NCBI RefSeq assembly: GCF_002557795.1
Contig: NZ_CP023777.1
Location: 1,938,001-2,002,000 of the forward strand
Reading direction: 5' to 3'
DNA length: 64,000 nucleotides
Source of the DNA: Chitinophaga caeni
Lineage (GTDB): Bacteria; Bacteroidota; Bacteroidia; Chitinophagales; Chitinophagaceae
In this document: positions 1-64,000 of the stretch, in pieces
Layout of the letters: every line of letters begins with the position of its first letter
Position numbering within the stretch: the stretch's first letter is position 1
Position numbers and translations under genes: made by a program
Notes under the pieces: generated by a model
Databases searched by the model: none
Seen by the model: only the letters and a program-made list of their open reading frames with translations
Told to the model about the DNA's origin: nothing

Positions 1-385
1 CTTTGAGGTTCGCAATGGGTATGATGTAGTTACTAAACCCGAAAGCGAGAACGGCCAAGATGCTACAAGAAACCAGCAGCGGGGCGATGAAGCGTAACAA
101 TGAAATCCCGGCAGATTTGATCGCTACCAATTCAAAACTTTCGCCTAGGTTACCGAAGGTCATGATCGAGGAAAGCAATACGGCCAAAGGCAAGGCCAAG
201 GGCACCAGGCTCGCGCTCGTGTAAACCAGCAGCTGAATAATCACGGAAGTTTCCAACCCTTTCCCCACCAGGTCATCAATATATTTCCAGAGGAACTGCA
301 TGATCAACACGAATAAAGTCACAAAAAATGTGGCTACGAATGGGCCTAGAAAGGTTTTTATAATAAGTTTGTCGAGTTTCTTCAC
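1..385 (-). CDS. LptF/LptG (YjgP/YjgQ) family permease, N-terminal part
   Basis: The first 128 codons of a minus-strand gene run off the left edge. The translation begins MKKLDKLIIKTFLGPF and contains hydrophobic stretches typical of the first three membrane segments of the YjgP/YjgQ family. Between them lies the family-like stretch FGNLGESFELVAIKSAG. In that family the proteins are the membrane part of the ABC transporter that extracts lipopolysaccharide from the inner membrane (known of the family). I chose the GTG at 385 as start because no in-frame ATG precedes it. Which paralogue it is (F or G) cannot be decided from the fragment. Confidence 0.8.
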   Translation of the reverse strand, partial: MKKLDKLIIKTFLGPFVATFFVTLFVLIMQFLWKYIDDLVGKGLETSVIIQLLVYTSASLVPLALPLAVLLSSIMTFGNLGESFELVAIKSAGISLLRFIAPLLVSCSILAVLAFGFSNYIIPIANLK

Positions 386-577
386 AATTGTTCGCGATAA
401 AATGTTAAAAGGCTGAACCCACTTCGCGGAAGATCCAGGAGAAGCAAATTTATAACGAATAAAGCAATGCTTATACCAACAAACATTGAAAATAGCGTTA
501 AAAATTATCAATAAGTATATGGATGCCCCGGGCAAAGGGCTAAAATATATCAATTATTTTGCATTAAAATTTAAAAT

Positions 578-1225
578 ATGGCAAGGGCTTTCGAGTTAAA
601 TAGCAACGAATGGGAATTGGTGACGGACGCATCTATTATTTACAGGAAAAACAGTATCGTGGAAAAAGCTATCGGCCTGATGGGGGAGATACAACGGGCC
701 ATGGAAGGGCAAGCAATCACGAAAGATTTCCCGTTCCCGGGAAAATGCCTACAATACGGTGCGAAAATTTCCAGGGGGGAGCGGTACCTGGCCCTGCCGT
801 ATGTAATACTTGACTACCCGCGCCTGTTCAAGGGCGAAGCAATCTTTGCCTTCCGCACCATGTTCTGGTGGGGGCAATATTTTTCCATCACGCTGCTCCT
901 GGCAGGTGAGATAAAAGATAGGTTTACCCCTGGATTGTTAAATATGCAGCAATTCTTGGCCGATGAGGGATTTTATATATGTATTCATGAAAGCCCCTGG
1001 CATCATCATTTTGAATCATCTAACTATCGAAAGATAAGCGAGGTGCCCGCGGAAGCTTGGGGAGAGTTGATCATGGCATCAAGGTTTATCAAATTAGCCC
1101 AACCTTACGGATTAGGGGATTGGGGAAAGATGTTAGACTTTACTGTTCATGCTTACGCGGCATTATTAACTAGGTTAGATGATTCTCAAAGGATAATTGA
1201 ATCAGTTCCCGATCCGGTGGAATAA
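578..1225 (+). CDS. Conserved hypothetical protein, 215 aa
   Basis: I do not recognise a domain. The protein is soluble in appearance, rich in Trp and Phe, with no signal peptide and no convincing membrane helix. It starts at an ATG (578) about 190 bp from the divergent permease start. Its 3' end overlaps the 3' end of the convergent START-like gene by 24 bp. Codon use matches the neighbouring core genes, so it is probably a real lineage-specific gene. No function is proposed. Confidence 0.6.
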   Translation: MARAFELNSNEWELVTDASIIYRKNSIVEKAIGLMGEIQRAMEGQAITKDFPFPGKCLQYGAKISRGERYLALPYVILDYPRLFKGEAIFAFRTMFWWGQYFSITLLLAGEIKDRFTPGLLNMQQFLADEGFYICIHESPWHHHFESSNYRKISEVPAEAWGELIMASRFIKLAQPYGLGDWGKMLDFTVHAYAALLTRLDDSQRIIESVPDPVE

Positions 1226-1582
1226 ATCTTTGATTTGATAGTCCCACAATTGACTCTGGTCTTTGACTTCCCTTTTATCTGCGAAGTCTTTTACCACGAG
1301 AATCGTTTCATTGGTTACTTCCGAGATTTGGATTCGAAATTCGAAATATTCCTCTTTCGGGGCATGTAGCCAATGCAAACGGATAAACTCGTCTTCTTCT
1401 TGTTCTAACACTTCAGCTTCTTCCACAGATCCATTCCAGGAAAAGGAGAATACATTATCCTTTAAATCAACTTTATCGGCAAACCACTCTTGGAGGCCTG
1501 CTGGGGTACTCAGAAATTCATATAAAATACCTGGAGAGCATCTTACTGGATATTCTATCTCATATTGCACTTTCTTTGACAT
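1202..1582 (-). CDS. START-like (SRPBCC fold) protein
   Basis: The 126-residue product has the layout of small Bacteroidota START-like proteins. An N-terminal beta strand reads KKVQYEIEYPVRCSP, followed by the LYEFLSTPAGLQEWFADKV helix typical of the SRPBCC/AHSA1-like fold. A strand-rich middle follows, and a C-terminal helix carries LWDYQIKDLFHRIGN. Proteins of this fold bind hydrophobic ligands, but the ligand here is unknown. The gene is convergent with the upstream hypothetical gene and divergent from rpoD, with a 426-bp gap between. Confidence 0.75.
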   Translation of the reverse strand: MSKKVQYEIEYPVRCSPGILYEFLSTPAGLQEWFADKVDLKDNVFSFSWNGSVEEAEVLEQEEDEFIRLHWLHAPKEEYFEFRIQISEVTNETILVVKDFADKREVKDQSQLWDYQIKDLFHRIGN

Positions 1583-2008
1583 CGCTCAAATTATTAAAAA
1601 ATCAAAACCATCAAGGTGCAATTATAGAAAAATATTTATTCTAGCAAAATAAATTTTAGATTTTTTTTGATGATTCCGGTAATATGTTGAAATATTACGC
1701 TTCTTGTTAACATATAATAAATATTGTTTATTTATTTTCGCGTTGAAATAAGCGTTATATTTACATTTCATGCGTTGCAGAGAGGCTTATGCTGGGCATT
1801 CAAATAAAAATATTTTTTTAGGAGATTTTTAGATTGGCCACAGGCTTCATTTTAGTAAGGATTGAAAATCAATATTTAATCCCTCAATCGATTTTGTTTG
1901 AAAAGGTTTTAAAATAAATTATTTTTTTTTGGGTGGTTTCTAAAAAAAGTTATTTTTGTTACGCATTCTTCTAATTAACATTTTATTACCTGTAACTGTT
2001 CTGATGCT
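1583..2008. other. Divergent intergenic region before rpoD
   Basis: This AT-rich 426-bp stretch lies between the START-like gene and rpoD. I see no open frame of note. It holds the rpoD promoter described separately. The unusual length leaves room for further regulatory sites, but I cannot name one. Confidence 0.5.
1928..1958 (+). promoter_or_regulatory. rpoD promoter, Bacteroidota type
   Basis: A TTTG at 1928-1931 is followed after 19 bp by TATTTTTG at 1951-1958. This matches the Bacteroidota -33/-7 consensus (TTTG, about 19 bp, TAnnTTTG). Transcription would begin near 1964, about 45 nt before the gene. Confidence 0.75.
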
Positions 2009-2884
2009 ATGTCAATGCGCCAACTTAAAATCACCAAATCTATAACCAACAGGGAATCTCAGTCGTTGGAAAAATACCTCCAGGAAATAGGTAAAGTAGA
2101 TTTGATTACCCCCGAGGAGGAAGTTAACCTGGCCATCCGCATCAAGCAAGGCGATCAGCGGGCCCTGGAGAAATTGACCAAAGCAAATCTTCGTTTTGTC
2201 GTATCTGTTGCCAAACAATACCAAAACCAAGGCTTGTCTCTAAGTGACCTGATCAACGAAGGAAACCTTGGCTTGATCAAAGCTGCACAACGTTTCGATG
2301 AAACCCGCGGGTTTAAATTTATTTCTTACGCCGTGTGGTGGATTCGCCAATCTATATTACAAGCTTTAGCCGAGCAATCCCGTATCGTGAGGCTGCCTCT
2401 CAACAAGGTGGGCTTATCTAACAAGATTAGCAAGGCTTACTCCCAACTGGAACAGGAATATGAAAGGGAACCTTCCCCCGATGAGTTGGCTACCATCCTG
2501 GAAATCAATACCGACGAAGTAGAAGCTACCCTCGGTGTCGCCGCTAGGCACGTTTCCATGGACGCCCCTTTTATCGATGGTGAAGATAATTCCCTGCTGG
2601 ATGTTTTGGAAAATCCCAATGCTTCCAGTGCCGATGAAGAGTTGGATCACCATGATTCCCTCCGCCGCGAGATCGAAAGATCTTTATCCACCCTCACCGA
2701 TCGCCAAAAAGATGTAATCATCCTCTATTTTGGTATCGCCGTGGAACACCCGATGTCCCTGGAAGATATCGGTGAAAAATTTGGCTTAACCCGTGAAAGG
2801 GTGCGCCAGATCAAGGATAAAGCCATCACGAAATTGCGCACGACCTCCCGTAGCAAGCTCCTCAGGAACTACCTGGGCAGTTAA
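2009..2884 (+). CDS. rpoD: Primary RNA polymerase sigma factor (sigma-70 family)
   Basis: The 291-residue protein has sigma regions 1.2 to 4.2 without the long N-terminal extension of proteobacterial RpoD, the normal size in Bacteroidota. Visible marks are the region 1.2 segment [20 protein letters not shown], region 2 with [19 protein letters not shown] and [18 protein letters not shown] (promoter melting and -10 recognition), and a region 4 helix-turn-helix [20 protein letters not shown]. It directs the core polymerase to housekeeping promoters. The ATG at 2009 and an in-frame ATG at 2015 are both possible. The second gives the [15 protein letters not shown] start usual in the phylum. A strong hairpin terminator follows. 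Confidence 0.95.
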
Positions 2885-2947
2885 TATCGGCGTTCCGTAA
2901 TATTGCATGAAAGAAATTTTAAAATAAAACCTATTTTTGCCAACCTT

Positions 2948-2983
2948 AAATGGTGAATATTACCAATATTCACCATTTTTATT
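2948..2983 (+). terminator. rpoD terminator hairpin
   Basis: A perfect 14-bp stem (2948-2961 with 2965-2978) has a 3-nt ACC loop and a short T-run. A TATTTTTG box at 2932-2939 lies just upstream. If it serves ffh, the hairpin would instead sit in the ffh leader. I could not find a matching -33 element at normal spacing. Confidence 0.75.
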
Positions 2984-3027
2984 TGGATTAATACATATTC
3001 AACAGATCAAAAAAATTAGAATTCGCC

Positions 3028-4353
3028 ATGTTTGAATCTTTATCGGAACGGCTCGAAGGTGCGTTTAAACAGCTCAAGGGGGAAGGACGCATCTCGGAAA
3101 TTAACGTGGCCACTACCGTGAAGGAGATCCGCCGGGCTCTCGTGGATGCGGATGTAAACTATAAAATTGCCAAGGAATTTACCGATAGGGTAAAAGATAA
3201 AGCTTTGGGTGAAAAGGTTATTACTGCCATTTCCCCCGGCCAGTTAATGGTCAAAATCGTGAAGGATGAACTTGCCGAGTTAATGGGTAATACCGAGGTG
3301 GAAGTGGATCTCAAAGCGAATCCTACCATCATCCTCGTTGCGGGGCTGCAAGGTTCCGGTAAAACAACTTTCTCCGGTAAGCTGGCCAATTTCCTGAAAA
3401 CAAAAAAGGCCAGAAAACCGTTGTTAGTAGCAGGGGATATATACCGCCCCGCGGCGATTGACCAGTTGAAAGTGCTGGGTGAACAAATCGGTGTGGAAGT
3501 ATATAGTGAGCCGGAGAACAAGAACGCCGTGGAAATTGCTCAAAATGCGCTGAAGCATGCAAAGCAGAACGGGAATAACGTGATCATCGTGGATACTGCC
3601 GGCCGCTTGGCCGTAGATGAGACGATGATGACTGAAGTCGCTAATATTAAGGCAGCGATTAACCCGCAAGAAATCTTGTTCGTCGTAGATTCTATGACCG
3701 GACAGGATGCGGTAAATACGGCGAAAACCTTTAATGATCGCCTTGACTTTTCCGGTGTGGTACTGACCAAGTTGGATGGTGATACCCGCGGTGGTGCTGC
3801 CCTCACGATCAAGTACACGGTGAATAAGCCGATCAAGTTCGTGAGCATGGGAGAAAAACTCGATACCCTCGATGTGTTTTACCCGGAAAGGATGGCCCAA
3901 AGAATCTTGGGGATGGGTGATATCACCACCCTCGTGGAAAAAGCCCAAGAACAGTTCAACGAAGCGCAGGCCAAGAAGCTGGAGAAGAAGATCCGCCAAA
4001 ACCAGTTCGATTTCGATGATTTCAAAGAGCAATTGCAGCAGATCAAGAAGATGGGAAGTCTTAAAGATTTGTTAGGAATGATCCCGGGAGTTGGCAAAGC
4101 GGTCAAAGATTTAGATATTAGCGATGATGCTTTTAAAGGAATCGAGGCCATCATCAACTCGATGACACCGGAAGAAAGGGGGAATCCCGACCTGATCGAT
4201 GGCAGCAGGCGCAAACGTATCGCGAAAGGAAGCGGTAAAGATATTCAGGAGGTGAACCAGTTCATGAAACAATTTGAACAGATGCGCCAGATGATGAAAA
4301 CAATGAATAAACTCCCGGGCGGTGCAAAAGGACTGAAAGGTTTCGGTCGCTAG
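3028..4353 (+). CDS. ffh: Signal recognition particle protein Ffh (SRP54)
   Basis: The 441-residue GTPase binds signal sequences and 4.5S RNA and delivers ribosomes to the membrane receptor FtsY. The N-domain helices come first. The G domain follows with the P-loop GLQGSGKTTFSGKLA near residue 108, DTAGRLAVDE, and the TKLDGDTRGGAAL segment. The methionine-rich M domain ends the protein (MKQFEQMRQMMKTMNKLPGG). Length and domain order are normal. The gene stands alone between rpoD and rpsP. Confidence 0.97.
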   Translation: MFESLSERLEGAFKQLKGEGRISEINVATTVKEIRRALVDADVNYKIAKEFTDRVKDKALGEKVITAISPGQLMVKIVKDELAELMGNTEVEVDLKANPTIILVAGLQGSGKTTFSGKLANFLKTKKARKPLLVAGDIYRPAAIDQLKVLGEQIGVEVYSEPENKNAVEIAQNALKHAKQNGNNVIIVDTAGRLAVDETMMTEVANIKAAINPQEILFVVDSMTGQDAVNTAKTFNDRLDFSGVVLTKLDGDTRGGAALTIKYTVNKPIKFVSMGEKLDTLDVFYPERMAQRILGMGDITTLVEKAQEQFNEAQAKKLEKKIRQNQFDFDDFKEQLQQIKKMGSLKDLLGMIPGVGKAVKDLDISDDAFKGIEAIINSMTPEERGNPDLIDGSRRKRIAKGSGKDIQEVNQFMKQFEQMRQMMKTMNKLPGGAKGLKGFGR

Positions 4354-4394
4354 GGGAAATTTTTTATATATTTTAAAACTTTTGCGAGAAAGAT

Positions 4395-4425
4395 TTTGAA
4401 AATTAGAAATTGTGGCTTACATTTG
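4395..4425 (+). promoter_or_regulatory. rpsP operon promoter, Bacteroidota type
   Basis: TTTG at 4395-4398, 19 bp, then TACATTTG at 4418-4425. The spacing equals that before rpoD and rplS. The expected start of transcription is near 4431, about 48 nt upstream of rpsP. Confidence 0.8.
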
Positions 4426-4478
4426 CTGCCCCAATTAAAAATTATTTTTTAACTCGCAACAAATAATTCGACTTATTT

Positions 4479-4940
4479 ATGCCAGTAAAAATCCGTTTAC
4501 AAAGACATGGCGCAAAGAAAAGGCCATTTTATTTTATCGTGGTAGCTGATGCGCGCGCACCGAGAGATGGTAAATTCATCCAAAAAATCGGTACTTACAA
4601 CCCGTTAACAGTTCCTGCTTCTATCAATATAGATACAGAAAAAGCTTTGCGTTGGTTGCAGAAAGGTGCACAACCTACTGATACCGTTAGGAGAATCCTT
4701 TCTTTCAAAGGTGTATTATACCTCAAACACTTGTTGAGAGGTGTGCAATTAGGTTTGTTTGACGAGCCTACTGCTTACAAGAAATTTGAACAATGGCAAG
4801 CTGATCACGAGCAGAAAGTTTCTTCTCGCCGTGAAGCTAGCAGGAAAGCTAGGTTAGCTACTGCTGCACCAGCGCCAGTTGTTAAGAAAGTAGAAGATGC
4901 TCCTGCTGCTCCAGCTCCTTCTGAAGGTGAAGAAGCGTAG
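4479..4940 (+). CDS. rpsP: 30S ribosomal protein S16
   Basis: The core of about 85 residues starts [18 protein letters not shown] and carries the conserved [20 protein letters not shown] segment. A Bacteroidota-typical Ala/Pro/Lys-rich C-terminal extension brings the protein to 153 residues. S16 is needed for assembly of the 30S body. It is the first gene of the rpsP-rimM-trmD-rplS set and has its own promoter. A strong terminator separates it from rimM, which would lower expression of the downstream genes. Confidence 0.97.
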
Positions 4941-4961
4941 TAGCATGCTGAAACATACTTC

Positions 4962-5001
4962 AAAAAGGGAAATTTGCTCGCAAACTTCCCTTTTTGCTTT
5001 T
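4962..5001 (+). terminator. Terminator between rpsP and rimM
   Basis: A 15-bp stem with one mismatch (4962-4976 with 4981-4995) closes on a CTCG tetraloop and runs into a T-rich tail. It probably acts as an attenuator, giving high rpsP and lower rimM-trmD expression. Confidence 0.85.
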
Positions 5002-5032
5002 TGGCAACTGCCTGCCAATCTCTTCCATCGAC

Positions 5033-5551
5033 ATGAACAATTACTTTAGTATCGGAAAATTAGTGGCTGCCTACGGCGTGCAAGGGGAACTTATCCTCCA
5101 GCACAGCCTCGGGAAAAGAACTTCCTTGAAAGGTGTTGAAGCGCTTTTCATTGAAGATCGCAGGGATAGCTTTATCCCTTATTTCTTAACAAAAGCCAAG
5201 GCCAAAGATCATAGCCAAACTTACGTGAAGCTTGAAGGGATCGATTCCCGCGAACATGCCATGAAGTTCCTGCAAAAAGGGGTTTTCCTGTCGGAAGAAG
5301 ATTTTAAACAGCATGCTGCCGGGGATGCACCGCTTTCCTTGCTCGGATTCCTCGCGGTAGATGAGGCCAAGGGCGAACTGGGAACGGTAGAAGAGGTGAT
5401 CGAATTACCGCACCAAGTATTAGCAAAGGTGGTAATAGGGGGCAAAGAGGTGCTGATTCCTATCAATGAACAAACCTTGGTGGAAGTCAAGAAAAAGCAG
5501 AAGTTGGTTCAGCTGAAGCTGCCCGAAGGCCTGATCGATCTTTACCTATAA
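5033..5551 (+). CDS. rimM: Ribosome maturation factor RimM
   Basis: The 172-residue protein has the N-terminal RimM barrel (MNNYFSIGKLVAAYGVQGEL) and a C-terminal PRC-barrel half (GTVEEVIELPHQVLAKV, EVLIPINEQTLVEV). It binds S19 in the 30S head and helps 16S processing. The frame stays open upstream to a TTG at 4994, but that codon lies in the T-tail of the rpsP terminator. The ATG at 5033 gives the standard N-terminus and is preferred. trmD follows 12 bp later. Confidence 0.93.
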   Translation: MNNYFSIGKLVAAYGVQGELILQHSLGKRTSLKGVEALFIEDRRDSFIPYFLTKAKAKDHSQTYVKLEGIDSREHAMKFLQKGVFLSEEDFKQHAAGDAPLSLLGFLAVDEAKGELGTVEEVIELPHQVLAKVVIGGKEVLIPINEQTLVEVKKKQKLVQLKLPEGLIDLYL

Positions 5552-5563
5552 TTTAAGAAGGAG

Positions 5564-6235
5564 ATGAGAATAGATATCATAAGCGTGATGCCGGGTTTGT
5601 TGGAAAGTCCCTTTTCGCATTCTATCCTGAAGCGGGCGCAAGATAAGGGCCTGCTCGAAGTAAAGGTGCACCATCTTAGGGATTATTCTACCTATAAACA
5701 CGGGCAGGTGGACGATTACCAGTTTGGTGGCGGCGCCGGTATGGTGATGATGGTAGAACCCTTGGTAAACGCCATCGAAAGCCTGCAAAAAGAGGTTACT
5801 TATGATGAAATTATCTACTTAACACCCGATGGCCATACCTTGGATCAAAAAATTGCCAATAACTTGTCTTTGAAAGGGAATTTATTGATGATTTGCGGGC
5901 ATTACAAGGGAATCGACGAGCGTATCCGGGAGCAATTCGTGACCATGGAGATCTCGATCGGTGATTACGTGCTTTCCGGGGGAGAATTGGCAGCGGCGGT
6001 TTTGGTAGATGCTATCGGAAGATTGATACCCGGCGTTTTAAATGATGAAACTTCTGCCTTGTTCGACTCTTTCCAGGATAATTTACTGGCGCCACCGGTA
6101 TATACACGCCCCGAGGAATTCAGGGGCTGGAAAGTGCCAGGCGTGCTATTGAGCGGGGATCACCGTAAGATTGAAGAATGGCGGTACGAGCAGGCATTAA
6201 AACGGACGAAGGAACGTCGTCCGGACATATTATAA
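5564..6235 (+). CDS. trmD: tRNA (guanine37-N1)-methyltransferase TrmD
   Basis: This 223-residue SPOUT-family enzyme methylates G37 of tRNAs reading CNN codons and prevents +1 frameshifting. Visible family marks are [14 protein letters not shown] near residue 58, [11 protein letters not shown], and the trefoil-knot cofactor site [19 protein letters not shown]. The C-terminal helical domain ends [11 protein letters not shown]. It is co-directional with rimM and precedes rplS, which has its own promoter. Confidence 0.96.
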
Positions 6236-6290
6236 ACCAGATTTTTAACCGGGGGGCAATTATTTTTATCAAATTAGATGAAAAATATGC

Positions 6291-6320
6291 TTGGATTTAG
6301 GATTTTCTTTCCTACCTTTG
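6291..6320 (+). promoter_or_regulatory. rplS promoter, Bacteroidota type
   Basis: TTG at 6291-6293, 19 bp, then TACCTTTG at 6313-6320. The site sits between trmD and rplS and would start transcription about 16 nt upstream of the rplS ATG. Confidence 0.75.
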
Positions 6321-6341
6321 CCGTCCTTAAATAATAGAAAG

Positions 6342-6689
6342 ATGAACGCAATTTCATTTGTTCACGAGCAATTGACAGCTACAAAAGAGTATCCTAAATT
6401 TAAAGCAGGTGACAACGTTACCGTTAACTATAAAATCGTAGAAGGAAACAAGGAACGTATCCAGTCTTTCAAAGGCGATGTAGTTAAGATTCAGGGAGTT
6501 GGTTTTACTGCTACCTTCACTGTAAGGAAAATTTCTGACGGTATTGGTGTTGAAAGGACTTTCCCTTTCTTTTCACCAAACATCGACTCTGTTACGCTGA
6601 ATAAAGTAGGTAAAGTGAGAAGGGCTAAATTGTATTACCTGCGTCAACGTCAAGGTAAAGCCGCTCGTATTAAAGAAAAAAGGGTTTAG
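6342..6689 (+). CDS. rplS: 50S ribosomal protein L19
   Basis: The 115-residue protein begins MNAISFVHEQLTATKEYP and carries KFKAGDNVTVNYKIVEGNKERIQ, the conserved beta-barrel of L19. The ERTFPFFSPNIDSV and KLYYLRQRQGKAARIKEK segments follow. L19 lies at the 30S-50S interface. The frame can be extended to a TTG at 6291, but that codon is the -33 element of the promoter, so the ATG at 6342 is the true start. Confidence 0.97.
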   Translation: MNAISFVHEQLTATKEYPKFKAGDNVTVNYKIVEGNKERIQSFKGDVVKIQGVGFTATFTVRKISDGIGVERTFPFFSPNIDSVTLNKVGKVRRAKLYYLRQRQGKAARIKEKRV

Positions 6690-6714
6690 TATATATACAG
6701 GGAAAATTAGTGAG

Positions 6715-6745
6715 AACGGGAGCCGTTGTAGGTTCCCGTTTTTCT
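6715..6745 (+). terminator. rplS terminator
   Basis: A 10-bp stem with one G-T pair (6715-6724 with 6731-6740), a 6-nt loop and a T-run lie 26 bp after the stop codon. Confidence 0.85.
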
Positions 6746-6927
6746 TGTATTCACACGTTTCCAATAGATTATATATAGCGCCGCTTTGAAATATCAGTTT
6801 CGGAGATTATCTTGCCAAAAAGCTAGGGATTAAATTGGGATTAAAAGTATCAGAAGAATTACAAGCGGAAGATAAATACCCGAATTAATGGCTATCTTTG
6901 TTTGCTGAACATTTAAATACTGAGAAA

Positions 6928-7158
6928 ATGACTGCTATTATTGTAAAATCACCTTTTTTATTGTTCCAAGAATTAGGTATGACAGAATTGCTTTTGATTG
7001 CTTTGGTTGTGCTGTTGTTGTTTGGTGGTAGGAAAATTCCCGAGTTAATGCGTGGCCTTGGTAAAGGTATCCGCGAATTTAACGATGCCAAGAACAACGT
7101 TCGCCAAGAAATCGAAGAGGGCATGAAAGAAAATCCGGCCCCTGAGAAAAAAGCGTAA
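6928..7158 (+). CDS. tatA: Sec-independent translocase subunit TatA
   Basis: The 76-residue protein has one N-terminal membrane helix ([20 protein letters not shown]) with the FGG hinge. An amphipathic helix ([18 protein letters not shown]) and a charged tail follow, the standard TatA plan for export of folded proteins. The ATG at 6928 is preferred. A TTG at 6898 in the same frame overlaps a TATCTTTG box (6893-6900) that is probably the -7 element. tatBC are not in the window. Confidence 0.92.
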
Positions 7159-7254
7159 GCAACTAATTACCTAGTTTTTACGTATCCTCTACAAATTACT
7201 ACGAGGATGCGAGGTGATGTGAGAAATCTCTCATTGTAAGATTTTTAAACTGGT

Positions 7255-8709
7255 TTGGGTTTGACTGAATACAGCACTATAACGCAATTTCATGAAGCGT
7301 TATATGCCGGTGAAGTATCCTGTGAAAGTACTGTCCGCCAATTTCTAGACAAAATTGAGCGTACCCGGCATTTGAATGCATTCTTAGAAGTATATGCCAA
7401 TGAAGCTTTAGACCGTGCCAAGGAGTTGGATCGAAAAATCCAACATGGAGAGCGTCTAGGCCCGCTGGCAGGTGTTGTGGTAGGTATCAAGGATGTAATC
7501 TGTTATAAAGATCACAAGGTTAGCGCTGCATCTCGCATTCTTGAAGGTTTTACCTCTCTTTTCTCCGCTACCGCGGTAGATCGACTACTGCAAGCCGATG
7601 CCATTATCATCGGCAATCTCAACTGCGACGAGTTCGCCATGGGCTCGACCAACGAAAATTCTGCTTTCGGAAAAGTTCTCAATGCTTTGGATAATACACG
7701 TGTTCCCGGTGGTTCTTCCGGCGGGTCGGCCGTGGCTGTTCAAGCAGGGCTTTGCCATATTAGCCTCGGTAGCGATACCGGCGGCTCCGTTAGGCAACCG
7801 GCAGATTTTTGCGGGATCGTGGGACTGAAGCCTACTTATGGCCGCATTTCCCGCCACGGTTTAATCGCGTACGCATCTTCATTTGACCAAATTGGTATCT
7901 TTGGCAAGGTTATTGCTGATGTAGCGACCGTATTGCAAGTAATCGCCGGTCCCGATGAATTCGACAGCACCGCTTCGCAGAAGCCGGTGCCGAAATACGT
8001 TGACCAGGTGTTCGACAACAATAAAGCGCGAAAATTCGCGTTTTTATCAGAAGCTTTGCATCATGATGGGTTGGATACCGAGATGAAAGCCGGTTTCGAA
8101 GCTTTCTTTGACAAACTTGAAACATCAGGACATACCGTAAGCGGTGTGCCTTTTGAATACTTAGATTATATTGTACCCGCCTATTATGTTTTAACAACGG
8201 CGGAAGCATCCTCTAATCTCTCCAGGTACGACGGAATCAAATATGGTTATCAAACACCATTAAAAGGCCTAGATTTAAACGAATTTTATAAGAAAAACAG
8301 ATCGGAAGCATTCGGGAAGGAAGTAAAAAAGCGTATCTTGTTAGGAACTTTCGTATTGAGCTCCGGTTATTACGATGCTTATTATTCGAAAGCCCAAAAA
8401 GTTAGGCGCTTGGTAGCTGAAAAATTGGACGAAATCCTCGAAGAATACGATGCGATTTTAATTCCAACATCACCTACACCTGCCTTTAAAATTGGGGAGA
8501 AGTTGGACGATCCGATCGCGATGTACCTGGCCGATATTTACACCGTATTGGCTAACTTGACCGGGGTTCCGGCAATTTCCGTACCTTTGCAACGGCATTC
8601 AAACGGAATGCCTTATGGATTACAAGTAATATCTAAAAAGTTTGATGAAGCGAATTTGCTACAGATAGCTCATAACTTGTTGCAATTGCAACAAGTAAGC
8701 ATAGGTTAA
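7255..8709 (+). CDS. gatA: Asp/Glu-tRNA amidotransferase subunit A (GatA)
   Basis: This 484-residue amidase-signature protein liberates ammonia from glutamine to convert misacylated Glu-tRNA(Gln) or Asp-tRNA(Asn). The catalytic Lys is in GVVVGIKD. The Ser-rich signature is GGSSGGSAVAVQAG, followed by SLGSDTGGSVRQPADFCG with the cis-Ser and nucleophile Ser, and LKPTYGRISRHGLIAYASS. An in-frame stop at 7246-7248 and the absence of any ATG or GTG before conserved sequence leave only TTG codons (7255 or 7261) as start. The lytic transglycosylase gene begins 7 bp after it. Confidence 0.93.
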   Translation: MGLTEYSTITQFHEALYAGEVSCESTVRQFLDKIERTRHLNAFLEVYANEALDRAKELDRKIQHGERLGPLAGVVVGIKDVICYKDHKVSAASRILEGFTSLFSATAVDRLLQADAIIIGNLNCDEFAMGSTNENSAFGKVLNALDNTRVPGGSSGGSAVAVQAGLCHISLGSDTGGSVRQPADFCGIVGLKPTYGRISRHGLIAYASSFDQIGIFGKVIADVATVLQVIAGPDEFDSTASQKPVPKYVDQVFDNNKARKFAFLSEALHHDGLDTEMKAGFEAFFDKLETSGHTVSGVPFEYLDYIVPAYYVLTTAEASSNLSRYDGIKYGYQTPLKGLDLNEFYKKNRSEAFGKEVKKRILLGTFVLSSGYYDAYYSKAQKVRRLVAEKLDEILEEYDAILIPTSPTPAFKIGEKLDDPIAMYLADIYTVLANLTGVPAISVPLQRHSNGMPYGLQVISKKFDEANLLQIAHNLLQLQQVSIG

Positions 8710-8716
8710 AATAAAA

Positions 8717-9955
8717 ATGTGTATGACGAAATTCTTTTTACTGCTCCTTGTACCGACAGTGATGGGTATGGAACGTGCGGTGGCGAACGGCCACACAGGG
8801 TTCTATAAAGAGAAGGTCTCTACCGTGAAGGTTGACCCGAGGGATACAACCATCTTACTCAAAAAGGGGAAACTTCCGGAAGATACTTCAGTTCGTACTT
8901 CTCCTACAGCAATGGCCGTTAGAAGAGGTGCGCAAAGCCTGCCTTCCAAAATGGCTACACCAAAGGTTTACGAACAACTTAATAATCATTATATTAATGG
9001 CTACATAAATGACTTCGCAACGAAGAACAGCCGCCATTTACAGGTAATGATCGCCAAAAGTGAACCGTATTTCCAAACGGTGGAAAAAATATTTAAAGAA
9101 CACGGAATTCCCGAAGAGATGAAATACCTCGCGGTGATAGAATCCGGTTTTAATACCAACGCTATCTCCAGGGTAGGTGCTGTCGGCGCTTGGCAATTTA
9201 TGTCCAGCACGGCCAGGATCTTCGGCCTGAACGTGGGAAGAAGGGTAGACGAAAGGAAAGATTTCTATAAATCTACCATAGCCGCTGCCAAGTACCTCAA
9301 CGAATTGTATGATCAATTCAACGATTGGTTACTCGTGGTTGCTGCTTATAACTGCGGTCCAGGTGGTGTGCAACGTGCACAACGCAGGAGCGGCCGCTCC
9401 GATTTCTGGGGTATTCAATACTTCTTGCCGCAGGAATCAAAAAATCACGTGTATAAATTCATCGCAACAGGCTACATCTTGGATCGTTTCAACTCTTTCT
9501 TCGGACTTGATGCCAGCGATGATGATCAAAATGTCTTACCTACCAACGCGGCGCCTAACATTGTTAGATCTGAAATGACCGATGAAGATCTTTACAATAC
9601 CGTGCTGTTTAGCGTGAGCGGTAAATATCGTTTGGAAGCTATCGCCAAGAAATTGGAAATGCCTTTAACAGACCTCGATCGCATGAATCCGGGTTTTGAT
9701 AAGGTGATGGCCAGCGCGGAGAATAATTATGAACTGCGCATCCCGAAAGATAAAATGAAGATGTTCCAAGCCGAGAAGGAAGAAATCTTGAAGGAATCCT
9801 TGCAAATGACTTTAGATGATAAGGCGATCACCGCCGATAAGTCTAAGTTTCCCGCACCTGTCAAGAAGACTACCGCCACACCGGCCAAAAAAACTGGAGC
9901 AAAAACAACAGCTAAAAATACCGTTAGCAAAACCAAGAAACCCGTAACAAAGTAA
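8717..9955 (+). CDS. Secreted lytic transglycosylase (MltD-like)
   Basis: A signal peptide (MTKFFLLLLVPTVMG region) leads into a goose-lysozyme/SLT domain. The catalytic Glu sits in LAVIESGFNTNAISRVGAVG, followed by AWQFMSSTARIFGL and AAYNCGPGGVQRA. Such enzymes cleave peptidoglycan to 1,6-anhydro muropeptides at the outer membrane or in the periplasm. A region near residue 295-350 resembles a weak LysM-like unit (KYRLEAIAKKLEMPLTDL). The last 50 residues are a Lys/Thr/Pro-rich tail. Translation is probably coupled to gatA. Confidence 0.88.
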   Translation: MCMTKFFLLLLVPTVMGMERAVANGHTGFYKEKVSTVKVDPRDTTILLKKGKLPEDTSVRTSPTAMAVRRGAQSLPSKMATPKVYEQLNNHYINGYINDFATKNSRHLQVMIAKSEPYFQTVEKIFKEHGIPEEMKYLAVIESGFNTNAISRVGAVGAWQFMSSTARIFGLNVGRRVDERKDFYKSTIAAAKYLNELYDQFNDWLLVVAAYNCGPGGVQRAQRRSGRSDFWGIQYFLPQESKNHVYKFIATGYILDRFNSFFGLDASDDDQNVLPTNAAPNIVRSEMTDEDLYNTVLFSVSGKYRLEAIAKKLEMPLTDLDRMNPGFDKVMASAENNYELRIPKDKMKMFQAEKEEILKESLQMTLDDKAITADKSKFPAPVKKTTATPAKKTGAKTTAKNTVSKTKKPVTK

Positions 9956-9991
9956 TTCAAGGTAAATAACGGTTCTTATAAAGAAACTGCT

Positions 9992-10028
9992 AAACGCCTG
10001 CTCCGATAAACGGGGCAGGCGTTTTTAC
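9992..10028 (+). terminator. Terminator after the lytic transglycosylase gene
   Basis: A perfect 10-bp GC-rich stem (9992-10001 with 10015-10024) with a run of T directly after. It ends the gatA-transglycosylase unit. Confidence 0.88.
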
Positions 10029-10056
10029 TATTTCCGACAAAGGCAAATCCCTTTAT

Positions 10057-10458
10057 ATGGCAAACGAAAAAATTAGAATCGATAAATATTTATGGGCTAT
10101 CAGGGTTTTTAAAACCCGGAGCCAAGCTGCTACAGCTTGTGATCAAGGTAAAGTTAGATGGAATGGAAATGCCGTGAAAGCCGCTCGAACCGTTGTATTA
10201 GGCGACCGTTATGAAATCAGGGCCGAAGCCCGTAAATGGTTGATAGAAGTAACCGGCTTATTGGCCAACAGGGTGCAATACAGTGAAGCGATCAAGTATT
10301 ACCTTGACATTACCCCGGAAGAAGATAAGTTATTCAACCAAAGGGTAGCCTCCGTTTTCCATACCGGCAAACGGCAAAGTAAAATCGGTAGGCCCACCAA
10401 GAAGGAGCGCCGCGACCTGGATAATTTTATGCACGATGAGGATGATATCAACTTCTAA
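10057..10458 (+). CDS. RNA-binding S4 domain protein (Hsp15-like)
   Basis: The S4 domain fills the N-terminus: IRIDKYLWAIRVFKTRSQAATACDQGKVRWNGNAVKAA. A basic tail follows (GKRQSKIGRPTKKERRDLDNF). It matches the HslR/Hsp15 family, which in E. coli rescues 50S subunits carrying a nascent chain. The 133-residue length is normal. It is a single gene between two terminated units. Confidence 0.85.
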   Translation: MANEKIRIDKYLWAIRVFKTRSQAATACDQGKVRWNGNAVKAARTVVLGDRYEIRAEARKWLIEVTGLLANRVQYSEAIKYYLDITPEEDKLFNQRVASVFHTGKRQSKIGRPTKKERRDLDNFMHDEDDINF

Positions 10459-10529
10459 AATCGTTGCTGAAAATGATGCTATAATCTTTATATCTATTTA
10501 ATTATTTTTGCCATCTCAATTTTCATTAC

Positions 10530-11759
10530 ATGCCTACGAAACAAAGTGACGTTTTACCTGCCGATTTCCTAGTGAAAGTGGCAGAAGAATTTGGAACACC
10601 GGTGTACGTGTACCATGCCGAAAAGATTAAAACGCAGTACGAGAAGCTGAAACAGGCTTTCAGTAAGGCGGATACTCACTTTTTTTACGCATGTAAGGCC
10701 CTTACGAATATCAATATCCTGAAGTATATGCGTTCGTTGGGATGTGGCTTGGATACGGTTTCCATCCAGGAAGTGCAATTGGGCCTTAAGGCTGGCTTTG
10801 AACCGAAGAAGATCATCTTCACGCCTAATTGCGTAGATCTCCAGGAAATCATTGCTGCCAAGGAATTGGGGGTGAATATCAATATTGATAATATCTCTAT
10901 CCTAGAGCAATTCGGCAACAGGTTCGGCAGTTCTTACCCGATTAATATCCGTATCAACCCGCACATCATGGCGGGGGGAAACTATAAAATTTCTACCGGG
11001 CATATCGATAGTAAATTCGGTATATCGATCCATCAACTACGCCATATCGAGCGGATCGTAAAATCTACGAAGCTTAAAGTAACCGGTCTGCATATGCACA
11101 CTGGTTCCGAAATCAAGGACGTGGATGTGTTCCTGAGAGGCGTGGAAATCATGTTGGAACTGACGGAACATTTCCCCGACTTGGAATCTATTGACCTTGG
11201 GAGTGGCTTTAAGGTAGCTTATCAACCCGGTGATCCCGAGACAGATATTGAATTATTAGGGAAAAAGTTGACGGATGCTTTTAACAACTTTAATAAAAAG
11301 CTCAAGAAACCTTTGCAACTATGGTTCGAACCGGGAAAATTCCTGGTAAGTCAATCCGGTTATTTTATCGTGAAGGCGAATGTGATCAAGCAAACTACTG
11401 CCACAGTATTCGTCGGTGTAAATTCAGGGTTTAACCACCTGATCCGCCCGATGTTCTACGATGCTTTCCACCTGATCAAAAACATATCGAACACGAAAGG
11501 TACCGAACGTATTTACACCGTAGTGGGTAATATTTGCGAAACGGATACTTTCGGTTGGGACCGCAAAATCAACGAAGTACGTGAAGGCGATTACCTAGTG
11601 TTTTACAACGCGGGGGCGTACGGCTTCGAGATGTCATCGAATTTTAATTCCCGCCTTAAACCGGCAGAAGTATTGGTGAAAGACGGCAAGGCAACCCTGA
11701 TCCGTAAACGTGATACCCTCGATGATCTACTGAAAAACCAGGTAGAACTGTCATTATAA
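10530..11759 (+). CDS. lysA: Diaminopimelate decarboxylase
   Basis: This fold-III PLP enzyme performs the last step of lysine synthesis, decarboxylating meso-diaminopimelate. The PLP lysine is in HFFYACKALTNINIL near residue 54. GLHMHTGSEIKD, the phosphate-binding GSGFKVAYQPGD, EPGKFLVSQSG, ICETDTFGWDR with the substrate-facing Cys, and GAYGFEMSSNFN follow in the expected order. Length (409 aa) is normal. A TATTTTTG box at 10503-10510 may be its -7 element. No lysine riboswitch was recognised in the 71-bp leader. Confidence 0.94.
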   Translation: MPTKQSDVLPADFLVKVAEEFGTPVYVYHAEKIKTQYEKLKQAFSKADTHFFYACKALTNINILKYMRSLGCGLDTVSIQEVQLGLKAGFEPKKIIFTPNCVDLQEIIAAKELGVNINIDNISILEQFGNRFGSSYPINIRINPHIMAGGNYKISTGHIDSKFGISIHQLRHIERIVKSTKLKVTGLHMHTGSEIKDVDVFLRGVEIMLELTEHFPDLESIDLGSGFKVAYQPGDPETDIELLGKKLTDAFNNFNKKLKKPLQLWFEPGKFLVSQSGYFIVKANVIKQTTATVFVGVNSGFNHLIRPMFYDAFHLIKNISNTKGTERIYTVVGNICETDTFGWDRKINEVREGDYLVFYNAGAYGFEMSSNFNSRLKPAEVLVKDGKATLIRKRDTLDDLLKNQVELSL

Positions 11760-11778
11760 TTTAATTTTTACATACCGC

Positions 11779-11816
11779 AATAGCCCTTCAGTCAAAGCTG
11801 AAGGGCTATTTTATTT
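11779..11816 (+). terminator. lysA terminator
   Basis: A perfect 13-bp stem (11779-11791 with 11798-11810) with a 6-nt loop, followed by a T-rich tail. Confidence 0.9.
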
Positions 11817-12012
11817 TATGACAAATATTTATACATGAAGTATAACATTAATTTAACAAATTGAATTTATGATATTGTAAATTCCCATACCTTTGCATAA
11901 TATCCTCACGTACTCTATATTCTTTTAATCCTGCAATGTGCTACACCTAGTAACCAGTAAACCATTATTCAACTAATATGTTGGGTAATGAAATGATGAT
12001 TCGATTATTTAT

Positions 12013-14352
12013 ATGAAAATGTTAACAGCACATCCGAATGTATTTGAAGAGGAGAAATTGATAGATAGTCAAGTCTCCTTCACACCATTTATCCGGTACC
12101 TGAAAGAAAAAGCTGCTAATACGCATGATAGCCGTGCTTCATTATATCAATATATCATTCGCAAATTTGAGAATAGCCCTAAGCTAATAGGGGATGTAAC
12201 AGATATCAATGAATTGCAAGACTACCAGGAATATTTAGACCTATTAATAGCCACTCTTTTCCCGGTTACCATAGACGAGAAGTCAAGCATTTACGGGATC
12301 GGTATCCCGTACCAGTTTTCTATTTTCTATTATTCAGACATGTTTAAACGCCTGTTTGCTAAAGATGGAGAATTGAATGCCATCCCCGAAGGAATTTCCA
12401 TGGAGAAGGTTAAGAAGGACAAGCTGGTATGGATTTATTCCCTGATCATGGATCGTATGTACAACTTCCCGGTCAATTATAGCAATGAACTAATCCACAA
12501 CATCACCAATCCCGAAACGGGGCTGAAAAAATATATCAAGATAAACATTGATGGCAGGTTCGTGGATGTCAAGCTAAAGAACGGTACTTTACCGAAGCTG
12601 GATTGTAAGTCTATCTGCGCGAAACCATTGACCAAGCGAAACCTGGAATTCCTACAGGAAGTGCTGCCATTGAGCATGTTCTCATTGGAAGGCTTCGTTA
12701 TCTGGACGATCCAGGATGTGACCAAGGATGAAGTGGTTGCCCATGTGAAAAACTTGGTGTTGAATACGAATAGCGAGAATGAAAGCGAGAGTTATACCAA
12801 GTTAAGGGAAGATCTGAAGATTTTGACCGAAGTTCCGGGTATCAGCATCAACCTGATGCCTTTCCTGAAAGTGAACGGGAAATATGTACTGGAAAATAAT
12901 TTTGCCGACAACAGTATTATGCTCAATAATACGAAGGCGGACATGCAATTGTACCAGCAAACGCTCAATTATTTATTGCAGCACCAGGAGCCGCTCGTGA
13001 TTTCAAACGTGAATGCGGAATCGATCATGATGTATAGTTTCCTGAAGTATTTACCGTTCAAGGGCGTGAAAAGTTATATGCTGGTGCCCGTGATGCACGA
13101 AAATGAGCTGCTGGGCATGCTGGAGTTTGCTAATATATACGAAGGCTCATTAGATTATAGCATTCTTTCCAAGATTCAACCTGTATATTCACTTTGCGCG
13201 ATATTGTTGAGAAGGAGCATGGAAATTGGTTCCGGGAGAATTTCGGAAGTTATCAAGAACAAATTTACAGCCCTGCAACCTGCCGTGGAATGGAAATTCG
13301 TGGAAGCTGCCTGGAGATACTTGCATGAGAATAACAAGGAAGAAGTTGATATTGAACAGATTCAATTCGCGGATGTTTTCCCTTTATATGGAGCTGTTGA
13401 TGTAAGGAATTCCTCGGTAGAAAGGGGTTTGGCTTTGAAGGAGGACTTGAAGGAACAGTTAACCCTGGTGGAAAAAACTTTGAAGAAAATTCTTGATGAC
13501 AAGGGAGCTTACCTGCCTTTGTTAGAAGAATTAGCTTATAAGAATGAAATGCTAATGTCTAACTTGGCTGATTCTATAGTGGCGGAAGATGAAGCGAAGA
13601 TTAATGATTTTCTTGATAATGAAATTGCGCCTACTTTCAGGCATCTTAATGATGGTTATGAATCATTAAGACCCATATTGGAAGATTATTTTAAAGCGAT
13701 TGATCCCAATACAAGCCATATCTTCAAGCACCGAAAATCGTATGAAGAGAGCCTGCAACAAATTAACCATGTCATAAATCAATATTTGGAAAAGGAGCGG
13801 GATATCATCCAAAAATCCTATCCGTGCTATTTTGAAAAATACCGTACCGATGGTGTAGAATATAATATTTATATCGGTCAATCGATCGCGCCGGATAAAA
13901 AATACGATGCAATTTACCTGAGAAACCTGGGTTTATGGCAACTTACCTCGATGGCTAAGATCGCGAAAATGACTAACGATCTGATACCTAGATTATCAGT
14001 TCCATTATATACGACACAGTTGATACTTGTCCACAGTACACCGATCGATATCAGTTTCCGGAAAGATGAGCGGCGCTTTGATGTTGAAGGGGCGTATAAC
14101 ATCCGTTATGAAATCATGAAAAAACGGATTGATAAAGTACATATCAAGGATTCTGAAGAACGTTTAACACAGCCCGGTACAATAGCATTGGTATATTCTT
14201 TTGCCAAAGAAGCGGATGAATATATAAAATACATCACCTTCTTACAAGACAAGGGAGTATTAGAACATGGGATCGAATTCCTTGACCTTGAAGAACTTCA
14301 AGGCATCAGCGGCTTACGTGCATTAAGAGTAAAAGTAAATTTAGATAATTGA
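12013..14352 (+). CDS. Large GAF-domain protein, 779 aa
   Basis: The N-terminal 250 residues are helical and unassigned. A GAF-like sensor fold follows at about 270-400, with PLVISNVNAESIMMYSFL and KSYMLVPVMHENELLGMLEFAN as the typical strands. The rest is long and helical without kinase, cyclase or DNA-binding motifs that I can see. No membrane segment or signal peptide is present, so it is probably cytosolic. A TACCTTTG box at 11888-11895 may be the -7 element. It stands alone between two terminators. A signalling or scaffolding role is only a guess. Confidence 0.75.
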   Translation: MKMLTAHPNVFEEEKLIDSQVSFTPFIRYLKEKAANTHDSRASLYQYIIRKFENSPKLIGDVTDINELQDYQEYLDLLIATLFPVTIDEKSSIYGIGIPYQFSIFYYSDMFKRLFAKDGELNAIPEGISMEKVKKDKLVWIYSLIMDRMYNFPVNYSNELIHNITNPETGLKKYIKINIDGRFVDVKLKNGTLPKLDCKSICAKPLTKRNLEFLQEVLPLSMFSLEGFVIWTIQDVTKDEVVAHVKNLVLNTNSENESESYTKLREDLKILTEVPGISINLMPFLKVNGKYVLENNFADNSIMLNNTKADMQLYQQTLNYLLQHQEPLVISNVNAESIMMYSFLKYLPFKGVKSYMLVPVMHENELLGMLEFANIYEGSLDYSILSKIQPVYSLCAILLRRSMEIGSGRISEVIKNKFTALQPAVEWKFVEAAWRYLHENNKEEVDIEQIQFADVFPLYGAVDVRNSSVERGLALKEDLKEQLTLVEKTLKKILDDKGAYLPLLEELAYKNEMLMSNLADSIVAEDEAKINDFLDNEIAPTFRHLNDGYESLRPILEDYFKAIDPNTSHIFKHRKSYEESLQQINHVINQYLEKERDIIQKSYPCYFEKYRTDGVEYNIYIGQSIAPDKKYDAIYLRNLGLWQLTSMAKIAKMTNDLIPRLSVPLYTTQLILVHSTPIDISFRKDERRFDVEGAYNIRYEIMKKRIDKVHIKDSEERLTQPGTIALVYSFAKEADEYIKYITFLQDKGVLEHGIEFLDLEELQGISGLRALRVKVNLDN

Positions 14353-14390
14353 AATAATTAAATAATTGATGCGATAATGCTACTAAAGAA

Positions 14391-14425
14391 AAATGTTGTT
14401 ACTTGTGGTAACAACATTTTTTTAT
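14391..14425 (+). terminator. Terminator of the GAF gene
   Basis: A perfect 12-bp stem (14391-14402 with 14408-14419), a 5-nt TTGTG loop and a T-run. Confidence 0.88.
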
Positions 14426-14432
14426 AATAAAG

Positions 14433-14758
14433 TATCATTATTGTCCGACTAAATATTAACTGGGGAGCAATTTGATCCCTCAATAGTTCGATTCAATGTT
14501 TATCTGCTCGTTTCTTGTACTTTTTTGCTTGTCAAAAAAAAGTACCAAAAAAGGGCACAAATTGACCATCACGGCCGCCAATTTGATCGCTTGATCCAGC
14601 TTTTTTACTACTGTATCGCCCAGCTATAGTTCGATATCAACAGTGCGAAGTTCTGCGGTTTTGTTGGCGGGGCTGAATAGCTCATCATTCGCTTATGTCC
14701 TTGACCGGTTAAGGAATTCAAGTAAATTTAATGCAATTTTAGTCGGACAACAATGATA
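14433..14758. repeat. MITE-like element with 21-bp terminal inverted repeats
   Basis: The ends 14433-14453 and 14738-14758 are inverted copies with a single mismatch, and each contains GTCCGACTAAA or its complement. The 284-bp interior has no gene but holds an internal hairpin (14517-14526 with 14536-14545). This is the plan of a non-autonomous miniature element. I see no clear target duplication. A second copy in this window was not found. Confidence 0.5.
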
Positions 14759-14883
14759 AACTATCAACTATCAACTAAACAATCACTCCCATAGAGCACA
14801 ACAAACCACATCAAACCACAACCTAATCCGTCTAAATCCATTCCAATCCATTCCTCCGTGAAATCCACGCCATCCGTGATCGA

Positions 14884-17800
14884 TTAGAAGCGGAATCCCA
14901 CCTTCACATATGGCAATGTTGACTCACTGGAATGTCCAACCACGGCTGATATCACTAATAAATTAATCGGTGTTACGTAAACGCCGCCACCGAAGCCGTT
15001 ATGCCATTTCTTCGAATTATCATCATCATACCAAACACGGCCAACATCGTTGAACGCGATCAGGCCAACCGATCCCGGCAAAACATATGTTGTAAAATCG
15101 AATAATTTAAATCTCAATTCCAGGTTATTGTATAGCATACTTTCACCCGCGAACCTATAATTCCTATAGCCTCTCAGATAAGTATTGCCGCCCAAAGACA
15201 TCGCTTGAAAATATTCCGTAGTGCCCCAGTTTTTTCCTGCGCCAAACCTTGCTATAAACACGAGCTTAGCCGGATCGCTTACACTCATGTAAATACTCAT
15301 ATCAGAGCGTAACTGGGTTAAGTTTTTACTGAAATCATTTAACCCTATATTGCCTTGTAGAGATGTGACCCAATGAAACCCCCTGGTGGCATATAAATCA
15401 TTATCACGCGTATCAATTTCAGCGACTAGGCGACCGCCGGTATAAAATTTATTCTTATAAATGCTCATGCTATCCAGTCCATTTTCTGAAAAATGGGAGA
15501 TGTAACGATCATCATTCTCATCCTTGTCTAAGGCATAATTTTCAAAGATAGGACCAAGGGAAAGACTTAGATGTTTCCCAATATTGCGCCGCATCAAGGC
15601 ATGGAAGGAATAGTAATTGTATCTTGCGCGGTAATATCTGATTGCTGGATCCGAGATATGTTGGTCATATACAGTTTCGTTGCCGAAGCCGAAGAAGTTA
15701 ATTGTATTATGCGGCGCCCTGGCATTTGCATTGATCAACAAATCGTTTTTGCCTAGCAAATGGATAAATATACCATCATATTTAAAGTTATAAGCTTTCG
15801 TTGCCAGGGCATGCGAAGCAATGAAAGTATGTTTCGATTTAAAGGGGTCTTTCCTGAACCCGTGGTTGGTATATTGCAAACCCAGGCCAAGGGAAACGCC
15901 ATCATCGAGGTTGTATCCCGCGGTTACAAGCGGCATAAGCTTATCGTATTGGAAAGCCATCCGGTTATAATCGATATTATCTTCACTTTTAGACAGCCTG
16001 AGTTTTGCTTTGTTTCGCAATGCAAAACTGTCGATGCTGGGTTTTAGATCGTAGACGAGTACACGTTTGCTGTAAGCATTTTGGCTATTATCGATATAAG
16101 TATCTTTTTCTTTACCGCCGATGATTCTCACTTTTATTGGGCAATGGTTCTCTCCATGAATATTGAAAACATCTTCCCCCCCCAAACCGTATACGATCAC
16201 TTCCTTTGTATCCTTTGGATCAAAAACGCGGGAATAGATTTTTTGCTGCACATTATCCTTCTTACTGATCTTCCGGACAATCACGGATAATTTACCACCC
16301 GGCAAACGTTCGATATCAAAATTTTCGTCCTTGTTAGTTCCCACAACATCGACGCTTTTGGCAAGAAAACGGTAATACTTCATCGCGGCTTCTTCAAGCA
16401 AAGGTCTGCGGCTCCGTAATTTCTCCGCAATGTTGGGTGTATCGATCGCTTGTATAGGCGCGGGGAATTGTAACATGGCCTGGTGGATAACTTCATCCGT
16501 CATGTTATTAACCAATATTTTGGATTGCTCCTCCCATTGTTTTTTACTTAAGCCATTCAGGAATGTTCTATCAAAATAGCGGGCATTGAAATTAAAACCG
16601 TTGATGTCTTTAAAATATCGCCGGAATCCCTGGAACTTTGGCATTAACCATTTCCTGGAAGCGAGCCTAGGTAACATACCTTCATTGACGAAGAAAGCTT
16701 GGTCGCGGTCGCGGGGTACGGGGTAATAAATATCAACTTTTTCTTTCTTCTTAATTTTCTCTTTTTCTTTATACCAACGCCATTGATCATCATGGCGATC
16801 CCAGTCGCCGATATACATATCAAAAAGGCGGGCTTTCAATACGGCTACTTGATTAACCAGGTTGTCATTATCGCCTTGGATCGCTTCAACCGTTTTTAGC
16901 GTGTTATAAGTTTTGCCGTCACCCATTGGTTCCCTTTCTTCAAAAAGGTACATGCCATCCCCGAAATCATCGCGGTATATGCCGAGCGCCGTATCCCTGG
17001 GTAAGTAAACAAACTTCGGGTTGGTATGCGGTACCCCGGCCGCTTCGGCAAGGGAAGCAACAACCGTTGGCGCATAAGGCTGGGCGGCAGATATTTGGTC
17101 TTGGACAACATCTTTGGCGATCGTTTCCCTTAATTCTTCAGGGATCGCTGCGGATGGATATTTTTTCATCGATCTTAGCACGTATTCTACCCCGTTTTTA
17201 TCTGCTAAGCGCAATGATCTTGTTTGCTTACCGCCACCTCTTTTCAATACCTGCATGCCGCCTAATGTTTCATTGAGGTTGAACACCGGCACGCTGATGG
17301 GCGTTGCCCAGGTTTCGCGGTAATTTTCTCCCAACAAGAATCTATAGAAATTCTTAACAGGATAATATTGCGTATCAGCAGCTAAGTTTACATTCCCTTT
17401 TACAACAGTATAATTTTCCAAGGAGGAATGAACTGGAATCTCGTCCGGCAGCTGGTAAAGATCTTTGGCGAACAGTAAGCTATCGCCGTTGGCAGCGAAG
17501 TATCTTACCCGGAACGTCCCATCTTCCAATTGCTCCAAGGCGGTGAAGCCGAGCTGTGTTGTTGCAAATTCAGATTTTTTGCCCTTCTTAACGCGATCCA
17601 GTTTGGAGCCGCTGCCACTTACCACGTAATAGTTACCATCATCATGAATCAATTGTAATGAATGGTCATGCCCTGAAACATACAAGGTCGGCAAATCACT
17701 TCGCAACTCTTTTTCAACTCCTTTTACCATTTTTTGATATAAAGGATTGGGTAGATCCTCTTTCGTGCCGAATACGCCCCGTGTAATCGGGTATACTGAA

Positions 17801-18555
17801 CCCAGGACAGGTAAGGGAATATAGAGATAGGGCGCCAGGTCGGTAAACGGGAAAATATGTTGCTTAACCGTATAATAGCCGCCATGAATGCCGTAGCTCC
17901 TGAAGGGGTGATGCGCGGCAAATATTAATAATTTATGCGGATAACGTGCCTTGATATCACCGATCTCGGTTAATAAATCTTCACCGGTTTTGCAATCGCA
18001 AGAAGAGTTGATCCCGCTGGGCTTTTCATATGGGAATAGCCACCATTCAGTATCTACTATAATTAACAAGATATCGTTGCCGATCATGTAAGGCACCGGG
18101 CCGGGACAGCCGTCTTTCGGTTGGAAATCCACATTCGGTAAGTGTAATGAATCAATATATTGCTGTTGGCGACGAATTTGTTTCCAACCGTCCGGTTTGG
18201 ATTTCTGCCAATCATGGTTACCGGGAATAAATATTCCTTTAGCCTTGGCATCTTTCAAAAGCGATACTTGGTAATCGATGATTTCCTTGGCTTTTGGATA
18301 CGATTTATCAAGGGTACTGGGAATGCCCCTTGGGTATACATTGTCGCCTAAAAACAATACCGTGTTAGCGGTATCATTCATGTCAAATGTTCTTTTTACA
18401 GCATCGATTACCGGGTTGACGCCATTATGTACCTCCCCGGCATCTCCAACCAGGATGATGCGTTGTAATACTTTCGGTCTTTCCTGTGCATTGACGAACT
18501 TGCCCATTACCAGGAATGCTGGTAATAGCAATAGGATTTGTAAGCATCTTTTCAT
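14884..18555 (-). CDS. Calcineurin-type phosphoesterase fused to a kinase-like middle and a BamA-like barrel
   Basis: This 1223-residue exported protein has three parts. After a signal peptide (ending near VNAQ, residue 24), residues 30-340 carry the metallophosphoesterase motifs GDAG, FLGDNVYPRG, PGNHDW and SGHDHSLQ. Residues about 430-780 form an unassigned region with YVLRSMKK (near 456), MYIGDWDRHDDQW (near 582) and PRDRDQAFF (near 611). These resemble the ATP Lys, the catalytic DRH loop and the metal Asp of HipA/PI3-kinase-like folds. Residues from about 870 to the end are an outer membrane beta barrel of the BamA/TamA type, with GGNTYLRGYRNYRFAGES and a terminal aromatic residue (KVGFRF). 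It starts 9 bp after the preceding lipoprotein gene. The first and third parts are secure, and the kinase reading is inference. Confidence 0.85.
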   Translation of the reverse strand: MKRCLQILLLLPAFLVMGKFVNAQERPKVLQRIILVGDAGEVHNGVNPVIDAVKRTFDMNDTANTVLFLGDNVYPRGIPSTLDKSYPKAKEIIDYQVSLLKDAKAKGIFIPGNHDWQKSKPDGWKQIRRQQQYIDSLHLPNVDFQPKDGCPGPVPYMIGNDILLIIVDTEWWLFPYEKPSGINSSCDCKTGEDLLTEIGDIKARYPHKLLIFAAHHPFRSYGIHGGYYTVKQHIFPFTDLAPYLYIPLPVLGSVYPITRGVFGTKEDLPNPLYQKMVKGVEKELRSDLPTLYVSGHDHSLQLIHDDGNYYVVSGSGSKLDRVKKGKKSEFATTQLGFTALEQLEDGTFRVRYFAANGDSLLFAKDLYQLPDEIPVHSSLENYTVVKGNVNLAADTQYYPVKNFYRFLLGENYRETWATPISVPVFNLNETLGGMQVLKRGGGKQTRSLRLADKNGVEYVLRSMKKYPSAAIPEELRETIAKDVVQDQISAAQPYAPTVVASLAEAAGVPHTNPKFVYLPRDTALGIYRDDFGDGMYLFEEREPMGDGKTYNTLKTVEAIQGDNDNLVNQVAVLKARLFDMYIGDWDRHDDQWRWYKEKEKIKKKEKVDIYYPVPRDRDQAFFVNEGMLPRLASRKWLMPKFQGFRRYFKDINGFNFNARYFDRTFLNGLSKKQWEEQSKILVNNMTDEVIHQAMLQFPAPIQAIDTPNIAEKLRSRRPLLEEAAMKYYRFLAKSVDVVGTNKDENFDIERLPGGKLSVIVRKISKKDNVQQKIYSRVFDPKDTKEVIVYGLGGEDVFNIHGENHCPIKVRIIGGKEKDTYIDNSQNAYSKRVLVYDLKPSIDSFALRNKAKLRLSKSEDNIDYNRMAFQYDKLMPLVTAGYNLDDGVSLGLGLQYTNHGFRKDPFKSKHTFIASHALATKAYNFKYDGIFIHLLGKNDLLINANARAPHNTINFFGFGNETVYDQHISDPAIRYYRARYNYYSFHALMRRNIGKHLSLSLGPIFENYALDKDENDDRYISHFSENGLDSMSIYKNKFYTGGRLVAEIDTRDNDLYATRGFHWVTSLQGNIGLNDFSKNLTQLRSDMSIYMSVSDPAKLVFIARFGAGKNWGTTEYFQAMSLGGNTYLRGYRNYRFAGESMLYNNLELRFKLFDFTTYVLPGSVGLIAFNDVGRVWYDDDNSKKWHNGFGGGVYVTPINLLVISAVVGHSSESTLPYVKVGFRF

Positions 18556-18564
18556 ATCAAGGGC

Positions 18565-19431
18565 TTATCGGGCAGGATGATAAGTGAATTTTAAAATGTT
18601 TGCCATGCTTTGATCATTCGCTTCATTGGAGATGTACATATCACCGTTAGGAGCAAAAGTGATACCTTCCGGTTGCCTGAAGATTTTGTGGTCCAGGTGA
18701 TGTACTTCTTTTACCTTGCCGTCAAAGTCTATAATTACAAGCATCCGGTTAATCGAGGAAAGCACGTAAATCCTATTCTCCGTTGGGTGAACTGCCGCGG
18801 CAGATGGCCTGAAGCGCTTCGTCGATTCTTTCCCGATCTTGGATATCTCGTCTAATGAAACTTGGAAAACAGGCTTCTCGTTAAACTCCAGAGTATTCAG
18901 ATCAAAGGAAAAAGCGGAAGTAACGCCTTTATCATCATCGTAAGCACAATCTTTACAGATAATGACGATCGACTGTTTTCTTTTGTCAAAGAAAGCAGCT
19001 TCAAACTCTTTACCACCTTTTAGCTTCAGCTTAAATTGCTGCGAAGAGGTGGAATCTGTAAACATATCGAAAACGCGGTAAAGCGTACCGTTACTTTTCA
19101 ATACATACCAGTCCATGTCGGTATGTACAACTTCTTCATAATCCCCGCTTTTAGCGAATTTCCATGAAGGGTAGGGCTTGTCGGTATGTAAACTAATTTC
19201 ATATAACCTTCCTTCTTCATCATTCTGCGCTATAAACTTACCATTGTAATATACTAACCCGGAGATTTCTTGCATATTTTCCCGGATGGTATATTTCGTT
19301 GGTTTATTAAGGTTGTACCCTAAGGGCGAGGAATATTGACGATTATTTCGATCGCTATACGCCTGGCACGAAAAAAGCAACAGAATGAAGCAATAAACAA
19401 ATCTTCCCATCTTGTAAGCGTATTTATTCAA
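18565..19431 (-). CDS. SdiA-regulated family lipoprotein
   Basis: The 288-residue protein has a lipoprotein signal (FVYCFILLLFSC, with Cys 22 as likely lipidation site) and a propeller-like repeat pattern. Its segments, such as QEISGLVYYNGKFIAQNDEEG, RIYVLSSINRMLVIIDFDGK and QPEGITFAPNGDMYISNEAND, match the SdiA-regulated (esterase-like propeller) family. The molecular role is unknown. The start at 19431 gives a 7-residue extension ahead of Met 8 (19410), which may be the real start. It forms an operon with the phosphoesterase-barrel gene, 9 bp apart. Confidence 0.8.
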   Translation of the reverse strand: MNKYAYKMGRFVYCFILLLFSCQAYSDRNNRQYSSPLGYNLNKPTKYTIRENMQEISGLVYYNGKFIAQNDEEGRLYEISLHTDKPYPSWKFAKSGDYEEVVHTDMDWYVLKSNGTLYRVFDMFTDSTSSQQFKLKLKGGKEFEAAFFDKRKQSIVIICKDCAYDDDKGVTSAFSFDLNTLEFNEKPVFQVSLDEISKIGKESTKRFRPSAAAVHPTENRIYVLSSINRMLVIIDFDGKVKEVHHLDHKIFRQPEGITFAPNGDMYISNEANDQSMANILKFTYHPAR

Positions 19432-19493
19432 TAAAATTACAGTAAAAATTGGGTAAATTGCTGTTTTAGTTGATGCACATTTAACTGGATTTT

Positions 19494-20750
19494 ATGGAAA
19501 TGACCTCCATCATCGCGGCTGCGCAAGCTTATGTAACGCAAACTTTTCAACAACACGAGAATGATGCACTCGTATATCATAACCTGGTTCATACTCAACA
19601 AGTCGTTGATGCTGCCACCAAGATTGCAGCCTATTACCGGTTGGGCGGAGATGAGCTGACCATCGTACTGGTTGCTGCCTGGTTTCATGACATCGGTTAC
19701 GCTTTAGGCGAAGCTCATGGACATGAAGACACCGGGGCCAGGGCTGCCAAGGAGTTCATGCTGTCGCACCATTATCCCGAAGCTATTGCAGGGCAGGTAG
19801 CAGGCTGTATCCTGGCAACTAAAATCCCACAATCTCCCAACAATTTATTGGAACAAATTGTTTGCGATGCGGATCTTTCCCATTTCGGTTCCAAGGAATT
19901 TAAAGAGCGTAACCGCCTACTTAGGCAAGAAATGGAACTGTTGAAAGATAAGAAGATCAGCGGGCTGGATTGGATGCAAAGCTCGATATCTTTCCTAGAA
20001 CAACAACATTACCATACGGCATACGCTCAAACATTATTCCGCCAGCAAAAGGAAGAAAATTTACAGAAATTGAAAAATAAACTGGGCAAGAAAGAAGCAG
20101 AAGAAAAAGTTGCGAAACAAGTATTACATAAGGATAAAAAGAAAGATAAGAAAGCAAAAGATGAATATTTGCTCAACATCACCGATAAAGACGTTGAAAG
20201 AAGTAAAAAAGCGAGAAAACCGGAACGTGGTGTCGAAACGATGTTTAGAACCACCAGCACCAATCACCTGCGGTTAAGCGCCATGGCCGATAGTAAAGCC
20301 AATATCATGATTACTGTAAACTCCCTGATCGTGTCATTGTTGCTTTCGGTATTGTTCAGGCGATTGGAAGATAACCCGAACCTCATCATCCCGACTATCC
20401 TATTCTTATCTTCATGTGTAACGACGATCATCTTTGCCGTATTGGCAACACGGCCCAACATTACCTCTGGCCGTTTTACCAAGCAGGATATTCAAAACAA
20501 AAGCGCTAACCTTTTATTCTTCGGGAATTTCCACCAGATGAATTATGAAGAATATGAAGAAGGGATGGAAATGATTATGAATAATTCCGATTATCTATAT
20601 AGTAATCTCACGATGGATGTTTATAACTTGGGAGTTGTGCTGGGGAAAAAATATAAATTGCTCCGTATCTCCTATAACATATTTATGTTTGGAATTATCG
20701 TGGCAGTAATCGCTTTCGTGATTGCTATCTTATTTTTCCCTGTTAAGTAG
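19494..20750 (+). CDS. HD phosphohydrolase fused to a Pycsar-type membrane effector (PycTM/DUF5706)
   Basis: Residues 1-190 are an HD domain: YHNLVHTQQVV, FHDIGYALGEAHGHEDTG (HD at 65-66) and CDADLSHFG provide the metal ligands. A Lys/Glu-rich coiled stretch at about 185-245 links to a membrane part. There MFRTTSTNHLRLSAMADSKA precedes helices near 268-285, 298-318 and 392-415, the pattern of the PycTM effector. In Pycsar systems that effector responds to a cyclic nucleotide and damages the membrane. Here no cyclase is adjacent. Instead ppk1 starts 5 bp downstream, which suggests a shared transcript. Start at 19494 or 19500. Confidence 0.85.
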   Translation: MEMTSIIAAAQAYVTQTFQQHENDALVYHNLVHTQQVVDAATKIAAYYRLGGDELTIVLVAAWFHDIGYALGEAHGHEDTGARAAKEFMLSHHYPEAIAGQVAGCILATKIPQSPNNLLEQIVCDADLSHFGSKEFKERNRLLRQEMELLKDKKISGLDWMQSSISFLEQQHYHTAYAQTLFRQQKEENLQKLKNKLGKKEAEEKVAKQVLHKDKKKDKKAKDEYLLNITDKDVERSKKARKPERGVETMFRTTSTNHLRLSAMADSKANIMITVNSLIVSLLLSVLFRRLEDNPNLIIPTILFLSSCVTTIIFAVLATRPNITSGRFTKQDIQNKSANLLFFGNFHQMNYEEYEEGMEMIMNNSDYLYSNLTMDVYNLGVVLGKKYKLLRISYNIFMFGIIVAVIAFVIAILFFPVK

Positions 20751-20755
20751 TTAGT

Positions 20756-22840
20756 ATGAATCATTTTTACCAGGAAGGTGGTGATTTCAGGATGCCACCG
20801 TCACCGGATCGATATTATGATAGGGATCTCAGTTGGCTATCATTTAATGCCCTCGTGCTGAAGATGGCCACGAGAAAGGATGTTCCCTTGTTTGATAGGA
20901 TTCGTTTTTTATCGATCTTTTCATCTAACCTGGACGAATTTTACAGGGTTCGAATTTCGGCATTGTTAGCAGTCGTTACGATAGAAGACCAGGCTGAAAC
21001 GGCAGCCAAAACTTTGCTTGGGAAAATCCAGGATACCATTGCACAGCAACAGCAACTATTCGGTAATACCTTGAGGCAGGACTTACTTCCGGCGCTATTA
21101 GAGAATAATATTCACCTGTATTATGATGAGCCGGTATTGCCGGAACATTATGAATATGTATCTGCATATTTCTATAATCATGTGCTGGGTTTTTTAAAAC
21201 CCATGTGGCTAGAGGCCGCAAATTCTGCCAACATATTCCTGGAAAACAACCAAATTTATTTTGCTGTTAAACTCATTAACAATGACGGGCAAGATATCGC
21301 CAAGTACGCGATCGTGAATATCCCAACCTTGGAATTGCCAAGGTTTCAATGTTTGTACAGCAGTGGTGTCACGCATATAATTTGGTTAGATGATATTGTT
21401 CGTCACCATATCGGTCATCTATTCCCGGGTTTCGAAGTGGCAGCTTGCTATAGCATTAAGCTAACCAGGAACGCAGAAATCGATATCGAGGAGTTTCCCG
21501 GTGATTTGATCATGCAGGTGGAATCTTTGATCGTGGAGCGTGAAATAGGTTTGCCAACCCGCTTTTTATACGATGCAGAAATGCCGGGACATTTGCTGAA
21601 GGTACTAGCCAATTATTGCCAGGTAGTTCCTTTGGAAATGGTAAAGGGAGGGCACTACCACAACTTAAAAGATTTGGCGGACTTACCCTTTCCCCCGGAT
21701 CGACCGCAGGCGGTTTATGAAAAATGGCCTGCTGTTCAAGTTCCAGCGGTGCAAGCATCACCACGGTTACTAGATACACTTTTGGAACAAGATATCCTGA
21801 TCCACCCGCCGTACCACAGTTACGATCCCGTATTAAGGTTCTTCAATGAAGCTGCGACGGATCCTTCTGTCAATGAAATTTATGTAACATTATATAGGGT
21901 GGCGCATGGTTCCCAGATCGTGCAATCCTTAATCAGCGCTGCAAAGAATGGTAAGCAGGTTACGGTATTGGTAGAGTTGAAAGCCCGGTTTGATGAAGCG
22001 AATAACATCCGCTGGGCCAAGAAAATGAAAGCGGCGGGAGTAAAAATCATATACAGCATTCCCGGGCTGAAAGTTCATGCAAAGATCGCGTTGATAAAAA
22101 GGAAGCATCTTTTTCATAATGATTATTACGCCTTGTTGGCAACAGGTAATTTGAATGAATCGACCGCGAGATTTTATACGGACCATGTACTGCTAACAAC
22201 GAATAGAGGTTTAACGAGCGAACTGGAGTTGCTATTTATTTACCTTCTAACAGGTGAGCAACCGGGGATCTACCAGTTTATTCCTTTCCGGGAGTTGCTG
22301 GTAGCGCAATTTAACTTGGTAAGCAGCTTCGAAGCATTGATTGACCGGGAAATACAACATGTTAAAAGCGGGAAACCCGGCAAGATGATCATTAAACTGA
22401 ATAACCTGCAAGAACAGGGGATGATAGACAAGTTGTATGAAGCTGCTGAAGCCGGGGTAAGCGTTTCGTTGATCGTGAGAAGTATCTGCTGTATACTGCC
22501 GGGGTACCATGAAAATATAACAATACACAGGATCGTGGACCGCTATTTAGAACATGGCCGCGTTTTCTGGTGGTACAACAACGGTGATGAAGAGTTGTAT
22601 CTAGGCTCTGCAGATTGGATGAACCGTAATTTGTATAACAGGATCGAAGTATGCTTCCCAATTTACGGGAAAGAATATAAACGGCAAATTAAGCATATGC
22701 TCGACCTACAGTTGTCTGATAATACCAATGCCGTTCTACTCGGCAACAACCTGGAGAATATCCCGGTACCGAAAAGCGATGGCACGGAACTTGTCAATGC
22801 ACAGTCAGCTATGTACGACTTTGTAAAGCAATTATATTAA
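20756..22840 (+). CDS. ppk1: Polyphosphate kinase 1
   Basis: The 694-residue protein has the family order. The N-terminal helical domain is YYDRDLSWLSFNALVLKMA with FSSNLDEFYRVRIS. The middle domain is followed by two phospholipase-D-like C-domains with VNEIYVTLYRVA, LVELKARFDEANNIRWAKK, the autophosphorylated His in IPGLKVHAKIALI, and TGNLNESTARFYTDHVL. It makes polyphosphate from ATP reversibly. It lies in one unit with the HD-PycTM gene and probably with the thioredoxin gene 28 bp later. All key residues that I can place are present. Confidence 0.95.
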   Translation: MNHFYQEGGDFRMPPSPDRYYDRDLSWLSFNALVLKMATRKDVPLFDRIRFLSIFSSNLDEFYRVRISALLAVVTIEDQAETAAKTLLGKIQDTIAQQQQLFGNTLRQDLLPALLENNIHLYYDEPVLPEHYEYVSAYFYNHVLGFLKPMWLEAANSANIFLENNQIYFAVKLINNDGQDIAKYAIVNIPTLELPRFQCLYSSGVTHIIWLDDIVRHHIGHLFPGFEVAACYSIKLTRNAEIDIEEFPGDLIMQVESLIVEREIGLPTRFLYDAEMPGHLLKVLANYCQVVPLEMVKGGHYHNLKDLADLPFPPDRPQAVYEKWPAVQVPAVQASPRLLDTLLEQDILIHPPYHSYDPVLRFFNEAATDPSVNEIYVTLYRVAHGSQIVQSLISAAKNGKQVTVLVELKARFDEANNIRWAKKMKAAGVKIIYSIPGLKVHAKIALIKRKHLFHNDYYALLATGNLNESTARFYTDHVLLTTNRGLTSELELLFIYLLTGEQPGIYQFIPFRELLVAQFNLVSSFEALIDREIQHVKSGKPGKMIIKLNNLQEQGMIDKLYEAAEAGVSVSLIVRSICCILPGYHENITIHRIVDRYLEHGRVFWWYNNGDEELYLGSADWMNRNLYNRIEVCFPIYGKEYKRQIKHMLDLQLSDNTNAVLLGNNLENIPVPKSDGTELVNAQSAMYDFVKQLY

Positions 22841-22868
22841 TCAATATAACAATAAATTAAACATTCAC

Positions 22869-23384
22869 ATGAAACCATATGTTATGCTGTTGGTAGCGCT
22901 TTTAGCGATTCCTTTATGCAAGGTACAAGCGCAGAAGCATCCAAGTTCAATTGATAGCATTTATAATCCTAATGCCAACGCGGAAGCCGATTTGAAAGCA
23001 GCCATTAAAAAGGCGGCTGTAGAAAAAAAGCATGTTTTAATCCAAGTAGGCGGTAATTGGTGTATCTGGTGCCGCAGGCTATACAAATATGTAGAAGATC
23101 GACCGGAATTGAAGCAATTAGTAGATAATAATTATGTTGTTTACCATCTGAATTATAGCAAAGAAAATGAGAACTTACCGATTTTGGCTAAATTAGGGTA
23201 CCCGCAACGTTTCGGGTTCCCGGTATTGGTGGTGCTGGATAGTAAAGGAAACCGCTTGCACACGCAAGATTCGGGCCTACTGGAATCGGGGAACGATGTA
23301 GATTGGTACGATATTAAAAAACTGGCTAATTTTTACCGTAACTGGTCCCCGGGTGCCTTGCATCCGGCGAATTATGAAAAATAA
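22869..23384 (+). CDS. Exported thioredoxin-family protein
   Basis: A signal peptide (YVMLLVALLAIPLCKVQA) is followed by a thioredoxin fold with the redox motif WCIWC and the cis-Pro region GFPVLVVLD. The N-terminal AIKKAAVEKKHVLIQVGG is typical of DUF255/thioredoxin_7-like periplasmic members. It would act on disulfides or as a reductase in the periplasm, but the partner is unknown. The 171 residues are the normal size. It is 28 bp from ppk1 and 6 bp from the next gene. Confidence 0.85.
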   Translation: MKPYVMLLVALLAIPLCKVQAQKHPSSIDSIYNPNANAEADLKAAIKKAAVEKKHVLIQVGGNWCIWCRRLYKYVEDRPELKQLVDNNYVVYHLNYSKENENLPILAKLGYPQRFGFPVLVVLDSKGNRLHTQDSGLLESGNDVDWYDIKKLANFYRNWSPGALHPANYEK

Positions 23385-23390
23385 TATTAC

Positions 23391-23921
23391 ATGAGTGCTG
23401 CACCCCAACCTGCCGGTAATAATTATTTTGATAGCTTGAAATTGCTGCAATTTCAACGCTTGAATAAGAAGCGTTTCCAATTCAAACTCTTCTTATTCAT
23501 GAAACTACCGGCAGCTTGGTGGGCTGGTTTAAGGCTCATTTATCTGGATAACCATGCCTGCGCCGCGGCGGTACCTTACAAATGGTTAACGCAAAACCCC
23601 TTCCGATCTACCTATTTTGCTTGCTTATCGATGGCGGCCGAGTTGAGCACCGGCGCTCTAGCTATGATGTACTCAAGGGCTGCAATAAATCCCGTTTCGA
23701 TGCTGGTGACACGGCTCGAAGTTGATTTTTTAAAGAAAGCCACTAGCCTCACTACGTTTACTTGCAATGAAGGTGACTCGATCCGCACAGCGATAGCAAA
23801 GGCAATTGCCACCGGTGAAGCCCAGCAAGTTGAAGTAATGACGATAGGACAAAGTGAAAATGCCGAATTGGTGGCGCAATGCCGCATCACCTGGTCTTTT
23901 AAAGCTAAAATGAAGAGCTAG
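23391..23921 (+). CDS. DUF4442 hotdog-fold protein (thioesterase-like)
   Basis: The 176-residue protein has the DUF4442 pattern: FKLFLFMKLPAAWWAGLRL early, VPYKWLTQNPFRSTYFACLSMAAELSTGALA in the central hotdog helix, and strands ending CRITWSFKAK. Family members resemble acyl-CoA thioesterases, but the substrate is not known. It appears co-transcribed with the thioredoxin gene upstream. The beta-CASP gene follows 36 bp later. Confidence 0.8.
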   Translation: MSAAPQPAGNNYFDSLKLLQFQRLNKKRFQFKLFLFMKLPAAWWAGLRLIYLDNHACAAAVPYKWLTQNPFRSTYFACLSMAAELSTGALAMMYSRAAINPVSMLVTRLEVDFLKKATSLTTFTCNEGDSIRTAIAKAIATGEAQQVEVMTIGQSENAELVAQCRITWSFKAKMKS

Positions 23922-23957
23922 ACTAGCTAATTATGAACTGATACAAAAACGATTGTT

Positions 23958-25361
23958 ATGAAGATTGCATTTCACGGCGCTGCACGCACCGTTACGGGTT
24001 CCAAACACTTGATCACCTTGAAGAACGGGAAAAAGGTTCTATTGGATTGCGGCATGTATCAAGGTATGGGAAGGGAAACGGATAGTCTTAACCTCGACTT
24101 CGGTTTCGAACCTTCGGAAGTTACTTATATGTGTTTGTCCCATGCACATATCGATCATACCGGCTTAATCCCAAGGTTGAGCAAGTTAGGTTATAAAGGA
24201 AAGATTTTCTGTACCGCCGCGACTAGGGACCTTGCAGAAATATTACTGCTAGACTCCGCCGAGATACAGGAAGATGATGTGAAATATGTGAATAAGCGGC
24301 ATTCGCGGGAAGGCAAACCCCTGGTTGAACCCCTCTACAAAATTGAAGATGCAAAAGCCTGTATCGATCAACTAACACCCACCGAGATGAATACCTGGGT
24401 GAAAATCGATGAGGATATCGAAGTGATGTTTACTGAAGCAGGTCATATTATCGGTGCGGCATGCGTACATGTGAGGGTTACAGAGAATGGAAAAACGACC
24501 CAGGTTTCTTTCAGCGGCGATGTTGGGCGCTACCGTGATCAGATACTAAAATCGCCCGACGTATTTCCACAAGCTGATTATATCTTGATGGAATCCACAT
24601 ACGGCACCACTTTGCATGAAGATATCATGCCCATAGATAACCAGATCCTGGATTACATACATAAAACCTGCATCGAGAAAAAAGGTAAACTTATTATCCC
24701 TGCATTTAGCGTAGGCCGTACGCAGGAGATATTATACGCCCTGAATGTGGCCCAAGGGAAAGGTACCTTGCCCAAGATTGACATTTTTGTTGATAGCCCT
24801 TTATCGATGGAAGCCACGATGGTCACGAAGGCGCATCCCGAATGTTTTAATAGGACTGTTTCCAAGATTTTAGAAACGGATAGCGACCCTTTTGGCTTCC
24901 CCGGATTGCATTATATCCGTTCTGTGGACGAATCGAAACAACTTAATTTTAGGAAAGAACCTTGTGTAATCATTTCGGCCAGCGGGATGGCAGAAGCGGG
25001 AAGGGTGAAGCACCACATCGCGAATAATATTGAAAATAGTAGGAACACGATCTTGATCGTAGGTTATTGCGAGCCGGAATCTTTAGGCGGTAGGTTGATG
25101 CGCGGAGCAGAGGAAGTGTCAATATTTGGTACCAAGTTCCCGGTAAAGGCAGATGTTGGGGTAATACGTTCCATGAGTGCACATGGCGATTACGAAGATT
25201 TGAGCCAATGGTTAGCGTGCCAAGATCCGCAACTTGTGAAACGCCTGTTCTTGGTTCATGGCGAATATGAAGTGCAGATTGGGTTCCGTTCCTGGTTGTT
25301 AAAGAAAGGCTTTAAAGATATCGAAATCCCAAGCCGCCATTATGAAATCGGCTTGGAATAA
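23958..25361 (+). CDS. Metallo-beta-lactamase / beta-CASP RNA-type hydrolase
   Basis: The 467-residue protein has the MBL metal site LSHAHIDHTGLIPRL, further ligands in EAGHIIGAACVHV and FSGDVGRY, a beta-CASP insert (IPAFSVGRTQEILYAL, FVDSPLSMEAT) and the RNA-specificity C-terminus (ISASGMAEAGRVKHHI, VRSMSAHGDYEDL-like, FLVHGE). Proteins of this class are often annotated as exonucleases. The true substrate in Bacteroidota is not established. It ends 1 bp from the convergent histidine kinase gene. Confidence 0.88.
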   Translation: MKIAFHGAARTVTGSKHLITLKNGKKVLLDCGMYQGMGRETDSLNLDFGFEPSEVTYMCLSHAHIDHTGLIPRLSKLGYKGKIFCTAATRDLAEILLLDSAEIQEDDVKYVNKRHSREGKPLVEPLYKIEDAKACIDQLTPTEMNTWVKIDEDIEVMFTEAGHIIGAACVHVRVTENGKTTQVSFSGDVGRYRDQILKSPDVFPQADYILMESTYGTTLHEDIMPIDNQILDYIHKTCIEKKGKLIIPAFSVGRTQEILYALNVAQGKGTLPKIDIFVDSPLSMEATMVTKAHPECFNRTVSKILETDSDPFGFPGLHYIRSVDESKQLNFRKEPCVIISASGMAEAGRVKHHIANNIENSRNTILIVGYCEPESLGGRLMRGAEEVSIFGTKFPVKADVGVIRSMSAHGDYEDLSQWLACQDPQLVKRLFLVHGEYEVQIGFRSWLLKKGFKDIEIPSRHYEIGLE

Positions 25362-25362
25362 A

Positions 25363-28300
25363 CTAATCTGTTATCAACGGGAACCAAATGTTTACCCGCG
25401 TTCCCGTTGCATTTCCATCCGCATCTACCAAATCTTCAATGTCGAAAGATGCATTCAGGTTATAACGGCTGTTATAAATTGATAAACGATCCCTGGTAAT
25501 TTGTAAGCCCTTCGATAGGTGCGAATGACCATTATTTCGCTTCATCGACCTGGCGGCCATCCTCCCGATGCCATTATCTTCCACGATGCAATGTATCGCG
25601 TTTCCTTCCCTTAAGAAGTGTACTTTTAATTGTCCCCCGGGCTTATGATATAAACCATGCCATACGGCATTTTCAACAAAGGGTTGCAAGATCATGGTTG
25701 GAATTTCGGTGAAGTCTTTATCAATAACAGGATCTATGTAAATGTCATATTCGAATTGATTGGCCAACCTCAATTGTTCTAAAGCCAGGTAATTTTCCAG
25801 CATGGATGCTTCCTTGGCAATCGTGATAGTATTGCTTTGCGTATGATCCAATACACTCCTGATCAGCCTGGCAAATCGCCCCAGGTAATCTACTGCCTGC
25901 TCGGACTCATTTTGAAGCATGAATTTCTGGATAGAATTGAGGGAGTTGAAAATAAAGTGCGGGCTCATTTGCGAGCGTAGCGCTTTCATCTCCAGTTGAT
26001 CGATTTGTTTTTGGAATGCTGCTCTTTCCCTTTCCCTCCTTTTTACCAGGTATAACCTTAATCTGAAATAAGCATATACCAAAATTACCAGTAATAGGAT
26101 GCCCATCAATTTGAACCACCAGGTTTGCCAATAATTAGGTTCCACGTTCAATAACAAGGTGGTAGTGTGTGCCGATACCGTACCTCCCGTGTTTACACTA
26201 CGCACTTTAAATGCGTAGCTTCCCGGCGGCAGGTTGGTATATTTGGCCACCAATATCCCGCCAGCATTGACCCAATTTTTATCGATACCTTCTAGCATGT
26301 AATAATATCTTACCGGCTCATGGTGATATTGTAAACTTTTGAAGGTGATATCTATAAAGTTTTGCTTAGGCTCAAGGTGAACGGCAGTATTAGAAGCGAT
26401 GGCCGCATCTATATCGATCTGTTCACCCGAGGAACTGAGCGAAACAATCGTCACGTCAGGGGGGGATGGGGCTACATCAAGTTTACCGGGATTTAGTACG
26501 ATGATGTGATCGGAAGCGCCAACCAACAAATTATCGTTTTGCATCCGCGCAATTGATCTGCGTATCTTTCTTCTATTGTCGATGATATCATCATTCTGAA
26601 CGAAGGTAGTCAGCTTATCTTCTTGCAGGCCGTATTTATAAAAACCGTTCGGGGTAGTGAGCCATACATGGTTACCCTCCTTGCAGCCTTCCATGCTTAA
26701 AACCCATTCATCGAAGGGTGTTTCCTGGATATTAACCGGTTTATATGATTGCTTGGGCGCATTATAGAGAAATAAGCCGTGATCGGTACCGACGAGTAAG
26801 CTGGTGTCGTTGAACCGATGCAGGGCGCTGACATTATTGATAAAGTGATGATTCGGTTGCCAAAAAGTAATGTTCTGTTTGACGAGCCCTTTATTGATAT
26901 CAAATAATATCACCCCTGACGTATTGGTACTAATCCAAAGCATACTATCATTTTCCCGGGTAATGTCCATCACGGTTACGCTTTTTCCAAAATTTTTAAG
27001 GATGCTTGGATAATTTTGCACTTCACCGCTTTGCGGGTTCCACTTGGCAAGGCCGATTTTATACAGACCTACCCACACACAGCTATCGTTCTCCGGGTAA
27101 AGTTTCAATACCGTTTGTTCCGCGAATTGCGGTGGTTGACTGTGCCGCATTTTTCTTGTTACGGGATCAAATTGACTGATCCAGCCATTCTCTTGACCAA
27201 TAAGTACCGTTTTATTGGGTAATTCTGCAAAGCTCCAAACGAGACCGTGCTCCTCGGGGATACTCCCAGGTTTGTTTTGACGATCGTATATATAATTCTG
27301 TTGTAATTGAAGTTGTGAATCCAGCCGGCTGAAACCTTGGCCCCAATAACCGATGAATATATCGCCGGTGCTGGATTGGAATAATCCCGTTACTTCGGAC
27401 CTTGGCAACCTGGCCCCGGTGTTTTTGAAACGGGTACGGTGATCGAGGCGGTACAAGGACTGGTTATGGAGGCTAACAATATTAACGCCTGCATCTGTTC
27501 CGACCCACAAATGCCCATCCCGATCGCTTAAGAAACAATTGCTTTCATAATTGTAATGTAAACCGAGATCATCATGATTATGAGCCATGATATTCACGTC
27601 GAAGATGCCCGTTTGGGAATTATATCTCCATATGCCGGCTTGTTTCGTGGCTATCCAAACATTGCTCTTAGTATCCGAGGTAATATCAAATGTCCGTTCG
27701 CCACGGTAACCTCCAGGTAATGGATGCAAGTCGGGATTATCGAACCTAAAGGATTCGAGTTGATTTTTTACCGGGTCGTATTTATATAAATGATTATCTC
27801 TTCCTGCTAGCCAAATGAAGCCTTTAGCATCCTGGTAACATTGTTTGAAACTCGTTTTAATATCCAGCACCGGGTTATGATGCGGGTTATGCTCGGCATT
27901 GAAGATTTGCTTCCGATCTCTTGATAAAATCAGCATCTCATCCTTGGAGCTCATCCATACCTGTCCCAAATTATCTTCCATAAGCGCGGCCTGAATCGAA
28001 GGCTGGAGCTCGGTAGGTAATATTTTCGATTTAAAGAAGGCATTCGAACTGGAGTCATATTCAAGCAAGCCGTAATCGCTCACCGCGAAAATAGTCCCGG
28101 TATGGTCCTGGATAAAAGTTCTGCAACCGAGGGCTACGGGGATATTGCTGGCGTCCATCTTCAGCGGGATGACCTTCGTACGGCCTTTCAGCGGATCATA
28201 TACTTGAATATTGATCGGCGTCCCGATAAAGATTTTGCCGTCTCGATCTTCGAATAAATAAATATCCTCGTAGAATAGCGAACCGGGTAACCTATTAAAA

Positions 28301-28560
28301 TCGGCCACGGTTAAGAAATTAGTACCGTCATAGCGCTGTAAAGCAGTACTCGCGATCCAAATAAAACCTTTACGATCCTGCATGATCGCGGAAACGTGGT
28401 TGTTAGCCAAACCATTGCTAACATCGATATGCTTGAAAGGAAATGCGTATTGCTGGGTGGGTACTTTCACCTGTGCAAAGCTCATCATGCTAATCAAGCT
28501 AAGGATAATGAACCCAAACCATCTAAATCTGTCCCGGTATGCTTCCAGCATAAATGTCAA
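25363..28560 (-). CDS. LytS-type sensor histidine kinase with two-component propeller
   Basis: After a membrane signal (FGFIILSLISMMSFAQ) the periplasmic part carries a run of regulator-propeller repeats (AIMQDRKGFIWIAS, DHTGTIFAVSDYGL, DTKSNVWIATKQAG, DRDGHLWVGTDAGV). A Y_Y_Y domain follows (YYYMLEGIDKNWVNAGG, TNLPPGSYAFKVRSVN). Then come one membrane helix (FKLMGILLLVILVYAYF), the His_kinase phosphoacceptor region MSPHFIFNSLNSIQKFML and an ATPase with MILQPFVENAVWHG. Such kinases pair with LytTR-type response regulators. None is adjacent, so this one is an orphan in its neighbourhood. The 1065-residue length is usual for the class. Confidence 0.92.
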   Translation of the reverse strand: MTFMLEAYRDRFRWFGFIILSLISMMSFAQVKVPTQQYAFPFKHIDVSNGLANNHVSAIMQDRKGFIWIASTALQRYDGTNFLTVADFNRLPGSLFYEDIYLFEDRDGKIFIGTPINIQVYDPLKGRTKVIPLKMDASNIPVALGCRTFIQDHTGTIFAVSDYGLLEYDSSSNAFFKSKILPTELQPSIQAALMEDNLGQVWMSSKDEMLILSRDRKQIFNAEHNPHHNPVLDIKTSFKQCYQDAKGFIWLAGRDNHLYKYDPVKNQLESFRFDNPDLHPLPGGYRGERTFDITSDTKSNVWIATKQAGIWRYNSQTGIFDVNIMAHNHDDLGLHYNYESNCFLSDRDGHLWVGTDAGVNIVSLHNQSLYRLDHRTRFKNTGARLPRSEVTGLFQSSTGDIFIGYWGQGFSRLDSQLQLQQNYIYDRQNKPGSIPEEHGLVWSFAELPNKTVLIGQENGWISQFDPVTRKMRHSQPPQFAEQTVLKLYPENDSCVWVGLYKIGLAKWNPQSGEVQNYPSILKNFGKSVTVMDITRENDSMLWISTNTSGVILFDINKGLVKQNITFWQPNHHFINNVSALHRFNDTSLLVGTDHGLFLYNAPKQSYKPVNIQETPFDEWVLSMEGCKEGNHVWLTTPNGFYKYGLQEDKLTTFVQNDDIIDNRRKIRRSIARMQNDNLLVGASDHIIVLNPGKLDVAPSPPDVTIVSLSSSGEQIDIDAAIASNTAVHLEPKQNFIDITFKSLQYHHEPVRYYYMLEGIDKNWVNAGGILVAKYTNLPPGSYAFKVRSVNTGGTVSAHTTTLLLNVEPNYWQTWWFKLMGILLLVILVYAYFRLRLYLVKRRERERAAFQKQIDQLEMKALRSQMSPHFIFNSLNSIQKFMLQNESEQAVDYLGRFARLIRSVLDHTQSNTITIAKEASMLENYLALEQLRLANQFEYDIYIDPVIDKDFTEIPTMILQPFVENAVWHGLYHKPGGQLKVHFLREGNAIHCIVEDNGIGRMAARSMKRNNGHSHLSKGLQITRDRLSIYNSRYNLNASFDIEDLVDADGNATGTRVNIWFPLITD

Positions 28561-28996
28561 CTTGTATTATAATCGAATGAAAATTGATGGGATAATAAAT
28601 TCCTAAAAGCCGCGTGGAATTTAGAAGCAGCATTAATAATAAGGAAAATATATATTTTAGTGTCCCTTGATGAAAATTCAGCGTTCAAGTTTTAGCCTAT
28701 CAACTTTATCATCTTGCAAAAGCAATACTTTTATCTTGATGTAATTATAAAAATAAGGATTCTTTACAAATTAATTTTGCTTGGGGAGCAGGGAAACCTG
28801 GATCGAAGGATGGGGGATTGATATAAAAAGGGGGTACGATAGCTTTTGGAGAGTGAATTAGCCAAATTAGGTATGGAAATTTTACCGATTAACCCATTTT
28901 TCTTGGATCAAAGCTTAATTTCATACAAATTAGCGAAAGTATCAACCAAATCTTTATTCACATAATTGAGCAACATTTAAAAATAAGCAAATTGAC
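28561..28996. other. Divergent promoter region, 436 bp
   Basis: This region separates the minus-strand sensor kinase from the plus-strand S10 peptidase and must hold both promoters. I see no good match to the TAnnTTTG box on either strand, no strong hairpin and no credible small gene. Confidence 0.5.
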
Positions 28997-30517
28997 ATGA
29001 AGAAATATTGTTTATCGCTTGCCTTATTTTGCTTGGTAAGCATGCCTATGCTCGCACAACCAAAAGCTAAACCGGGGAACGACAACAAAGAAAATACCCA
29101 TGGCAGAACACTCGATGCCGAATCTTCAGTAGTTACGGAAAATACGGTTACCATCAAGGGACAAAAAATTCCTTACAAGGCCACTGCCGGAACTTTACCG
29201 GTATGGAATGACGAAGGGAAAGTGATAGCGGGATTATTTTATACGTATTATGAACGTTCCGATATTAAAGATCGCTCTAACAGGCCGCTGGTAATTTCTT
29301 TTAACGGTGGCCCCGGCTCTGCCTCGGTTTGGATGCACTTGGCTTACACGGGCCCGAGGGTTTTAAGGATCGATGATGAAGGTTATCCCATCATGCCATA
29401 CGGTTACGAAGAAAATCCCAATTCTATTCTGGACGTAGCGGATATCGTGTACGTGGATCCCGTAAATACAGGCTATTCCCGCATACTTGATAAAGATACT
29501 AAGGGAAGTACTTTCTTCGGTGTCCAGGCCGATATCCGTTACCTGGCGGAGTGGATCAATACTTTCGTAACACGTAACGATCGCTGGGCCTCACCGAAGT
29601 TTTTAATCGGGGAAAGCTACGGCACCACGAGGGTTTCGGGCTTAGCCTTGGAATTGCAAAATTCCCAGTGGATGTATTTCAACGGCGTGATCTTAGTATC
29701 CCCTACGGATTTGGGTATCGAGAGAAGTGGCCCGGTGGAAGCCGCGTTGAGACTGCCTTATTTCTCTGCAACGGCATGGTATCATAAAGCCCTGGCCAAC
29801 GACTTGCAGCAAAAACAACTGGAACAGATGCTTCCCGAAGTAGAGCAATTTACGATGAACCAGCTGTTGCCTGCCATCGCTAAGGGAAGCTCATTAACCG
29901 CAACGGAAAAAACGGCCATTATCCAGAAATTTGCCCACTTTTCAGGTTTGAAACCGGAGGTAATTGAGCAATATAATATGGATATATCAACAAATTTATT
30001 TTGGAAGGAGTTGTTAAGGGACAAGGGCTATACAATAGGCAGGTTAGATTCCCGCTACCTCGGTATTGATAAGCAAGATGGCGGTGTTCGACCGGACTAT
30101 AACGCAGAGCTTACTTCCTGGTTGCATTCCTTTACCCCGGCCATAAATATGTATTTACGTAACGAGTTGAAATATATCACGGATTTAAAGTATAATATGT
30201 TCGGAAGCGTTTATCCTTGGGATAGGAGTGGGGATAGAACAGGGGAAAACCTCCGCCAGGCGATGTCATCAAACCCGTACCTGCACTTGCTGGTTCAATC
30301 CGGTTATTTTGATGGCGCTTGCGATTATTTTAATGCTAAATACAATCTTTGGCAGATGGATCCCGCGGGGAAATTGAAAGACCGGATGTCTTGGAAAGGA
30401 TATAGAAGCGGACATATGATGTATTTACGTAAACCGGATCTTGCACAGGGCAACCAAGATATTCGTGAGTTTATTTTAAATGCGGTCCCGAAGGCAGGCC
30501 AGGCCGCTAAATATTAA
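28997..30517 (+). CDS. Exported serine carboxypeptidase-like protein (family S10)
   Basis: A signal peptide (YCLSLALFCLVSMPMLA) precedes an alpha/beta-hydrolase of the S10 family. SFNGGPGSASVWMHL forms the oxyanion region. FLIGESYGTTRVSGLA contains the nucleophile Ser. SGYFDGACDYFNA holds the Asp, and YRSGHMMYL the His. Members remove C-terminal residues at acidic pH in eukaryotes, but the bacterial role is unclear. The 506 residues cover the whole family length. A hairpin terminator follows. Confidence 0.9.
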   Translation: MKKYCLSLALFCLVSMPMLAQPKAKPGNDNKENTHGRTLDAESSVVTENTVTIKGQKIPYKATAGTLPVWNDEGKVIAGLFYTYYERSDIKDRSNRPLVISFNGGPGSASVWMHLAYTGPRVLRIDDEGYPIMPYGYEENPNSILDVADIVYVDPVNTGYSRILDKDTKGSTFFGVQADIRYLAEWINTFVTRNDRWASPKFLIGESYGTTRVSGLALELQNSQWMYFNGVILVSPTDLGIERSGPVEAALRLPYFSATAWYHKALANDLQQKQLEQMLPEVEQFTMNQLLPAIAKGSSLTATEKTAIIQKFAHFSGLKPEVIEQYNMDISTNLFWKELLRDKGYTIGRLDSRYLGIDKQDGGVRPDYNAELTSWLHSFTPAINMYLRNELKYITDLKYNMFGSVYPWDRSGDRTGENLRQAMSSNPYLHLLVQSGYFDGACDYFNAKYNLWQMDPAGKLKDRMSWKGYRSGHMMYLRKPDLAQGNQDIREFILNAVPKAGQAAKY

Positions 30518-30538
30518 ATCGGCAAGCAATTTATAATG

Positions 30539-30584
30539 AAATCCCGCCTGTTTTATATATAAAAATAAAAGGGTGGGATTTTTT
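30539..30584 (+). terminator. Terminator of the S10 peptidase gene
   Basis: A stem of about 10 bp with one G-T pair (30539-30548 with 30572-30581), a long AT-rich loop and a T-run. Confidence 0.7.
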
Positions 30585-30770
30585 ACATTCCGGTGCCCGG
30601 GAGGAATTGTTAAATTTTTTAGAAGATTTAGCATATTATTGCCAGGAGTTGTGGGATAGGTTGTATCTTTAACGGATTGCCAATTTCCGAGAAGTATTAT
30701 TCCCTCCAGCAAACAGAATAGCATTTCCTTTTTAGGCTAGTATTCACCAAACAAATCATAACTACAACGA

Positions 30771-31853
30771 ATGCCAAAAGTTTCATTTAATAATAAGAAT
30801 GCCACGTTTTTTAAATCGTTAAAGAAGGAAGTAGACCTATATTTTAGCAATAAAAATATTCGTCAATCCGGTGATCGGCGTTTGCATAGTAAAACGATCA
30901 TCCTTATTTTAACTGCGCTGGGAATATACATTTCATTATTATTTTGGCAGGATATACCGGTAATATTAGGGATTTCGATGTGCGGCATACTGGGGTTCAC
31001 CCTGGCGGCTATCGGCTTCAATGTAATGCATGATGCATGCCATGGAAGTTACTCTTCCAAGAATTGGGTCAATCAAACCTTGGGTTTGACTTTAAATACC
31101 TTGGGCGGAAATTCATTTATTTGGAAACAGAAACATAATATAGTTCACCATACCTATACTAATGTAGACGGGGTAGATGACGACATTGCCAAATCGCCTT
31201 TTATCCGTCATTGCAGTACGCAAAAATGGAACCCGATGCATAGGTATCAGCACTTATATATTATATTTTTATACGCGATTTCTTCTTTTGCCTGGGTCTT
31301 CTTTTTTGATTTTGAGAAATATTTAAAGAAACGTGTTCATACCACCCAGTTGCAGAAAATGCAATTTTCGGATCACCTGGTTTTCTGGTTTAGCAAGGTA
31401 ATGTACCTGGTATTTTATGTCGGGCTCCCGGTATTGTTATTGGGATGGAAACCTTGGTTGATCGGTTTCGTAGCAATGCACCTGGTGATGGGCTTTACCT
31501 TGGCTATAGTTTTCCAGTTGGCGCATGTTGTTGAAGAAACCTCTTTTGAGTTCGTACACGAAGATGATAAAGTAATAGAAAATGAATGGGCTATTCACCA
31601 AGTGAATACAACTTCTAACTTTGCACCGGGTAACGCCATTATTTCATGGTGGGCAGGCGGCTTAAATTACCAGGTAGAACATCACTTGTTCCCCCGTATT
31701 AGCCATGTACATTATCCGGAGTTGAGTAAGATCGTGCGGATGAAATGTGAAGAATTTGGAGTAAAATATAACAGTATGCCAACTATGTTCGAAGCTGTGC
31801 GTTCCCATTTTAGGTTTATCAAGGAGTTGGGTCAACGACCGGCAGGCATATAA
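30771..31853 (+). CDS. Membrane fatty acid (acyl-CoA or acyl-lipid) desaturase
   Basis: The 360-residue membrane protein carries the three histidine boxes of the di-iron desaturases: VMHDACHGSY, KHNIVHHTYTNVDG and NYQVEHHLFPRISHVHYPEL. Two hydrophobic hairpins lie between them (IILILTALGIYISLLFW, and the segments near residues 165 and 225). It introduces a double bond into membrane fatty acids. The last box of the QVEHHLFP type is that of front-end or linoleoyl-CoA-like members, so the position of the double bond is uncertain. The gene stands alone before a bidirectional terminator. Confidence 0.92.
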   Translation: MPKVSFNNKNATFFKSLKKEVDLYFSNKNIRQSGDRRLHSKTIILILTALGIYISLLFWQDIPVILGISMCGILGFTLAAIGFNVMHDACHGSYSSKNWVNQTLGLTLNTLGGNSFIWKQKHNIVHHTYTNVDGVDDDIAKSPFIRHCSTQKWNPMHRYQHLYIIFLYAISSFAWVFFFDFEKYLKKRVHTTQLQKMQFSDHLVFWFSKVMYLVFYVGLPVLLLGWKPWLIGFVAMHLVMGFTLAIVFQLAHVVEETSFEFVHEDDKVIENEWAIHQVNTTSNFAPGNAIISWWAGGLNYQVEHHLFPRISHVHYPELSKIVRMKCEEFGVKYNSMPTMFEAVRSHFRFIKELGQRPAGI

Positions 31854-31866
31854 AATGAAAATACTT

Positions 31867-31904
31867 AAACCCGGCAGGATAGCACTTCTTGCCGGGTTTT
31901 ATAA
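31867..31904. terminator. Bidirectional terminator between desaturase and WYL genes
   Basis: A 12-bp stem with one G-T pair (31867-31878 with 31888-31899) has a T-run on the plus strand, and the A-run upstream serves the minus strand. Both flanking genes end here. Confidence 0.85.
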
Positions 31905-31907
31905 CGT

Positions 31908-32933
31908 TTAAACGTTGTTTATTTCCCTTTCGTAATTCGAGTATCCAAGTTTCAACCGCTCGCTGATCTTCCTTTGTAACATGCCTGGTTGCAATACCCT
32001 CATACCTTCTCCAAAACCGAGTATCTCTTTTTCCAATTCGTAATTGATCTGCACTTCCAATTGTATCACCATGCCGTTTTCATCCTGTTCCAGGATTACC
32101 TGCGAAGGATGTAACGGTTTTGTTTCTATATAAGGCGCATGTTGGGCGCTGATCCATAATTGTACTTTGCTGGGGCGGATTGTTGGAGATACCGTTACCC
32201 CCACCACGTTTTTATAATAATCGTTGAAATTGGTAGTCGGCTCCAGGTATGGCATATTTTCTGAAAAGCTCACATTTTGCAAGCGGTCTAATGCCAGGTT
32301 AAGGATCATACCACCTGCTTTCCTTACCCCTACAACGAACCAGCGGTTTTTAAATTCTTTCAACCACCAGGCATGAAAGTCGAACGTTTCCGCTTCCCTG
32401 GCCCTGAAAGACTGGTAGGTTAATGACAATACTTTCTTTTGCGCGACGGCTTGATATAAAGTTTCCAGGTATTCCAATCCCCGCAAGCGCTCGTTCTTTT
32501 CAAAATCGATGATCGGGTTGGCCTGCGTTTTAGCAGTATAAACATGATCTTCCAGCTTCTGAACGATCTCGTGTAGTTCATAAAAGTGATTGAAGCCCCT
32601 GAATTGCTTCAGCAGTTCCACCGCTTCACTCATCTTCTTTAAATCCTGGTCGTTTAAAGGTATGTTAACGATGCTATATTCAGGATCATCGTAAGTATAA
32701 TATTTTTTATTAACGATAACGATCGGCGCATTATATCCCAGTTTATCACTTCTCATGAACTGGATATCCGCTTGTATGGATCGTTTGCTGATTCCCTTGT
32801 CGATACCTTCATATTCATATAAGGCATCGGATACGGCATTGATTAGATCTTCTAAAGTCCATCTCCTCATGCGGTTTCGTAGGCAGGCATCTATGGTTTT
32901 ATAGCGTATAAGGGCATTTTTATTTACAGGCAT
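31908..32933 (-). CDS. WYL-domain transcriptional regulator
   Basis: The 341-residue protein has an N-terminal winged helix (ALIRYKTIDACLRNRMRRWTLEDLINAV, with GISKRSIQADIQFMRS as recognition part). The WYL domain follows from about residue 150 (KKVLSLTYQSFRAREAETFDFHAWWLKEFKNRWFVVG) with a C-terminal extension (EILGFGEGMRVLQPGMLQRKISERL). WYL proteins sense ligands such as nucleic acids or nucleotides and often control defence or DNA/RNA-damage genes. It is divergent from the tRNA-like cluster and slipin gene, which are its likely targets. Confidence 0.9.
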   Translation of the reverse strand: MPVNKNALIRYKTIDACLRNRMRRWTLEDLINAVSDALYEYEGIDKGISKRSIQADIQFMRSDKLGYNAPIVIVNKKYYTYDDPEYSIVNIPLNDQDLKKMSEAVELLKQFRGFNHFYELHEIVQKLEDHVYTAKTQANPIIDFEKNERLRGLEYLETLYQAVAQKKVLSLTYQSFRAREAETFDFHAWWLKEFKNRWFVVGVRKAGGMILNLALDRLQNVSFSENMPYLEPTTNFNDYYKNVVGVTVSPTIRPSKVQLWISAQHAPYIETKPLHPSQVILEQDENGMVIQLEVQINYELEKEILGFGEGMRVLQPGMLQRKISERLKLGYSNYEREINNV

Positions 32934-33090
32934 CCTAGAGATTTGAATATTATTTCAACAAAAAAAGTAAAAATTTTTGAGCTGCGCAAAAAAACTGCGT
33001 ACTGGGTTTTCAATTTTGTGTTATCAAATGCAACGGTAAGATAATGATACTTTGCAAATGATGTATAAGAAATAAAGAGAATATGGAGTG

Positions 33091-33163
33091 TAAAGACTTT
33101 GGTGTTCCGGTTTCAGATGCCGCACAGTATTGTGAACCATTGGTTTTCAATATACTGTCTTTA
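33091..33163 (+). ncRNA. Structured 73-nt unit, possible tRNA-like RNA
   Basis: A 7-bp acceptor-like stem (33091-33097 with 33157-33163) closes a unit of tRNA length. Inside is a long imperfect hairpin (33125-33157) ending in an ATT triloop. The T-loop is not canonical, so this unit is less tRNA-like than the next ones. Confidence 0.35.
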
Positions 33164-33169
33164 TAGATC

Positions 33170-33213
33170 CAGGCTTTTTATCCTGTTACCCGGCGGCATG
33201 GTTCGATTCCTGC
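33170..33213 (+). ncRNA. Degenerate tRNA-like fragment
   Basis: A 4-bp stem with a T-rich loop (CAGG 33170-33173 with CCTG 33182-33185) resembles an anticodon arm. It is followed by a T-arm with a bulged T: 33196-33201 pairs with 33209-33213 around the T-loop TTCGATT (33202-33208). A D-arm is missing. Confidence 0.45.
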
Positions 33214-33215
33214 AA

Positions 33216-33288
33216 GGCTGAAAAGTCTCTTGGTAGAGCAGGTGGCAAAAACCGATTATGTGTTGATGGTTCGATTCCATCCAAGCCG
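33216..33288 (+). ncRNA. tRNA-like RNA unit, 73 nt
   Basis: This is the best unit of the cluster. The ends GGCT (33216-33219) and AGCC (33284-33287) give 4 acceptor base pairs. A D-arm-like stretch CTC-TTGGTA-GAG (33227-33238) follows. Then come a 3-bp stem with a 7-nt loop (33241-33253), a variable stretch, and a perfect 5-bp T-arm (33265-33281) around TTCGATT. Overall length is that of a tRNA, but the acceptor and anticodon stems are too weak and no CCA is encoded, so it is not a normal tRNA gene. Confidence 0.55.
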
Positions 33289-33350
33289 CAAGGCTTGAAG
33301 CTTCAATGGTAGAACAATAATCTCTAGGGTTCGAATCCCGGCACAACTTG
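33289..33350 (+). ncRNA. Truncated tRNA-like RNA unit, 62 nt
   Basis: It abuts the previous unit. CAAG (33289-33292) and CTTG (33347-33350) can close it. The D-arm is TTC-AATGGTA-GAA (33302-33314). The T-arm is GGG-TTCGAAT-CCC (33327-33339). Only 12 nt lie between the arms, so an anticodon arm is absent. A 6-bp hairpin with a GCAA tetraloop (33282-33297) spans the junction of the two units. Confidence 0.5.
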
Positions 33351-33603
33351 TTTGTGTATCGTCATTTGGATTATGACAAACGATTATGGTTCGTTTAATT
33401 CAGCCCCTGTATTGGCTTTGTAAATACAGTTACTGTTCCATGCTGCCGGAACATGAAAACGGGCGGTGCTAAAGCAAGCACTCTCAAACGGGTTGCCGTA
33501 CCTAGGTACAATGGCAATATTTAAGATTGCTTAGAGATATATACACATCCGGATGGACTCGTGCATACTAGCATTCTTCCTATGGGAAGTGAGAAGAACG
33601 TGT

Positions 33604-33659
33604 CGGGATATAGCAAGTTGTGAAAGTGTAAGAGAAAGTTCGAATACGTATTTGTCCCG
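33604..33659 (+). ncRNA. Short acceptor-stem-like RNA unit
   Basis: A 7-bp stem with one G-T pair (33604-33610 with 33653-33659) encloses 42 nt that include GTTCGAATAC at 33638-33647. A T-arm does not form, and the palindrome AATACGTATT offers another fold. It lies 62 bp before the slipin start and could be part of its leader. Confidence 0.3.
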
Positions 33660-33721
33660 TGAAATTAAATGTGCGACAGTGCTTGTTTTATAAGTTGAAT
33701 TAACCCTTATAAATAAATGTC

Positions 33722-35239
33722 ATGAAAAAAGTAATTATTAATGAATTAGAAAGAGGAATTTGGTTAAAAAAAGGTTCTGTGAAATGTATGGTTCGCCCGG
33801 GATCTTATAGTTTATGGTCTGGAAATGATGATATCCAGAAATTTTCACTGGTGGAAGAATTTAAACCAACTATACCGTTGAATAAATTATTGGAGTTTGA
33901 TGAATTGAAACAAGAATTATATGTGATAGATGTAAAATTGAATCAACTAGTATTGTTATTTATTGATGGCTTATTGAGACGGGTATTGAGCCCCGGTAAG
34001 TATGCTTTCTGGAACGTGCTTTTAGATTATTCGTTCATCACTGTCGATGTAAGTAAAATGGATGTGACGGAAGTAGGGGAAAGGGTGATATTGGATAGCG
34101 AATTGATGAAGCCATATTTGCTTTCTTACAATGTCCGCGTTGATGAGAAAGTGCTGATGTTTGTAGATGGTCAATTTGACCGTTTATTGGATGCCGGTTT
34201 GTATTATTTCTGGAGAAATTCCAGCAATGTTCAGTTTTATAAATATAACATAGCAACTATCCTTGATGAAAAAACAGCAATTAACGGTCCCTTATCCATG
34301 GATGTGTTATTGAGAGATGCAAATATCAGGCAAGTGTTGGAAGTTATAGAAGTTGGCAAAGATGAATTGTTGTTGATTTATGAAAACGCCTTATTAAAAG
34401 CAGCTTTCCCGGTGGGGGTATACGCTTACTGGAAAAATAATTTTTCATACAAGAAGCAATTGGTAAAGGTTGAGCAATTGATTCCATCCGTTGAAATGTT
34501 GCGCTTGATAGTCGATAACCCTGTATTAACTCCGTTCGTTCGGGTATATGCCGTGAATGTTTACGAGAAAGGCATACTCTATGTAGATGGTCAATTTGAG
34601 GCTATATTAGAACCAGGGACTTATACTTATTGGAAAAATGATAAAAACCTGGTTGTATATAAATGCGATACCCGCGCAATACAAATGGATATGAATGGTC
34701 AAGAGATATTGACTAAGGATAAGGCTAATATCCGCTTGAACCTGGTATTTACATACAAAATATTTGACATCGTAAAAGCAGCAAGTAGTAAAGAGTATGA
34801 TAAACAATTATACTCGATCCTTCAATTGGCAGTTCGGGAAGCAATAGCAGTATTAAGCCTGGACGAGTTATTGGATAAGCGGGAGCAAATCACGATAGAA
34901 ATCCTGTCCCAAATCAACGGGAGATGTGCGGAAATGGGCATTGCTGTCATCAACGGGGGGATCCGCGATATCATATTACCCGGGGATGTAAAGGATATTA
35001 TGAACCAAGTGCTGGTAGCTGAGAAAAAAGCGCAAGCCAATATCATTATGCGGCGCGAAGAAACTGCCAGTACCCGCAGTTTGCTGAATACAGCTAAATT
35101 GATGGAAGAAAATGCCATGTTGCTCAAGTTAAAGGAGATGGAATACGTGGAGAAAATTGCCGACAAAATCAATTCTATAACATTGAATAACGGGGGAGAT
35201 ATGGTTTCCCAATTAAAGCAAATATTCGTTGCGAAATAA
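33722..35239 (+). CDS. Slipin/SPFH (Band 7) protein with five tandem N-terminal repeats
   Basis: The C-terminal part from about residue 310 is an SPFH domain (TKDKANIRLNLVFTYKI, YSILQLAVREAIAVLSLDELLDKRE, GIRDIILPGDVKDIMNQVL). A helical tail follows (EKKAQANIIMRREETASTRSL). Before it, five units of about 67 residues each end in G-x-Y-x-x-W: PGSYSLW (26), PGKYAFW (91), AGLYYFW (158), VGVYAYW (231) and PGTYTYW (298). No membrane anchor is visible. SPFH proteins form membrane-bound ring scaffolds. The position beside a WYL gene and tRNA-like RNAs suggests an RNA-stress role (inference). Confidence 0.85.
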   Translation: MKKVIINELERGIWLKKGSVKCMVRPGSYSLWSGNDDIQKFSLVEEFKPTIPLNKLLEFDELKQELYVIDVKLNQLVLLFIDGLLRRVLSPGKYAFWNVLLDYSFITVDVSKMDVTEVGERVILDSELMKPYLLSYNVRVDEKVLMFVDGQFDRLLDAGLYYFWRNSSNVQFYKYNIATILDEKTAINGPLSMDVLLRDANIRQVLEVIEVGKDELLLIYENALLKAAFPVGVYAYWKNNFSYKKQLVKVEQLIPSVEMLRLIVDNPVLTPFVRVYAVNVYEKGILYVDGQFEAILEPGTYTYWKNDKNLVVYKCDTRAIQMDMNGQEILTKDKANIRLNLVFTYKIFDIVKAASSKEYDKQLYSILQLAVREAIAVLSLDELLDKREQITIEILSQINGRCAEMGIAVINGGIRDIILPGDVKDIMNQVLVAEKKAQANIIMRREETASTRSLLNTAKLMEENAMLLKLKEMEYVEKIADKINSITLNNGGDMVSQLKQIFVAK

Positions 35240-35275
35240 AAAAGGTGTGGCAATCAATATAGGCCACACCTTTTT
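35239..35275 (+). terminator. Slipin gene terminator
   Basis: A perfect 13-bp stem (35239-35251 with 35263-35275) whose right arm ends in a T-run. The left arm overlaps the last base of the stop codon. Confidence 0.9.
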
Positions 35276-35301
35276 GTATTAAGAGATTTTGGAAATCTGA
35301 T

Positions 35302-35811
35302 CTACGGCAACAGGGTCCCTTCAAAAAAACGATTCCGCTCAAGGTATTCCGCTAGTTCGAATGTTGCACACCACCTGGGACTTGGTTCCAGTACAAAAGC
35401 CACGGCCAGCCCGCAGTTGGAAATGCAAATTCCAACGGGTTGACAAGTTTTGTTAGCATGCTGTTGTGCCGCTATTCCTGCCGGGGAAGTTCTCCAAGCA
35501 TTCCATTGGGCATCAATATCCGCCCACAATTGTGATAAAGTCATGCCATCGCAAATAATGGGCTCCCCGGGATCAGGATCAACCGGGCCGGTATCGCCAA
35601 TGGGAATAGTCATATACATGGCAGGACCGGTTTCTTTGATTAATGCGTACCCGTTTTGTACGAGTTGTTGAATCCCGTCTTGGGTAACATCAACCCTAAC
35701 GGTATTACCTTCTTTCTGTAGTGGGGCGTGTTTAGACTTTGTAGGGTTAGCAAAGCTGAAAATGCCGATACAAATGACGGCAATTAGGCTCAAATAGAGA
35801 GATTGCTTCAT
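35302..35811 (-). CDS. Small secreted protein of unknown function
   Basis: The 169-residue product has a signal peptide (YLSLIAVICIGIFSFANP). A short charged part follows, then a Pro/Asp linker (GDTGPVDPDPGEP) and a C-terminal half with five Cys (ICDG, TCQPVGICISNCG, RWCATF), suggesting disulfides. I recognise no family. It resembles the many small exported proteins of Bacteroidota that occur singly. The gene is convergent with slipin. Confidence 0.6.
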   Translation of the reverse strand: MKQSLYLSLIAVICIGIFSFANPTKSKHAPLQKEGNTVRVDVTQDGIQQLVQNGYALIKETGPAMYMTIPIGDTGPVDPDPGEPIICDGMTLSQLWADIDAQWNAWRTSPAGIAAQQHANKTCQPVGICISNCGLAVAFVLEPSPRWCATFELAEYLERNRFFEGTLLP

Positions 35812-36198
35812 AAATGGGAATTTTAAGGATGATGAAATAATTTGCTTTCACGTGATTTAGATCGCTTGTTGTACGTTTGGATAAATATAAGGCCCATAAC
35901 TGCAATTGGCTTTCAGTGAAATACAGGGCATAAAAATGGCAGCTATTCGCTATAGCTGCCGGGATAATTTTTTATATGGGTACATTACAAACAACTCCCG
36001 AAAGTAGTATTATTCTTACCTGGTGCGCGGCCAAGTTACATCAATTCACTGCCGCGGTACTTCAGTACGGTGAAAATAAAAATAAAGAAGGCTATCTCAA
36101 CATATGCTAAGACAGCCTTCGTTTTTGTATCGTGGTAGGAAATATCGTTGAAACGATCAATCCCTCGTTTTCATAACCAGTTGTGAAATTTAATTTCT
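35812..36198. other. 387-bp intergenic region with two hairpins
   Basis: A perfect 9-bp hairpin (35938-35946 with 35952-35960) is flanked by T-runs on both strands. A second, terminator-like hairpin lies at 36087-36120. A 44-codon frame starts at the ATG at 35976 (MGTLQTTPESS) and ends at 36110 inside the second hairpin. It lacks support and is probably not a gene. Confidence 0.45.
36087..36128. terminator. Terminator downstream of the formate/nitrite transporter gene
   Basis: An 11-bp stem with one mismatch (36087-36097 with 36110-36120) has T-runs on both sides. On the minus strand it would end the nirB-nirD-porin-transporter unit. Confidence 0.7.
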
Positions 36199-37044
36199 TT
36201 AATTCACTTCTTCCGCTTCGCGGGTATGATGAGGAATGATTTCTTTAACTTTTTTGGACGGTTTTGAACCGTATGTAATATACAAAGCTAATCCTGTAAA
36301 GATAAGACCTCCCGCGATATTTCCAAAAGTAACTGGAATTTGATTGTATACCCACCAATCTTTATATGTTACTTCCGCCCCTAGAAAAATACCTTCAGGT
36401 ATCACGAACATATTGACCACGGCGTGTTCGAAGCCTTGTGCGAAGAAAATAAAGATCGGCAACCATGCCGCCAATATTTTACCCTGCGTACTGTTGGAGC
36501 ACATGCCCATAACTACGCCTAAGGTGACCATCCAGTTGCATAAAATGGCTTTCGTGAAAACGGTTACCATGCCTGCGGATCCAATAGCCGCGTAACCGGT
36601 GGTCTTCGCAACGGCAATTTTGCGGATGGCTGCTGCAATCGCGCCGCCATCTTCTGTTCCCATCTTGGTAATGGAAATCCAGAATAGTGCAGCATACAAT
36701 AAGCTGCCCAATAAATTCCCGGTAAATACAAGTATCCAGTTGCGGAATGTTTGTTGCCAGGAAATCACCCCGGCGAAATTTCCCATGGGCATGCTCGCAA
36801 AATTTCCAGTAACCAGCTCCAAGCCTAATAGTACAATGATAATGAATCCTGCCGGAAATATAATGGCGCCGATGATCGGTAATTTGGTCTGAACGGTGGC
36901 CGCTATGGCCAATGTTGTTCCGAAGCCCAATAAAGCTCCGGATAGCATACCTCTTACCAATAAATCCTTGGTGTTGAGCGCCGCTTTATCCAAGCTGGCT
37001 TGTACCATGCCTGAAACAATTTCGAAGGGTTTTTTATAATCCAT
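36199..37044 (-). CDS. Formate/nitrite transporter family protein (NirC-like)
   Basis: The 281-residue membrane protein has six hydrophobic helices and the family segments FIIIVLLGLELVTGNFASMPMG, KAILCNWMVTLGVVMG and GFEHAVVNMFVIPEGIF. These pentameric channels pass nitrite or formate. Next to nirBD the likely substrate is nitrite. A longer frame begins at 37128 but runs into the porin gene. The Met at 37044 (MDYKKPFEIV) gives the normal N-terminus, 10 bp after the porin stop. Confidence 0.92.
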   Translation of the reverse strand: MDYKKPFEIVSGMVQASLDKAALNTKDLLVRGMLSGALLGFGTTLAIAATVQTKLPIIGAIIFPAGFIIIVLLGLELVTGNFASMPMGNFAGVISWQQTFRNWILVFTGNLLGSLLYAALFWISITKMGTEDGGAIAAAIRKIAVAKTTGYAAIGSAGMVTVFTKAILCNWMVTLGVVMGMCSNSTQGKILAAWLPIFIFFAQGFEHAVVNMFVIPEGIFLGAEVTYKDWWVYNQIPVTFGNIAGGLIFTGLALYITYGSKPSKKVKEIIPHHTREAEEVN

Positions 37045-37054
37045 GATATTTATT

Positions 37055-38368
37055 TTAGATTGATTTGATGATGAATGAGGGGTTGATATTAATGGATAGA
37101 TATGCCCAATTGCTGTTAAGCGAAGCATTCGGTATGTTTTTAACCGCCGGAGAAACGAGGTTGCGCGTACTCCAATAATGGCTATATCCTAGTTCCAAGG
37201 TGATAAATTTATACAATGACTTTGCAGCGTTGATATCCAGCTCGGTGCCATAATTCTTTTGATAGCCGTCGATATTTTCCGCTGCAAAGAATTGATGTAG
37301 TTGACTGTTCAGTTTCCATCCCTTCAGGGGTTGCCAATGTACGTCTATATGGTAATCTTGGACACCATGGTTACCCTCGCTACTAGCTGCGTAATAATAA
37401 TCCATCGCCCCATAGAATTTATGCGTGGTGCCGTACAGTGGGTCAAAGTCGGCAGATGAATAATCCGCCCCGGTACCGAGGTCTAAATTTTTATCAAGTT
37501 GGTACCCCGCTGCAATGTTCCATAGGAAAGCATCCAGGTTTTGCCCGGCGGGACTTTTCCCGAACTGGTAATAGGCCGCGGTTTGCCAATGCCAAGATCC
37601 GGAAGTTTGTTGGTAATATATGCCGCCGGTATACCTTGCATAGCTGCCTGTTTTCCACACTTTAACAGGTTCTTTATTTACCGAGTCGATATCGAATGGA
37701 GAAAATTGGTCAGCCAAGAGTAAGAAGGAAAGGCGGCCGGCTTGCAATGAACGCTGTATATGCAGGTACTCCATTGATTTATATTGTGTGCCGCCATTAG
37801 TATTGCCCCCGTAATTTCCCGGCGGTTGGGCATTGTAAATAGTCCCGCTCGAATTTTCCTTATTTTGATTATATGCTGCACCGAGATCAATTTGCCATTT
37901 TAAGCCGGAGTATTTCAACACTATCGCATCATGCCTCCTGGATTGTTGAAGCCAGTCAAGATTTCCCAGCAAACGGCTATCATCATATTGCAATTCCTGC
38001 CGGCCTATTTTCAAACTTAAATGTTGGATGGAGGCGGTATCTAGCAAATTGACCGCCGCCCAGGCTTCATGCAAGAGCAAGCCGTTATTATTAGCGGTAG
38101 TTGTTCTATTGATGCTGGAAACATCCTGTCCCCAAACCCGGGCATCCTGGAGGTTGATCTTGAATTGCAATGTTTTATTAGCGTACATAGCCCAAAGACG
38201 GGTTCTCTGGGAAATAAAGAAAGCAGGATCTGCATCTTTGCTTTGCGGGCTTCCTTGCCCGTTGCGGAATTCGGCCCTCGGCCGGAGCTGTGCGCCCAAG
38301 CTGAGCTGGCCGTAAGCGCTGGTACCCAATATACAGGGTAATAGGCACGCCAAGATGAATTTTTTCAT
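37055..38368 (-). CDS. Alginate-export-like outer membrane porin
   Basis: A signal peptide (FILACLLPCILGTSAYGQ) is followed by a beta-strand-rich protein of 437 residues. LRPRAEFRNG, FISQRTRLWAMYANKTLQFKINLQDARVWG and LKIGRQELQYDDSRLLGNLDWLQQSRRHDAIVL are typical of the alginate export porin family. Between nirD and the nitrite channel it probably lets nitrate, nitrite or another anion through the outer membrane (inference from context). The gap to nirD is 77 bp. Confidence 0.85.
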   Translation of the reverse strand: MKKFILACLLPCILGTSAYGQLSLGAQLRPRAEFRNGQGSPQSKDADPAFFISQRTRLWAMYANKTLQFKINLQDARVWGQDVSSINRTTTANNNGLLLHEAWAAVNLLDTASIQHLSLKIGRQELQYDDSRLLGNLDWLQQSRRHDAIVLKYSGLKWQIDLGAAYNQNKENSSGTIYNAQPPGNYGGNTNGGTQYKSMEYLHIQRSLQAGRLSFLLLADQFSPFDIDSVNKEPVKVWKTGSYARYTGGIYYQQTSGSWHWQTAAYYQFGKSPAGQNLDAFLWNIAAGYQLDKNLDLGTGADYSSADFDPLYGTTHKFYGAMDYYYAASSEGNHGVQDYHIDVHWQPLKGWKLNSQLHQFFAAENIDGYQKNYGTELDINAAKSLYKFITLELGYSHYWSTRNLVSPAVKNIPNASLNSNWAYLSININPSFIIKSI

Positions 38369-38445
38369 GTAATTTTGGTCGATTTTAATTGTGAAAACAT
38401 GTTAAAGTCAAGCAGCCCGGTAAGCCTCCCCGCTACCGGGTTGCG

Positions 38446-38817
38446 TCATTTTGAACTTGCTGTGATTTCGAAGCCGATATACACGCGTCCCGATGCTACT
38501 TTTACCGGGTAGACGCCGATTTGACACTCATCTTCATCAGATAAACAGCGGCCATCCTTCAAGGAAAATGTTTTTTTGTGAAAAGGGCAGGCCACTTTAG
38601 GTTCCCCGCTATGCGAACCGATCATTCCCCGGCTTAATGCCATTTGTTGTTTATGCGGGCAAAGGTTTTGCGTGGCATACCATTCATTTCTCCTGGAAAA
38701 ATGGAAGAGGGCTATTTGTAGATGATCAAACTTTACACAAACGCCGCCGTTTAAAGGAACATCTTCCGTATTGCAGGCATAAAGCCAGTTGATAGTTGTT
38801 GAGGTGATTGTATTCAT
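38446..38817 (-). CDS. nirD: Nitrite reductase small subunit (Rieske-type)
   Basis: The 123-residue protein has a Rieske fold with CPH (in NLCPHKQQMAL) and CPFH (in VACPFHKKTFSL), so all four [2Fe-2S] ligands are present. Some NirD proteins lack them. It partners NirB in NAD(P)H-dependent reduction of nitrite to ammonium. It lies 10 bp after nirB. Confidence 0.93.
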   Translation of the reverse strand: MNTITSTTINWLYACNTEDVPLNGGVCVKFDHLQIALFHFSRRNEWYATQNLCPHKQQMALSRGMIGSHSGEPKVACPFHKKTFSLKDGRCLSDEDECQIGVYPVKVASGRVYIGFEITASSK

Positions 38818-38827
38818 GTCAATTAAT

Positions 38828-41332
38828 TTAAGGTTTAGCGGCAGTCCATTCCGCGGCTCTCTTCTGATCTCTTAGTCCGCTGAATTGTACTGTTGGGTCT
38901 TTTTCAGTAGGGGCATTTACGAAATGTGAGAAACGTTTCCGTAAAGCGGGAGTATTGACCACTTCTTTCCATTCACATTTATATTGATCTACGAGTTGCT
39001 GCATGGCAGCTTCTAACTCCCCCGCAATACCTAAGCTGTCATTTACAACAACGTTTCTCAAGTAACTGATGCCTCCATCCAATTTGTTCAGCCAGGTAGC
39101 GGTGCGGGTGAGCGGATCGGCGGTTTTGATATAGAACATGAGGAAGCGGTCGATAAAGCGGATACAGGTTTCGCTATCCAGGTCAGCGGCAAGCAGTTGT
39201 GCATGTTGCGGTTTGGCGCCGCCATTCCCGCAAACGTAAAGGTTCCATCCTTTATCGGTGGCAATGATGCCGAAATCCTTCGATTGCGCCTCGGCGCATT
39301 CACGGGTACAACCTGAAACGGCAGATTTAATTTTATGAGGTGCGCGAAGGCCGCGGTAACGTTCTTCTACCCGGATCGCGAAGGAAACGCTATCGTGTAA
39401 ACCGAAACGGCACCATGTGCTACCTACGCAACTTTTCACGGTACGCAAGGCTTTCCCGTAAGCATGGCCGCTTTCAAAACCTGCGGCTATTAATTCTTCC
39501 CATATGTTTGGCAGATCATTTAAATGTGCGCCGAACATATCGATCCTTTGCCCGCCGGTGATCTTAGTATATAACCCGTACTTGTCAGCTACCCTGGCGA
39601 TGACCATTAATTTTTTAGGGGTAATCTCACCACCAGGTATTCTTGGTACAACGGAATAAGTACCGCCTTTTTGAATGTTGGCAAGAAAACGATCGTTTGA
39701 GTCCTGCGCGGTATCATTTCCTTTTTCCAGGATCATTTCATTCCATAGGCTTGCCATGATCGAGGCTACGGTAGGTTTACATACCTCGCAGCCATCGCCT
39801 TTGCCAACTTGATCTAATACGTCTTCGAATGACTTTAATTCCTTGATTTTTATTAGGTCGTACAGTTCCTGCCTGGAATATTCAAAATGTTCGCAGATCA
39901 TCTTCCTGGTATATTTGCCCTGTTGCTGCATGGTATGGGTGATAATATCTTTAACCATGGGGCTGCAACCACCGCAACAAGAACCAGCCTTTGTACATTT
40001 TTTAACGGCATTAAAATTCTCGTGACCGTTGGAAACTGCCGCGACAATATCCCCTTTACTCACATTTTCGCAACTACAGATAACCGCATCGGGAGGTAGT
40101 TGTTCAAGGCCGTGTTGTGGGCCGTTTCCGCGGTTTCCCAGGAGTATGTCTTCGGGGTTAGCGGGCAGTTTAAGCTTGTTTTTGGTGGTTTGCAAAAGCA
40201 TGTTGTACTCTTTTGCATCGCCAACCAATATACCACCGATGAGGAATTGTCCATCGTTGCTGATATTGATTTTCTTGTAAATCCCTTTGAGCCTGTCTTC
40301 AAAAACAATGGCGCGATATTCGGTAGATGGGGGGAAAGGATCCCCGAAGCTCGCCACGTCAATACCGATCAATTTAAGCTTTGTGCTAAGATCATAACCG
40401 GGGAAGTGGTTCGGCTCTCCCGCTATCGTGGCTGCCGCAACTTCGGCCATTTCGTATCCGGGCGCCACCAGGCCGTATACCATGCCGCGGTGAATAGCAC
40501 ATTCACCGATGGCGTATATTGAAGGATCCGAAGTTTGCAGTAAATCGTTTACGGTGATGCCGCCCCTGCTTCCTGTCTCCAAGCCGGCATCTTTAGCCAG
40601 CTGATCCCTGGGGCGAATCCCGGCAGAGATAATTAGCATGTCAATTTCTAGTCTTGCCCCATCCGAAAACTGCATTCCTTCAATCTTGGAATGGCCGTAA
40701 ATATTAAATGTGTTCCTATTGGTATGTACCTTGAGACCCATGTTTTCCAACTGCCTTTGCAATACTTCATGACCTGCATGGTCAATCTGCTTCGGCATTA
40801 ACCTGCTGGCATATTCCACGATATGGGTTTCCCCGATCCCGAGATCCACCAGGGCTTTGGCGGCCTCAAGCCCTAGGAGTCCACCGCCTAAAACAGCCGC
40901 GTTACGCGCTTTGGGTGCATAAGCCTTGATTGCCTCCAGGTCCTCGATAGTGCGGTAAACGAATACACCGGGCAGGTTTGTTCCGGGCATGTTAGGTACC
41001 AGGGGGGAGGAGCCCGTGGCCAAAATCAAGGCATCATATTCTTCTTCGAAGCCTTTGGATGAATAGACCCTCTTGTTTTCCCGGTCGATTTTAACGATAG
41101 GGTCGGCTGTTTTTAACTCGATATGATGATCCGCATACCAGGAAGAGGGAGCTAATTCCAATTCTTCCGGCGCATGGTGGGTAAAATAATCGGTTAGGTG
41201 AACCCTGTCATATGCGGGGCGGGGTTCTTCCCCGAAAACGGTGATTTGGGTATTTGGATTTGGCAATTTGGATCGGAGCTTCTCGCAACACTTGAAGCCA
41301 ACCATGCCGTTACCTACGATGACAATCTTCAT
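38828..41332 (-). CDS. nirB: Assimilatory NAD(P)H nitrite reductase large subunit
   Basis: The 834-residue enzyme has the full domain order. An FAD/NAD oxidoreductase comes first (VGNGMVGFKCCEKL, ALILATGSSPLVPNMPGTN). BFD-like [2Fe-2S] modules follow (CSCENVSKGDIVAAV, CTKAGSCCGGCSPMV, GDGCEVCKPTVAS). The sulfite/nitrite reductase repeat then carries siroheme and [4Fe-4S] ligands (CVGSTWCRFGLHDS, SGCTRECAEAQSKDFG). It reduces nitrite to ammonium with siroheme as cofactor, which fits the siroheme synthesis gene on the opposite strand. Confidence 0.95.
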   Translation of the reverse strand: MKIVIVGNGMVGFKCCEKLRSKLPNPNTQITVFGEEPRPAYDRVHLTDYFTHHAPEELELAPSSWYADHHIELKTADPIVKIDRENKRVYSSKGFEEEYDALILATGSSPLVPNMPGTNLPGVFVYRTIEDLEAIKAYAPKARNAAVLGGGLLGLEAAKALVDLGIGETHIVEYASRLMPKQIDHAGHEVLQRQLENMGLKVHTNRNTFNIYGHSKIEGMQFSDGARLEIDMLIISAGIRPRDQLAKDAGLETGSRGGITVNDLLQTSDPSIYAIGECAIHRGMVYGLVAPGYEMAEVAAATIAGEPNHFPGYDLSTKLKLIGIDVASFGDPFPPSTEYRAIVFEDRLKGIYKKINISNDGQFLIGGILVGDAKEYNMLLQTTKNKLKLPANPEDILLGNRGNGPQHGLEQLPPDAVICSCENVSKGDIVAAVSNGHENFNAVKKCTKAGSCCGGCSPMVKDIITHTMQQQGKYTRKMICEHFEYSRQELYDLIKIKELKSFEDVLDQVGKGDGCEVCKPTVASIMASLWNEMILEKGNDTAQDSNDRFLANIQKGGTYSVVPRIPGGEITPKKLMVIARVADKYGLYTKITGGQRIDMFGAHLNDLPNIWEELIAAGFESGHAYGKALRTVKSCVGSTWCRFGLHDSVSFAIRVEERYRGLRAPHKIKSAVSGCTRECAEAQSKDFGIIATDKGWNLYVCGNGGAKPQHAQLLAADLDSETCIRFIDRFLMFYIKTADPLTRTATWLNKLDGGISYLRNVVVNDSLGIAGELEAAMQQLVDQYKCEWKEVVNTPALRKRFSHFVNAPTEKDPTVQFSGLRDQKRAAEWTAAKP

Positions 41333-41414
41333 AGTAACATGAATTTATATAAACATTATAAAATATTATATATAATATAATCCCTGCGTTTTTACTATAA
41401 AAATTGATTTGTGT

Positions 41415-41428
41415 ATGATTTGTATCAT
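41415..41428. promoter_or_regulatory. FNR/Crp-type palindrome between nirB and the siroheme gene
   Basis: ATGAT-N4-ATCAT is centred about 89 bp from the nirB start and 87 bp from the methyltransferase start. It has the half-site spacing of FNR sites (TTGAT-N4-ATCAA). A related half site TTGAT lies at 41404-41408. A Crp/Fnr gene lies two genes away. Confidence 0.5.
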
Positions 41429-41508
41429 GAAATTAACCATAAAAATTATATTTTTATAATAATTCTATTGAAATATATCATATAAAATTTTAAATAATAC
41501 ATTTGAAT

Positions 41509-42276
41509 ATGTCGAAGCCCTATTTATCTTTAGTGGGAGCAGGCCCCGGTGATCCGGGATTGATCACCATGAAAGCGGTGTGTGTATTGCGGGAGGCAGA
41601 CGTAGTTCTATATGATGCCCTGGTGGGGGAGGAGATTTTGGAATATGTGCCGGCGGGCGTAGAACGGATCCCGGTGGGTAAGAGACCCGGCGGGCATTCT
41701 TATACACAGCAAGAGATCAACGGGATGATCGTGCAAATGGCATTTACACGCGGCCATGTTGTTAGGTTAAAGGGTGGTGACCCCTTTATATTCGGAAGGG
41801 CGAACGAGGAAATATTAACGGCCCAGGACGCCGGTATTCCCTGGCAGTTAATTCCAGGTATTTCAAGCGCCCTCGCAGTACCTGCTACTGAATCGATCCC
41901 GCTGACGTGCAGGGGTACGGCTGAAAGTCTTTGGATTACCACGGGGACGACGCTAAGCAAGGACATTTCCGCGGATATCAAGCTGGCGGCACAATCCAGT
42001 GCCACGGTTATTATATTGATGGGGATGGCTCACCTTGAAAAGATCATGGAGATATTTATACAACTCGGCAAAAGTGAATGCCCGGTTGCAATTATACAAC
42101 AAGGTACAACTCCCGCGGCTAAGAAAGTGATGGGGAAAGTGTCAAACATCGTTAAAAAGTCTTGTATAGAAAGGCTTACTAATCCCGCTGTTATCATTAT
42201 CGGTGAAGTTGTCCGGCTGCAATACCGGGGTTTAGCAAACTTTTTGGCGGTTACTCAATCTAATCATCTGGAATGA
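41509..42276 (+). CDS. cobA: Uroporphyrinogen-III C-methyltransferase (siroheme synthesis)
   Basis: The 255-residue SAM enzyme shows VGAGPGDPGLITMKAVCVLREADVVLYD at the N-terminus and the cofactor loop RLKGGDPFIFGR, with PGISSALAVPATESIPLTCRG and the late GEVVRL. It methylates uroporphyrinogen III at C2 and C7 to make precorrin-2, the siroheme precursor needed by NirB. A TTG at 41503 gives two extra residues, and the ATG at 41509 is preferred. It overlaps the Crp/Fnr gene by 4 bp (ATGA), so the two are translationally coupled. Confidence 0.93.
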   Translation: MSKPYLSLVGAGPGDPGLITMKAVCVLREADVVLYDALVGEEILEYVPAGVERIPVGKRPGGHSYTQQEINGMIVQMAFTRGHVVRLKGGDPFIFGRANEEILTAQDAGIPWQLIPGISSALAVPATESIPLTCRGTAESLWITTGTTLSKDISADIKLAAQSSATVIILMGMAHLEKIMEIFIQLGKSECPVAIIQQGTTPAAKKVMGKVSNIVKKSCIERLTNPAVIIIGEVVRLQYRGLANFLAVTQSNHLE

Positions 42277-42956
42277 AGAAGGAAAAAAAGACCTGCGATC
42301 AAGCAACATGCACTCTTTGCAGGTTATGTTTAAGGGAATGGCAACCGGCGCTCCGGGCAAGCAAGCAAAACTTCTCCCTTAAGAAAGGCGAATTGCTTTT
42401 CCAAGAAAATGAACCCGTAAACGGGATCTATTTTATCTATAAAGGGAAAATGAAAGTCCATAAAAAATGGGGCGACAAGGAATTGATCGTGCGTTTTGCG
42501 CGGGAAGGGGATATCGTGGGGCACCGCGGTGTAGGAAAAACGATGGTATACCCTATATCTGCAACAGCGCTAGAGCCAGTCACGGTTTGCTATTTTGATA
42601 TCGAATTCTTTTTAGCAAGCCTGAAGGTAAACCAGGCTTTTTTATTCGAATTAATGATGTTTTACGCCAGGGAGCTGCAAGAGTCGGAAAAGCATATGCG
42701 CAATATCGCCCATATGCCCGTTAAAGGGCGCCTGGCTTACGCGCTGTTGAACTTGAAAGAAAAATTCGGTATCGATGCAACCGGGTTTATGTCGCTTCCA
42801 TTGAGCAAGCAAGATATTGCAGCCTATATCGGCGCTACCTATGAAACGGTATTCAGGATGATGAATGAACTCGTGATCGAGCAAGCGATTGAATTAAAGG
42901 GGAAACAATTTACCATCTTGGATGAAGATCATTTATTACAATTAATACAGGAATAG
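42273..42956 (+). CDS. Crp/Fnr-family regulator with an N-terminal Cys cluster
   Basis: The 227-residue protein has a cNMP-binding barrel (FSLKKGELLFQENEPVNGIYFIYKGKMKV, IVRFAREGDIVGHRGV), a dimer helix, and a winged helix with LSKQDIAAYIGATYETVFRMMNELV. The first 20 residues contain C8, C13, C16 and C19 (CDQATCTLCRLC), which could hold an Fe-S cluster or react with NO or oxygen. It probably controls the nitrite genes through the palindrome at 41415-41428 (inference). Confidence 0.9.
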   Translation: MKKEKKTCDQATCTLCRLCLREWQPALRASKQNFSLKKGELLFQENEPVNGIYFIYKGKMKVHKKWGDKELIVRFAREGDIVGHRGVGKTMVYPISATALEPVTVCYFDIEFFLASLKVNQAFLFELMMFYARELQESEKHMRNIAHMPVKGRLAYALLNLKEKFGIDATGFMSLPLSKQDIAAYIGATYETVFRMMNELVIEQAIELKGKQFTILDEDHLLQLIQE

Positions 42957-43041
42957 GCTCGTACCATATTAATCTTATTTATACCATTTTGTCCGTGCAG
43001 AATGTTCTAATTTTACAAGATCAAATTGCAATCGGAATATC

Positions 43042-43905
43042 ATGAGTCAGCAGCCTTATATCCCCATTCATAAATTACAGGACAGGGCGCCGGAAGGCAT
43101 CGAAATTAGGTATATCGATGCTTTGATGACTTCGGAAGATACGAGGAAGCTCGGCATACACCGTGATGATCATTATATCTTCATGATACTGGAAGAGGGG
43201 GATGTGGAACTTATGATCGATTTCCAAGTATTTCCTTTAAGACCATCTTCTATTATGGTTATCCAGCCGGGACAAGTACACGCTTATAAGTGCGGGGTGC
43301 CGCTGCGGGGTTGGTTCGTTGCCATGGATGCTTTGATGATGGGAGAGATGGTGAAAAAGTCCTTGGAGGAAAATATCATCGAGCCGCAACCCCGGCAAGT
43401 GAGCGGCGCTGTTTTGCAAGAATTGATTGAAATTGCCCGCATTTTATATCATCATAGTCAACAGGAATCCTACCTTTTCCAAGCAACGGTTATCCATTCA
43501 TTAGCGGCCGCCTTCGTTTCATTATTTACGTCTTCTTATGCGGCGGTGGCATCTGCCGGGCCGGAAAATTTATCCCGGGCTTCATGGATTACGCGGCAGT
43601 TTAGAGCCCTGGTAACCAGGTATTTCAGGACGGAGAAATCGCCTTCAGCTTATGCGCAACGCTTACATTATTCTTTGCCACATCTCAATGAGTCAGTGAA
43701 ACAAGTAACCGGCTTTACGGTGAGTTACTGGATTCAATATGAAACGATGCTGGAGGCCAGGAGGATGCTCTATTTCACGGACTTGGATGTTAAGGAAATT
43801 GCCGCCGAGCTTGGTTATGAAGATCCCGCATATTTTACCCGGTTATTTAATAAATCTGTGGGGCAAACGCCATTACAGTTCAGGAAGGGAGCAAAGGTTC
43901 ACTAA
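43042..43905 (+). CDS. AraC-family regulator with cupin-like sensor
   Basis: The N-terminal part has a cupin-like barrel (HYIFMILEEGDVELMIDFQVF, IMVIQPGQVHAYKCGVPLRGWF). The C-terminal 100 residues form the double helix-turn-helix (YAQRLHYSLPHLNESVKQVTG, DLDVKEIAAELGYEDPAYF TRLFNK in two parts). The ligand is unknown. It is downstream of the Crp/Fnr gene in the same direction with an 85-bp gap, so a role in nitrogen metabolism is possible but unproven. Confidence 0.9.
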   Translation: MSQQPYIPIHKLQDRAPEGIEIRYIDALMTSEDTRKLGIHRDDHYIFMILEEGDVELMIDFQVFPLRPSSIMVIQPGQVHAYKCGVPLRGWFVAMDALMMGEMVKKSLEENIIEPQPRQVSGAVLQELIEIARILYHHSQQESYLFQATVIHSLAAAFVSLFTSSYAAVASAGPENLSRASWITRQFRALVTRYFRTEKSPSAYAQRLHYSLPHLNESVKQVTGFTVSYWIQYETMLEARRMLYFTDLDVKEIAAELGYEDPAYFTRLFNKSVGQTPLQFRKGAKVH

Positions 43906-43910
43906 TATTG

Positions 43911-43955
43911 TTCACGGATTTTTTCAGGATTTCAGGATTTCACGGATTTTTTTTT
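43911..43955. repeat. Short intergenic repeat, GGATTTCACGGA type
   Basis: Alternating copies of CACGGATTT and CAGGATTT lie right after the AraC gene. The 12-mer at 43935-43946 occurs as its reverse complement at 14855-14866. It seems to be a dispersed intergenic repeat of this genome. Confidence 0.45.
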
Positions 43956-44138
43956 ACATGATTTCATTTTGGCTTACAAGGCTTAATTGGGAGGAGGGTA
44001 AACAAATTCATTTAGAAAGTGTTATATCATACGGTTATTCTGACAATTAAATAAGCAAATACAGATTTGTTTATCGATTGTGATAATTATTTTATCTACT
44101 TGTTTACTAAAATATTGTATGATATGAGGCTAGTAATT

Positions 44139-44597
44139 ATGAAAAGGGCCGTTATTTCAGTGATGTTTGGAGCTGTTATGTTTTTGGCATGCGAAAATCC
44201 ACAGAAGCATGATGAAAAGCAAGCAGAGAAAAAGGCGAACGAGGCCGCCCAGGCTGCGGAGTCTGCTGCCGAACATGCCAAGGCTAGTACTGAAAATGCT
44301 GCCGCGGCTGCTGTTGCAACCATTCAAATGAATATTAATAACGCGATGGCTGCTATCCCGATGCCGGATTTTAAAACGAAAACTGCTAAAAATTTAGCGG
44401 AAGAGTTTCATGGTCTTTTATCCAAATTGGTAAATGCCAATAGCGGTAAAAAAGCAGGGGAATACGTGGACAAATTGAAGGAACTGAAGGAAGATTATGA
44501 TAAAAAAGTTGCTAAGGAAAAATTAGATCCGGCAGATAAAATGCTGCTCGACACGTATGTTAAAAATATGCTGAACGCTGTGCAAAACGCGAATTAG
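44139..44597 (+). CDS. Small Ala/Lys-rich lipoprotein
   Basis: The Met at 44139 starts a clear lipoprotein signal (VISVMFGAVMFLAC, lipidated Cys at 18). An Ala/Glu/Lys-rich coiled-coil stretch follows (EKQAEKKANEAAQAAESAAE), then a helical C-terminal part. The frame stays open upstream to 44067, but those residues lack a signal. At 152 residues it may be an envelope helix-bundle protein. No function is known. It is the last gene before the composition changes. Confidence 0.65.
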   Translation: MKRAVISVMFGAVMFLACENPQKHDEKQAEKKANEAAQAAESAAEHAKASTENAAAAAVATIQMNINNAMAAIPMPDFKTKTAKNLAEEFHGLLSKLVNANSGKKAGEYVDKLKELKEDYDKKVAKEKLDPADKMLLDTYVKNMLNAVQNAN

Positions 44598-44826
44598 CGG
44601 GGTTGTCGTTATCCTTCAATATTTTATTTTAAAGTTTTCAGGAAAAAGCTGTATCGGTTGAATACTAAGCTTTTATAAAGATTATCAAAAAAGTCAGGTA
44701 ACGATTTGGTAACGGTGCTTATTGCTTTGCTTTTCAACGTGTTTCCGTTAGCTCATAGCAAATATAATAAAAATGAGTGAGAAATTCATTCAGCTTTTAT
44801 AAAACCAAATGATGTTTGCTTATTTT

Positions 44827-44857
44827 AAAAAAGACGGCGTTAAATGCCGTCTTTTTT
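44827..44857. terminator. Strong hairpin upstream of abiE
   Basis: A perfect 12-bp stem (44827-44838 with 44846-44857) with A-run and T-run flanks could terminate in both directions. Its loop region (GACGGCGTTAAATGCCGTC) resembles the operator hairpin 50 bp downstream. Confidence 0.75.
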
Positions 44858-44859
44858 AC

Positions 44860-44891
44860 TTTGCATAAACCTAAAAGTTTATATATATTTG
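44860..44891 (+). promoter_or_regulatory. abiE promoter, Bacteroidota type
   Basis: TTTG at 44860-44863, 20 bp, then TATATTTG at 44884-44891. Transcription should begin near 44897, on the inverted repeat that may be the AbiEi operator. Confidence 0.7.
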
Positions 44892-44893
44892 CT

Positions 44894-44915
44894 ATGACGG
44901 TGATAAATGCCGTTA
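44894..44915. promoter_or_regulatory. Inverted repeat, candidate AbiEi operator
   Basis: A 7-bp inverted repeat (ATGACGG and CCGTTAT, one G-T position) overlaps the expected start of transcription and ends 18 bp before abiEi. AbiEi antitoxins are known to repress their own promoters by binding inverted repeats. Confidence 0.45.
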
Positions 44916-44933
44916 TAATTAAGATATGTAAAC

Positions 44934-45722
44934 ATGGCGTCTAATCCGAATAGAAGAAAATTACTAGAAGAGCTTGTGCCAGAAGGAATAATTGTTTCCA
45001 GAAAATGGTTAAAACAAGAGACAGGTCTTAGTAATCATGCTATCGATAATTTAGTAAAAAGCGAACAACTAAAGCTATTGTGGAAAGGCTTATATACTCG
45101 TGGTATAATTACACCAAATTGGCAAAGTATTGTATACGCTTTACAGCACATTTTACAAACTGATTTCATTATAGGCGGTCTGTTTGCGTTAGAATTGAGA
45201 GGTTTTTCACACTATCTTCCTAATTCAAAAAAAGTTACGGTACATTTATATGGTAATGATAGACTTCCTCTTTGGACAAAAGAAATTGTAAAAAACGATC
45301 TTTTTGTAAAACATACCCGAACAAGTTTATTTGCTAAAATGGATAAATCATTATCTGAAAAATATACCACCTCTATTCCATGGAAAGATAATATAGGTGT
45401 ATTAAAAATGTCCACGCCTGAAAGAGCCTGTTTAGAAATGTTGGATATGGTTCCCCATGCCATATCTTTTGAACACGCAGATCAACTTATACAAGGTATG
45501 ACTACATTGTCCCCAAGAGCGCTACAACCATTGTTGGAAATGTGCTCGAATATCAAGGTTAAACGTTTATTTCTATGGTTTGCTAAGCGTCATAATTATG
45601 TATGGTTTACTAAACTTAATCTAGAAAAAATAGATATAGGTTCTGGTAAAAGAGTAATTGAAAAAGGAGGTGAACTAGACAAAGATTATTTGATAACCGT
45701 TCCTAAAAATTTCGAAAATTAA
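44934..45722 (+). CDS. abiEi: Type IV toxin-antitoxin antitoxin AbiEi
   Basis: The 262-residue protein has an N-terminal winged helix (GIIVSRKWLKQETGLSNHAIDNLVKSEQLKLLWKG in two helices). The AbiEi C-terminal domain follows (DFIIGGLFALELRGFSHYLP, LKMSTPERACLEMLDMV). It neutralises the AbiEii toxin without direct binding and represses the operon. The toxin gene starts 3 bp after its stop. It has its own promoter and operator-like repeat just upstream. Confidence 0.9.
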   Translation: MASNPNRRKLLEELVPEGIIVSRKWLKQETGLSNHAIDNLVKSEQLKLLWKGLYTRGIITPNWQSIVYALQHILQTDFIIGGLFALELRGFSHYLPNSKKVTVHLYGNDRLPLWTKEIVKNDLFVKHTRTSLFAKMDKSLSEKYTTSIPWKDNIGVLKMSTPERACLEMLDMVPHAISFEHADQLIQGMTTLSPRALQPLLEMCSNIKVKRLFLWFAKRHNYVWFTKLNLEKIDIGSGKRVIEKGGELDKDYLITVPKNFEN

Positions 45723-45725
45723 AAA

Positions 45726-46673
45726 ATGAAGAAAGACAGTATTTACTATAAACAGGTACAACTTTTAGTACGAGTATTACCACTACTAGATAGTGAAAAG
45801 TGTTTCGCTCTAAAAGGAGGAACAGCCATCAATTTATTTTTTAGAGAATTACCACGGTTGTCGGTGGATATTGACTTGCTATATCTTCCTTCTGAAGGAC
45901 GTGAAGAGGCCTTGATTAATATTCGTGCAGCATTAACGCGTTTGAGTACCTTAATAAAGAAAACAATTCCAGAGATACGTATTCAAAATACTCACGAACA
46001 AAGCGATGCACTACGTCTGATTCTTCAGTTAGGAGATATTCGTATAAAAGTGGAATTATCTCCTGTAATCAGAGGGACTGTATTTCCAGAAGAGCGCATG
46101 GAGGTATGTGAAGTAGTAGAAAAAGAATTTGGTTATGCTGAAATCCAAGTTGCTTCGTTACCTGATTTATATGCTGGAAAAATTTGTGCAGCTTTGGATA
46201 GACAGCATCCTAGAGATTTGTTTGATGTGAAGTTTCTTTTAGAGAATGAAGGTTTTACTGAGGATCTTCGTAAAACATTTTTAATATTTCTCATAAGTCA
46301 CCAACGACCTATGTCAGAACTATTAGCCCCACACAGAAAGGATATAAGGGATATCTATGTTTCTGAATTTGCAGATATGGCAGAAGTAAATATACCAATT
46401 GAAGAATTAGAGCAAACAAGAGAGCATCTTATCGATATTATCCATCAAAATATAACAGATAAAGAAAGAAAATTTCTACTATCCTTTAAAGACAGAAATC
46501 CCAATTGGGATTTATTGGGATTAGAAAACATAGATGAAGTTTCTAATTTACCTTCAGTTCAATGGAAACTAATGAATCTAAAAAATATGGATATTGTAAA
46601 GCATACAAAAGCTCTGGATAAATTGAAGACAGTTTTATATCCTATTAAAGAAGATAAAATTACGGATATATAA
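45726..46673 (+). CDS. abiEii: Type IV toxin AbiEii, nucleotidyltransferase
   Basis: The 315-residue protein has the DNA polymerase-beta-like nucleotidyltransferase motif KGGTAINLF followed by RLSVDIDLLYLP (GG and DxD), a central KVELSPVIRG strand, and DLYAGKICAALDRQHPRDLFDVKFLL. AbiEii enzymes transfer nucleotides, for known relatives onto tRNA 3' ends, and stop growth in phage infection. No terminator separates it from the helicase gene 49 bp downstream, so the defence genes may share the abiE transcript. Confidence 0.92.
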   Translation: MKKDSIYYKQVQLLVRVLPLLDSEKCFALKGGTAINLFFRELPRLSVDIDLLYLPSEGREEALINIRAALTRLSTLIKKTIPEIRIQNTHEQSDALRLILQLGDIRIKVELSPVIRGTVFPEERMEVCEVVEKEFGYAEIQVASLPDLYAGKICAALDRQHPRDLFDVKFLLENEGFTEDLRKTFLIFLISHQRPMSELLAPHRKDIRDIYVSEFADMAEVNIPIEELEQTREHLIDIIHQNITDKERKFLLSFKDRNPNWDLLGLENIDEVSNLPSVQWKLMNLKNMDIVKHTKALDKLKTVLYPIKEDKITDI

Positions 46674-46722
46674 CCCTCTACGTGTAATACAATTTATTAT
46701 ATTTACTACAACACTATAAATA

Positions 46723-49700
46723 ATGGATGCCTTTAAAACTCACGAAAATGTAATATCTGATTACAAATCATATTTACAATCTTTTATTAATATCAAAGAT
46801 CAAAAAATATCAGAGTACGTTAATAATTCAACGCTAGTTAATGATATTCTACCTGAACCACTTATACAGTTTAATCCTTCTTTTGAAAAAGGAAAATCTT
46901 TAGATGAACTAATTCAGGAAAACACAATACATCCAAGTCTTTCGAAAGCTTTAGGTTCATATCGGCTATATAAACATCAGGTTGAGGCAATTCAGATAGG
47001 TGTTCAAGATAAAGGATTCGTGGTAACTTCAGGTACAGGGTCGGGTAAATCTCTAACTTTTTTGGCTACTGTTTTTAATGATCTTTTTAAGAGAGGAACG
47101 GAAAAGAAAAAGGGAGTTAAAGCCATATTGGTTTATCCGATGAATGCCTTAATCAACTCTCAATACGAAGAGATTAAAAAATATGCTGATACCTATGGTG
47201 ATGGTTTCCCTATCACATTCGCCCAATATACTGGACAAGAGTCTGGAAACATCAGAGAAGAAATAAAGAATGACCAACCAGATATTCTTTTAACCAATTA
47301 TATGATGCTGGAGCTAATAATGACCAGACAGTCTGAAAAATGGTTAAGGGATTCAATGCTTAAAAATCTCAAATATATAATTTATGACGAGCTCCACACC
47401 TATAGAGGAAGGCAAGGAGCTGATGTAAGTTTATTAAATCGAAGAATTCAGGCTCTTTCGGAAAATGATCTAATTTTTATTGGTACTTCAGCAACTATGA
47501 CTTCTCAAGGTTCTCCCGAAGAAAAAAAGAAAAAAGTAGCAGAGGTTGCAACACAGATATTTGGCAAAGAATTTCCGTCTGAATATGTTGTTAACGAATA
47601 CCTTGAGCCTTGTACTGTCGCCAAACAGGTAAATCCTTTTCAATTAGCGAATGCTATACGAGTAGGTATTAATTCTAAAGGAACAGAAGAAGATTTTATT
47701 AGTAATGATCTGGCTAATTGGCTGGAGATGAATATTGCGTTAAAGTCTAATCACGATATATTAGAAAGAGGAAAGCCTTTAAGTATCGACCAGATTGCTG
47801 AGAAAATACATGATGAAACTTTTTTGTCGAAAGATGAAATACGAAGTACACTTTCTGATCTTTTAAAGTGGGCAGAAAGTATCAATGAAAACAACAGATT
47901 GAAAGGAACTCGTAAATCCTTTCTTCCTTTTCGTTTTCATCAGTTTATCTCCCAAACAGGATCGATATCAGTAACACTAGAACCAAGAAATACACGATAT
48001 ATAACTTCATCTGACGAGCCTTTCATTAAAATTGAAGGAAAAGAAAGAAAACTTTACCCGTTGCTTTTTTCTCGATATTCCGGTTATGAATTTCTTTGTG
48101 TTGAATTAGACACCTACGAAAGCCAACTTTTACCGGTTATCCCGAATAAAGAATTTGTAAATAAGAAGAAAGCAGAAGTCAATCAGAAAAACCCAGACAT
48201 AGAGGATTTTAAGTTTGGATATATCATATTAGACGAAGGAGAAGATTTCTGGAATACAGATTTTCGTGATTTAGTGCCAGCCGAATGGTTGAACAAGCAA
48301 GGAAATGCATTGCTTCCCTATTATCAAATGTTAATGCCACATGAAATATATTTTAATAGTGACGGGCAGTTTTCTTTTGACCCAAAGTTCCCTATTAAAG
48401 GTTATTTCATTCCTTCGAAATTGAGAATTGACCCAACAGCACAAATTATTTATGAAGACAGTAAGACGAATGATTTTACCAAGCTTTCTAGATTAGGTTC
48501 AGAAGGTAGAAGTACTGCAACTTCTGTAATTTCTTATGCTGTGATTAACAGTTTAGCTGTACAGGGAGAAAAACTACAGGATCAAAAACTATTAAGTTTT
48601 ACTGATAATAGACAAGACGCATCTTTACAGTCAGGACACTTTAATGATTTTTATACCACCGTTCGCTTGAGGTCAGCCCTCTATAAAGCTTTAAAAGAAA
48701 GTGAGAAGCCACTTGAAATACACGAAATAGCAGAATCTTTATATCAAAGCCTGAAATTAAAAGAAAAAGACTACGCGTTATATCCATCGCGAGATGAAGA
48801 TTTTCCTGATGAAAGAAATATTGAAGCTCTTAAGGATTATCTGAAGTATAGAATATTTCAAGATTTGAAAAGGGGCTGGCGATATACATTGCCTAACCTA
48901 GAGCAGGTAGCACTTTTAGATATAGATTATAAAAACCTGAACAAACTTTCTGAATTAGATGATCGCTTTGATAAACTTGAGCTTTTAAGAAATATATCAA
49001 AAGAAAATCGAAAGGAGTTTTTAAAAAATATTTTGGATTATTTCAGAACTAATTTTGCGCTTGACCATAAATTCTTTAAAGATATAGCCAATATTGAAGA
49101 ATTAATGAGAGACAGATTGCATCCTGATTCTGTGTGGTCTCTTGATTATAATGAAAAGTTGGATAAGCCTACCGAGATGGTAATTACAATACCTTCACCG
49201 AGACCAAAAGGAAAGTATATCGTTTCGATGGGACTTCGTTCTAATTTGGGTAAATATATCAATCGTTTTTTTATTGAAAACAGCTCTGGTTCTGAGAAGT
49301 TGAATAGAGAAGAATATCAGATATTTATGCAAGAATTACTAAACATTCTTGTCAATACCAATTTTCTTACAGTTGATCAAGATAAAAGAAATCCAGATCT
49401 ACAGTATTATAAATTGAGAGCAGATCAATTATTATGGATAAAAGGAGATGGAGAAACATTAAAATTGGATCATACACGTTTGAATTTTCAAGCAGAATTA
49501 CCTGAATTAACTCCCAATCTCTATTTCCAAAATTTGTATAAGACAGATTTTAACAAATTCAAAAAAGAACTGATAGCAAAAGAGCACACAGGACAAATTA
49601 ACACATCACAAAGAATTGAAAGAGAGGACCAATTTAGAAAAGGAGATATCTCTACTTTGTATTGTTCGCCGACAATGGAATTAGGTATTGACATCGCTAA

Positions 49701-51879
49701 TTTAAATATTGTACACATGCGAAACGTGCCTCCAAATGCAGCGAATTATGCCCAAAGAAGTGGACGTGCAGGAAGAGGGGGACAAACAGCTTTAGTTTTT
49801 ACTTACTGCTCTACGATGTCTCCTCATGATGTGAATTATTTTAAGAATTCCGCAGAGATGGTTGCAGGAGTTGTACAGCCACCTAGGATTGACTTAATAA
49901 ATGAAGAACTTATTATCACTCATCTGAATGCCTTTTTATTGATGAAATTGGAGATTAGTGAATTAAAAACTTCGGTGGCGGATGTTTTAGATTTATCCGA
50001 TGAAAAAAATGTCTTTATAAAAAATGATATATTAAAAAGAATAGAACATCTAGTTTCTATCTCAAAAGATGACTTATTAATCGAATTTGAAAAAATAGCT
50101 TATTCTTTATTACCTGAGCTTAATAAAACCAATTGGTTTACTCAATTATGGATACTAGACAAGATCGAGAAATTTCCAAACCATTTTGCTTCATCATTTA
50201 AACGTTGGATCAGGATGTTTCAAAATGCTTGTACGCTTAGAAATAAAGCTCAGGCAATTTTGGATAATCATACTTACAAAGCGGATAGTACGGAAAGAAA
50301 AGAGGCTGCTAAACAAGAACGATTTGCGAGAAAGCAAATAGCTTTGCTGAAAAATGAAGAACAACAGAGTTCTAGCAATTCTGAGTTTTATGCATTCCGG
50401 TATCTTGCAGCTGAAGGATTTTTACCGGGCTATAATTTTACACGTCTTCCAGTTCGGGCTGTATTGGGTAAAAGTTATCGCGATGATGTAGAAGTTCTTT
50501 CAAGACCTCGCGCTTTAGCTTTATCTGAATTTGGACCGGCCAATACGGTTTATCATTCAGGAAGTAAATTCAGGATCAACCGAATGATGGTTCCGGATCT
50601 CGAAAATGCTACAGAAAAAATTCTTGTATCTAACAAAACAGGATATGCCTATTTTAATGATGAAATCAAGATAGCGAACATTGATCCTATTAGTAAAAGT
50701 CAATTGAAAGGAGATACTATTGAGCTGTTTTCGAACGTCGTAGAATTTTCCGAATGCGAAGGTATTCCTTTACAAAAAATCTCCTGTATTGAAGAGGAAA
50801 GAAGCCGATCTGGTTATGAAGTTTCATCTTATTTTAATTTTCCTCATGGAATTGAAAACGCAGAATCAGTTGTTTTAAAAAAAGGAGGCGAAAAATTACT
50901 CCAATTATATTTTAGTAAAACTGCTAATCTGGTAAAAGTCAATAAAAAAGCAAGAAGATCACCAAATGATGGTTTCAAGATTGACCAAAGAAATGGTGTT
51001 TGGGTGCAGGAAAGAAGCCTGAAAGATAACGATGAGTTACAACAGAATAGTAGAGAAATAATGCTCTATACCAAGGATACAGCTGATGTATTGTATATTC
51101 AACCTTTGGGCAATATCGGCACATCACCTGAGCAGGTTATTTCACTAAGTTATGCTTTAAAAAGAGGCATAGAAAAATTATTTCTTGTAGAAGAAAGTGA
51201 AATGGCGGTAAGCGTTATGGGAGATAAAGAAAAACCTAATATTCTTATTCATGAAGCATCCGAAGGCTCTCTTGGTATTCTTTCACAATTGATTTCTGAT
51301 CCTGTGAAAATGAAGGAATGGTTTAAAATGAGTTATGAGATTCTTCATTTTGACTCAGAAACCAGAGAAGAAACGGAACAGGGTAAAGAATTGCCTCACG
51401 CTACTTATCAAGACTTGCTAAGTTATTATAACCAGATTTATCACAAACAACTAAATCGATACATAATTAAAGAAGTTTTAGAATATTTGATGGACTGTAA
51501 TATTGAAATTGTTCAAGGGAATGAAAATGATCGAGATGAACAATATCGTTATTTGTTAGATGCGTATGATAAAAACAGTGGTACAGAATTGAAGCTGATA
51601 AAACACCTGTATGAAAATGGATATGCACTTCCTGATCGGGCACAATTAAATCTAGATAGTTATTACATTAATGCAGATTTTGTTTATAAAAACAGTTCTG
51701 GCTTTACATTAATCTTCTGTGATGGTTCCGTACACGACTTGGAAGAAGTTAAAAAACGCGATCAAATGATTGATCAGATATTAAAAGAAGGAGCTTATGA
51801 TGTAATACGTTGGCATTACAAGGAAACTTTGGAAGAATTAATGACAAGACGAAAAGACATTTTTAGAAAAATAAGATAA
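46723..51879 (+). CDS. DEAD/DEAH helicase-DUF1998 protein with a possible Vsr-like C-terminus (DrmA-DrmB/DruE-like)
   Basis: The 1718-residue protein starts with a helicase core: YRLYKHQVEAIQ, Walker A GTGSGKS (104-110), DELH (222-225) and GTSATM (254-259). The second helicase lobe is near 975-1030 with YCSPTMELGIDIANL and QRSGRAGRGG. A DUF1998-like domain lies near 1450-1570 (TADVLYIQPLGNIG, HEASEGSLGILSQL). The last 80 residues (YYINADFVYK, LIFCDGSVHD, KKRDQMIDQILKEGAYDVIR) resemble Vsr/DUF559-type nucleases. Size and order fit DruE of Druantia or a fusion of DISARM DrmA and DrmB. It is first of three closely spaced genes. Confidence 0.85.
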   Translation: MDAFKTHENVISDYKSYLQSFINIKDQKISEYVNNSTLVNDILPEPLIQFNPSFEKGKSLDELIQENTIHPSLSKALGSYRLYKHQVEAIQIGVQDKGFVVTSGTGSGKSLTFLATVFNDLFKRGTEKKKGVKAILVYPMNALINSQYEEIKKYADTYGDGFPITFAQYTGQESGNIREEIKNDQPDILLTNYMMLELIMTRQSEKWLRDSMLKNLKYIIYDELHTYRGRQGADVSLLNRRIQALSENDLIFIGTSATMTSQGSPEEKKKKVAEVATQIFGKEFPSEYVVNEYLEPCTVAKQVNPFQLANAIRVGINSKGTEEDFISNDLANWLEMNIALKSNHDILERGKPLSIDQIAEKIHDETFLSKDEIRSTLSDLLKWAESINENNRLKGTRKSFLPFRFHQFISQTGSISVTLEPRNTRYITSSDEPFIKIEGKERKLYPLLFSRYSGYEFLCVELDTYESQLLPVIPNKEFVNKKKAEVNQKNPDIEDFKFGYIILDEGEDFWNTDFRDLVPAEWLNKQGNALLPYYQMLMPHEIYFNSDGQFSFDPKFPIKGYFIPSKLRIDPTAQIIYEDSKTNDFTKLSRLGSEGRSTATSVISYAVINSLAVQGEKLQDQKLLSFTDNRQDASLQSGHFNDFYTTVRLRSALYKALKESEKPLEIHEIAESLYQSLKLKEKDYALYPSRDEDFPDERNIEALKDYLKYRIFQDLKRGWRYTLPNLEQVALLDIDYKNLNKLSELDDRFDKLELLRNISKENRKEFLKNILDYFRTNFALDHKFFKDIANIEELMRDRLHPDSVWSLDYNEKLDKPTEMVITIPSPRPKGKYIVSMGLRSNLGKYINRFFIENSSGSEKLNREEYQIFMQELLNILVNTNFLTVDQDKRNPDLQYYKLRADQLLWIKGDGETLKLDHTRLNFQAELPELTPNLYFQNLYKTDFNKFKKELIAKEHTGQINTSQRIEREDQFRKGDISTLYCSPTMELGIDIANLNIVHMRNVPPNAANYAQRSGRAGRGGQTALVFTYCSTMSPHDVNYFKNSAEMVAGVVQPPRIDLINEELIITHLNAFLLMKLEISELKTSVADVLDLSDEKNVFIKNDILKRIEHLVSISKDDLLIEFEKIAYSLLPELNKTNWFTQLWILDKIEKFPNHFASSFKRWIRMFQNACTLRNKAQAILDNHTYKADSTERKEAAKQERFARKQIALLKNEEQQSSSNSEFYAFRYLAAEGFLPGYNFTRLPVRAVLGKSYRDDVEVLSRPRALALSEFGPANTVYHSGSKFRINRMMVPDLENATEKILVSNKTGYAYFNDEIKIANIDPISKSQLKGDTIELFSNVVEFSECEGIPLQKISCIEEERSRSGYEVSSYFNFPHGIENAESVVLKKGGEKLLQLYFSKTANLVKVNKKARRSPNDGFKIDQRNGVWVQERSLKDNDELQQNSREIMLYTKDTADVLYIQPLGNIGTSPEQVISLSYALKRGIEKLFLVEESEMAVSVMGDKEKPNILIHEASEGSLGILSQLISDPVKMKEWFKMSYEILHFDSETREETEQGKELPHATYQDLLSYYNQIYHKQLNRYIIKEVLEYLMDCNIEIVQGNENDRDEQYRYLLDAYDKNSGTELKLIKHLYENGYALPDRAQLNLDSYYINADFVYKNSSGFTLIFCDGSVHDLEEVKKRDQMIDQILKEGAYDVIRWHYKETLEELMTRRKDIFRKIR

Positions 51880-51922
51880 CCTGTCAGTAATTCACAGGTC
51901 AATAAAAAAGTAGGGATAAATA

Positions 51923-54760
51923 ATGAACAATAAATATACTCCGGGAAACTTAGTACGATATAGAAATCGAGATTGGATGGTACTCCCATCTAATGAAGAT
52001 CAGGTTATTTTGGTAAAACCACTTGGTGGTTCCGATGAGGAAACTACCGGTATTTTTATGCCTTTAGCAAAAGATGTCGAAGCTGTAGAAAAAGCCACCT
52101 TCAAAGAACCTACACCAAATCAGATCGGAAACTTTGAAACAGCGAAACTTCTGTATAATGCCTCCCGCCTTTCTTTAAGAAATGCCGCAGGTCCATTTAG
52201 AAGTATGGGAAAACTATCCTTTAGACCAAGATCGTATCAGGTTGTTCCATTAGTAATGGCACTAAAGCAGGATATTACGAGACTGTTGATCGCTGACGAT
52301 GTTGGTATTGGAAAAACCATAGAAGCTTTACTCATTATCAAAGAGCTGATTGAAAGAGGCGAGATCAAAAGATTTGCAGTGATTTGTCCACCTCATTTGT
52401 GCGAACAATGGCAGCAGGAATTAAAAGACAAATTAGATATTGATGTGGAGATTATCCGTTCTAGTACAGCATCTCGTTTGGATCGTATGGTACCTGATGA
52501 TCGCTCTGTTTTTTATCATATCCCATATCAGGTAATTTCGGTTGATTATATAAAAACAGATAAACGTAGAGGTATCTTTTTGAATGATTGCCCAGAATTA
52601 GTTGTGGTTGATGAAGCACATACCTGTACTTTGCCTAAAGGAGCATCTTCAAAAAATCAACAACAACGATATAACCTCATTCACGATATTGCTTTAAATA
52701 AAACTCGACATTTGATATTGCTTACTGCAACACCGCATAGTGGTAAGGATGAAGAGTTTCTTTCTCTTTTAGGCTTATTAAACCCAGCTTTCGAACGATT
52801 GAATTTTGAGAAACTTGAACAGGCTGACAGACGAAAAATTGCACAGTATTTTATCCAACGTAAGCGTGAAAATATCCGTAGATGGTTAAATGAAGACACG
52901 TTGTTTCCGGAAAGAGATTCTAAAGAGGTCGGTTTTATATTGTCAGAAGAAACTAAAGCCTTTTACAATGAATTAGTGGCATTTGCACGAGGAATTTCTG
53001 ATGTTGAGACAGATAATGAAAATACAAGACTTTTGCGTTCCTGGGCAGCAATTGCCTTAATTAAAGGTGCTATGTCAAGTCCTGCTATGGCTAAAGAAAT
53101 GTTGGAAAAACGTCAGGCAAAATTGACTGTGGAAAAAGAAATGACCGAAATTGCTCCAGATGCTGTGGAAGATACATTGTTTGAAGAAAATGATTTTGGA
53201 GTAGATTTTTCAAGATCTGATCTGTTGAATGCTGTTGATTATAAAACAGCAGAATTGGAGGGACTTACCAAATTATTAAAACGAGCAGAGTTTCTAAATG
53301 AACATGAAGAAACGGATCTTAAGATAAAACATACCATTGATCTGATTCGGAAATGGATAAAAGAAGGCTTTCAGCCGATCATTTTCTGTCATTATATTGC
53401 TACAGCAAAATATGTGGAAGAGAAACTAAAAGAAGCTCTTCCTATAAACGTATTGGTACAGGCTATTACTTCTGAACTCGCGGATGAACAGCGTAAAGAA
53501 GAAATTGAAAGAATGGGAGAACAGGAAAAAAGAGTTCTTGTAGCTACAGATTGTTTAAGTGAAGGAATCAATTTACAGGATCACTTTAATGCAGTGTTGC
53601 ATTATGATCTTCCTTGGAATCCAAACAGAATAGAACAACGAGAAGGTAGAGTTGACCGTTTTGGGCAAGCTTCAAAGGATATTAAAACATATATGCTTTA
53701 TGGAGAAAATAATCCTATGGATAAGTTTATTCTGGAGGTGCTAATTCGTAAGGTACGTGAAATTCAAAAAAGTATTGGAGTTACGATTCCTATAGGTGAA
53801 AATAATAAATCGTTGATGGCAGAACTTACGCAAAAGATTTTGAAAACTGCATCAGAAACCGAACAACTGACACTTTTTGCCGAAGATAAAATAAGAATTG
53901 ATAACGAGTTGGAAATGGCGCGTAAAAAAGGAGAAAACTTACGTTCTATTTTCGCTCAGGAATCCGTAGATGCAGAAACAATTAAAAAAGATCTGCAAGA
54001 AGTAGATGAAGCTATTGGTGATCCGAAAGTCGTGGAGAGTTTTACTGTATTTGCTTTACAATCATTAGGAGCCTCAGTCACACCTGATTTTGAAGGGTAT
54101 AAAATCCAGACAACGAATCTTCCTAAACATTTACAAGTTGCGTTGCTTTCAAAAACAGAACAACTAAAAGGAAAAACAGAAACTAAAATTGCTTTCATTT
54201 CACCTACACCTAAAAGCTATCAATATATTGGAAGAAATCATCGCTTTGTGGAGCAGCTTTGTCACTACATAGTAAGTAATGCGTTTGAAGAAAAAGGTAA
54301 TTCCTACGGTTTGGCAAGAACCAGTGTGATACAGACCGAAAGCGTTCAAAGCAAAACAACATTAGTAATGTTCAGGGTTAGAAATGTAGTAAAAGAAGTA
54401 CGTTCCCGAAATGAATCCGTGGCAGAAGAAATGTATCTGTGGGGATATACGGAAAGTGAGACTGGCTTACACCCTATTAATTTTGAACAATCACAGGAAC
54501 TCTTGAACAAAGCTATCCCTTTGAGCAATATGTCAATTGAGCAACAACAGCAACTTCTGAAAATAGAACTAAATTCTTTTGACAATAAAAAAGATGCTTT
54601 TATAGAAATTGCAACAGAGCGTGCTGATAAATTGGTAGAGGCTCACGGACGATTTAAAACGTTAATTGGGGGGCGTAGTTATGAAAAGTCAACTCCTGTG
54701 CTTCCACCAGATGTAATGGGGGTTTACATTTTATTGCCAAAACCTAAAGATCTTTTTTAA
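51923..54760 (+). CDS. SNF2-type helicase (DrmD-like)
   Basis: The 945-residue protein begins with a small beta domain (PGNLVRYRNRDWMVLPSNED). The SNF2-type helicase follows: RSYQVVPLVMAL, Walker A ADDVGIGKTIEAL, VICPPHLCEQWQQEL, DEAH in LVVVDEAHTC, LLTATPHSGK, and lobe 2 with VLVATDCLSEGINLQDHF and WNPNRIEQREGRVDRFGQ. Lobe residues are all intact. The 250-residue C-terminus is unassigned. It matches the DrmD partner of class 1 DISARM. The spacing is 43 bp to the gene before and 3 bp to the methyltransferase. Confidence 0.88.
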   Translation: MNNKYTPGNLVRYRNRDWMVLPSNEDQVILVKPLGGSDEETTGIFMPLAKDVEAVEKATFKEPTPNQIGNFETAKLLYNASRLSLRNAAGPFRSMGKLSFRPRSYQVVPLVMALKQDITRLLIADDVGIGKTIEALLIIKELIERGEIKRFAVICPPHLCEQWQQELKDKLDIDVEIIRSSTASRLDRMVPDDRSVFYHIPYQVISVDYIKTDKRRGIFLNDCPELVVVDEAHTCTLPKGASSKNQQQRYNLIHDIALNKTRHLILLTATPHSGKDEEFLSLLGLLNPAFERLNFEKLEQADRRKIAQYFIQRKRENIRRWLNEDTLFPERDSKEVGFILSEETKAFYNELVAFARGISDVETDNENTRLLRSWAAIALIKGAMSSPAMAKEMLEKRQAKLTVEKEMTEIAPDAVEDTLFEENDFGVDFSRSDLLNAVDYKTAELEGLTKLLKRAEFLNEHEETDLKIKHTIDLIRKWIKEGFQPIIFCHYIATAKYVEEKLKEALPINVLVQAITSELADEQRKEEIERMGEQEKRVLVATDCLSEGINLQDHFNAVLHYDLPWNPNRIEQREGRVDRFGQASKDIKTYMLYGENNPMDKFILEVLIRKVREIQKSIGVTIPIGENNKSLMAELTQKILKTASETEQLTLFAEDKIRIDNELEMARKKGENLRSIFAQESVDAETIKKDLQEVDEAIGDPKVVESFTVFALQSLGASVTPDFEGYKIQTTNLPKHLQVALLSKTEQLKGKTETKIAFISPTPKSYQYIGRNHRFVEQLCHYIVSNAFEEKGNSYGLARTSVIQTESVQSKTTLVMFRVRNVVKEVRSRNESVAEEMYLWGYTESETGLHPINFEQSQELLNKAIPLSNMSIEQQQQLLKIELNSFDNKKDAFIEIATERADKLVEAHGRFKTLIGGRSYEKSTPVLPPDVMGVYILLPKPKDLF

Positions 54761-54763
54761 ACC

Positions 54764-57700
54764 ATGAAATTAACAACAATTAATATACAGGGAAACATTT
54801 TTACCAGCGAAATTCTTGAAAAAATTCGTCAGGATGATATTAGTTTCCAAAAACCGCAAGACTTTGGATTAAAGCCTAGTGAACAAGTTCGTGATGAGGT
54901 AAGCAACGCTTGGAGCTTATTCAACACACATTGGCAAATCTTTAAACAAAAACGAAGCTCGTTTTCAGAAATTGATAAAGGAATTTCTGAAACCCGTAAA
55001 TATTGGATTGTCCCGCTTCTCAATCTTTTGGGCTATCAGGTTGCGCTTTCCAATGCTGAAATTGTTAATGGAAAATCTTATGCAATCTCTCATAGAGCTT
55101 CCAATAAAGATGGTTTTCCCATACACATTGTGGGAAGTGAGCAATCAATGGATAAAAAGGCAGAGAGTGGACCCAGACTGTCTCCTCATTCATTGGTGCA
55201 GGAATACATTAATTCTACAGAATACATTTATGGCTTTGTTACCAATGGTAATCATTTTCGTGTATTGCGTGATGCTACACGACTTTCAAGACTAAGCTAT
55301 CTGGAGTTCAATCTTGAGCAAATGATGGAAGAAGGTCACTATGCCGAATTTGCCATTTTCTACCGTTTATTACACGCTTCGCGTATCAACGATAAAAAGG
55401 AAGATGGAAAAGATGCTGTTCTTGAATATTATCACAACGAGGCTTTAGCTTCGGGATCACGTATTCGTGAGCGATTAAGTTTGGCTGTTGAGCATTCAAT
55501 CCTAACGTTAGCAAATGGCTTACTTTTTCAACAGGAAAATGCTGAATTAAGAACTGCTTTTGAAGAAGGAACACTTTCCGCAAAAGATTACTATTTACAT
55601 ATCCTAAGATCTGTTTATCGCATATTATTTCTATTAGTCATTGAAGAGCGTAATCTGATATACAGAGATAATTTGACCGAAGAGGAAAAGAAACTCAAAG
55701 ATATCTACTACCAGTATTATAGCATTCAGCGCCTCACTTTTCTAGTCAATAAAGCCGTTTATATTGATCCGAAAAAAACAGATCTCTGGCAATCATTAAT
55801 GACAACATTCAGACTTTTTGAAGATAGACATTATGGTAAAGAATTGGGAATTGATGCACTAAGCTCTGGTATTTTTAATAGAAATGCTATTGAAAGCATC
55901 GAATCCACGGCATTGAATAATAAAGATGTATTGAATGTATTTAAGTCTTTAGTCACATTTGAAAATGAAAATAAACAAACCATTCGGGTCAATTATGCCG
56001 ATTTAGATGTAGAAGAATTTGGTTCGGTGTATGAAGGATTATTAGAATTTGAGCCAGTAGTAGAAAATGCCGAATTTAGATTTAAACAGGGAGATGACCG
56101 GGCTTCATCAGGTTCACACTATACTCCTGAAGAGTTGGTTAAGCCGTTGATTATCCATTCTTTGGATCATGTGATTACTGACAAATTAAAAGAAACCGAT
56201 CCCGAAAAAGCATTGTTGAGTATTACGGTATGTGATGTGGCTTGTGGAAGTGGGCATATTTTACTTTCCGCTGCCCGAAGAATTGGATTTGAACTCGCAA
56301 GAATAAGAAGTAATGAAGATCAGCCTACACCATCTGTTTTACGTATAGCAATTCGAGATGTAATTAAAAACTGCATTTACGGAGTCGATTTAAATCCCTT
56401 AGCTGTAGAACTATGTAAAGTAGCTTTGTGGTTGGAAGCGCATGATCCGGGTGAACCTTTAAATTTTTTAGATCACCATATTAAAAACGGTAATGCCATT
56501 GTAGGATTAGCAAATTATGAAGAACTACAAAATGGTATTGCCAGTGAAGCTTTTAAGTTCTTGTCTGGCGATGAAAAAACAATAGCTTCTGCTTTTAAGA
56601 AACGTAATGATGATGAGCGTAAACTGCAAATGAGTGAGCTTTTTGATCTGAATGCAGTAGATGGAGATTTTGTAGATGTTCAAAAGTCAATAGATCAGTT
56701 TAACCAAATGCCAGAGAAAACTTCTGAGCAGATTGAAAAGAAAGCTAAAGTTTATTACGATTTAACTAATGGAAAAAAATGGTTCAGACTCAAACAACTA
56801 GCAGACTTACAAGTAGCACAGTTCTTCATTCCCAAAACAACAGAAAACAAAGAAAAGCTAACTACACATAGCAAATACAAGACTTATCTGAATTCTGGCA
56901 CTCAGATCTTAGACCGTGGTGCAAGTATGGCAATTGCGGAAAACAAAAAATTCTTCCATTGGTTTCTGGAGTTTCCGGAAGTTTTCCAGAAAGGAGGCTT
57001 TGATTGTATTTTAGGTAATCCTCCATTTTTAGGGGGGCAAAAGTTAAGCGGAAATTACGGAACAAATTTTCTTGAATATCTAAAATATACTTATAGACCG
57101 ATAGGAGCAGTAGATTTAGTAACTTATTTTTTCAGAAGGATTTTTGATGTAATTAAAATAAAAGGATTTCAGTCGTTGATTTCTACCAACACCATTGCTC
57201 AAGGATCTGCTCGTGAAGGAGGTTTAGATGTTATCTGTTCAAGTAATGGAGTTATTAATCATGCCATTCGTTCGATGAAGTGGCCAGGGCAAGCTGCCGT
57301 TGAGGTTTCTTTGATTACGATCCATAAAGGTGAATGGAAAAATAGGTTTATTTTAGACAATAAATCGGTAGATAGAATTACATCTTATTTGGATGATTCC
57401 GAAGTGATAGGAAAACCTATGCCTTTATTATCGAATAAAGGAAAGAGTTTTCAGGGAAGTATTGTGTTAGGGAAAGGGTTTGTTTTATCTACTGAACAAG
57501 CCGAAAAACTAATAAAAAAAGATCCGCGAAATAAAGATGTAATTTTCCCATATTTAAACGGTGATGACCTAAACAATGACCCTGAACAAAAACCATCAAG
57601 ATGGGTTATTAATTTCTTTGACTGGGATGAAGAAAAAGCGAAAACTTATCCTGACTGTTACGAGATTATTGAAAAGTTGGTTAAACCCGAAAGACAGCGA

Positions 57701-58579
57701 TGGAAAAAAGACAATGAAGGCAATGAGCTTGTTGGTACATATGCATTAAGAAAACCATTACCTCAAAAGTGGTGGATATACGGTGAGAAAAGACCTGCTC
57801 TATATAATGCCATATCTGAGTTAGACCAGGTAATTGTGATTGCACAAGTATCTAAAACAACTGCATTTGCTTTTACCAAACCAAATAAAGTTCTGGACGC
57901 CAAATTAAATGTATTCGCTAGTAATTCTTTCATGATGTTTGCATTTTTACAATCAAATCTTCATATATATTGGGCGTGGAAATACTCCAGTACAATGAAA
58001 TCTGATTTAAGTTATGCACCAACACAGGTCTTTGAAACTTTTCCTTTTCCAGAAGAAATTTCACCAGATATTAGAAATGAAGTTGAAGATTTAGGAAAGA
58101 ATTATTACAATCTTAGAAAATTACTCATGTCCAAATATAAAATTGGCTTGACTCGATTTTATAATATATATCACTCTAGCGGAATACAAGAGGAAATAGA
58201 TGTAAGAGATAAACATCTAATCCTACTAAATAAACATTTGATAAGAGTGCAAATTCATATTGAAACTAAAGAAATAGTTAGTGATTTTAGTAAATTTAGG
58301 AGAATTGCTATAGAACTGGATAAAACAATTATAAAATCATATAAATGGAGCGACATAGATTTAAATCACAATTTTTATGAGCTTGAATATCTGCCAGAAA
58401 ATGATAGAATACGTTTTTCTGTTCATCCAGATGCACGTAAGGAAATATTAAAACGTTTATTGATACTCAATCATCAAAGTTACAAAAAGGAAGTATCTGA
58501 AGATTCAAAAAACATTAAGGCTAAACATAAAAAAACAGGTAATAAAAAGAAAGAAGACAATTTCCCGAAGTTATTTTAA
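54764..58579 (+). CDS. Eco57I/PglX-like adenine methyltransferase with invertible C-terminal specificity part (DrmMI-like)
   Basis: The 1271-residue protein has an N-terminal helical region, then an N6-adenine methyltransferase: motif I VCDVACGSGHILLSAARRIG (near 487), GVDLNPLAVELCKVALWLE, and motif IV NPPF in CILGNPPFLGG (near 750). No PD-(D/E)XK nuclease motif was found at the N-terminus, so it looks like a modification enzyme rather than a complete type IIG enzyme. From residue about 881 to the end it is the target-recognition part. That piece starts exactly at a 51-bp inverted repeat, and a diverged inverted copy follows the stop codon. The two gene ends overlap by 4 bp. Confidence 0.88.
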   Translation: MKLTTINIQGNIFTSEILEKIRQDDISFQKPQDFGLKPSEQVRDEVSNAWSLFNTHWQIFKQKRSSFSEIDKGISETRKYWIVPLLNLLGYQVALSNAEIVNGKSYAISHRASNKDGFPIHIVGSEQSMDKKAESGPRLSPHSLVQEYINSTEYIYGFVTNGNHFRVLRDATRLSRLSYLEFNLEQMMEEGHYAEFAIFYRLLHASRINDKKEDGKDAVLEYYHNEALASGSRIRERLSLAVEHSILTLANGLLFQQENAELRTAFEEGTLSAKDYYLHILRSVYRILFLLVIEERNLIYRDNLTEEEKKLKDIYYQYYSIQRLTFLVNKAVYIDPKKTDLWQSLMTTFRLFEDRHYGKELGIDALSSGIFNRNAIESIESTALNNKDVLNVFKSLVTFENENKQTIRVNYADLDVEEFGSVYEGLLEFEPVVENAEFRFKQGDDRASSGSHYTPEELVKPLIIHSLDHVITDKLKETDPEKALLSITVCDVACGSGHILLSAARRIGFELARIRSNEDQPTPSVLRIAIRDVIKNCIYGVDLNPLAVELCKVALWLEAHDPGEPLNFLDHHIKNGNAIVGLANYEELQNGIASEAFKFLSGDEKTIASAFKKRNDDERKLQMSELFDLNAVDGDFVDVQKSIDQFNQMPEKTSEQIEKKAKVYYDLTNGKKWFRLKQLADLQVAQFFIPKTTENKEKLTTHSKYKTYLNSGTQILDRGASMAIAENKKFFHWFLEFPEVFQKGGFDCILGNPPFLGGQKLSGNYGTNFLEYLKYTYRPIGAVDLVTYFFRRIFDVIKIKGFQSLISTNTIAQGSAREGGLDVICSSNGVINHAIRSMKWPGQAAVEVSLITIHKGEWKNRFILDNKSVDRITSYLDDSEVIGKPMPLLSNKGKSFQGSIVLGKGFVLSTEQAEKLIKKDPRNKDVIFPYLNGDDLNNDPEQKPSRWVINFFDWDEEKAKTYPDCYEIIEKLVKPERQRWKKDNEGNELVGTYALRKPLPQKWWIYGEKRPALYNAISELDQVIVIAQVSKTTAFAFTKPNKVLDAKLNVFASNSFMMFAFLQSNLHIYWAWKYSSTMKSDLSYAPTQVFETFPFPEEISPDIRNEVEDLGKNYYNLRKLLMSKYKIGLTRFYNIYHSSGIQEEIDVRDKHLILLNKHLIRVQIHIETKEIVSDFSKFRRIAIELDKTIIKSYKWSDIDLNHNFYELEYLPENDRIRFSVHPDARKEILKRLLILNHQSYKKEVSEDSKNIKAKHKKTGNKKKEDNFPKLF
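57406..57456 (+). repeat. Left 51-bp inverted repeat of the invertible segment
   Basis: This 51-bp stretch, codons IGKPMPLLSNKGKSFQG of the methyltransferase, occurs as a perfect reverse complement at 59570-59620. Identity stops sharply on both sides, while the flanking coding DNA is only similar. That is expected of a recombination site. Confidence 0.93.
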
Positions 58580-58591
58580 TCTTCGGGAAAT
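58560..58591. terminator. Bidirectional terminator at the centre of the cassette
   Basis: A perfect 11-bp stem (58560-58570 with 58581-58591) around a 10-nt loop spans both stop codons (58576-58579). It can serve whichever half is transcribed, and it marks the near-symmetric centre of the cassette. Confidence 0.75.
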
Positions 58592-59607
58592 AAATTAATA
58601 TTTGAAACTTTTGGAGCTGATTTAGATCTCTTTTTAACAATATTTTTATCCAAAGTATCAGATTTAGATTGCTCAAGATTTAATAATAACAACCGCTTTA
58701 GAATTTCTTTTTTGGCAGTTGGTTGTATTGTAAATCTTATGCGATCTTTTTCAGGAAGATGATCTAGTTCATAAAAACTATGCTTTAAATCTATATCATT
58801 CCATTTATATAATTTAATGATTTCGGAATCAATAAGCTTGTATAGCTCTCTCAGTTGAATTATATCATCATATATTTTAGCTTTATTGTTAAGTTGAATA
58901 TCATGGAATATATTTTGTAAATCTGTTAAACCTAATTGATAATGCTTCATTATTCTCAAACGAGCTATATGAAGTTCGTTTCCCAGACCATTTAACTCTT
59001 CCGACGTAACTGTCGGAAAGGGGAATGTCTCAAAAGCGTTCGTTCCAGAATACCGTAATGTAGAAACTCCCATTGTTGAACTATTTTTCCAAGCCCAGAC
59101 ATCATGGAAAGAAGAGTTTAATATTGCTAATTCTGAAAATGTACTAAGAGCAAATACAACAGTTGCCTCAGAAAAGACTATATTATTTTTGCAAATAGAA
59201 ATTAGTAAATATTTGGCATGACGGTTTAATACCATTACCTGGTCTAACTCAGATATAGTAGCGTAGAGTTCTTTTCTAGGTCTTAAAAACTGCCACCATT
59301 TTTCTTTACCTCCTTTATCTTTCTGAATAAGACGTTCAGGTCTAACTAAACGTTCAACTATATCAAAGCAGTCTGGGTAGCTCCGAGCCTTCTCTTCCGA
59401 CCAATCGAAAAAGTTAATCACCCATCGAGACGGCTCTTGAGTAGGGTTGTTATTAAGATCATCTCCATTCAAGTAAGGAAACAATACCTCTTTGTTTCGA
59501 GGATCTTTATTAATCAAAGCTAAAGCTTCTTCTGATGTTAATATAAATCCCTTTCCCAATACAATACTCCCCTGAAAACTCTTTCCTTTATTCGATAATA
59601 AAGGCAT
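58576..59607 (-). pseudogene. Silent alternative C-terminal cassette of the methyltransferase
   Basis: The frame of 343 codons (from the first Met) corresponds to residues 886-1271 of the methyltransferase on the other strand. Shared blocks are the start MPLLSNKGKSFQGSIVLGKG, NGDDLNN, PSRWVINFFDW, FETFPFP and the end region EKDRIRFTIQPTAKKEILKR. The middle, about residues 95-160, differs strongly, as expected of another target-recognition domain. No promoter or start region is evident, so it is a stored cassette, not a free gene. The open frame runs 17 codons further, through the repeat, to a TAA near 59660. Confidence 0.85.
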
Positions 59608-59620
59608 AGGTTTTCCTATC
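59570..59620 (-). repeat. Right 51-bp inverted repeat of the invertible segment
   Basis: This is the reverse complement of 57406-57456, without a mismatch. It lies 96 bp from the start of the recombinase gene. Confidence 0.93.
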
Positions 59621-59716
59621 TCTCCAAATTCAGAATATAGTTGCTGGTTTTTACTGCTTTAAATCTGTGACTTTGCAGATTATGAATAAATTCACTTCAC
59701 AAATACTTCAGGAACT

Positions 59717-60874
59717 ATGAGCATACAAATAAGCTATCGCTTTGTAATAAAAAAAGAAAAGAACAAACAGGGATTATATCCAATTTATTTGAGAGCATTT
59801 TTAAAAGGAAAAAAAATTGAAACCGCCACACCGGTAGCCATTCCTTTGCGTGATTGGTCATTGAGAAATCAACGAGTAAAATCTCAAAATAAACATCATG
59901 AAAGATACAACATGATACTAGATGCAATAGATAAAAAATCCATCAAGTTATTGGTCGATAATTTTTTAAACGAAGAATACCCTCTTTCATTAGTACAGTT
60001 CAAAGACCGCTTACTTGCCTTAAATCATTATTCAGTAGAACAAAGTTTTACAGATTATATTCTTGGTTATTTAGAAGAAAATAAAACAAAATTCAAGATA
60101 GAAACTTGGTTCGGATATAAATCTCAGATTTCCAAGATGCTTAAATTCAGGAAAGAAATCCTCTTTTCAGATATCAACGAAAGATTTATAAATGATTACA
60201 GACAATATATGCTAAATACTTTAAGTAATAATGAAAATACAGCAAGTAAAAGTTTGAGAGTCCTTCGAACTTTTGTCAATATTTCTATGCGATTTGGTTA
60301 TATAAAGACAAACCCGTTTCAATATACTTCGATAAAAAAAGTTGATGGAAAAAGAGATTTTCTCTCAATTGAAGAGTTAAATAAACTTACTGATTATTAT
60401 TCAAAAGATAATTTTACCCAATCAATAGAAAGAGATATTCTTGGGTATTTTTTATTTGCTTGTTATACAGGACTTCGGTATTCTGATTTAAAAACCTTCT
60501 CAGCGGACTCAATAGTTGATAATTCTATACACCTCCGAATGCATAAAACAGGATATTTAGTAAATATTCCTCTTAGCAAGAAGGCAAAGATGTTTATTCC
60601 CGTTACGCCTTTTAATAACAATTGTGTATTTAGAATATATTGTAATAAAGTAACTAATAGAGTATTAAAAAAAATAGGCATAGAATTGAAACTAAATAAA
60701 AAACTTACTTGTCATGTTGCTAGACATACTTTTGCTACCGTATCTATTTCGCTTGGAATTCCGATAGAGGTAGTTAGTAAATTGTTAGGACATACCAGTA
60801 TCAGAACAACGCAAGTTTATGCGAAAATTGTCGATACCGTCAAGATAAAGGAAATGCAGAAATGGGATAAATAA
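59717..60874 (+). CDS. Tyrosine recombinase, probable cassette invertase
   Basis: The 385-residue protein has an N-terminal arm domain (SYRFVIKKEKNKQGLYPIYL), a SAM-like core-binding domain (FTDYILGYLEENKTKFKIE) and a catalytic domain. The catalytic domain holds Arg in YTGLRYSDLKTF, Lys in RMHKTGYLV, HVARHTFATV (HxxR), LGHTSIRTT, and Tyr in TQVYAKIVD. All catalytic residues are present. It is of the Bacteroidota arm-domain type used both by integrases of mobile elements and by DNA invertases. Its place beside the inverted repeat makes the cassette its likely substrate. Element integration is the alternative. Confidence 0.88.
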   Translation: MSIQISYRFVIKKEKNKQGLYPIYLRAFLKGKKIETATPVAIPLRDWSLRNQRVKSQNKHHERYNMILDAIDKKSIKLLVDNFLNEEYPLSLVQFKDRLLALNHYSVEQSFTDYILGYLEENKTKFKIETWFGYKSQISKMLKFRKEILFSDINERFINDYRQYMLNTLSNNENTASKSLRVLRTFVNISMRFGYIKTNPFQYTSIKKVDGKRDFLSIEELNKLTDYYSKDNFTQSIERDILGYFLFACYTGLRYSDLKTFSADSIVDNSIHLRMHKTGYLVNIPLSKKAKMFIPVTPFNNNCVFRIYCNKVTNRVLKKIGIELKLNKKLTCHVARHTFATVSISLGIPIEVVSKLLGHTSIRTTQVYAKIVDTVKIKEMQKWDK

Positions 60875-60894
60875 AACAAACAAATTTTAAATTC

Positions 60895-60936
60895 AAATAA
60901 AACCTTTATGATTATAAATTCATAAAGGTTTTATTT
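60895..60936. terminator. Bidirectional terminator between recombinase and relaxase genes
   Basis: A perfect 16-bp stem (60895-60910 with 60921-60936) with A-run and T-run flanks lies between the two convergent genes. Confidence 0.9.
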
Positions 60937-62190
60937 TCTAAATCCCTTACGTTTCTTTATCCGATTAGCAAACTGTTCTTCCTCGTAATCGTCTCCTTGT
61001 GCATCGGGTAGCAGGCTGAACACACTTAAATCAAAATTAGACGAATGTTCCTGTGAGAGAAACTCAAAGAGGTCTTTTGTTGGTAGATTATCCAATTCAT
61101 TTGTTTTGGTAATAGGATTGTCCTGTATTTTCAATCTGGGTTTGTTTCCATTGTTCCACCAATCATTGAATACGTTTGCCGACAAGTTTCTGTCTAATTG
61201 TGAGCCGTTCCAAACGCTACGGCTTTCATGGTCGATAAAGGTTATACCGTAAATTCGTCCTTCGTTATTACGTCTTATAATCGTATTAATTCCTTGTTCA
61301 GTCAATTGCTTTTTAAAATCCGTTTCGTTACTTGTCGTATGAATGCCAAGTTCAACCGTGTTTTTCAGAACAGATCTCACAGAACTGGTTTTCAATTTCT
61401 CTTTGGACTGCTCAAAATGTTTTTGAAGCTGTGTTATTCCTGCATCTTTTCCGAAAAGTGATGCTTTGAAAGGATTGCTTGCCTTGTTGCCGTTTTCATC
61501 CAAAGCTAAATAGACCAATCCGTTTACAGGTTGTCCGTTCCGTTCGCCTTTTACTTCTTCTACTGTAATGTTGAAAAGTGATAGCAAAGCATTGTAGCTT
61601 CCCATAGTTGAAAGGCTGTAATACTTTGGCAGATGCCGTACTACCGAAGCAATCTGACTTTTGATATCGCCTTTGTGGTAATCCATAGGTTTGAAAACTT
61701 TATTGCCCTGCTTTTGCTCCTGCTTGGTCGCCTTTTGTAGATTATATTTCTGTTCTAAATCCCTACAGATTGCCATTGAGCGTGGATGGTCGTAATCATC
61801 GGGGATTTTCTTTCCGTCAATACCTACGCAGGTCGAAACGATATGAATATGCATTCGGTCAATGTCCGTATGCTTGAAAACAATATAAGGTTGACTGCCG
61901 TAACCCATACGCTCCATATACTCCAGTGCTATTTCCATAAACTGTTCATCGCTGACTTTATCCGCAGGATCGGGGTTCAGCGATATATGCCGTACTGTCT
62001 TTTCAGTTTTGATATTTGCTGATAAATACGGCTCAAAGCATTTGTTAAAATAGGCTACGGAATACTTGCCGTCAACTGTGTCAGGTATCTTGTTCAAGAA
62101 CAGAACCGCTCCGTTTTCTTTATCTACTTTCTGTTGATTGTACAAAATCGCTCCATACATATTGCTTCCCTTTCCAATTTTTGCAATCAT
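60931..62190 (-). CDS. mobB: Relaxase, MobB type
   Basis: The 419-residue protein starts MIAKIGKGSNMYGAILYNQQ and has the relaxase motifs of the Bacteroidota Mob family: RHISLNPDPAD, QPYIVFKHTDIDRMHIHIVS (HxH-type metal site), and a Tyr-containing N-terminus. It nicks at oriT and pilots the strand in mobilisation. The C-terminal 200 residues are less conserved. It is 4 bp downstream of the relaxosome partner gene. The C-terminal basic tail (RIKKRKGFRK) is complete. Confidence 0.9.
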   Translation of the reverse strand: MIAKIGKGSNMYGAILYNQQKVDKENGAVLFLNKIPDTVDGKYSVAYFNKCFEPYLSANIKTEKTVRHISLNPDPADKVSDEQFMEIALEYMERMGYGSQPYIVFKHTDIDRMHIHIVSTCVGIDGKKIPDDYDHPRSMAICRDLEQKYNLQKATKQEQKQGNKVFKPMDYHKGDIKSQIASVVRHLPKYYSLSTMGSYNALLSLFNITVEEVKGERNGQPVNGLVYLALDENGNKASNPFKASLFGKDAGITQLQKHFEQSKEKLKTSSVRSVLKNTVELGIHTTSNETDFKKQLTEQGINTIIRRNNEGRIYGITFIDHESRSVWNGSQLDRNLSANVFNDWWNNGNKPRLKIQDNPITKTNELDNLPTKDLFEFLSQEHSSNFDLSVFSLLPDAQGDDYEEEQFANRIKKRKGFRK

Positions 62191-62194
62191 AACT

Positions 62195-62629
62195 TTACTC
62201 TTTTTTCAGATGTTTTTCTTCAAATTCTTGTGTCAAACGGATAACTTCTTTAGTAACTTGTACCAATTCTATGGTTTCCTTTTCCAATCTAAAAAGGTAT
62301 GTTCCTGCTTTTTTCTCCGAAAAATTGCGGTACAATATCTTCACAATCTGATTGTAATTCGTTCCGATTGCTCGGAACTGACTAAAAAATCGCGTCAACT
62401 TTTCGTGATATTCTATTGCATCCATATCCATTTTCACGGTCTTTACCGTCTTTTGAAAGATACAGGCTGTAATAAAATGAGCAATTGCTTTCATTCTTGA
62501 CTGGTCAAAGAGGGCAAGAAATTTGGCATTATCCTCCGCATTCAAATTGATGGAATATCGATGAACCGCAGGGTCAATCTTTGGTTTTCGTCCTGTTTTC
62601 CTAATCTGTTTTCTGTTTTTCTCTTCCAT
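62195..62629 (-). CDS. Relaxosome accessory protein (MobA/MobC-like)
   Basis: The 144-residue protein has a basic N-terminus (NRKQIRKTGRKPKIDP), a ribbon-helix-helix-like part (HRYSINLNAEDNAKFLAL) and the FRAIGTNYNQIVKILYRNF block of MobC-type proteins. A C-terminal coiled coil follows. In Bacteroidota such proteins bind oriT and load the relaxase. It is named MobA in conjugative transposons of the phylum. The oriT-like region lies directly upstream. Confidence 0.85.
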   Translation of the reverse strand: MEEKNRKQIRKTGRKPKIDPAVHRYSINLNAEDNAKFLALFDQSRMKAIAHFITACIFQKTVKTVKMDMDAIEYHEKLTRFFSQFRAIGTNYNQIVKILYRNFSEKKAGTYLFRLEKETIELVQVTKEVIRLTQEFEEKHLKKE

Positions 62630-63172
62630 AATAATCCATTTTAGTTTTTAAACAAACGAGCGAGCGACTTTGGAGCCGTTTCCAGCCCCCCTGCAAGGGC
62701 AAGTGCTCTTGAGGTACGGAAATTTATTTCGAGGACCTCAAGAGATAACTTGCTCTGAACAGGAGTTCAGAAAAATCCGTTTTGCAAACGGATTGGAGTT
62801 AGCTGAAAAAGCTAATCGCTTTCGTTACAAAGTTCGATAAGACTATTTGAATAACAACAACTTACAATCACGCCAAACAAAGCCAATAAACGCCAAATAC
62901 TACCACCTTTATGGGGGTTGGAATTGCCTTTATTTCCTTTGTAACTGGTTAGTTGGCTGATTGGTTATAACCTTAATTATGTAGCCAATCAGCATAAATC
63001 CCGACAGCAAATCTGCGTGATTGAATGCAGACCAATTACAGATTTTTGAGTTAATAAACTAGCTAATTAAAGGTATACATGTGTGTAGGTAGATATGTAG
63101 TTACATAGATACAACAGTATATACAGATGAATGCTTAGCTAGTCAAACAGCTAAATAGATTTAATATTAAAA
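62630..63172. other. 543-bp region with oriT-like structure
   Basis: The left part (62640-62860) has several inverted repeats, listed as oriT candidate. The right part is AT-rich with short repeats of TAGATA and AGCTA type and probably holds the promoter for the DUF3408 gene. No gene is evident. Confidence 0.55.
62691..62794. other. Candidate origin of transfer (oriT)
   Basis: A long interrupted palindrome (62699-62715 with 62735-62753; core CTCTTGAGGT and ACCTCAAGAG) is preceded by GCCCCCCTGCAAGGGC-type sequence. A second hairpin follows (62774-62782 with 62786-62794). Position upstream of divergently oriented mobilisation genes and this structure are typical of oriT. The nick site is not determined. 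Confidence 0.6.
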
Positions 63173-63676
63173 TTGAGAGATATGATATACGAAGAAAACA
63201 AAAAACAGCAACCCGAAAAAGAGGATTTTTCTATTGAAAATTTCCTAACTGATGAAAAGAAACAACCTTTGATGGAACAACAAGGAGTAACACATCAGAA
63301 AGACTTCGCCAAACCCAATGTGGATGAGGAAGCTATTATGCGTGTAATGGCAGGAGAAGAACCTGTTCAAATTGAGATGGAACATTCAAAGCCATCAGTC
63401 AACAATTCTAAAAAAGGCAGTTCCAAACCAAAAAAACTCAACAAAGATGACTACTGCGGACAATTCTTCAAAATTCCTACGACAACGGCAAGCAGAGGGA
63501 AATCAGTGTATGTACGGAAGGAACACCACGAAACTTTTAACAGGCTTACAAGTATTATGGGGATCGATAAGTTGACGATTTATGCGTATCTGGACAACAT
63601 TATCGAATACCACTTTCAGGAGTTCGGGGAATTAATTAAGGAAATCTATAACGATAAGCATAAACCGTTGTTTTGA
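63173..63676 (+). CDS. DUF3408 domain protein of conjugative elements
   Basis: The 167-residue protein has an acidic, variable N-terminal half. The DUF3408 domain follows (DDYCGQFFKIPTTTASRGKSVYVRKEHHETFNRLTSIMG in parts, ending TIYAYLDNIIEYHFQEFGELI). Such proteins occur in the transfer regions of Bacteroidota conjugative transposons, usually beside a ParA gene. No ParA gene is seen here. The fold is probably ribbon-helix-helix-like, hence DNA binding. The start could be the Met at 63173 or the next one at 63182. Confidence 0.85.
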   Translation: MRDMIYEENKKQQPEKEDFSIENFLTDEKKQPLMEQQGVTHQKDFAKPNVDEEAIMRVMAGEEPVQIEMEHSKPSVNNSKKGSSKPKKLNKDDYCGQFFKIPTTTASRGKSVYVRKEHHETFNRLTSIMGIDKLTIYAYLDNIIEYHFQEFGELIKEIYNDKHKPLF

Positions 63677-63761
63677 TAACTATCCTTTGGTCAGGATGCG
63701 TAACTCCTTTTAAAATTGTTTTCAAAACAAAAAAACAGAAAAAAAAGAAAGCCATTTAATC

Positions 63762-63905
63762 AAGGCGGACAAGCGGAAAACCAAAAGGAAACGGAATAAG
63801 TCCCGAAGGGTGGCAGGGCAACTGAGCAACTCGGCGAAGCCACCTTATTTGCCCTGTCATTATGCCGTAAGCTTTTGGTCGGTCGGTGCGGTCGGTGTCC
63901 GCCTT
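63762..63905. ncRNA. Highly structured 144-bp element, candidate RNA
   Basis: A 10-bp outer stem (63762-63771 with 63896-63905) encloses nested pairs: 63781-63787 with 63872-63878, 63791-63794 with 63865-63868, 63795-63800 with 63844-63849, and 63809-63814 with 63839-63844. An alternative or interleaved pairing, CAGGGCAA with TTGCCCTG (63814-63821, 63849-63856), would form a pseudoknot or a switch. Which strand is transcribed is not known. Confidence 0.5.
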
Positions 63906-63939
63906 ACCTTTGCTACCTTTTTGTTCTTTTTTTGAGGGA

Positions 63940-64000
63940 TTATTGTTTTAGAGATTTCTTAATAATTTTTATTGCCCAATCATAATGACTTGATGTTGCA
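63940..64000 (-). CDS. Possible 3' end of an unidentified gene
   Basis: On the minus strand the last 61 bp read ATSSHYDWAIKIIKKSLKQ and stop. The composition looks coding, but 19 residues are too few to assign a family. Confidence 0.3.
   Translation of the reverse strand, partial: ATSSHYDWAIKIIKKSLKQ

What the first reader, a model, noticed from the sequence alone, without database searches (positions are those of the whole stretch)
57406..59620. Invertible specificity cassette in a defence methyltransferase, with its own recombinase
Seen: a perfect 51-bp inverted repeat at 57406-57456 and 59570-59620. The 3' third of the methyltransferase gene lies inside, together with a diverged, oppositely oriented second version. 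A tyrosine recombinase gene starts 96 bp outside. The reading frame is the same through both repeats, so inversion gives a full-length protein with another recognition part. Known: phase-variable inversion of recognition domains exists for HsdS and for PglX of some BREX loci. Inferred: a DISARM-like system here switches its methylation specificity in the same way, which I do not know to be described.
Basis: partly seen in the sequence, partly recalled or inferred. Interest (0 to 1): 0.95.

Follow-up and report, generated by a model that had tools for sequence, protein, structure and literature searches.

The report
Two-level invertible defence-methyltransferase specificity switch
A predicted anti-phage operon carries a DNA-methylating enzyme gene whose target-reading end lies between two nested pairs of inverted repeats; relatives carry the pieces in swapped orders, so inversion, likely by the neighbouring recombinase, would let one gene make up to four enzymes predicted to mark different DNA sequences.

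Summary
In detail: a perfect 51-bp inverted repeat (57406-57456/59570-59620) flanks the methyltransferase 3' end and an oppositely oriented second copy; a tyrosine recombinase starts 96 bp outside. By alignment to MmeI, the outer repeat lies at the methyltransferase/TRD-N border and the inner one near the TRD-N/TRD-C border. Outer inversion would swap the whole recognition part; inner inversion only TRD-C and the tail. All four states are open in 8 of 8 intact loci. Relatives show the rearrangements: Chryseobacterium koreense proteins with identical first 880 residues have different recognition ends, and a silent copy has the re-paired combination. One Chryseobacterium assembly joins the left flank to both copies. 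The recombinase is in 8 of 8 cassette genomes and 0 of 5 without (E<=1e-60). The operon fits ARMADA Type I (DruE-like YprA helicase, BrxHII-like helicase, PglX-like methyltransferase) better than DISARM (no drmB/drmC hit seen). Ten literature searches found no phase-variable ARMADA. Not shown: methylation motifs, which enzyme cuts which site, defence in this host.

The parts
46723..51879 (+). YprA-family helicase, DruE-like (1718 aa), first of the three ARMADA-like genes
   Evidence: PADLOC DruE3 310 bits, best DrmA 47.8 bits; Pfam DEAD + Helicase_C; tree with YprA genes of YprA-BrxHII-MTase operons, apart from DruE beside DruH
51923..54760 (+). SNF2/BrxHII-like helicase (945 aa; PADLOC DpdE 538, DrmD 292, BrxHI/BrxHII 213 bits)
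54764..57405 (+). constant part of the methyltransferase (residues 1-880): SAM motif CDVACGSG at 490, catalytic GNPPF at 751
   Evidence: DrmMI PDLC02643 783 bits for the whole protein
57406..57456 (+). outer inverted repeat, left arm; core AT.GGAAAACCTATGCC invariant in 20 of 20 copies of 10 loci
57457..57811 (+). expressed TRD-N module, type X
   Evidence: maps to MmeI TRD-N by alignment
57812..57834 (+). inner inverted repeat, left arm (ATATCTGAGTTAGACCAGGTAAT, encodes ISELDQV)
57835..58579 (+). expressed TRD-C module plus C-terminal tail (cluster a; K1079-x-D1081 at the MmeI 806/808 positions)
58576..59233 (-). silent TRD-C module plus tail (cluster b; no K-D pair)
59234..59256 (-). inner inverted repeat, right arm
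59257..59569 (-). silent TRD-N module, type Y
59570..59620 (-). outer inverted repeat, right arm
59717..60874 (+). tyrosine recombinase, predicted invertase (385 aa; Arm-DNA-bind_5, SAM_5, Phage_integrase; R-K-HxxR-H-Y catalytic set present, motif recalled)
   Evidence: present in 8 of 8 cassette genomes, 0 of 5 others at E<=1e-60; starts 100-105 bp from the outer core in 9 of 9 loci measured

Best explanation
This is a nested invertible specificity cassette in the methyltransferase gene of an operon that fits ARMADA Type I, a predicted anti-phage system, and inversion at its two pairs of repeats, likely made by the adjacent tyrosine recombinase, would switch the gene between four predicted target specificities. 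Outer inversion would exchange the whole recognition part (TRD-N, TRD-C and tail) with the silent copy. Inner inversion would exchange only TRD-C and the tail, so TRD-N and TRD-C re-assort. The first 880 residues, with the catalytic motifs, and the two helicase genes lie outside and stay the same. By homology with MmeI, TRD-N is predicted to read the first base pairs of the motif and TRD-C the rest, so each state should methylate, and let the system tolerate, a different sequence, while unmodified phage DNA with that sequence would be attacked. Shown by sequence: repeats, frames, modules, swapped orders in relatives. Inferred: the enzyme that acts, the change of motif, the effect on phages.
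For: Repeats and four open frames: (8 of 8 intact loci). Inner site invariant in 20 of 20 copies of 10 loci, while the longest invariant run in the 2.6-kb constant part of 8 of them is 14 bp and abuts the outer site. Codon control: of 94 amino-acid-invariant columns (M and W left out) in 16 in-frame copies of 8 loci, 15 are codon-invariant: 7 of 7 in ISELDQV, 3 of 4 in the outer GKP.P, 5 of the other 83. In 6 homologues without cassette both places encode other residues. Orientation: type X TRD-N is expressed in 3 of 10 loci, the other type in 7 of 10. L015/L023: TRD-C in register at 99.7% over 360 bp, TRD-N crosswise (99.5% and 89%, in register 74% and 67%). C. koreense: two full-length proteins identical over 880 residues, one X+h, one Z+c, and a stand-alone copy Z+h with modules 100% identical (letters are my labels). 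Full-length P0133 (X+V), P0139 (Y+V) and P0138 (X+b), constant parts 99.9-100% identical, and stand-alone P0241 (Y+b) give all four combinations. 97 copies: 72 combinations, 16 of 18 multi-member TRD-C clusters joined to 2 or more TRD-N clusters. L012: left flank joined to both TRD copies across a 19-bp shared core, right flank on another contig ending at that core. Recombinase in 8 of 8 against 0 of 5 genomes, 100-105 bp from the core in 9 of 9 loci; no other downstream gene is common to all (ORF lists).
Against: The window's own genome shows one state only. No reads and no methylomes were available. Outer and inner sites share no clear sequence, so one recombinase acting on both is not supported by site similarity. 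The MmeI correspondence rests on sequence alignment; the placement of the inner site differs by about 9 residues between methods (MmeI 749-753, 740-746) and no structure model could be made. In L023 and L035 genes of the locus are frameshifted (L023 at many places); to-stop comparison of L015 and L023 TRD-C gave only 42% and 39% because of this, which is why 360 bp were compared. The 8 of 8 count includes L014, whose cassette is split over contigs, and L023, whose recombinase gene is broken. TRD-C cluster d occurs with both C-terminal tail types, which the two inversions do not explain.
Confidence: 0.86

Rival explanations
1. The cassette switches only at the outer repeats (two states); the inner 23-bp identity is kept by rare homologous recombination or gene conversion between copies, not by programmed inversion.
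For: Inner and outer sites do not resemble each other; 23-41 bp of identity could serve rare homologous exchange; one recombinase gene only is shared by the loci.
Against: 100% identical modules in re-paired combinations, 7 of 7 frozen codons at the inner site, 23-bp invariance across 10 loci; C. koreense has ISELDLV in all three copies seen and M. roseus ISKLDHV in both, as if the two arms change together.
Confidence: 0.17
2. The recombinase is the integrase of a mobile element that inserted at the gene's end; the second TRD came in with it and the arrangement is static.
For: A relaxase and MobC lie just downstream (60931-62629); the recombinase has integrase-type domains.
Against: No shared element follows the recombinase in relatives; repeats are inverted, not direct; both orientations exist in relatives and both junctions in one assembly; recombinase tracks the cassette 8 of 8 and 0 of 5.
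Confidence: 0.05
3. The inversion works as an on/off or fitness switch: the alternative recognition ends make inactive enzymes, and only one state methylates.
For: No methylome data; in MmeI some rational TRD-N changes gave inactive enzymes (PMC4833311 section 9).
Against: All four states open in 8 of 8 intact loci; both copies keep the MmeI_TRD domain and differ where MmeI contacts bases; three of the four combinations of one set occur in full-length proteins.
Confidence: 0.1

Closest known systems
ARMADA Type I (Bell et al. 2025 preprint, PMC12458937; abstract, sections 5, 6, 26 and find passages read)
   Same: Gene content and order YprA helicase, BrxHII-like helicase, PglX-like methyltransferase; YprA nearest to Druantia DruE.
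   Different: No invertible cassette is mentioned in what I saw: in the main text 'phase' occurs 0 times and 'inver' once, in a reference title; 'bacteroid' 0 times. Supplements were not seen.
Phase-variable pglX of BREX (PMC11341690 and PMC7513527, passages read; Goldfarb 2015 recalled, not held)
   Same: Specificity methyltransferase of a defence system; in L. [quoted passage not shown]
   Different: Different system; a nested second repeat inside the TRD and independent re-assortment of TRD-N and TRD-C are not mentioned in the passages read.
Type I hsdS shufflons, e.g. S. pneumoniae (PMC4948785, search listing only)
   Same: DNA inversions among recognition genes change methylation within a clone.
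   Different: There hsdS genes for a separate S subunit are shuffled; here (by homology) the two halves of one MmeI-type TRD inside the methyltransferase itself.
MmeI, Type IIL enzyme (PMC4833311, section 9 and find passages read; PDB 5hr4)
   Same: Methyltransferase followed by TRD-N and TRD-C (hhalign probability 99.3%).
   Different: MmeI has an N-terminal nuclease domain; no nuclease family was matched here. No invertible cassette is mentioned in the parts read.

Membership tests
ARMADA Type I | YprA-family helicase of the ARMADA/Druantia branch | tested here: met
   PADLOC DruE3 310 bits against DrmA 47.8; in a 13-row tree it groups with YprA genes whose annotated neighbours are a helicase and a methyltransferase, apart from two DruE genes beside DruH. 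The published type sequences were not in the tree and it carries long-branch warnings.
[quoted passage not shown]
   46723-51879, 51923-54760, 54764-58579, all +
ARMADA Type I | anti-phage activity | not testable with these tools
   in the sections read, shown for Type II systems of E. coli
DISARM class 1 | drmB and drmC beside drmA, with drmD and drmMI (definition recalled) | tested here: not met
   drmD- and drmMI-like genes present; no DrmB or DrmC among the PADLOC rows shown for 9 proteins (lists capped at 25) and no DUF1998 or PLD family among Pfam hits of 19 neighbouring proteins
BREX | brxC/pglY, pglZ and further core genes (recalled) | tested here: not met
   PglX model 59 bits against a cut-off of 500; BrxHI/BrxHII hits to the helicases are weaker than DpdE/DrmD or DruE; no PglZ or BrxC row shown
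Invertible specificity cassette (shufflon-type phase variation) | inverted repeats, in-frame alternative module, both orientations in nature | tested here: met
Invertible specificity cassette (shufflon-type phase variation) | inversion catalysed by the adjacent recombinase | not testable with these tools
   association only: 8 of 8 against 0 of 5 genomes
Type IIL/IIG restriction-modification | nuclease domain fused to methyltransferase and TRD | tested here: inconclusive
   MmeI_Mtase and MmeI_TRD matched, no Pfam family matched in residues 1-418; no structure model could be made

The most novel reading that the evidence does not exclude
A nested two-site shufflon independently re-assorts the two halves of a single target recognition domain, so that one ARMADA methyltransferase gene cycles through four recognition sequences; widespread in Bacteroidota with large pools of interchangeable TRD-N and TRD-C modules, it makes immunity itself phase-variable and combinatorial, and offers a natural code book for programmable MmeI-type specificity.
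Probability: 0.72. Interest if true: 0.87.

Novelty: new variant of a known kind. Interest (0 to 1): 0.78.

Why it matters
If true, a recently named defence class (ARMADA) has phase-variable specificity, and a bacterial clone can hold cells with up to four self marks at once, a hedge against phages that carry one mark. Splitting one TRD by programmed inversion near the border between subdomains that read different base pairs would be a natural experiment in modular DNA recognition: the 72 TRD-N/TRD-C pairings among 97 copies give direct material for decoding which residue reads which base in MmeI/PglX-type enzymes.

Tried and rejected
Considered DISARM as the system: rejected, no drmB/drmC hit seen. 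Considered the mobile-element integrase reading: rejected, nothing else downstream of the recombinase is common to the loci. Compared outer and inner sites for a common recombinase motif and for palindromic arms: nothing convincing. A TRD search in two fragmented draft genomes found both copies in Chryseobacterium FH2 and none in Mucilaginibacter roseus; for the latter two TRD proteins with adjacent locus tags, each on a contig of 2114 bp, appear in the protein collection (P0266, P0291). A recombinase search in plasmids at E<=1e-60 gave no match. A scan of viral contigs for the inner site gave one 4816-bp contig (L043) with a recombinase 87% identical and one outer and one inner site; it is partial and was not counted. 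Literature searches for a phase-variable ARMADA/DISARM or MmeI-type inversion; nothing found, but the library holds open-licence papers only. The inner motif is not the same everywhere: C. koreense reads ISELDLV, Mucilaginibacter ISKLDHV, so the 20 of 20 invariance holds for the 10 loci, not for the whole family. Myroides P0127/P0131 first looked like two states; they carry the same recognition end and were dropped. A third repeat near the C-terminus in L011 (31 bp) has no counterpart of that length in the other loci and was not counted as a site.
Full report
What is there. The window's operon reads AbiEi-AbiEii (44934-46673), YprA-family helicase (46723-51879), SNF2/BrxHII-like helicase (51923-54760), methyltransferase (54764-58579), all on +, then a second recognition end on - (58576-59607) and a tyrosine recombinase on + (59717-60874). 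A perfect 51-bp inverted repeat lies at 57406-57456 and 59570-59620.

The missed part. A second inverted repeat, 23 bp exact, lies inside at 57812-57834 and 59234-59256. Inverting there alone gives 1242 aa, and both together 1257 aa. In the 8 loci with intact genes, all four states are open.

Relatives. A scan of genome contigs gave 14 loci. Eight carry the cassette or its left side (L011-L015, L021-L023; L014 ends at the repeat); L016-L020 lack it; L024, a 34%-identical fragment, was not examined further. Genome scans at E<=1e-100 found the methyltransferase in 1 of 79 genomes of the window's genus, itself, 3 of 173 of the genus of L015, all known already and 7 of 398 of the genus of L013: two known, two new cassettes (L032, L035) and three loci without one (L033, L034, L036). 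With the window this makes 10 complete cassettes.

Recombinase. In 13 genomes searched at E<=1e-60 the recombinase is in 8 of 8 with a cassette (L014's split over contigs, L023's gene frameshifted) and 0 of 5 without. It begins 100-105 bp from the outer core in 9 of 9 loci measured. No other downstream gene is common to the loci (ORF lists). At E<=1e-120 it is in 2 of 395 genomes of a phylum sample, the window's own included, and in 3 of 320 of the family of L015. 274 proteins match at E<=1e-60 in the protein collection, 120 of them listed.

The sites are constrained as DNA. Across 20 copies from 10 loci the inner 23 bp are identical, as is the outer core AT.GGAAAACCTATGCC; in the constant part of 8 loci the longest invariant run is 14 bp and touches the outer site. 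Of 94 amino-acid-invariant columns in 16 in-frame copies (M and W left out), 15 are codon-invariant, among them all 7 of ISELDQV. In six homologues without cassette the residues at both places are different and vary. In the wider protein set the inner motif is ISELDQV in 60, ISKLDQV in 27, ISKLDHV in 6 and ISELDLV in 4 of 97 copies, so the site itself drifts between lineages.

Both orientations exist. In 10 loci the longer TRD-N (type X) is expressed in W, L011 and L015, another type in seven. W and L032 have constant parts 98% identical, yet TRD-N is crosswise (94.1% and 93.5%, against 61-62% in register). L015 and L023 keep TRD-C in register (99.7% both over 360 bp; the to-stop figures are spoiled by frameshifts in L023) but have TRD-N crosswise (99.5%, 89%). 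In Chryseobacterium sp. FH2 the contig L012 joins the same left flank to both TRD copies, the shared core being 19 bp, and the right flank with the recombinase is on another contig that ends at that core: two orientations in the sequenced culture is the simplest reading, an assembly error the alternative. In Mucilaginibacter roseus the left contig ends at residue 880, the recombinase lies at the start of another contig, and two TRD proteins with adjacent locus tags sit on contigs of 2114 bp.

Different states with the same constant part. In Chryseobacterium koreense P0121 and P0129 are identical over the first 880 residues and first differ at 889; P0121 ends in X+h, P0129 in Z+c; the stand-alone P0271 is Z+h, each half 100% identical to its source. 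If these come from one locus, both the outer and the inner exchange are needed. P0133 (X+V), P0139 (Y+V) and P0138 (X+b), full length with constant parts 99.9-100% identical, and stand-alone P0241 (Y+b), show all four combinations. In Sphingobacterium spiritivorum two stand-alone copies share TRD-N (100%) but not TRD-C. These are proteins without context; longest-contig lengths suggest, and do not prove, that the C. koreense entries are assemblies of one strain.

How general. Of 240 listed proteins (120 of 3013 methyltransferase hits; 120 of 512 stand-alone recognition ends), 97 have an inner motif as I wrote it and enough length (20 full-length, 77 stand-alone). They fall into 22 TRD-N and 50 TRD-C clusters in 72 combinations; 16 of 18 TRD-C clusters with more than one member join two or more TRD-N clusters (14 of 18 at stricter cut-offs). 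143 of 240 were left out: 100 of the 120 methyltransferases have neither motif as written and are homologues without these sites or with diverged ones; 43 stand-alone copies lacked the motif or were too short.

What the modules would do. The family aligns to MmeI (PDB 5hr4; hhalign probability 99.3%). In MmeI, TRD-N is residues 621-745 and contacts base pairs 1-2, TRD-C is 746-825 and contacts 3-6 (PMC4833311 section 9). The outer site maps to MmeI about 624-633 and the inner site to 740-746 or 749-753, that is, to or within a few residues of the two domain borders. At the positions of MmeI 806/808, which set base pair 6, the expressed copy has K-x-D, the pair that in MmeI enzymes gives G:C; the silent copy has a glycine-type sequence instead. 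At the MmeI 773/774 positions the modules also differ. So a change of motif is predicted, not shown.

Which system. PADLOC calls the methyltransferase DrmMI and the small helicase DpdE/DrmD, but no DrmB or DrmC row was shown for the 9 proteins scanned (lists capped at 25), Pfam showed no such family in 19 neighbouring proteins, and the large helicase is DruE-like. Plasmid homologues of the helicase that cover the whole query sit, by annotation, with a helicase and a methyltransferase, in the same order in Paraburkholderia and Deinococcus and in the reversed order in Planktothrix (PADLOC check of Paraburkholderia), as described for ARMADA Type I.

Limits. No reads, no methylomes, no structure model. 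Why one TRD-C cluster (d) occurs with both C-terminal tails is unexplained. Which enzyme recombines the inner site is open.

Noticed in passing
window 44934-46673: AbiEi/AbiEii type IV toxin-antitoxin pair directly upstream of the ARMADA-like genes.
   Followed up: partly
window 60931-62629: MobA-type relaxase and MobC directly after the recombinase; another integrase-like gene (31% identical) lies at G000:C1:2005448-2006611, so the island may be part of a mobilizable element.
   Followed up: partly
window 59696-59710 and the same place in L011, L013, L015, L021-L023, L030, L031, L032, L035, L043: The stretch TTCACAAATACTTCA just before the recombinase start codon in 12 of 12 loci checked, possibly an arm-type binding site or promoter element.
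   Followed up: partly
window 58480-58579 and 58576-58700: Each of the 7 loci read carries one PKLF/LKLF-type and one FPED-type C-terminal tail; TRD-C cluster d occurs with either, so the tails have been exchanged too.
   Followed up: partly
L033 and several proteins: Some homologous methyltransferases without cassette are longer (1458-1513 aa) and carry PF04255, a DUF433 domain by the name one source gives; L033's own protein is one of them.
   Followed up: no
L039 (Deinococcus radiodurans MP1, 9992-21488): An ARMADA-like operon whose methyltransferase is annotated as two genes, just before an IS element.
   Followed up: no
L011 15274-16413 and L030: A second tyrosine recombinase, tail to tail with the first, in two of the cassette loci and a similar one in L043; not in the other loci read, so not required for the cassette.
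   Followed up: partly
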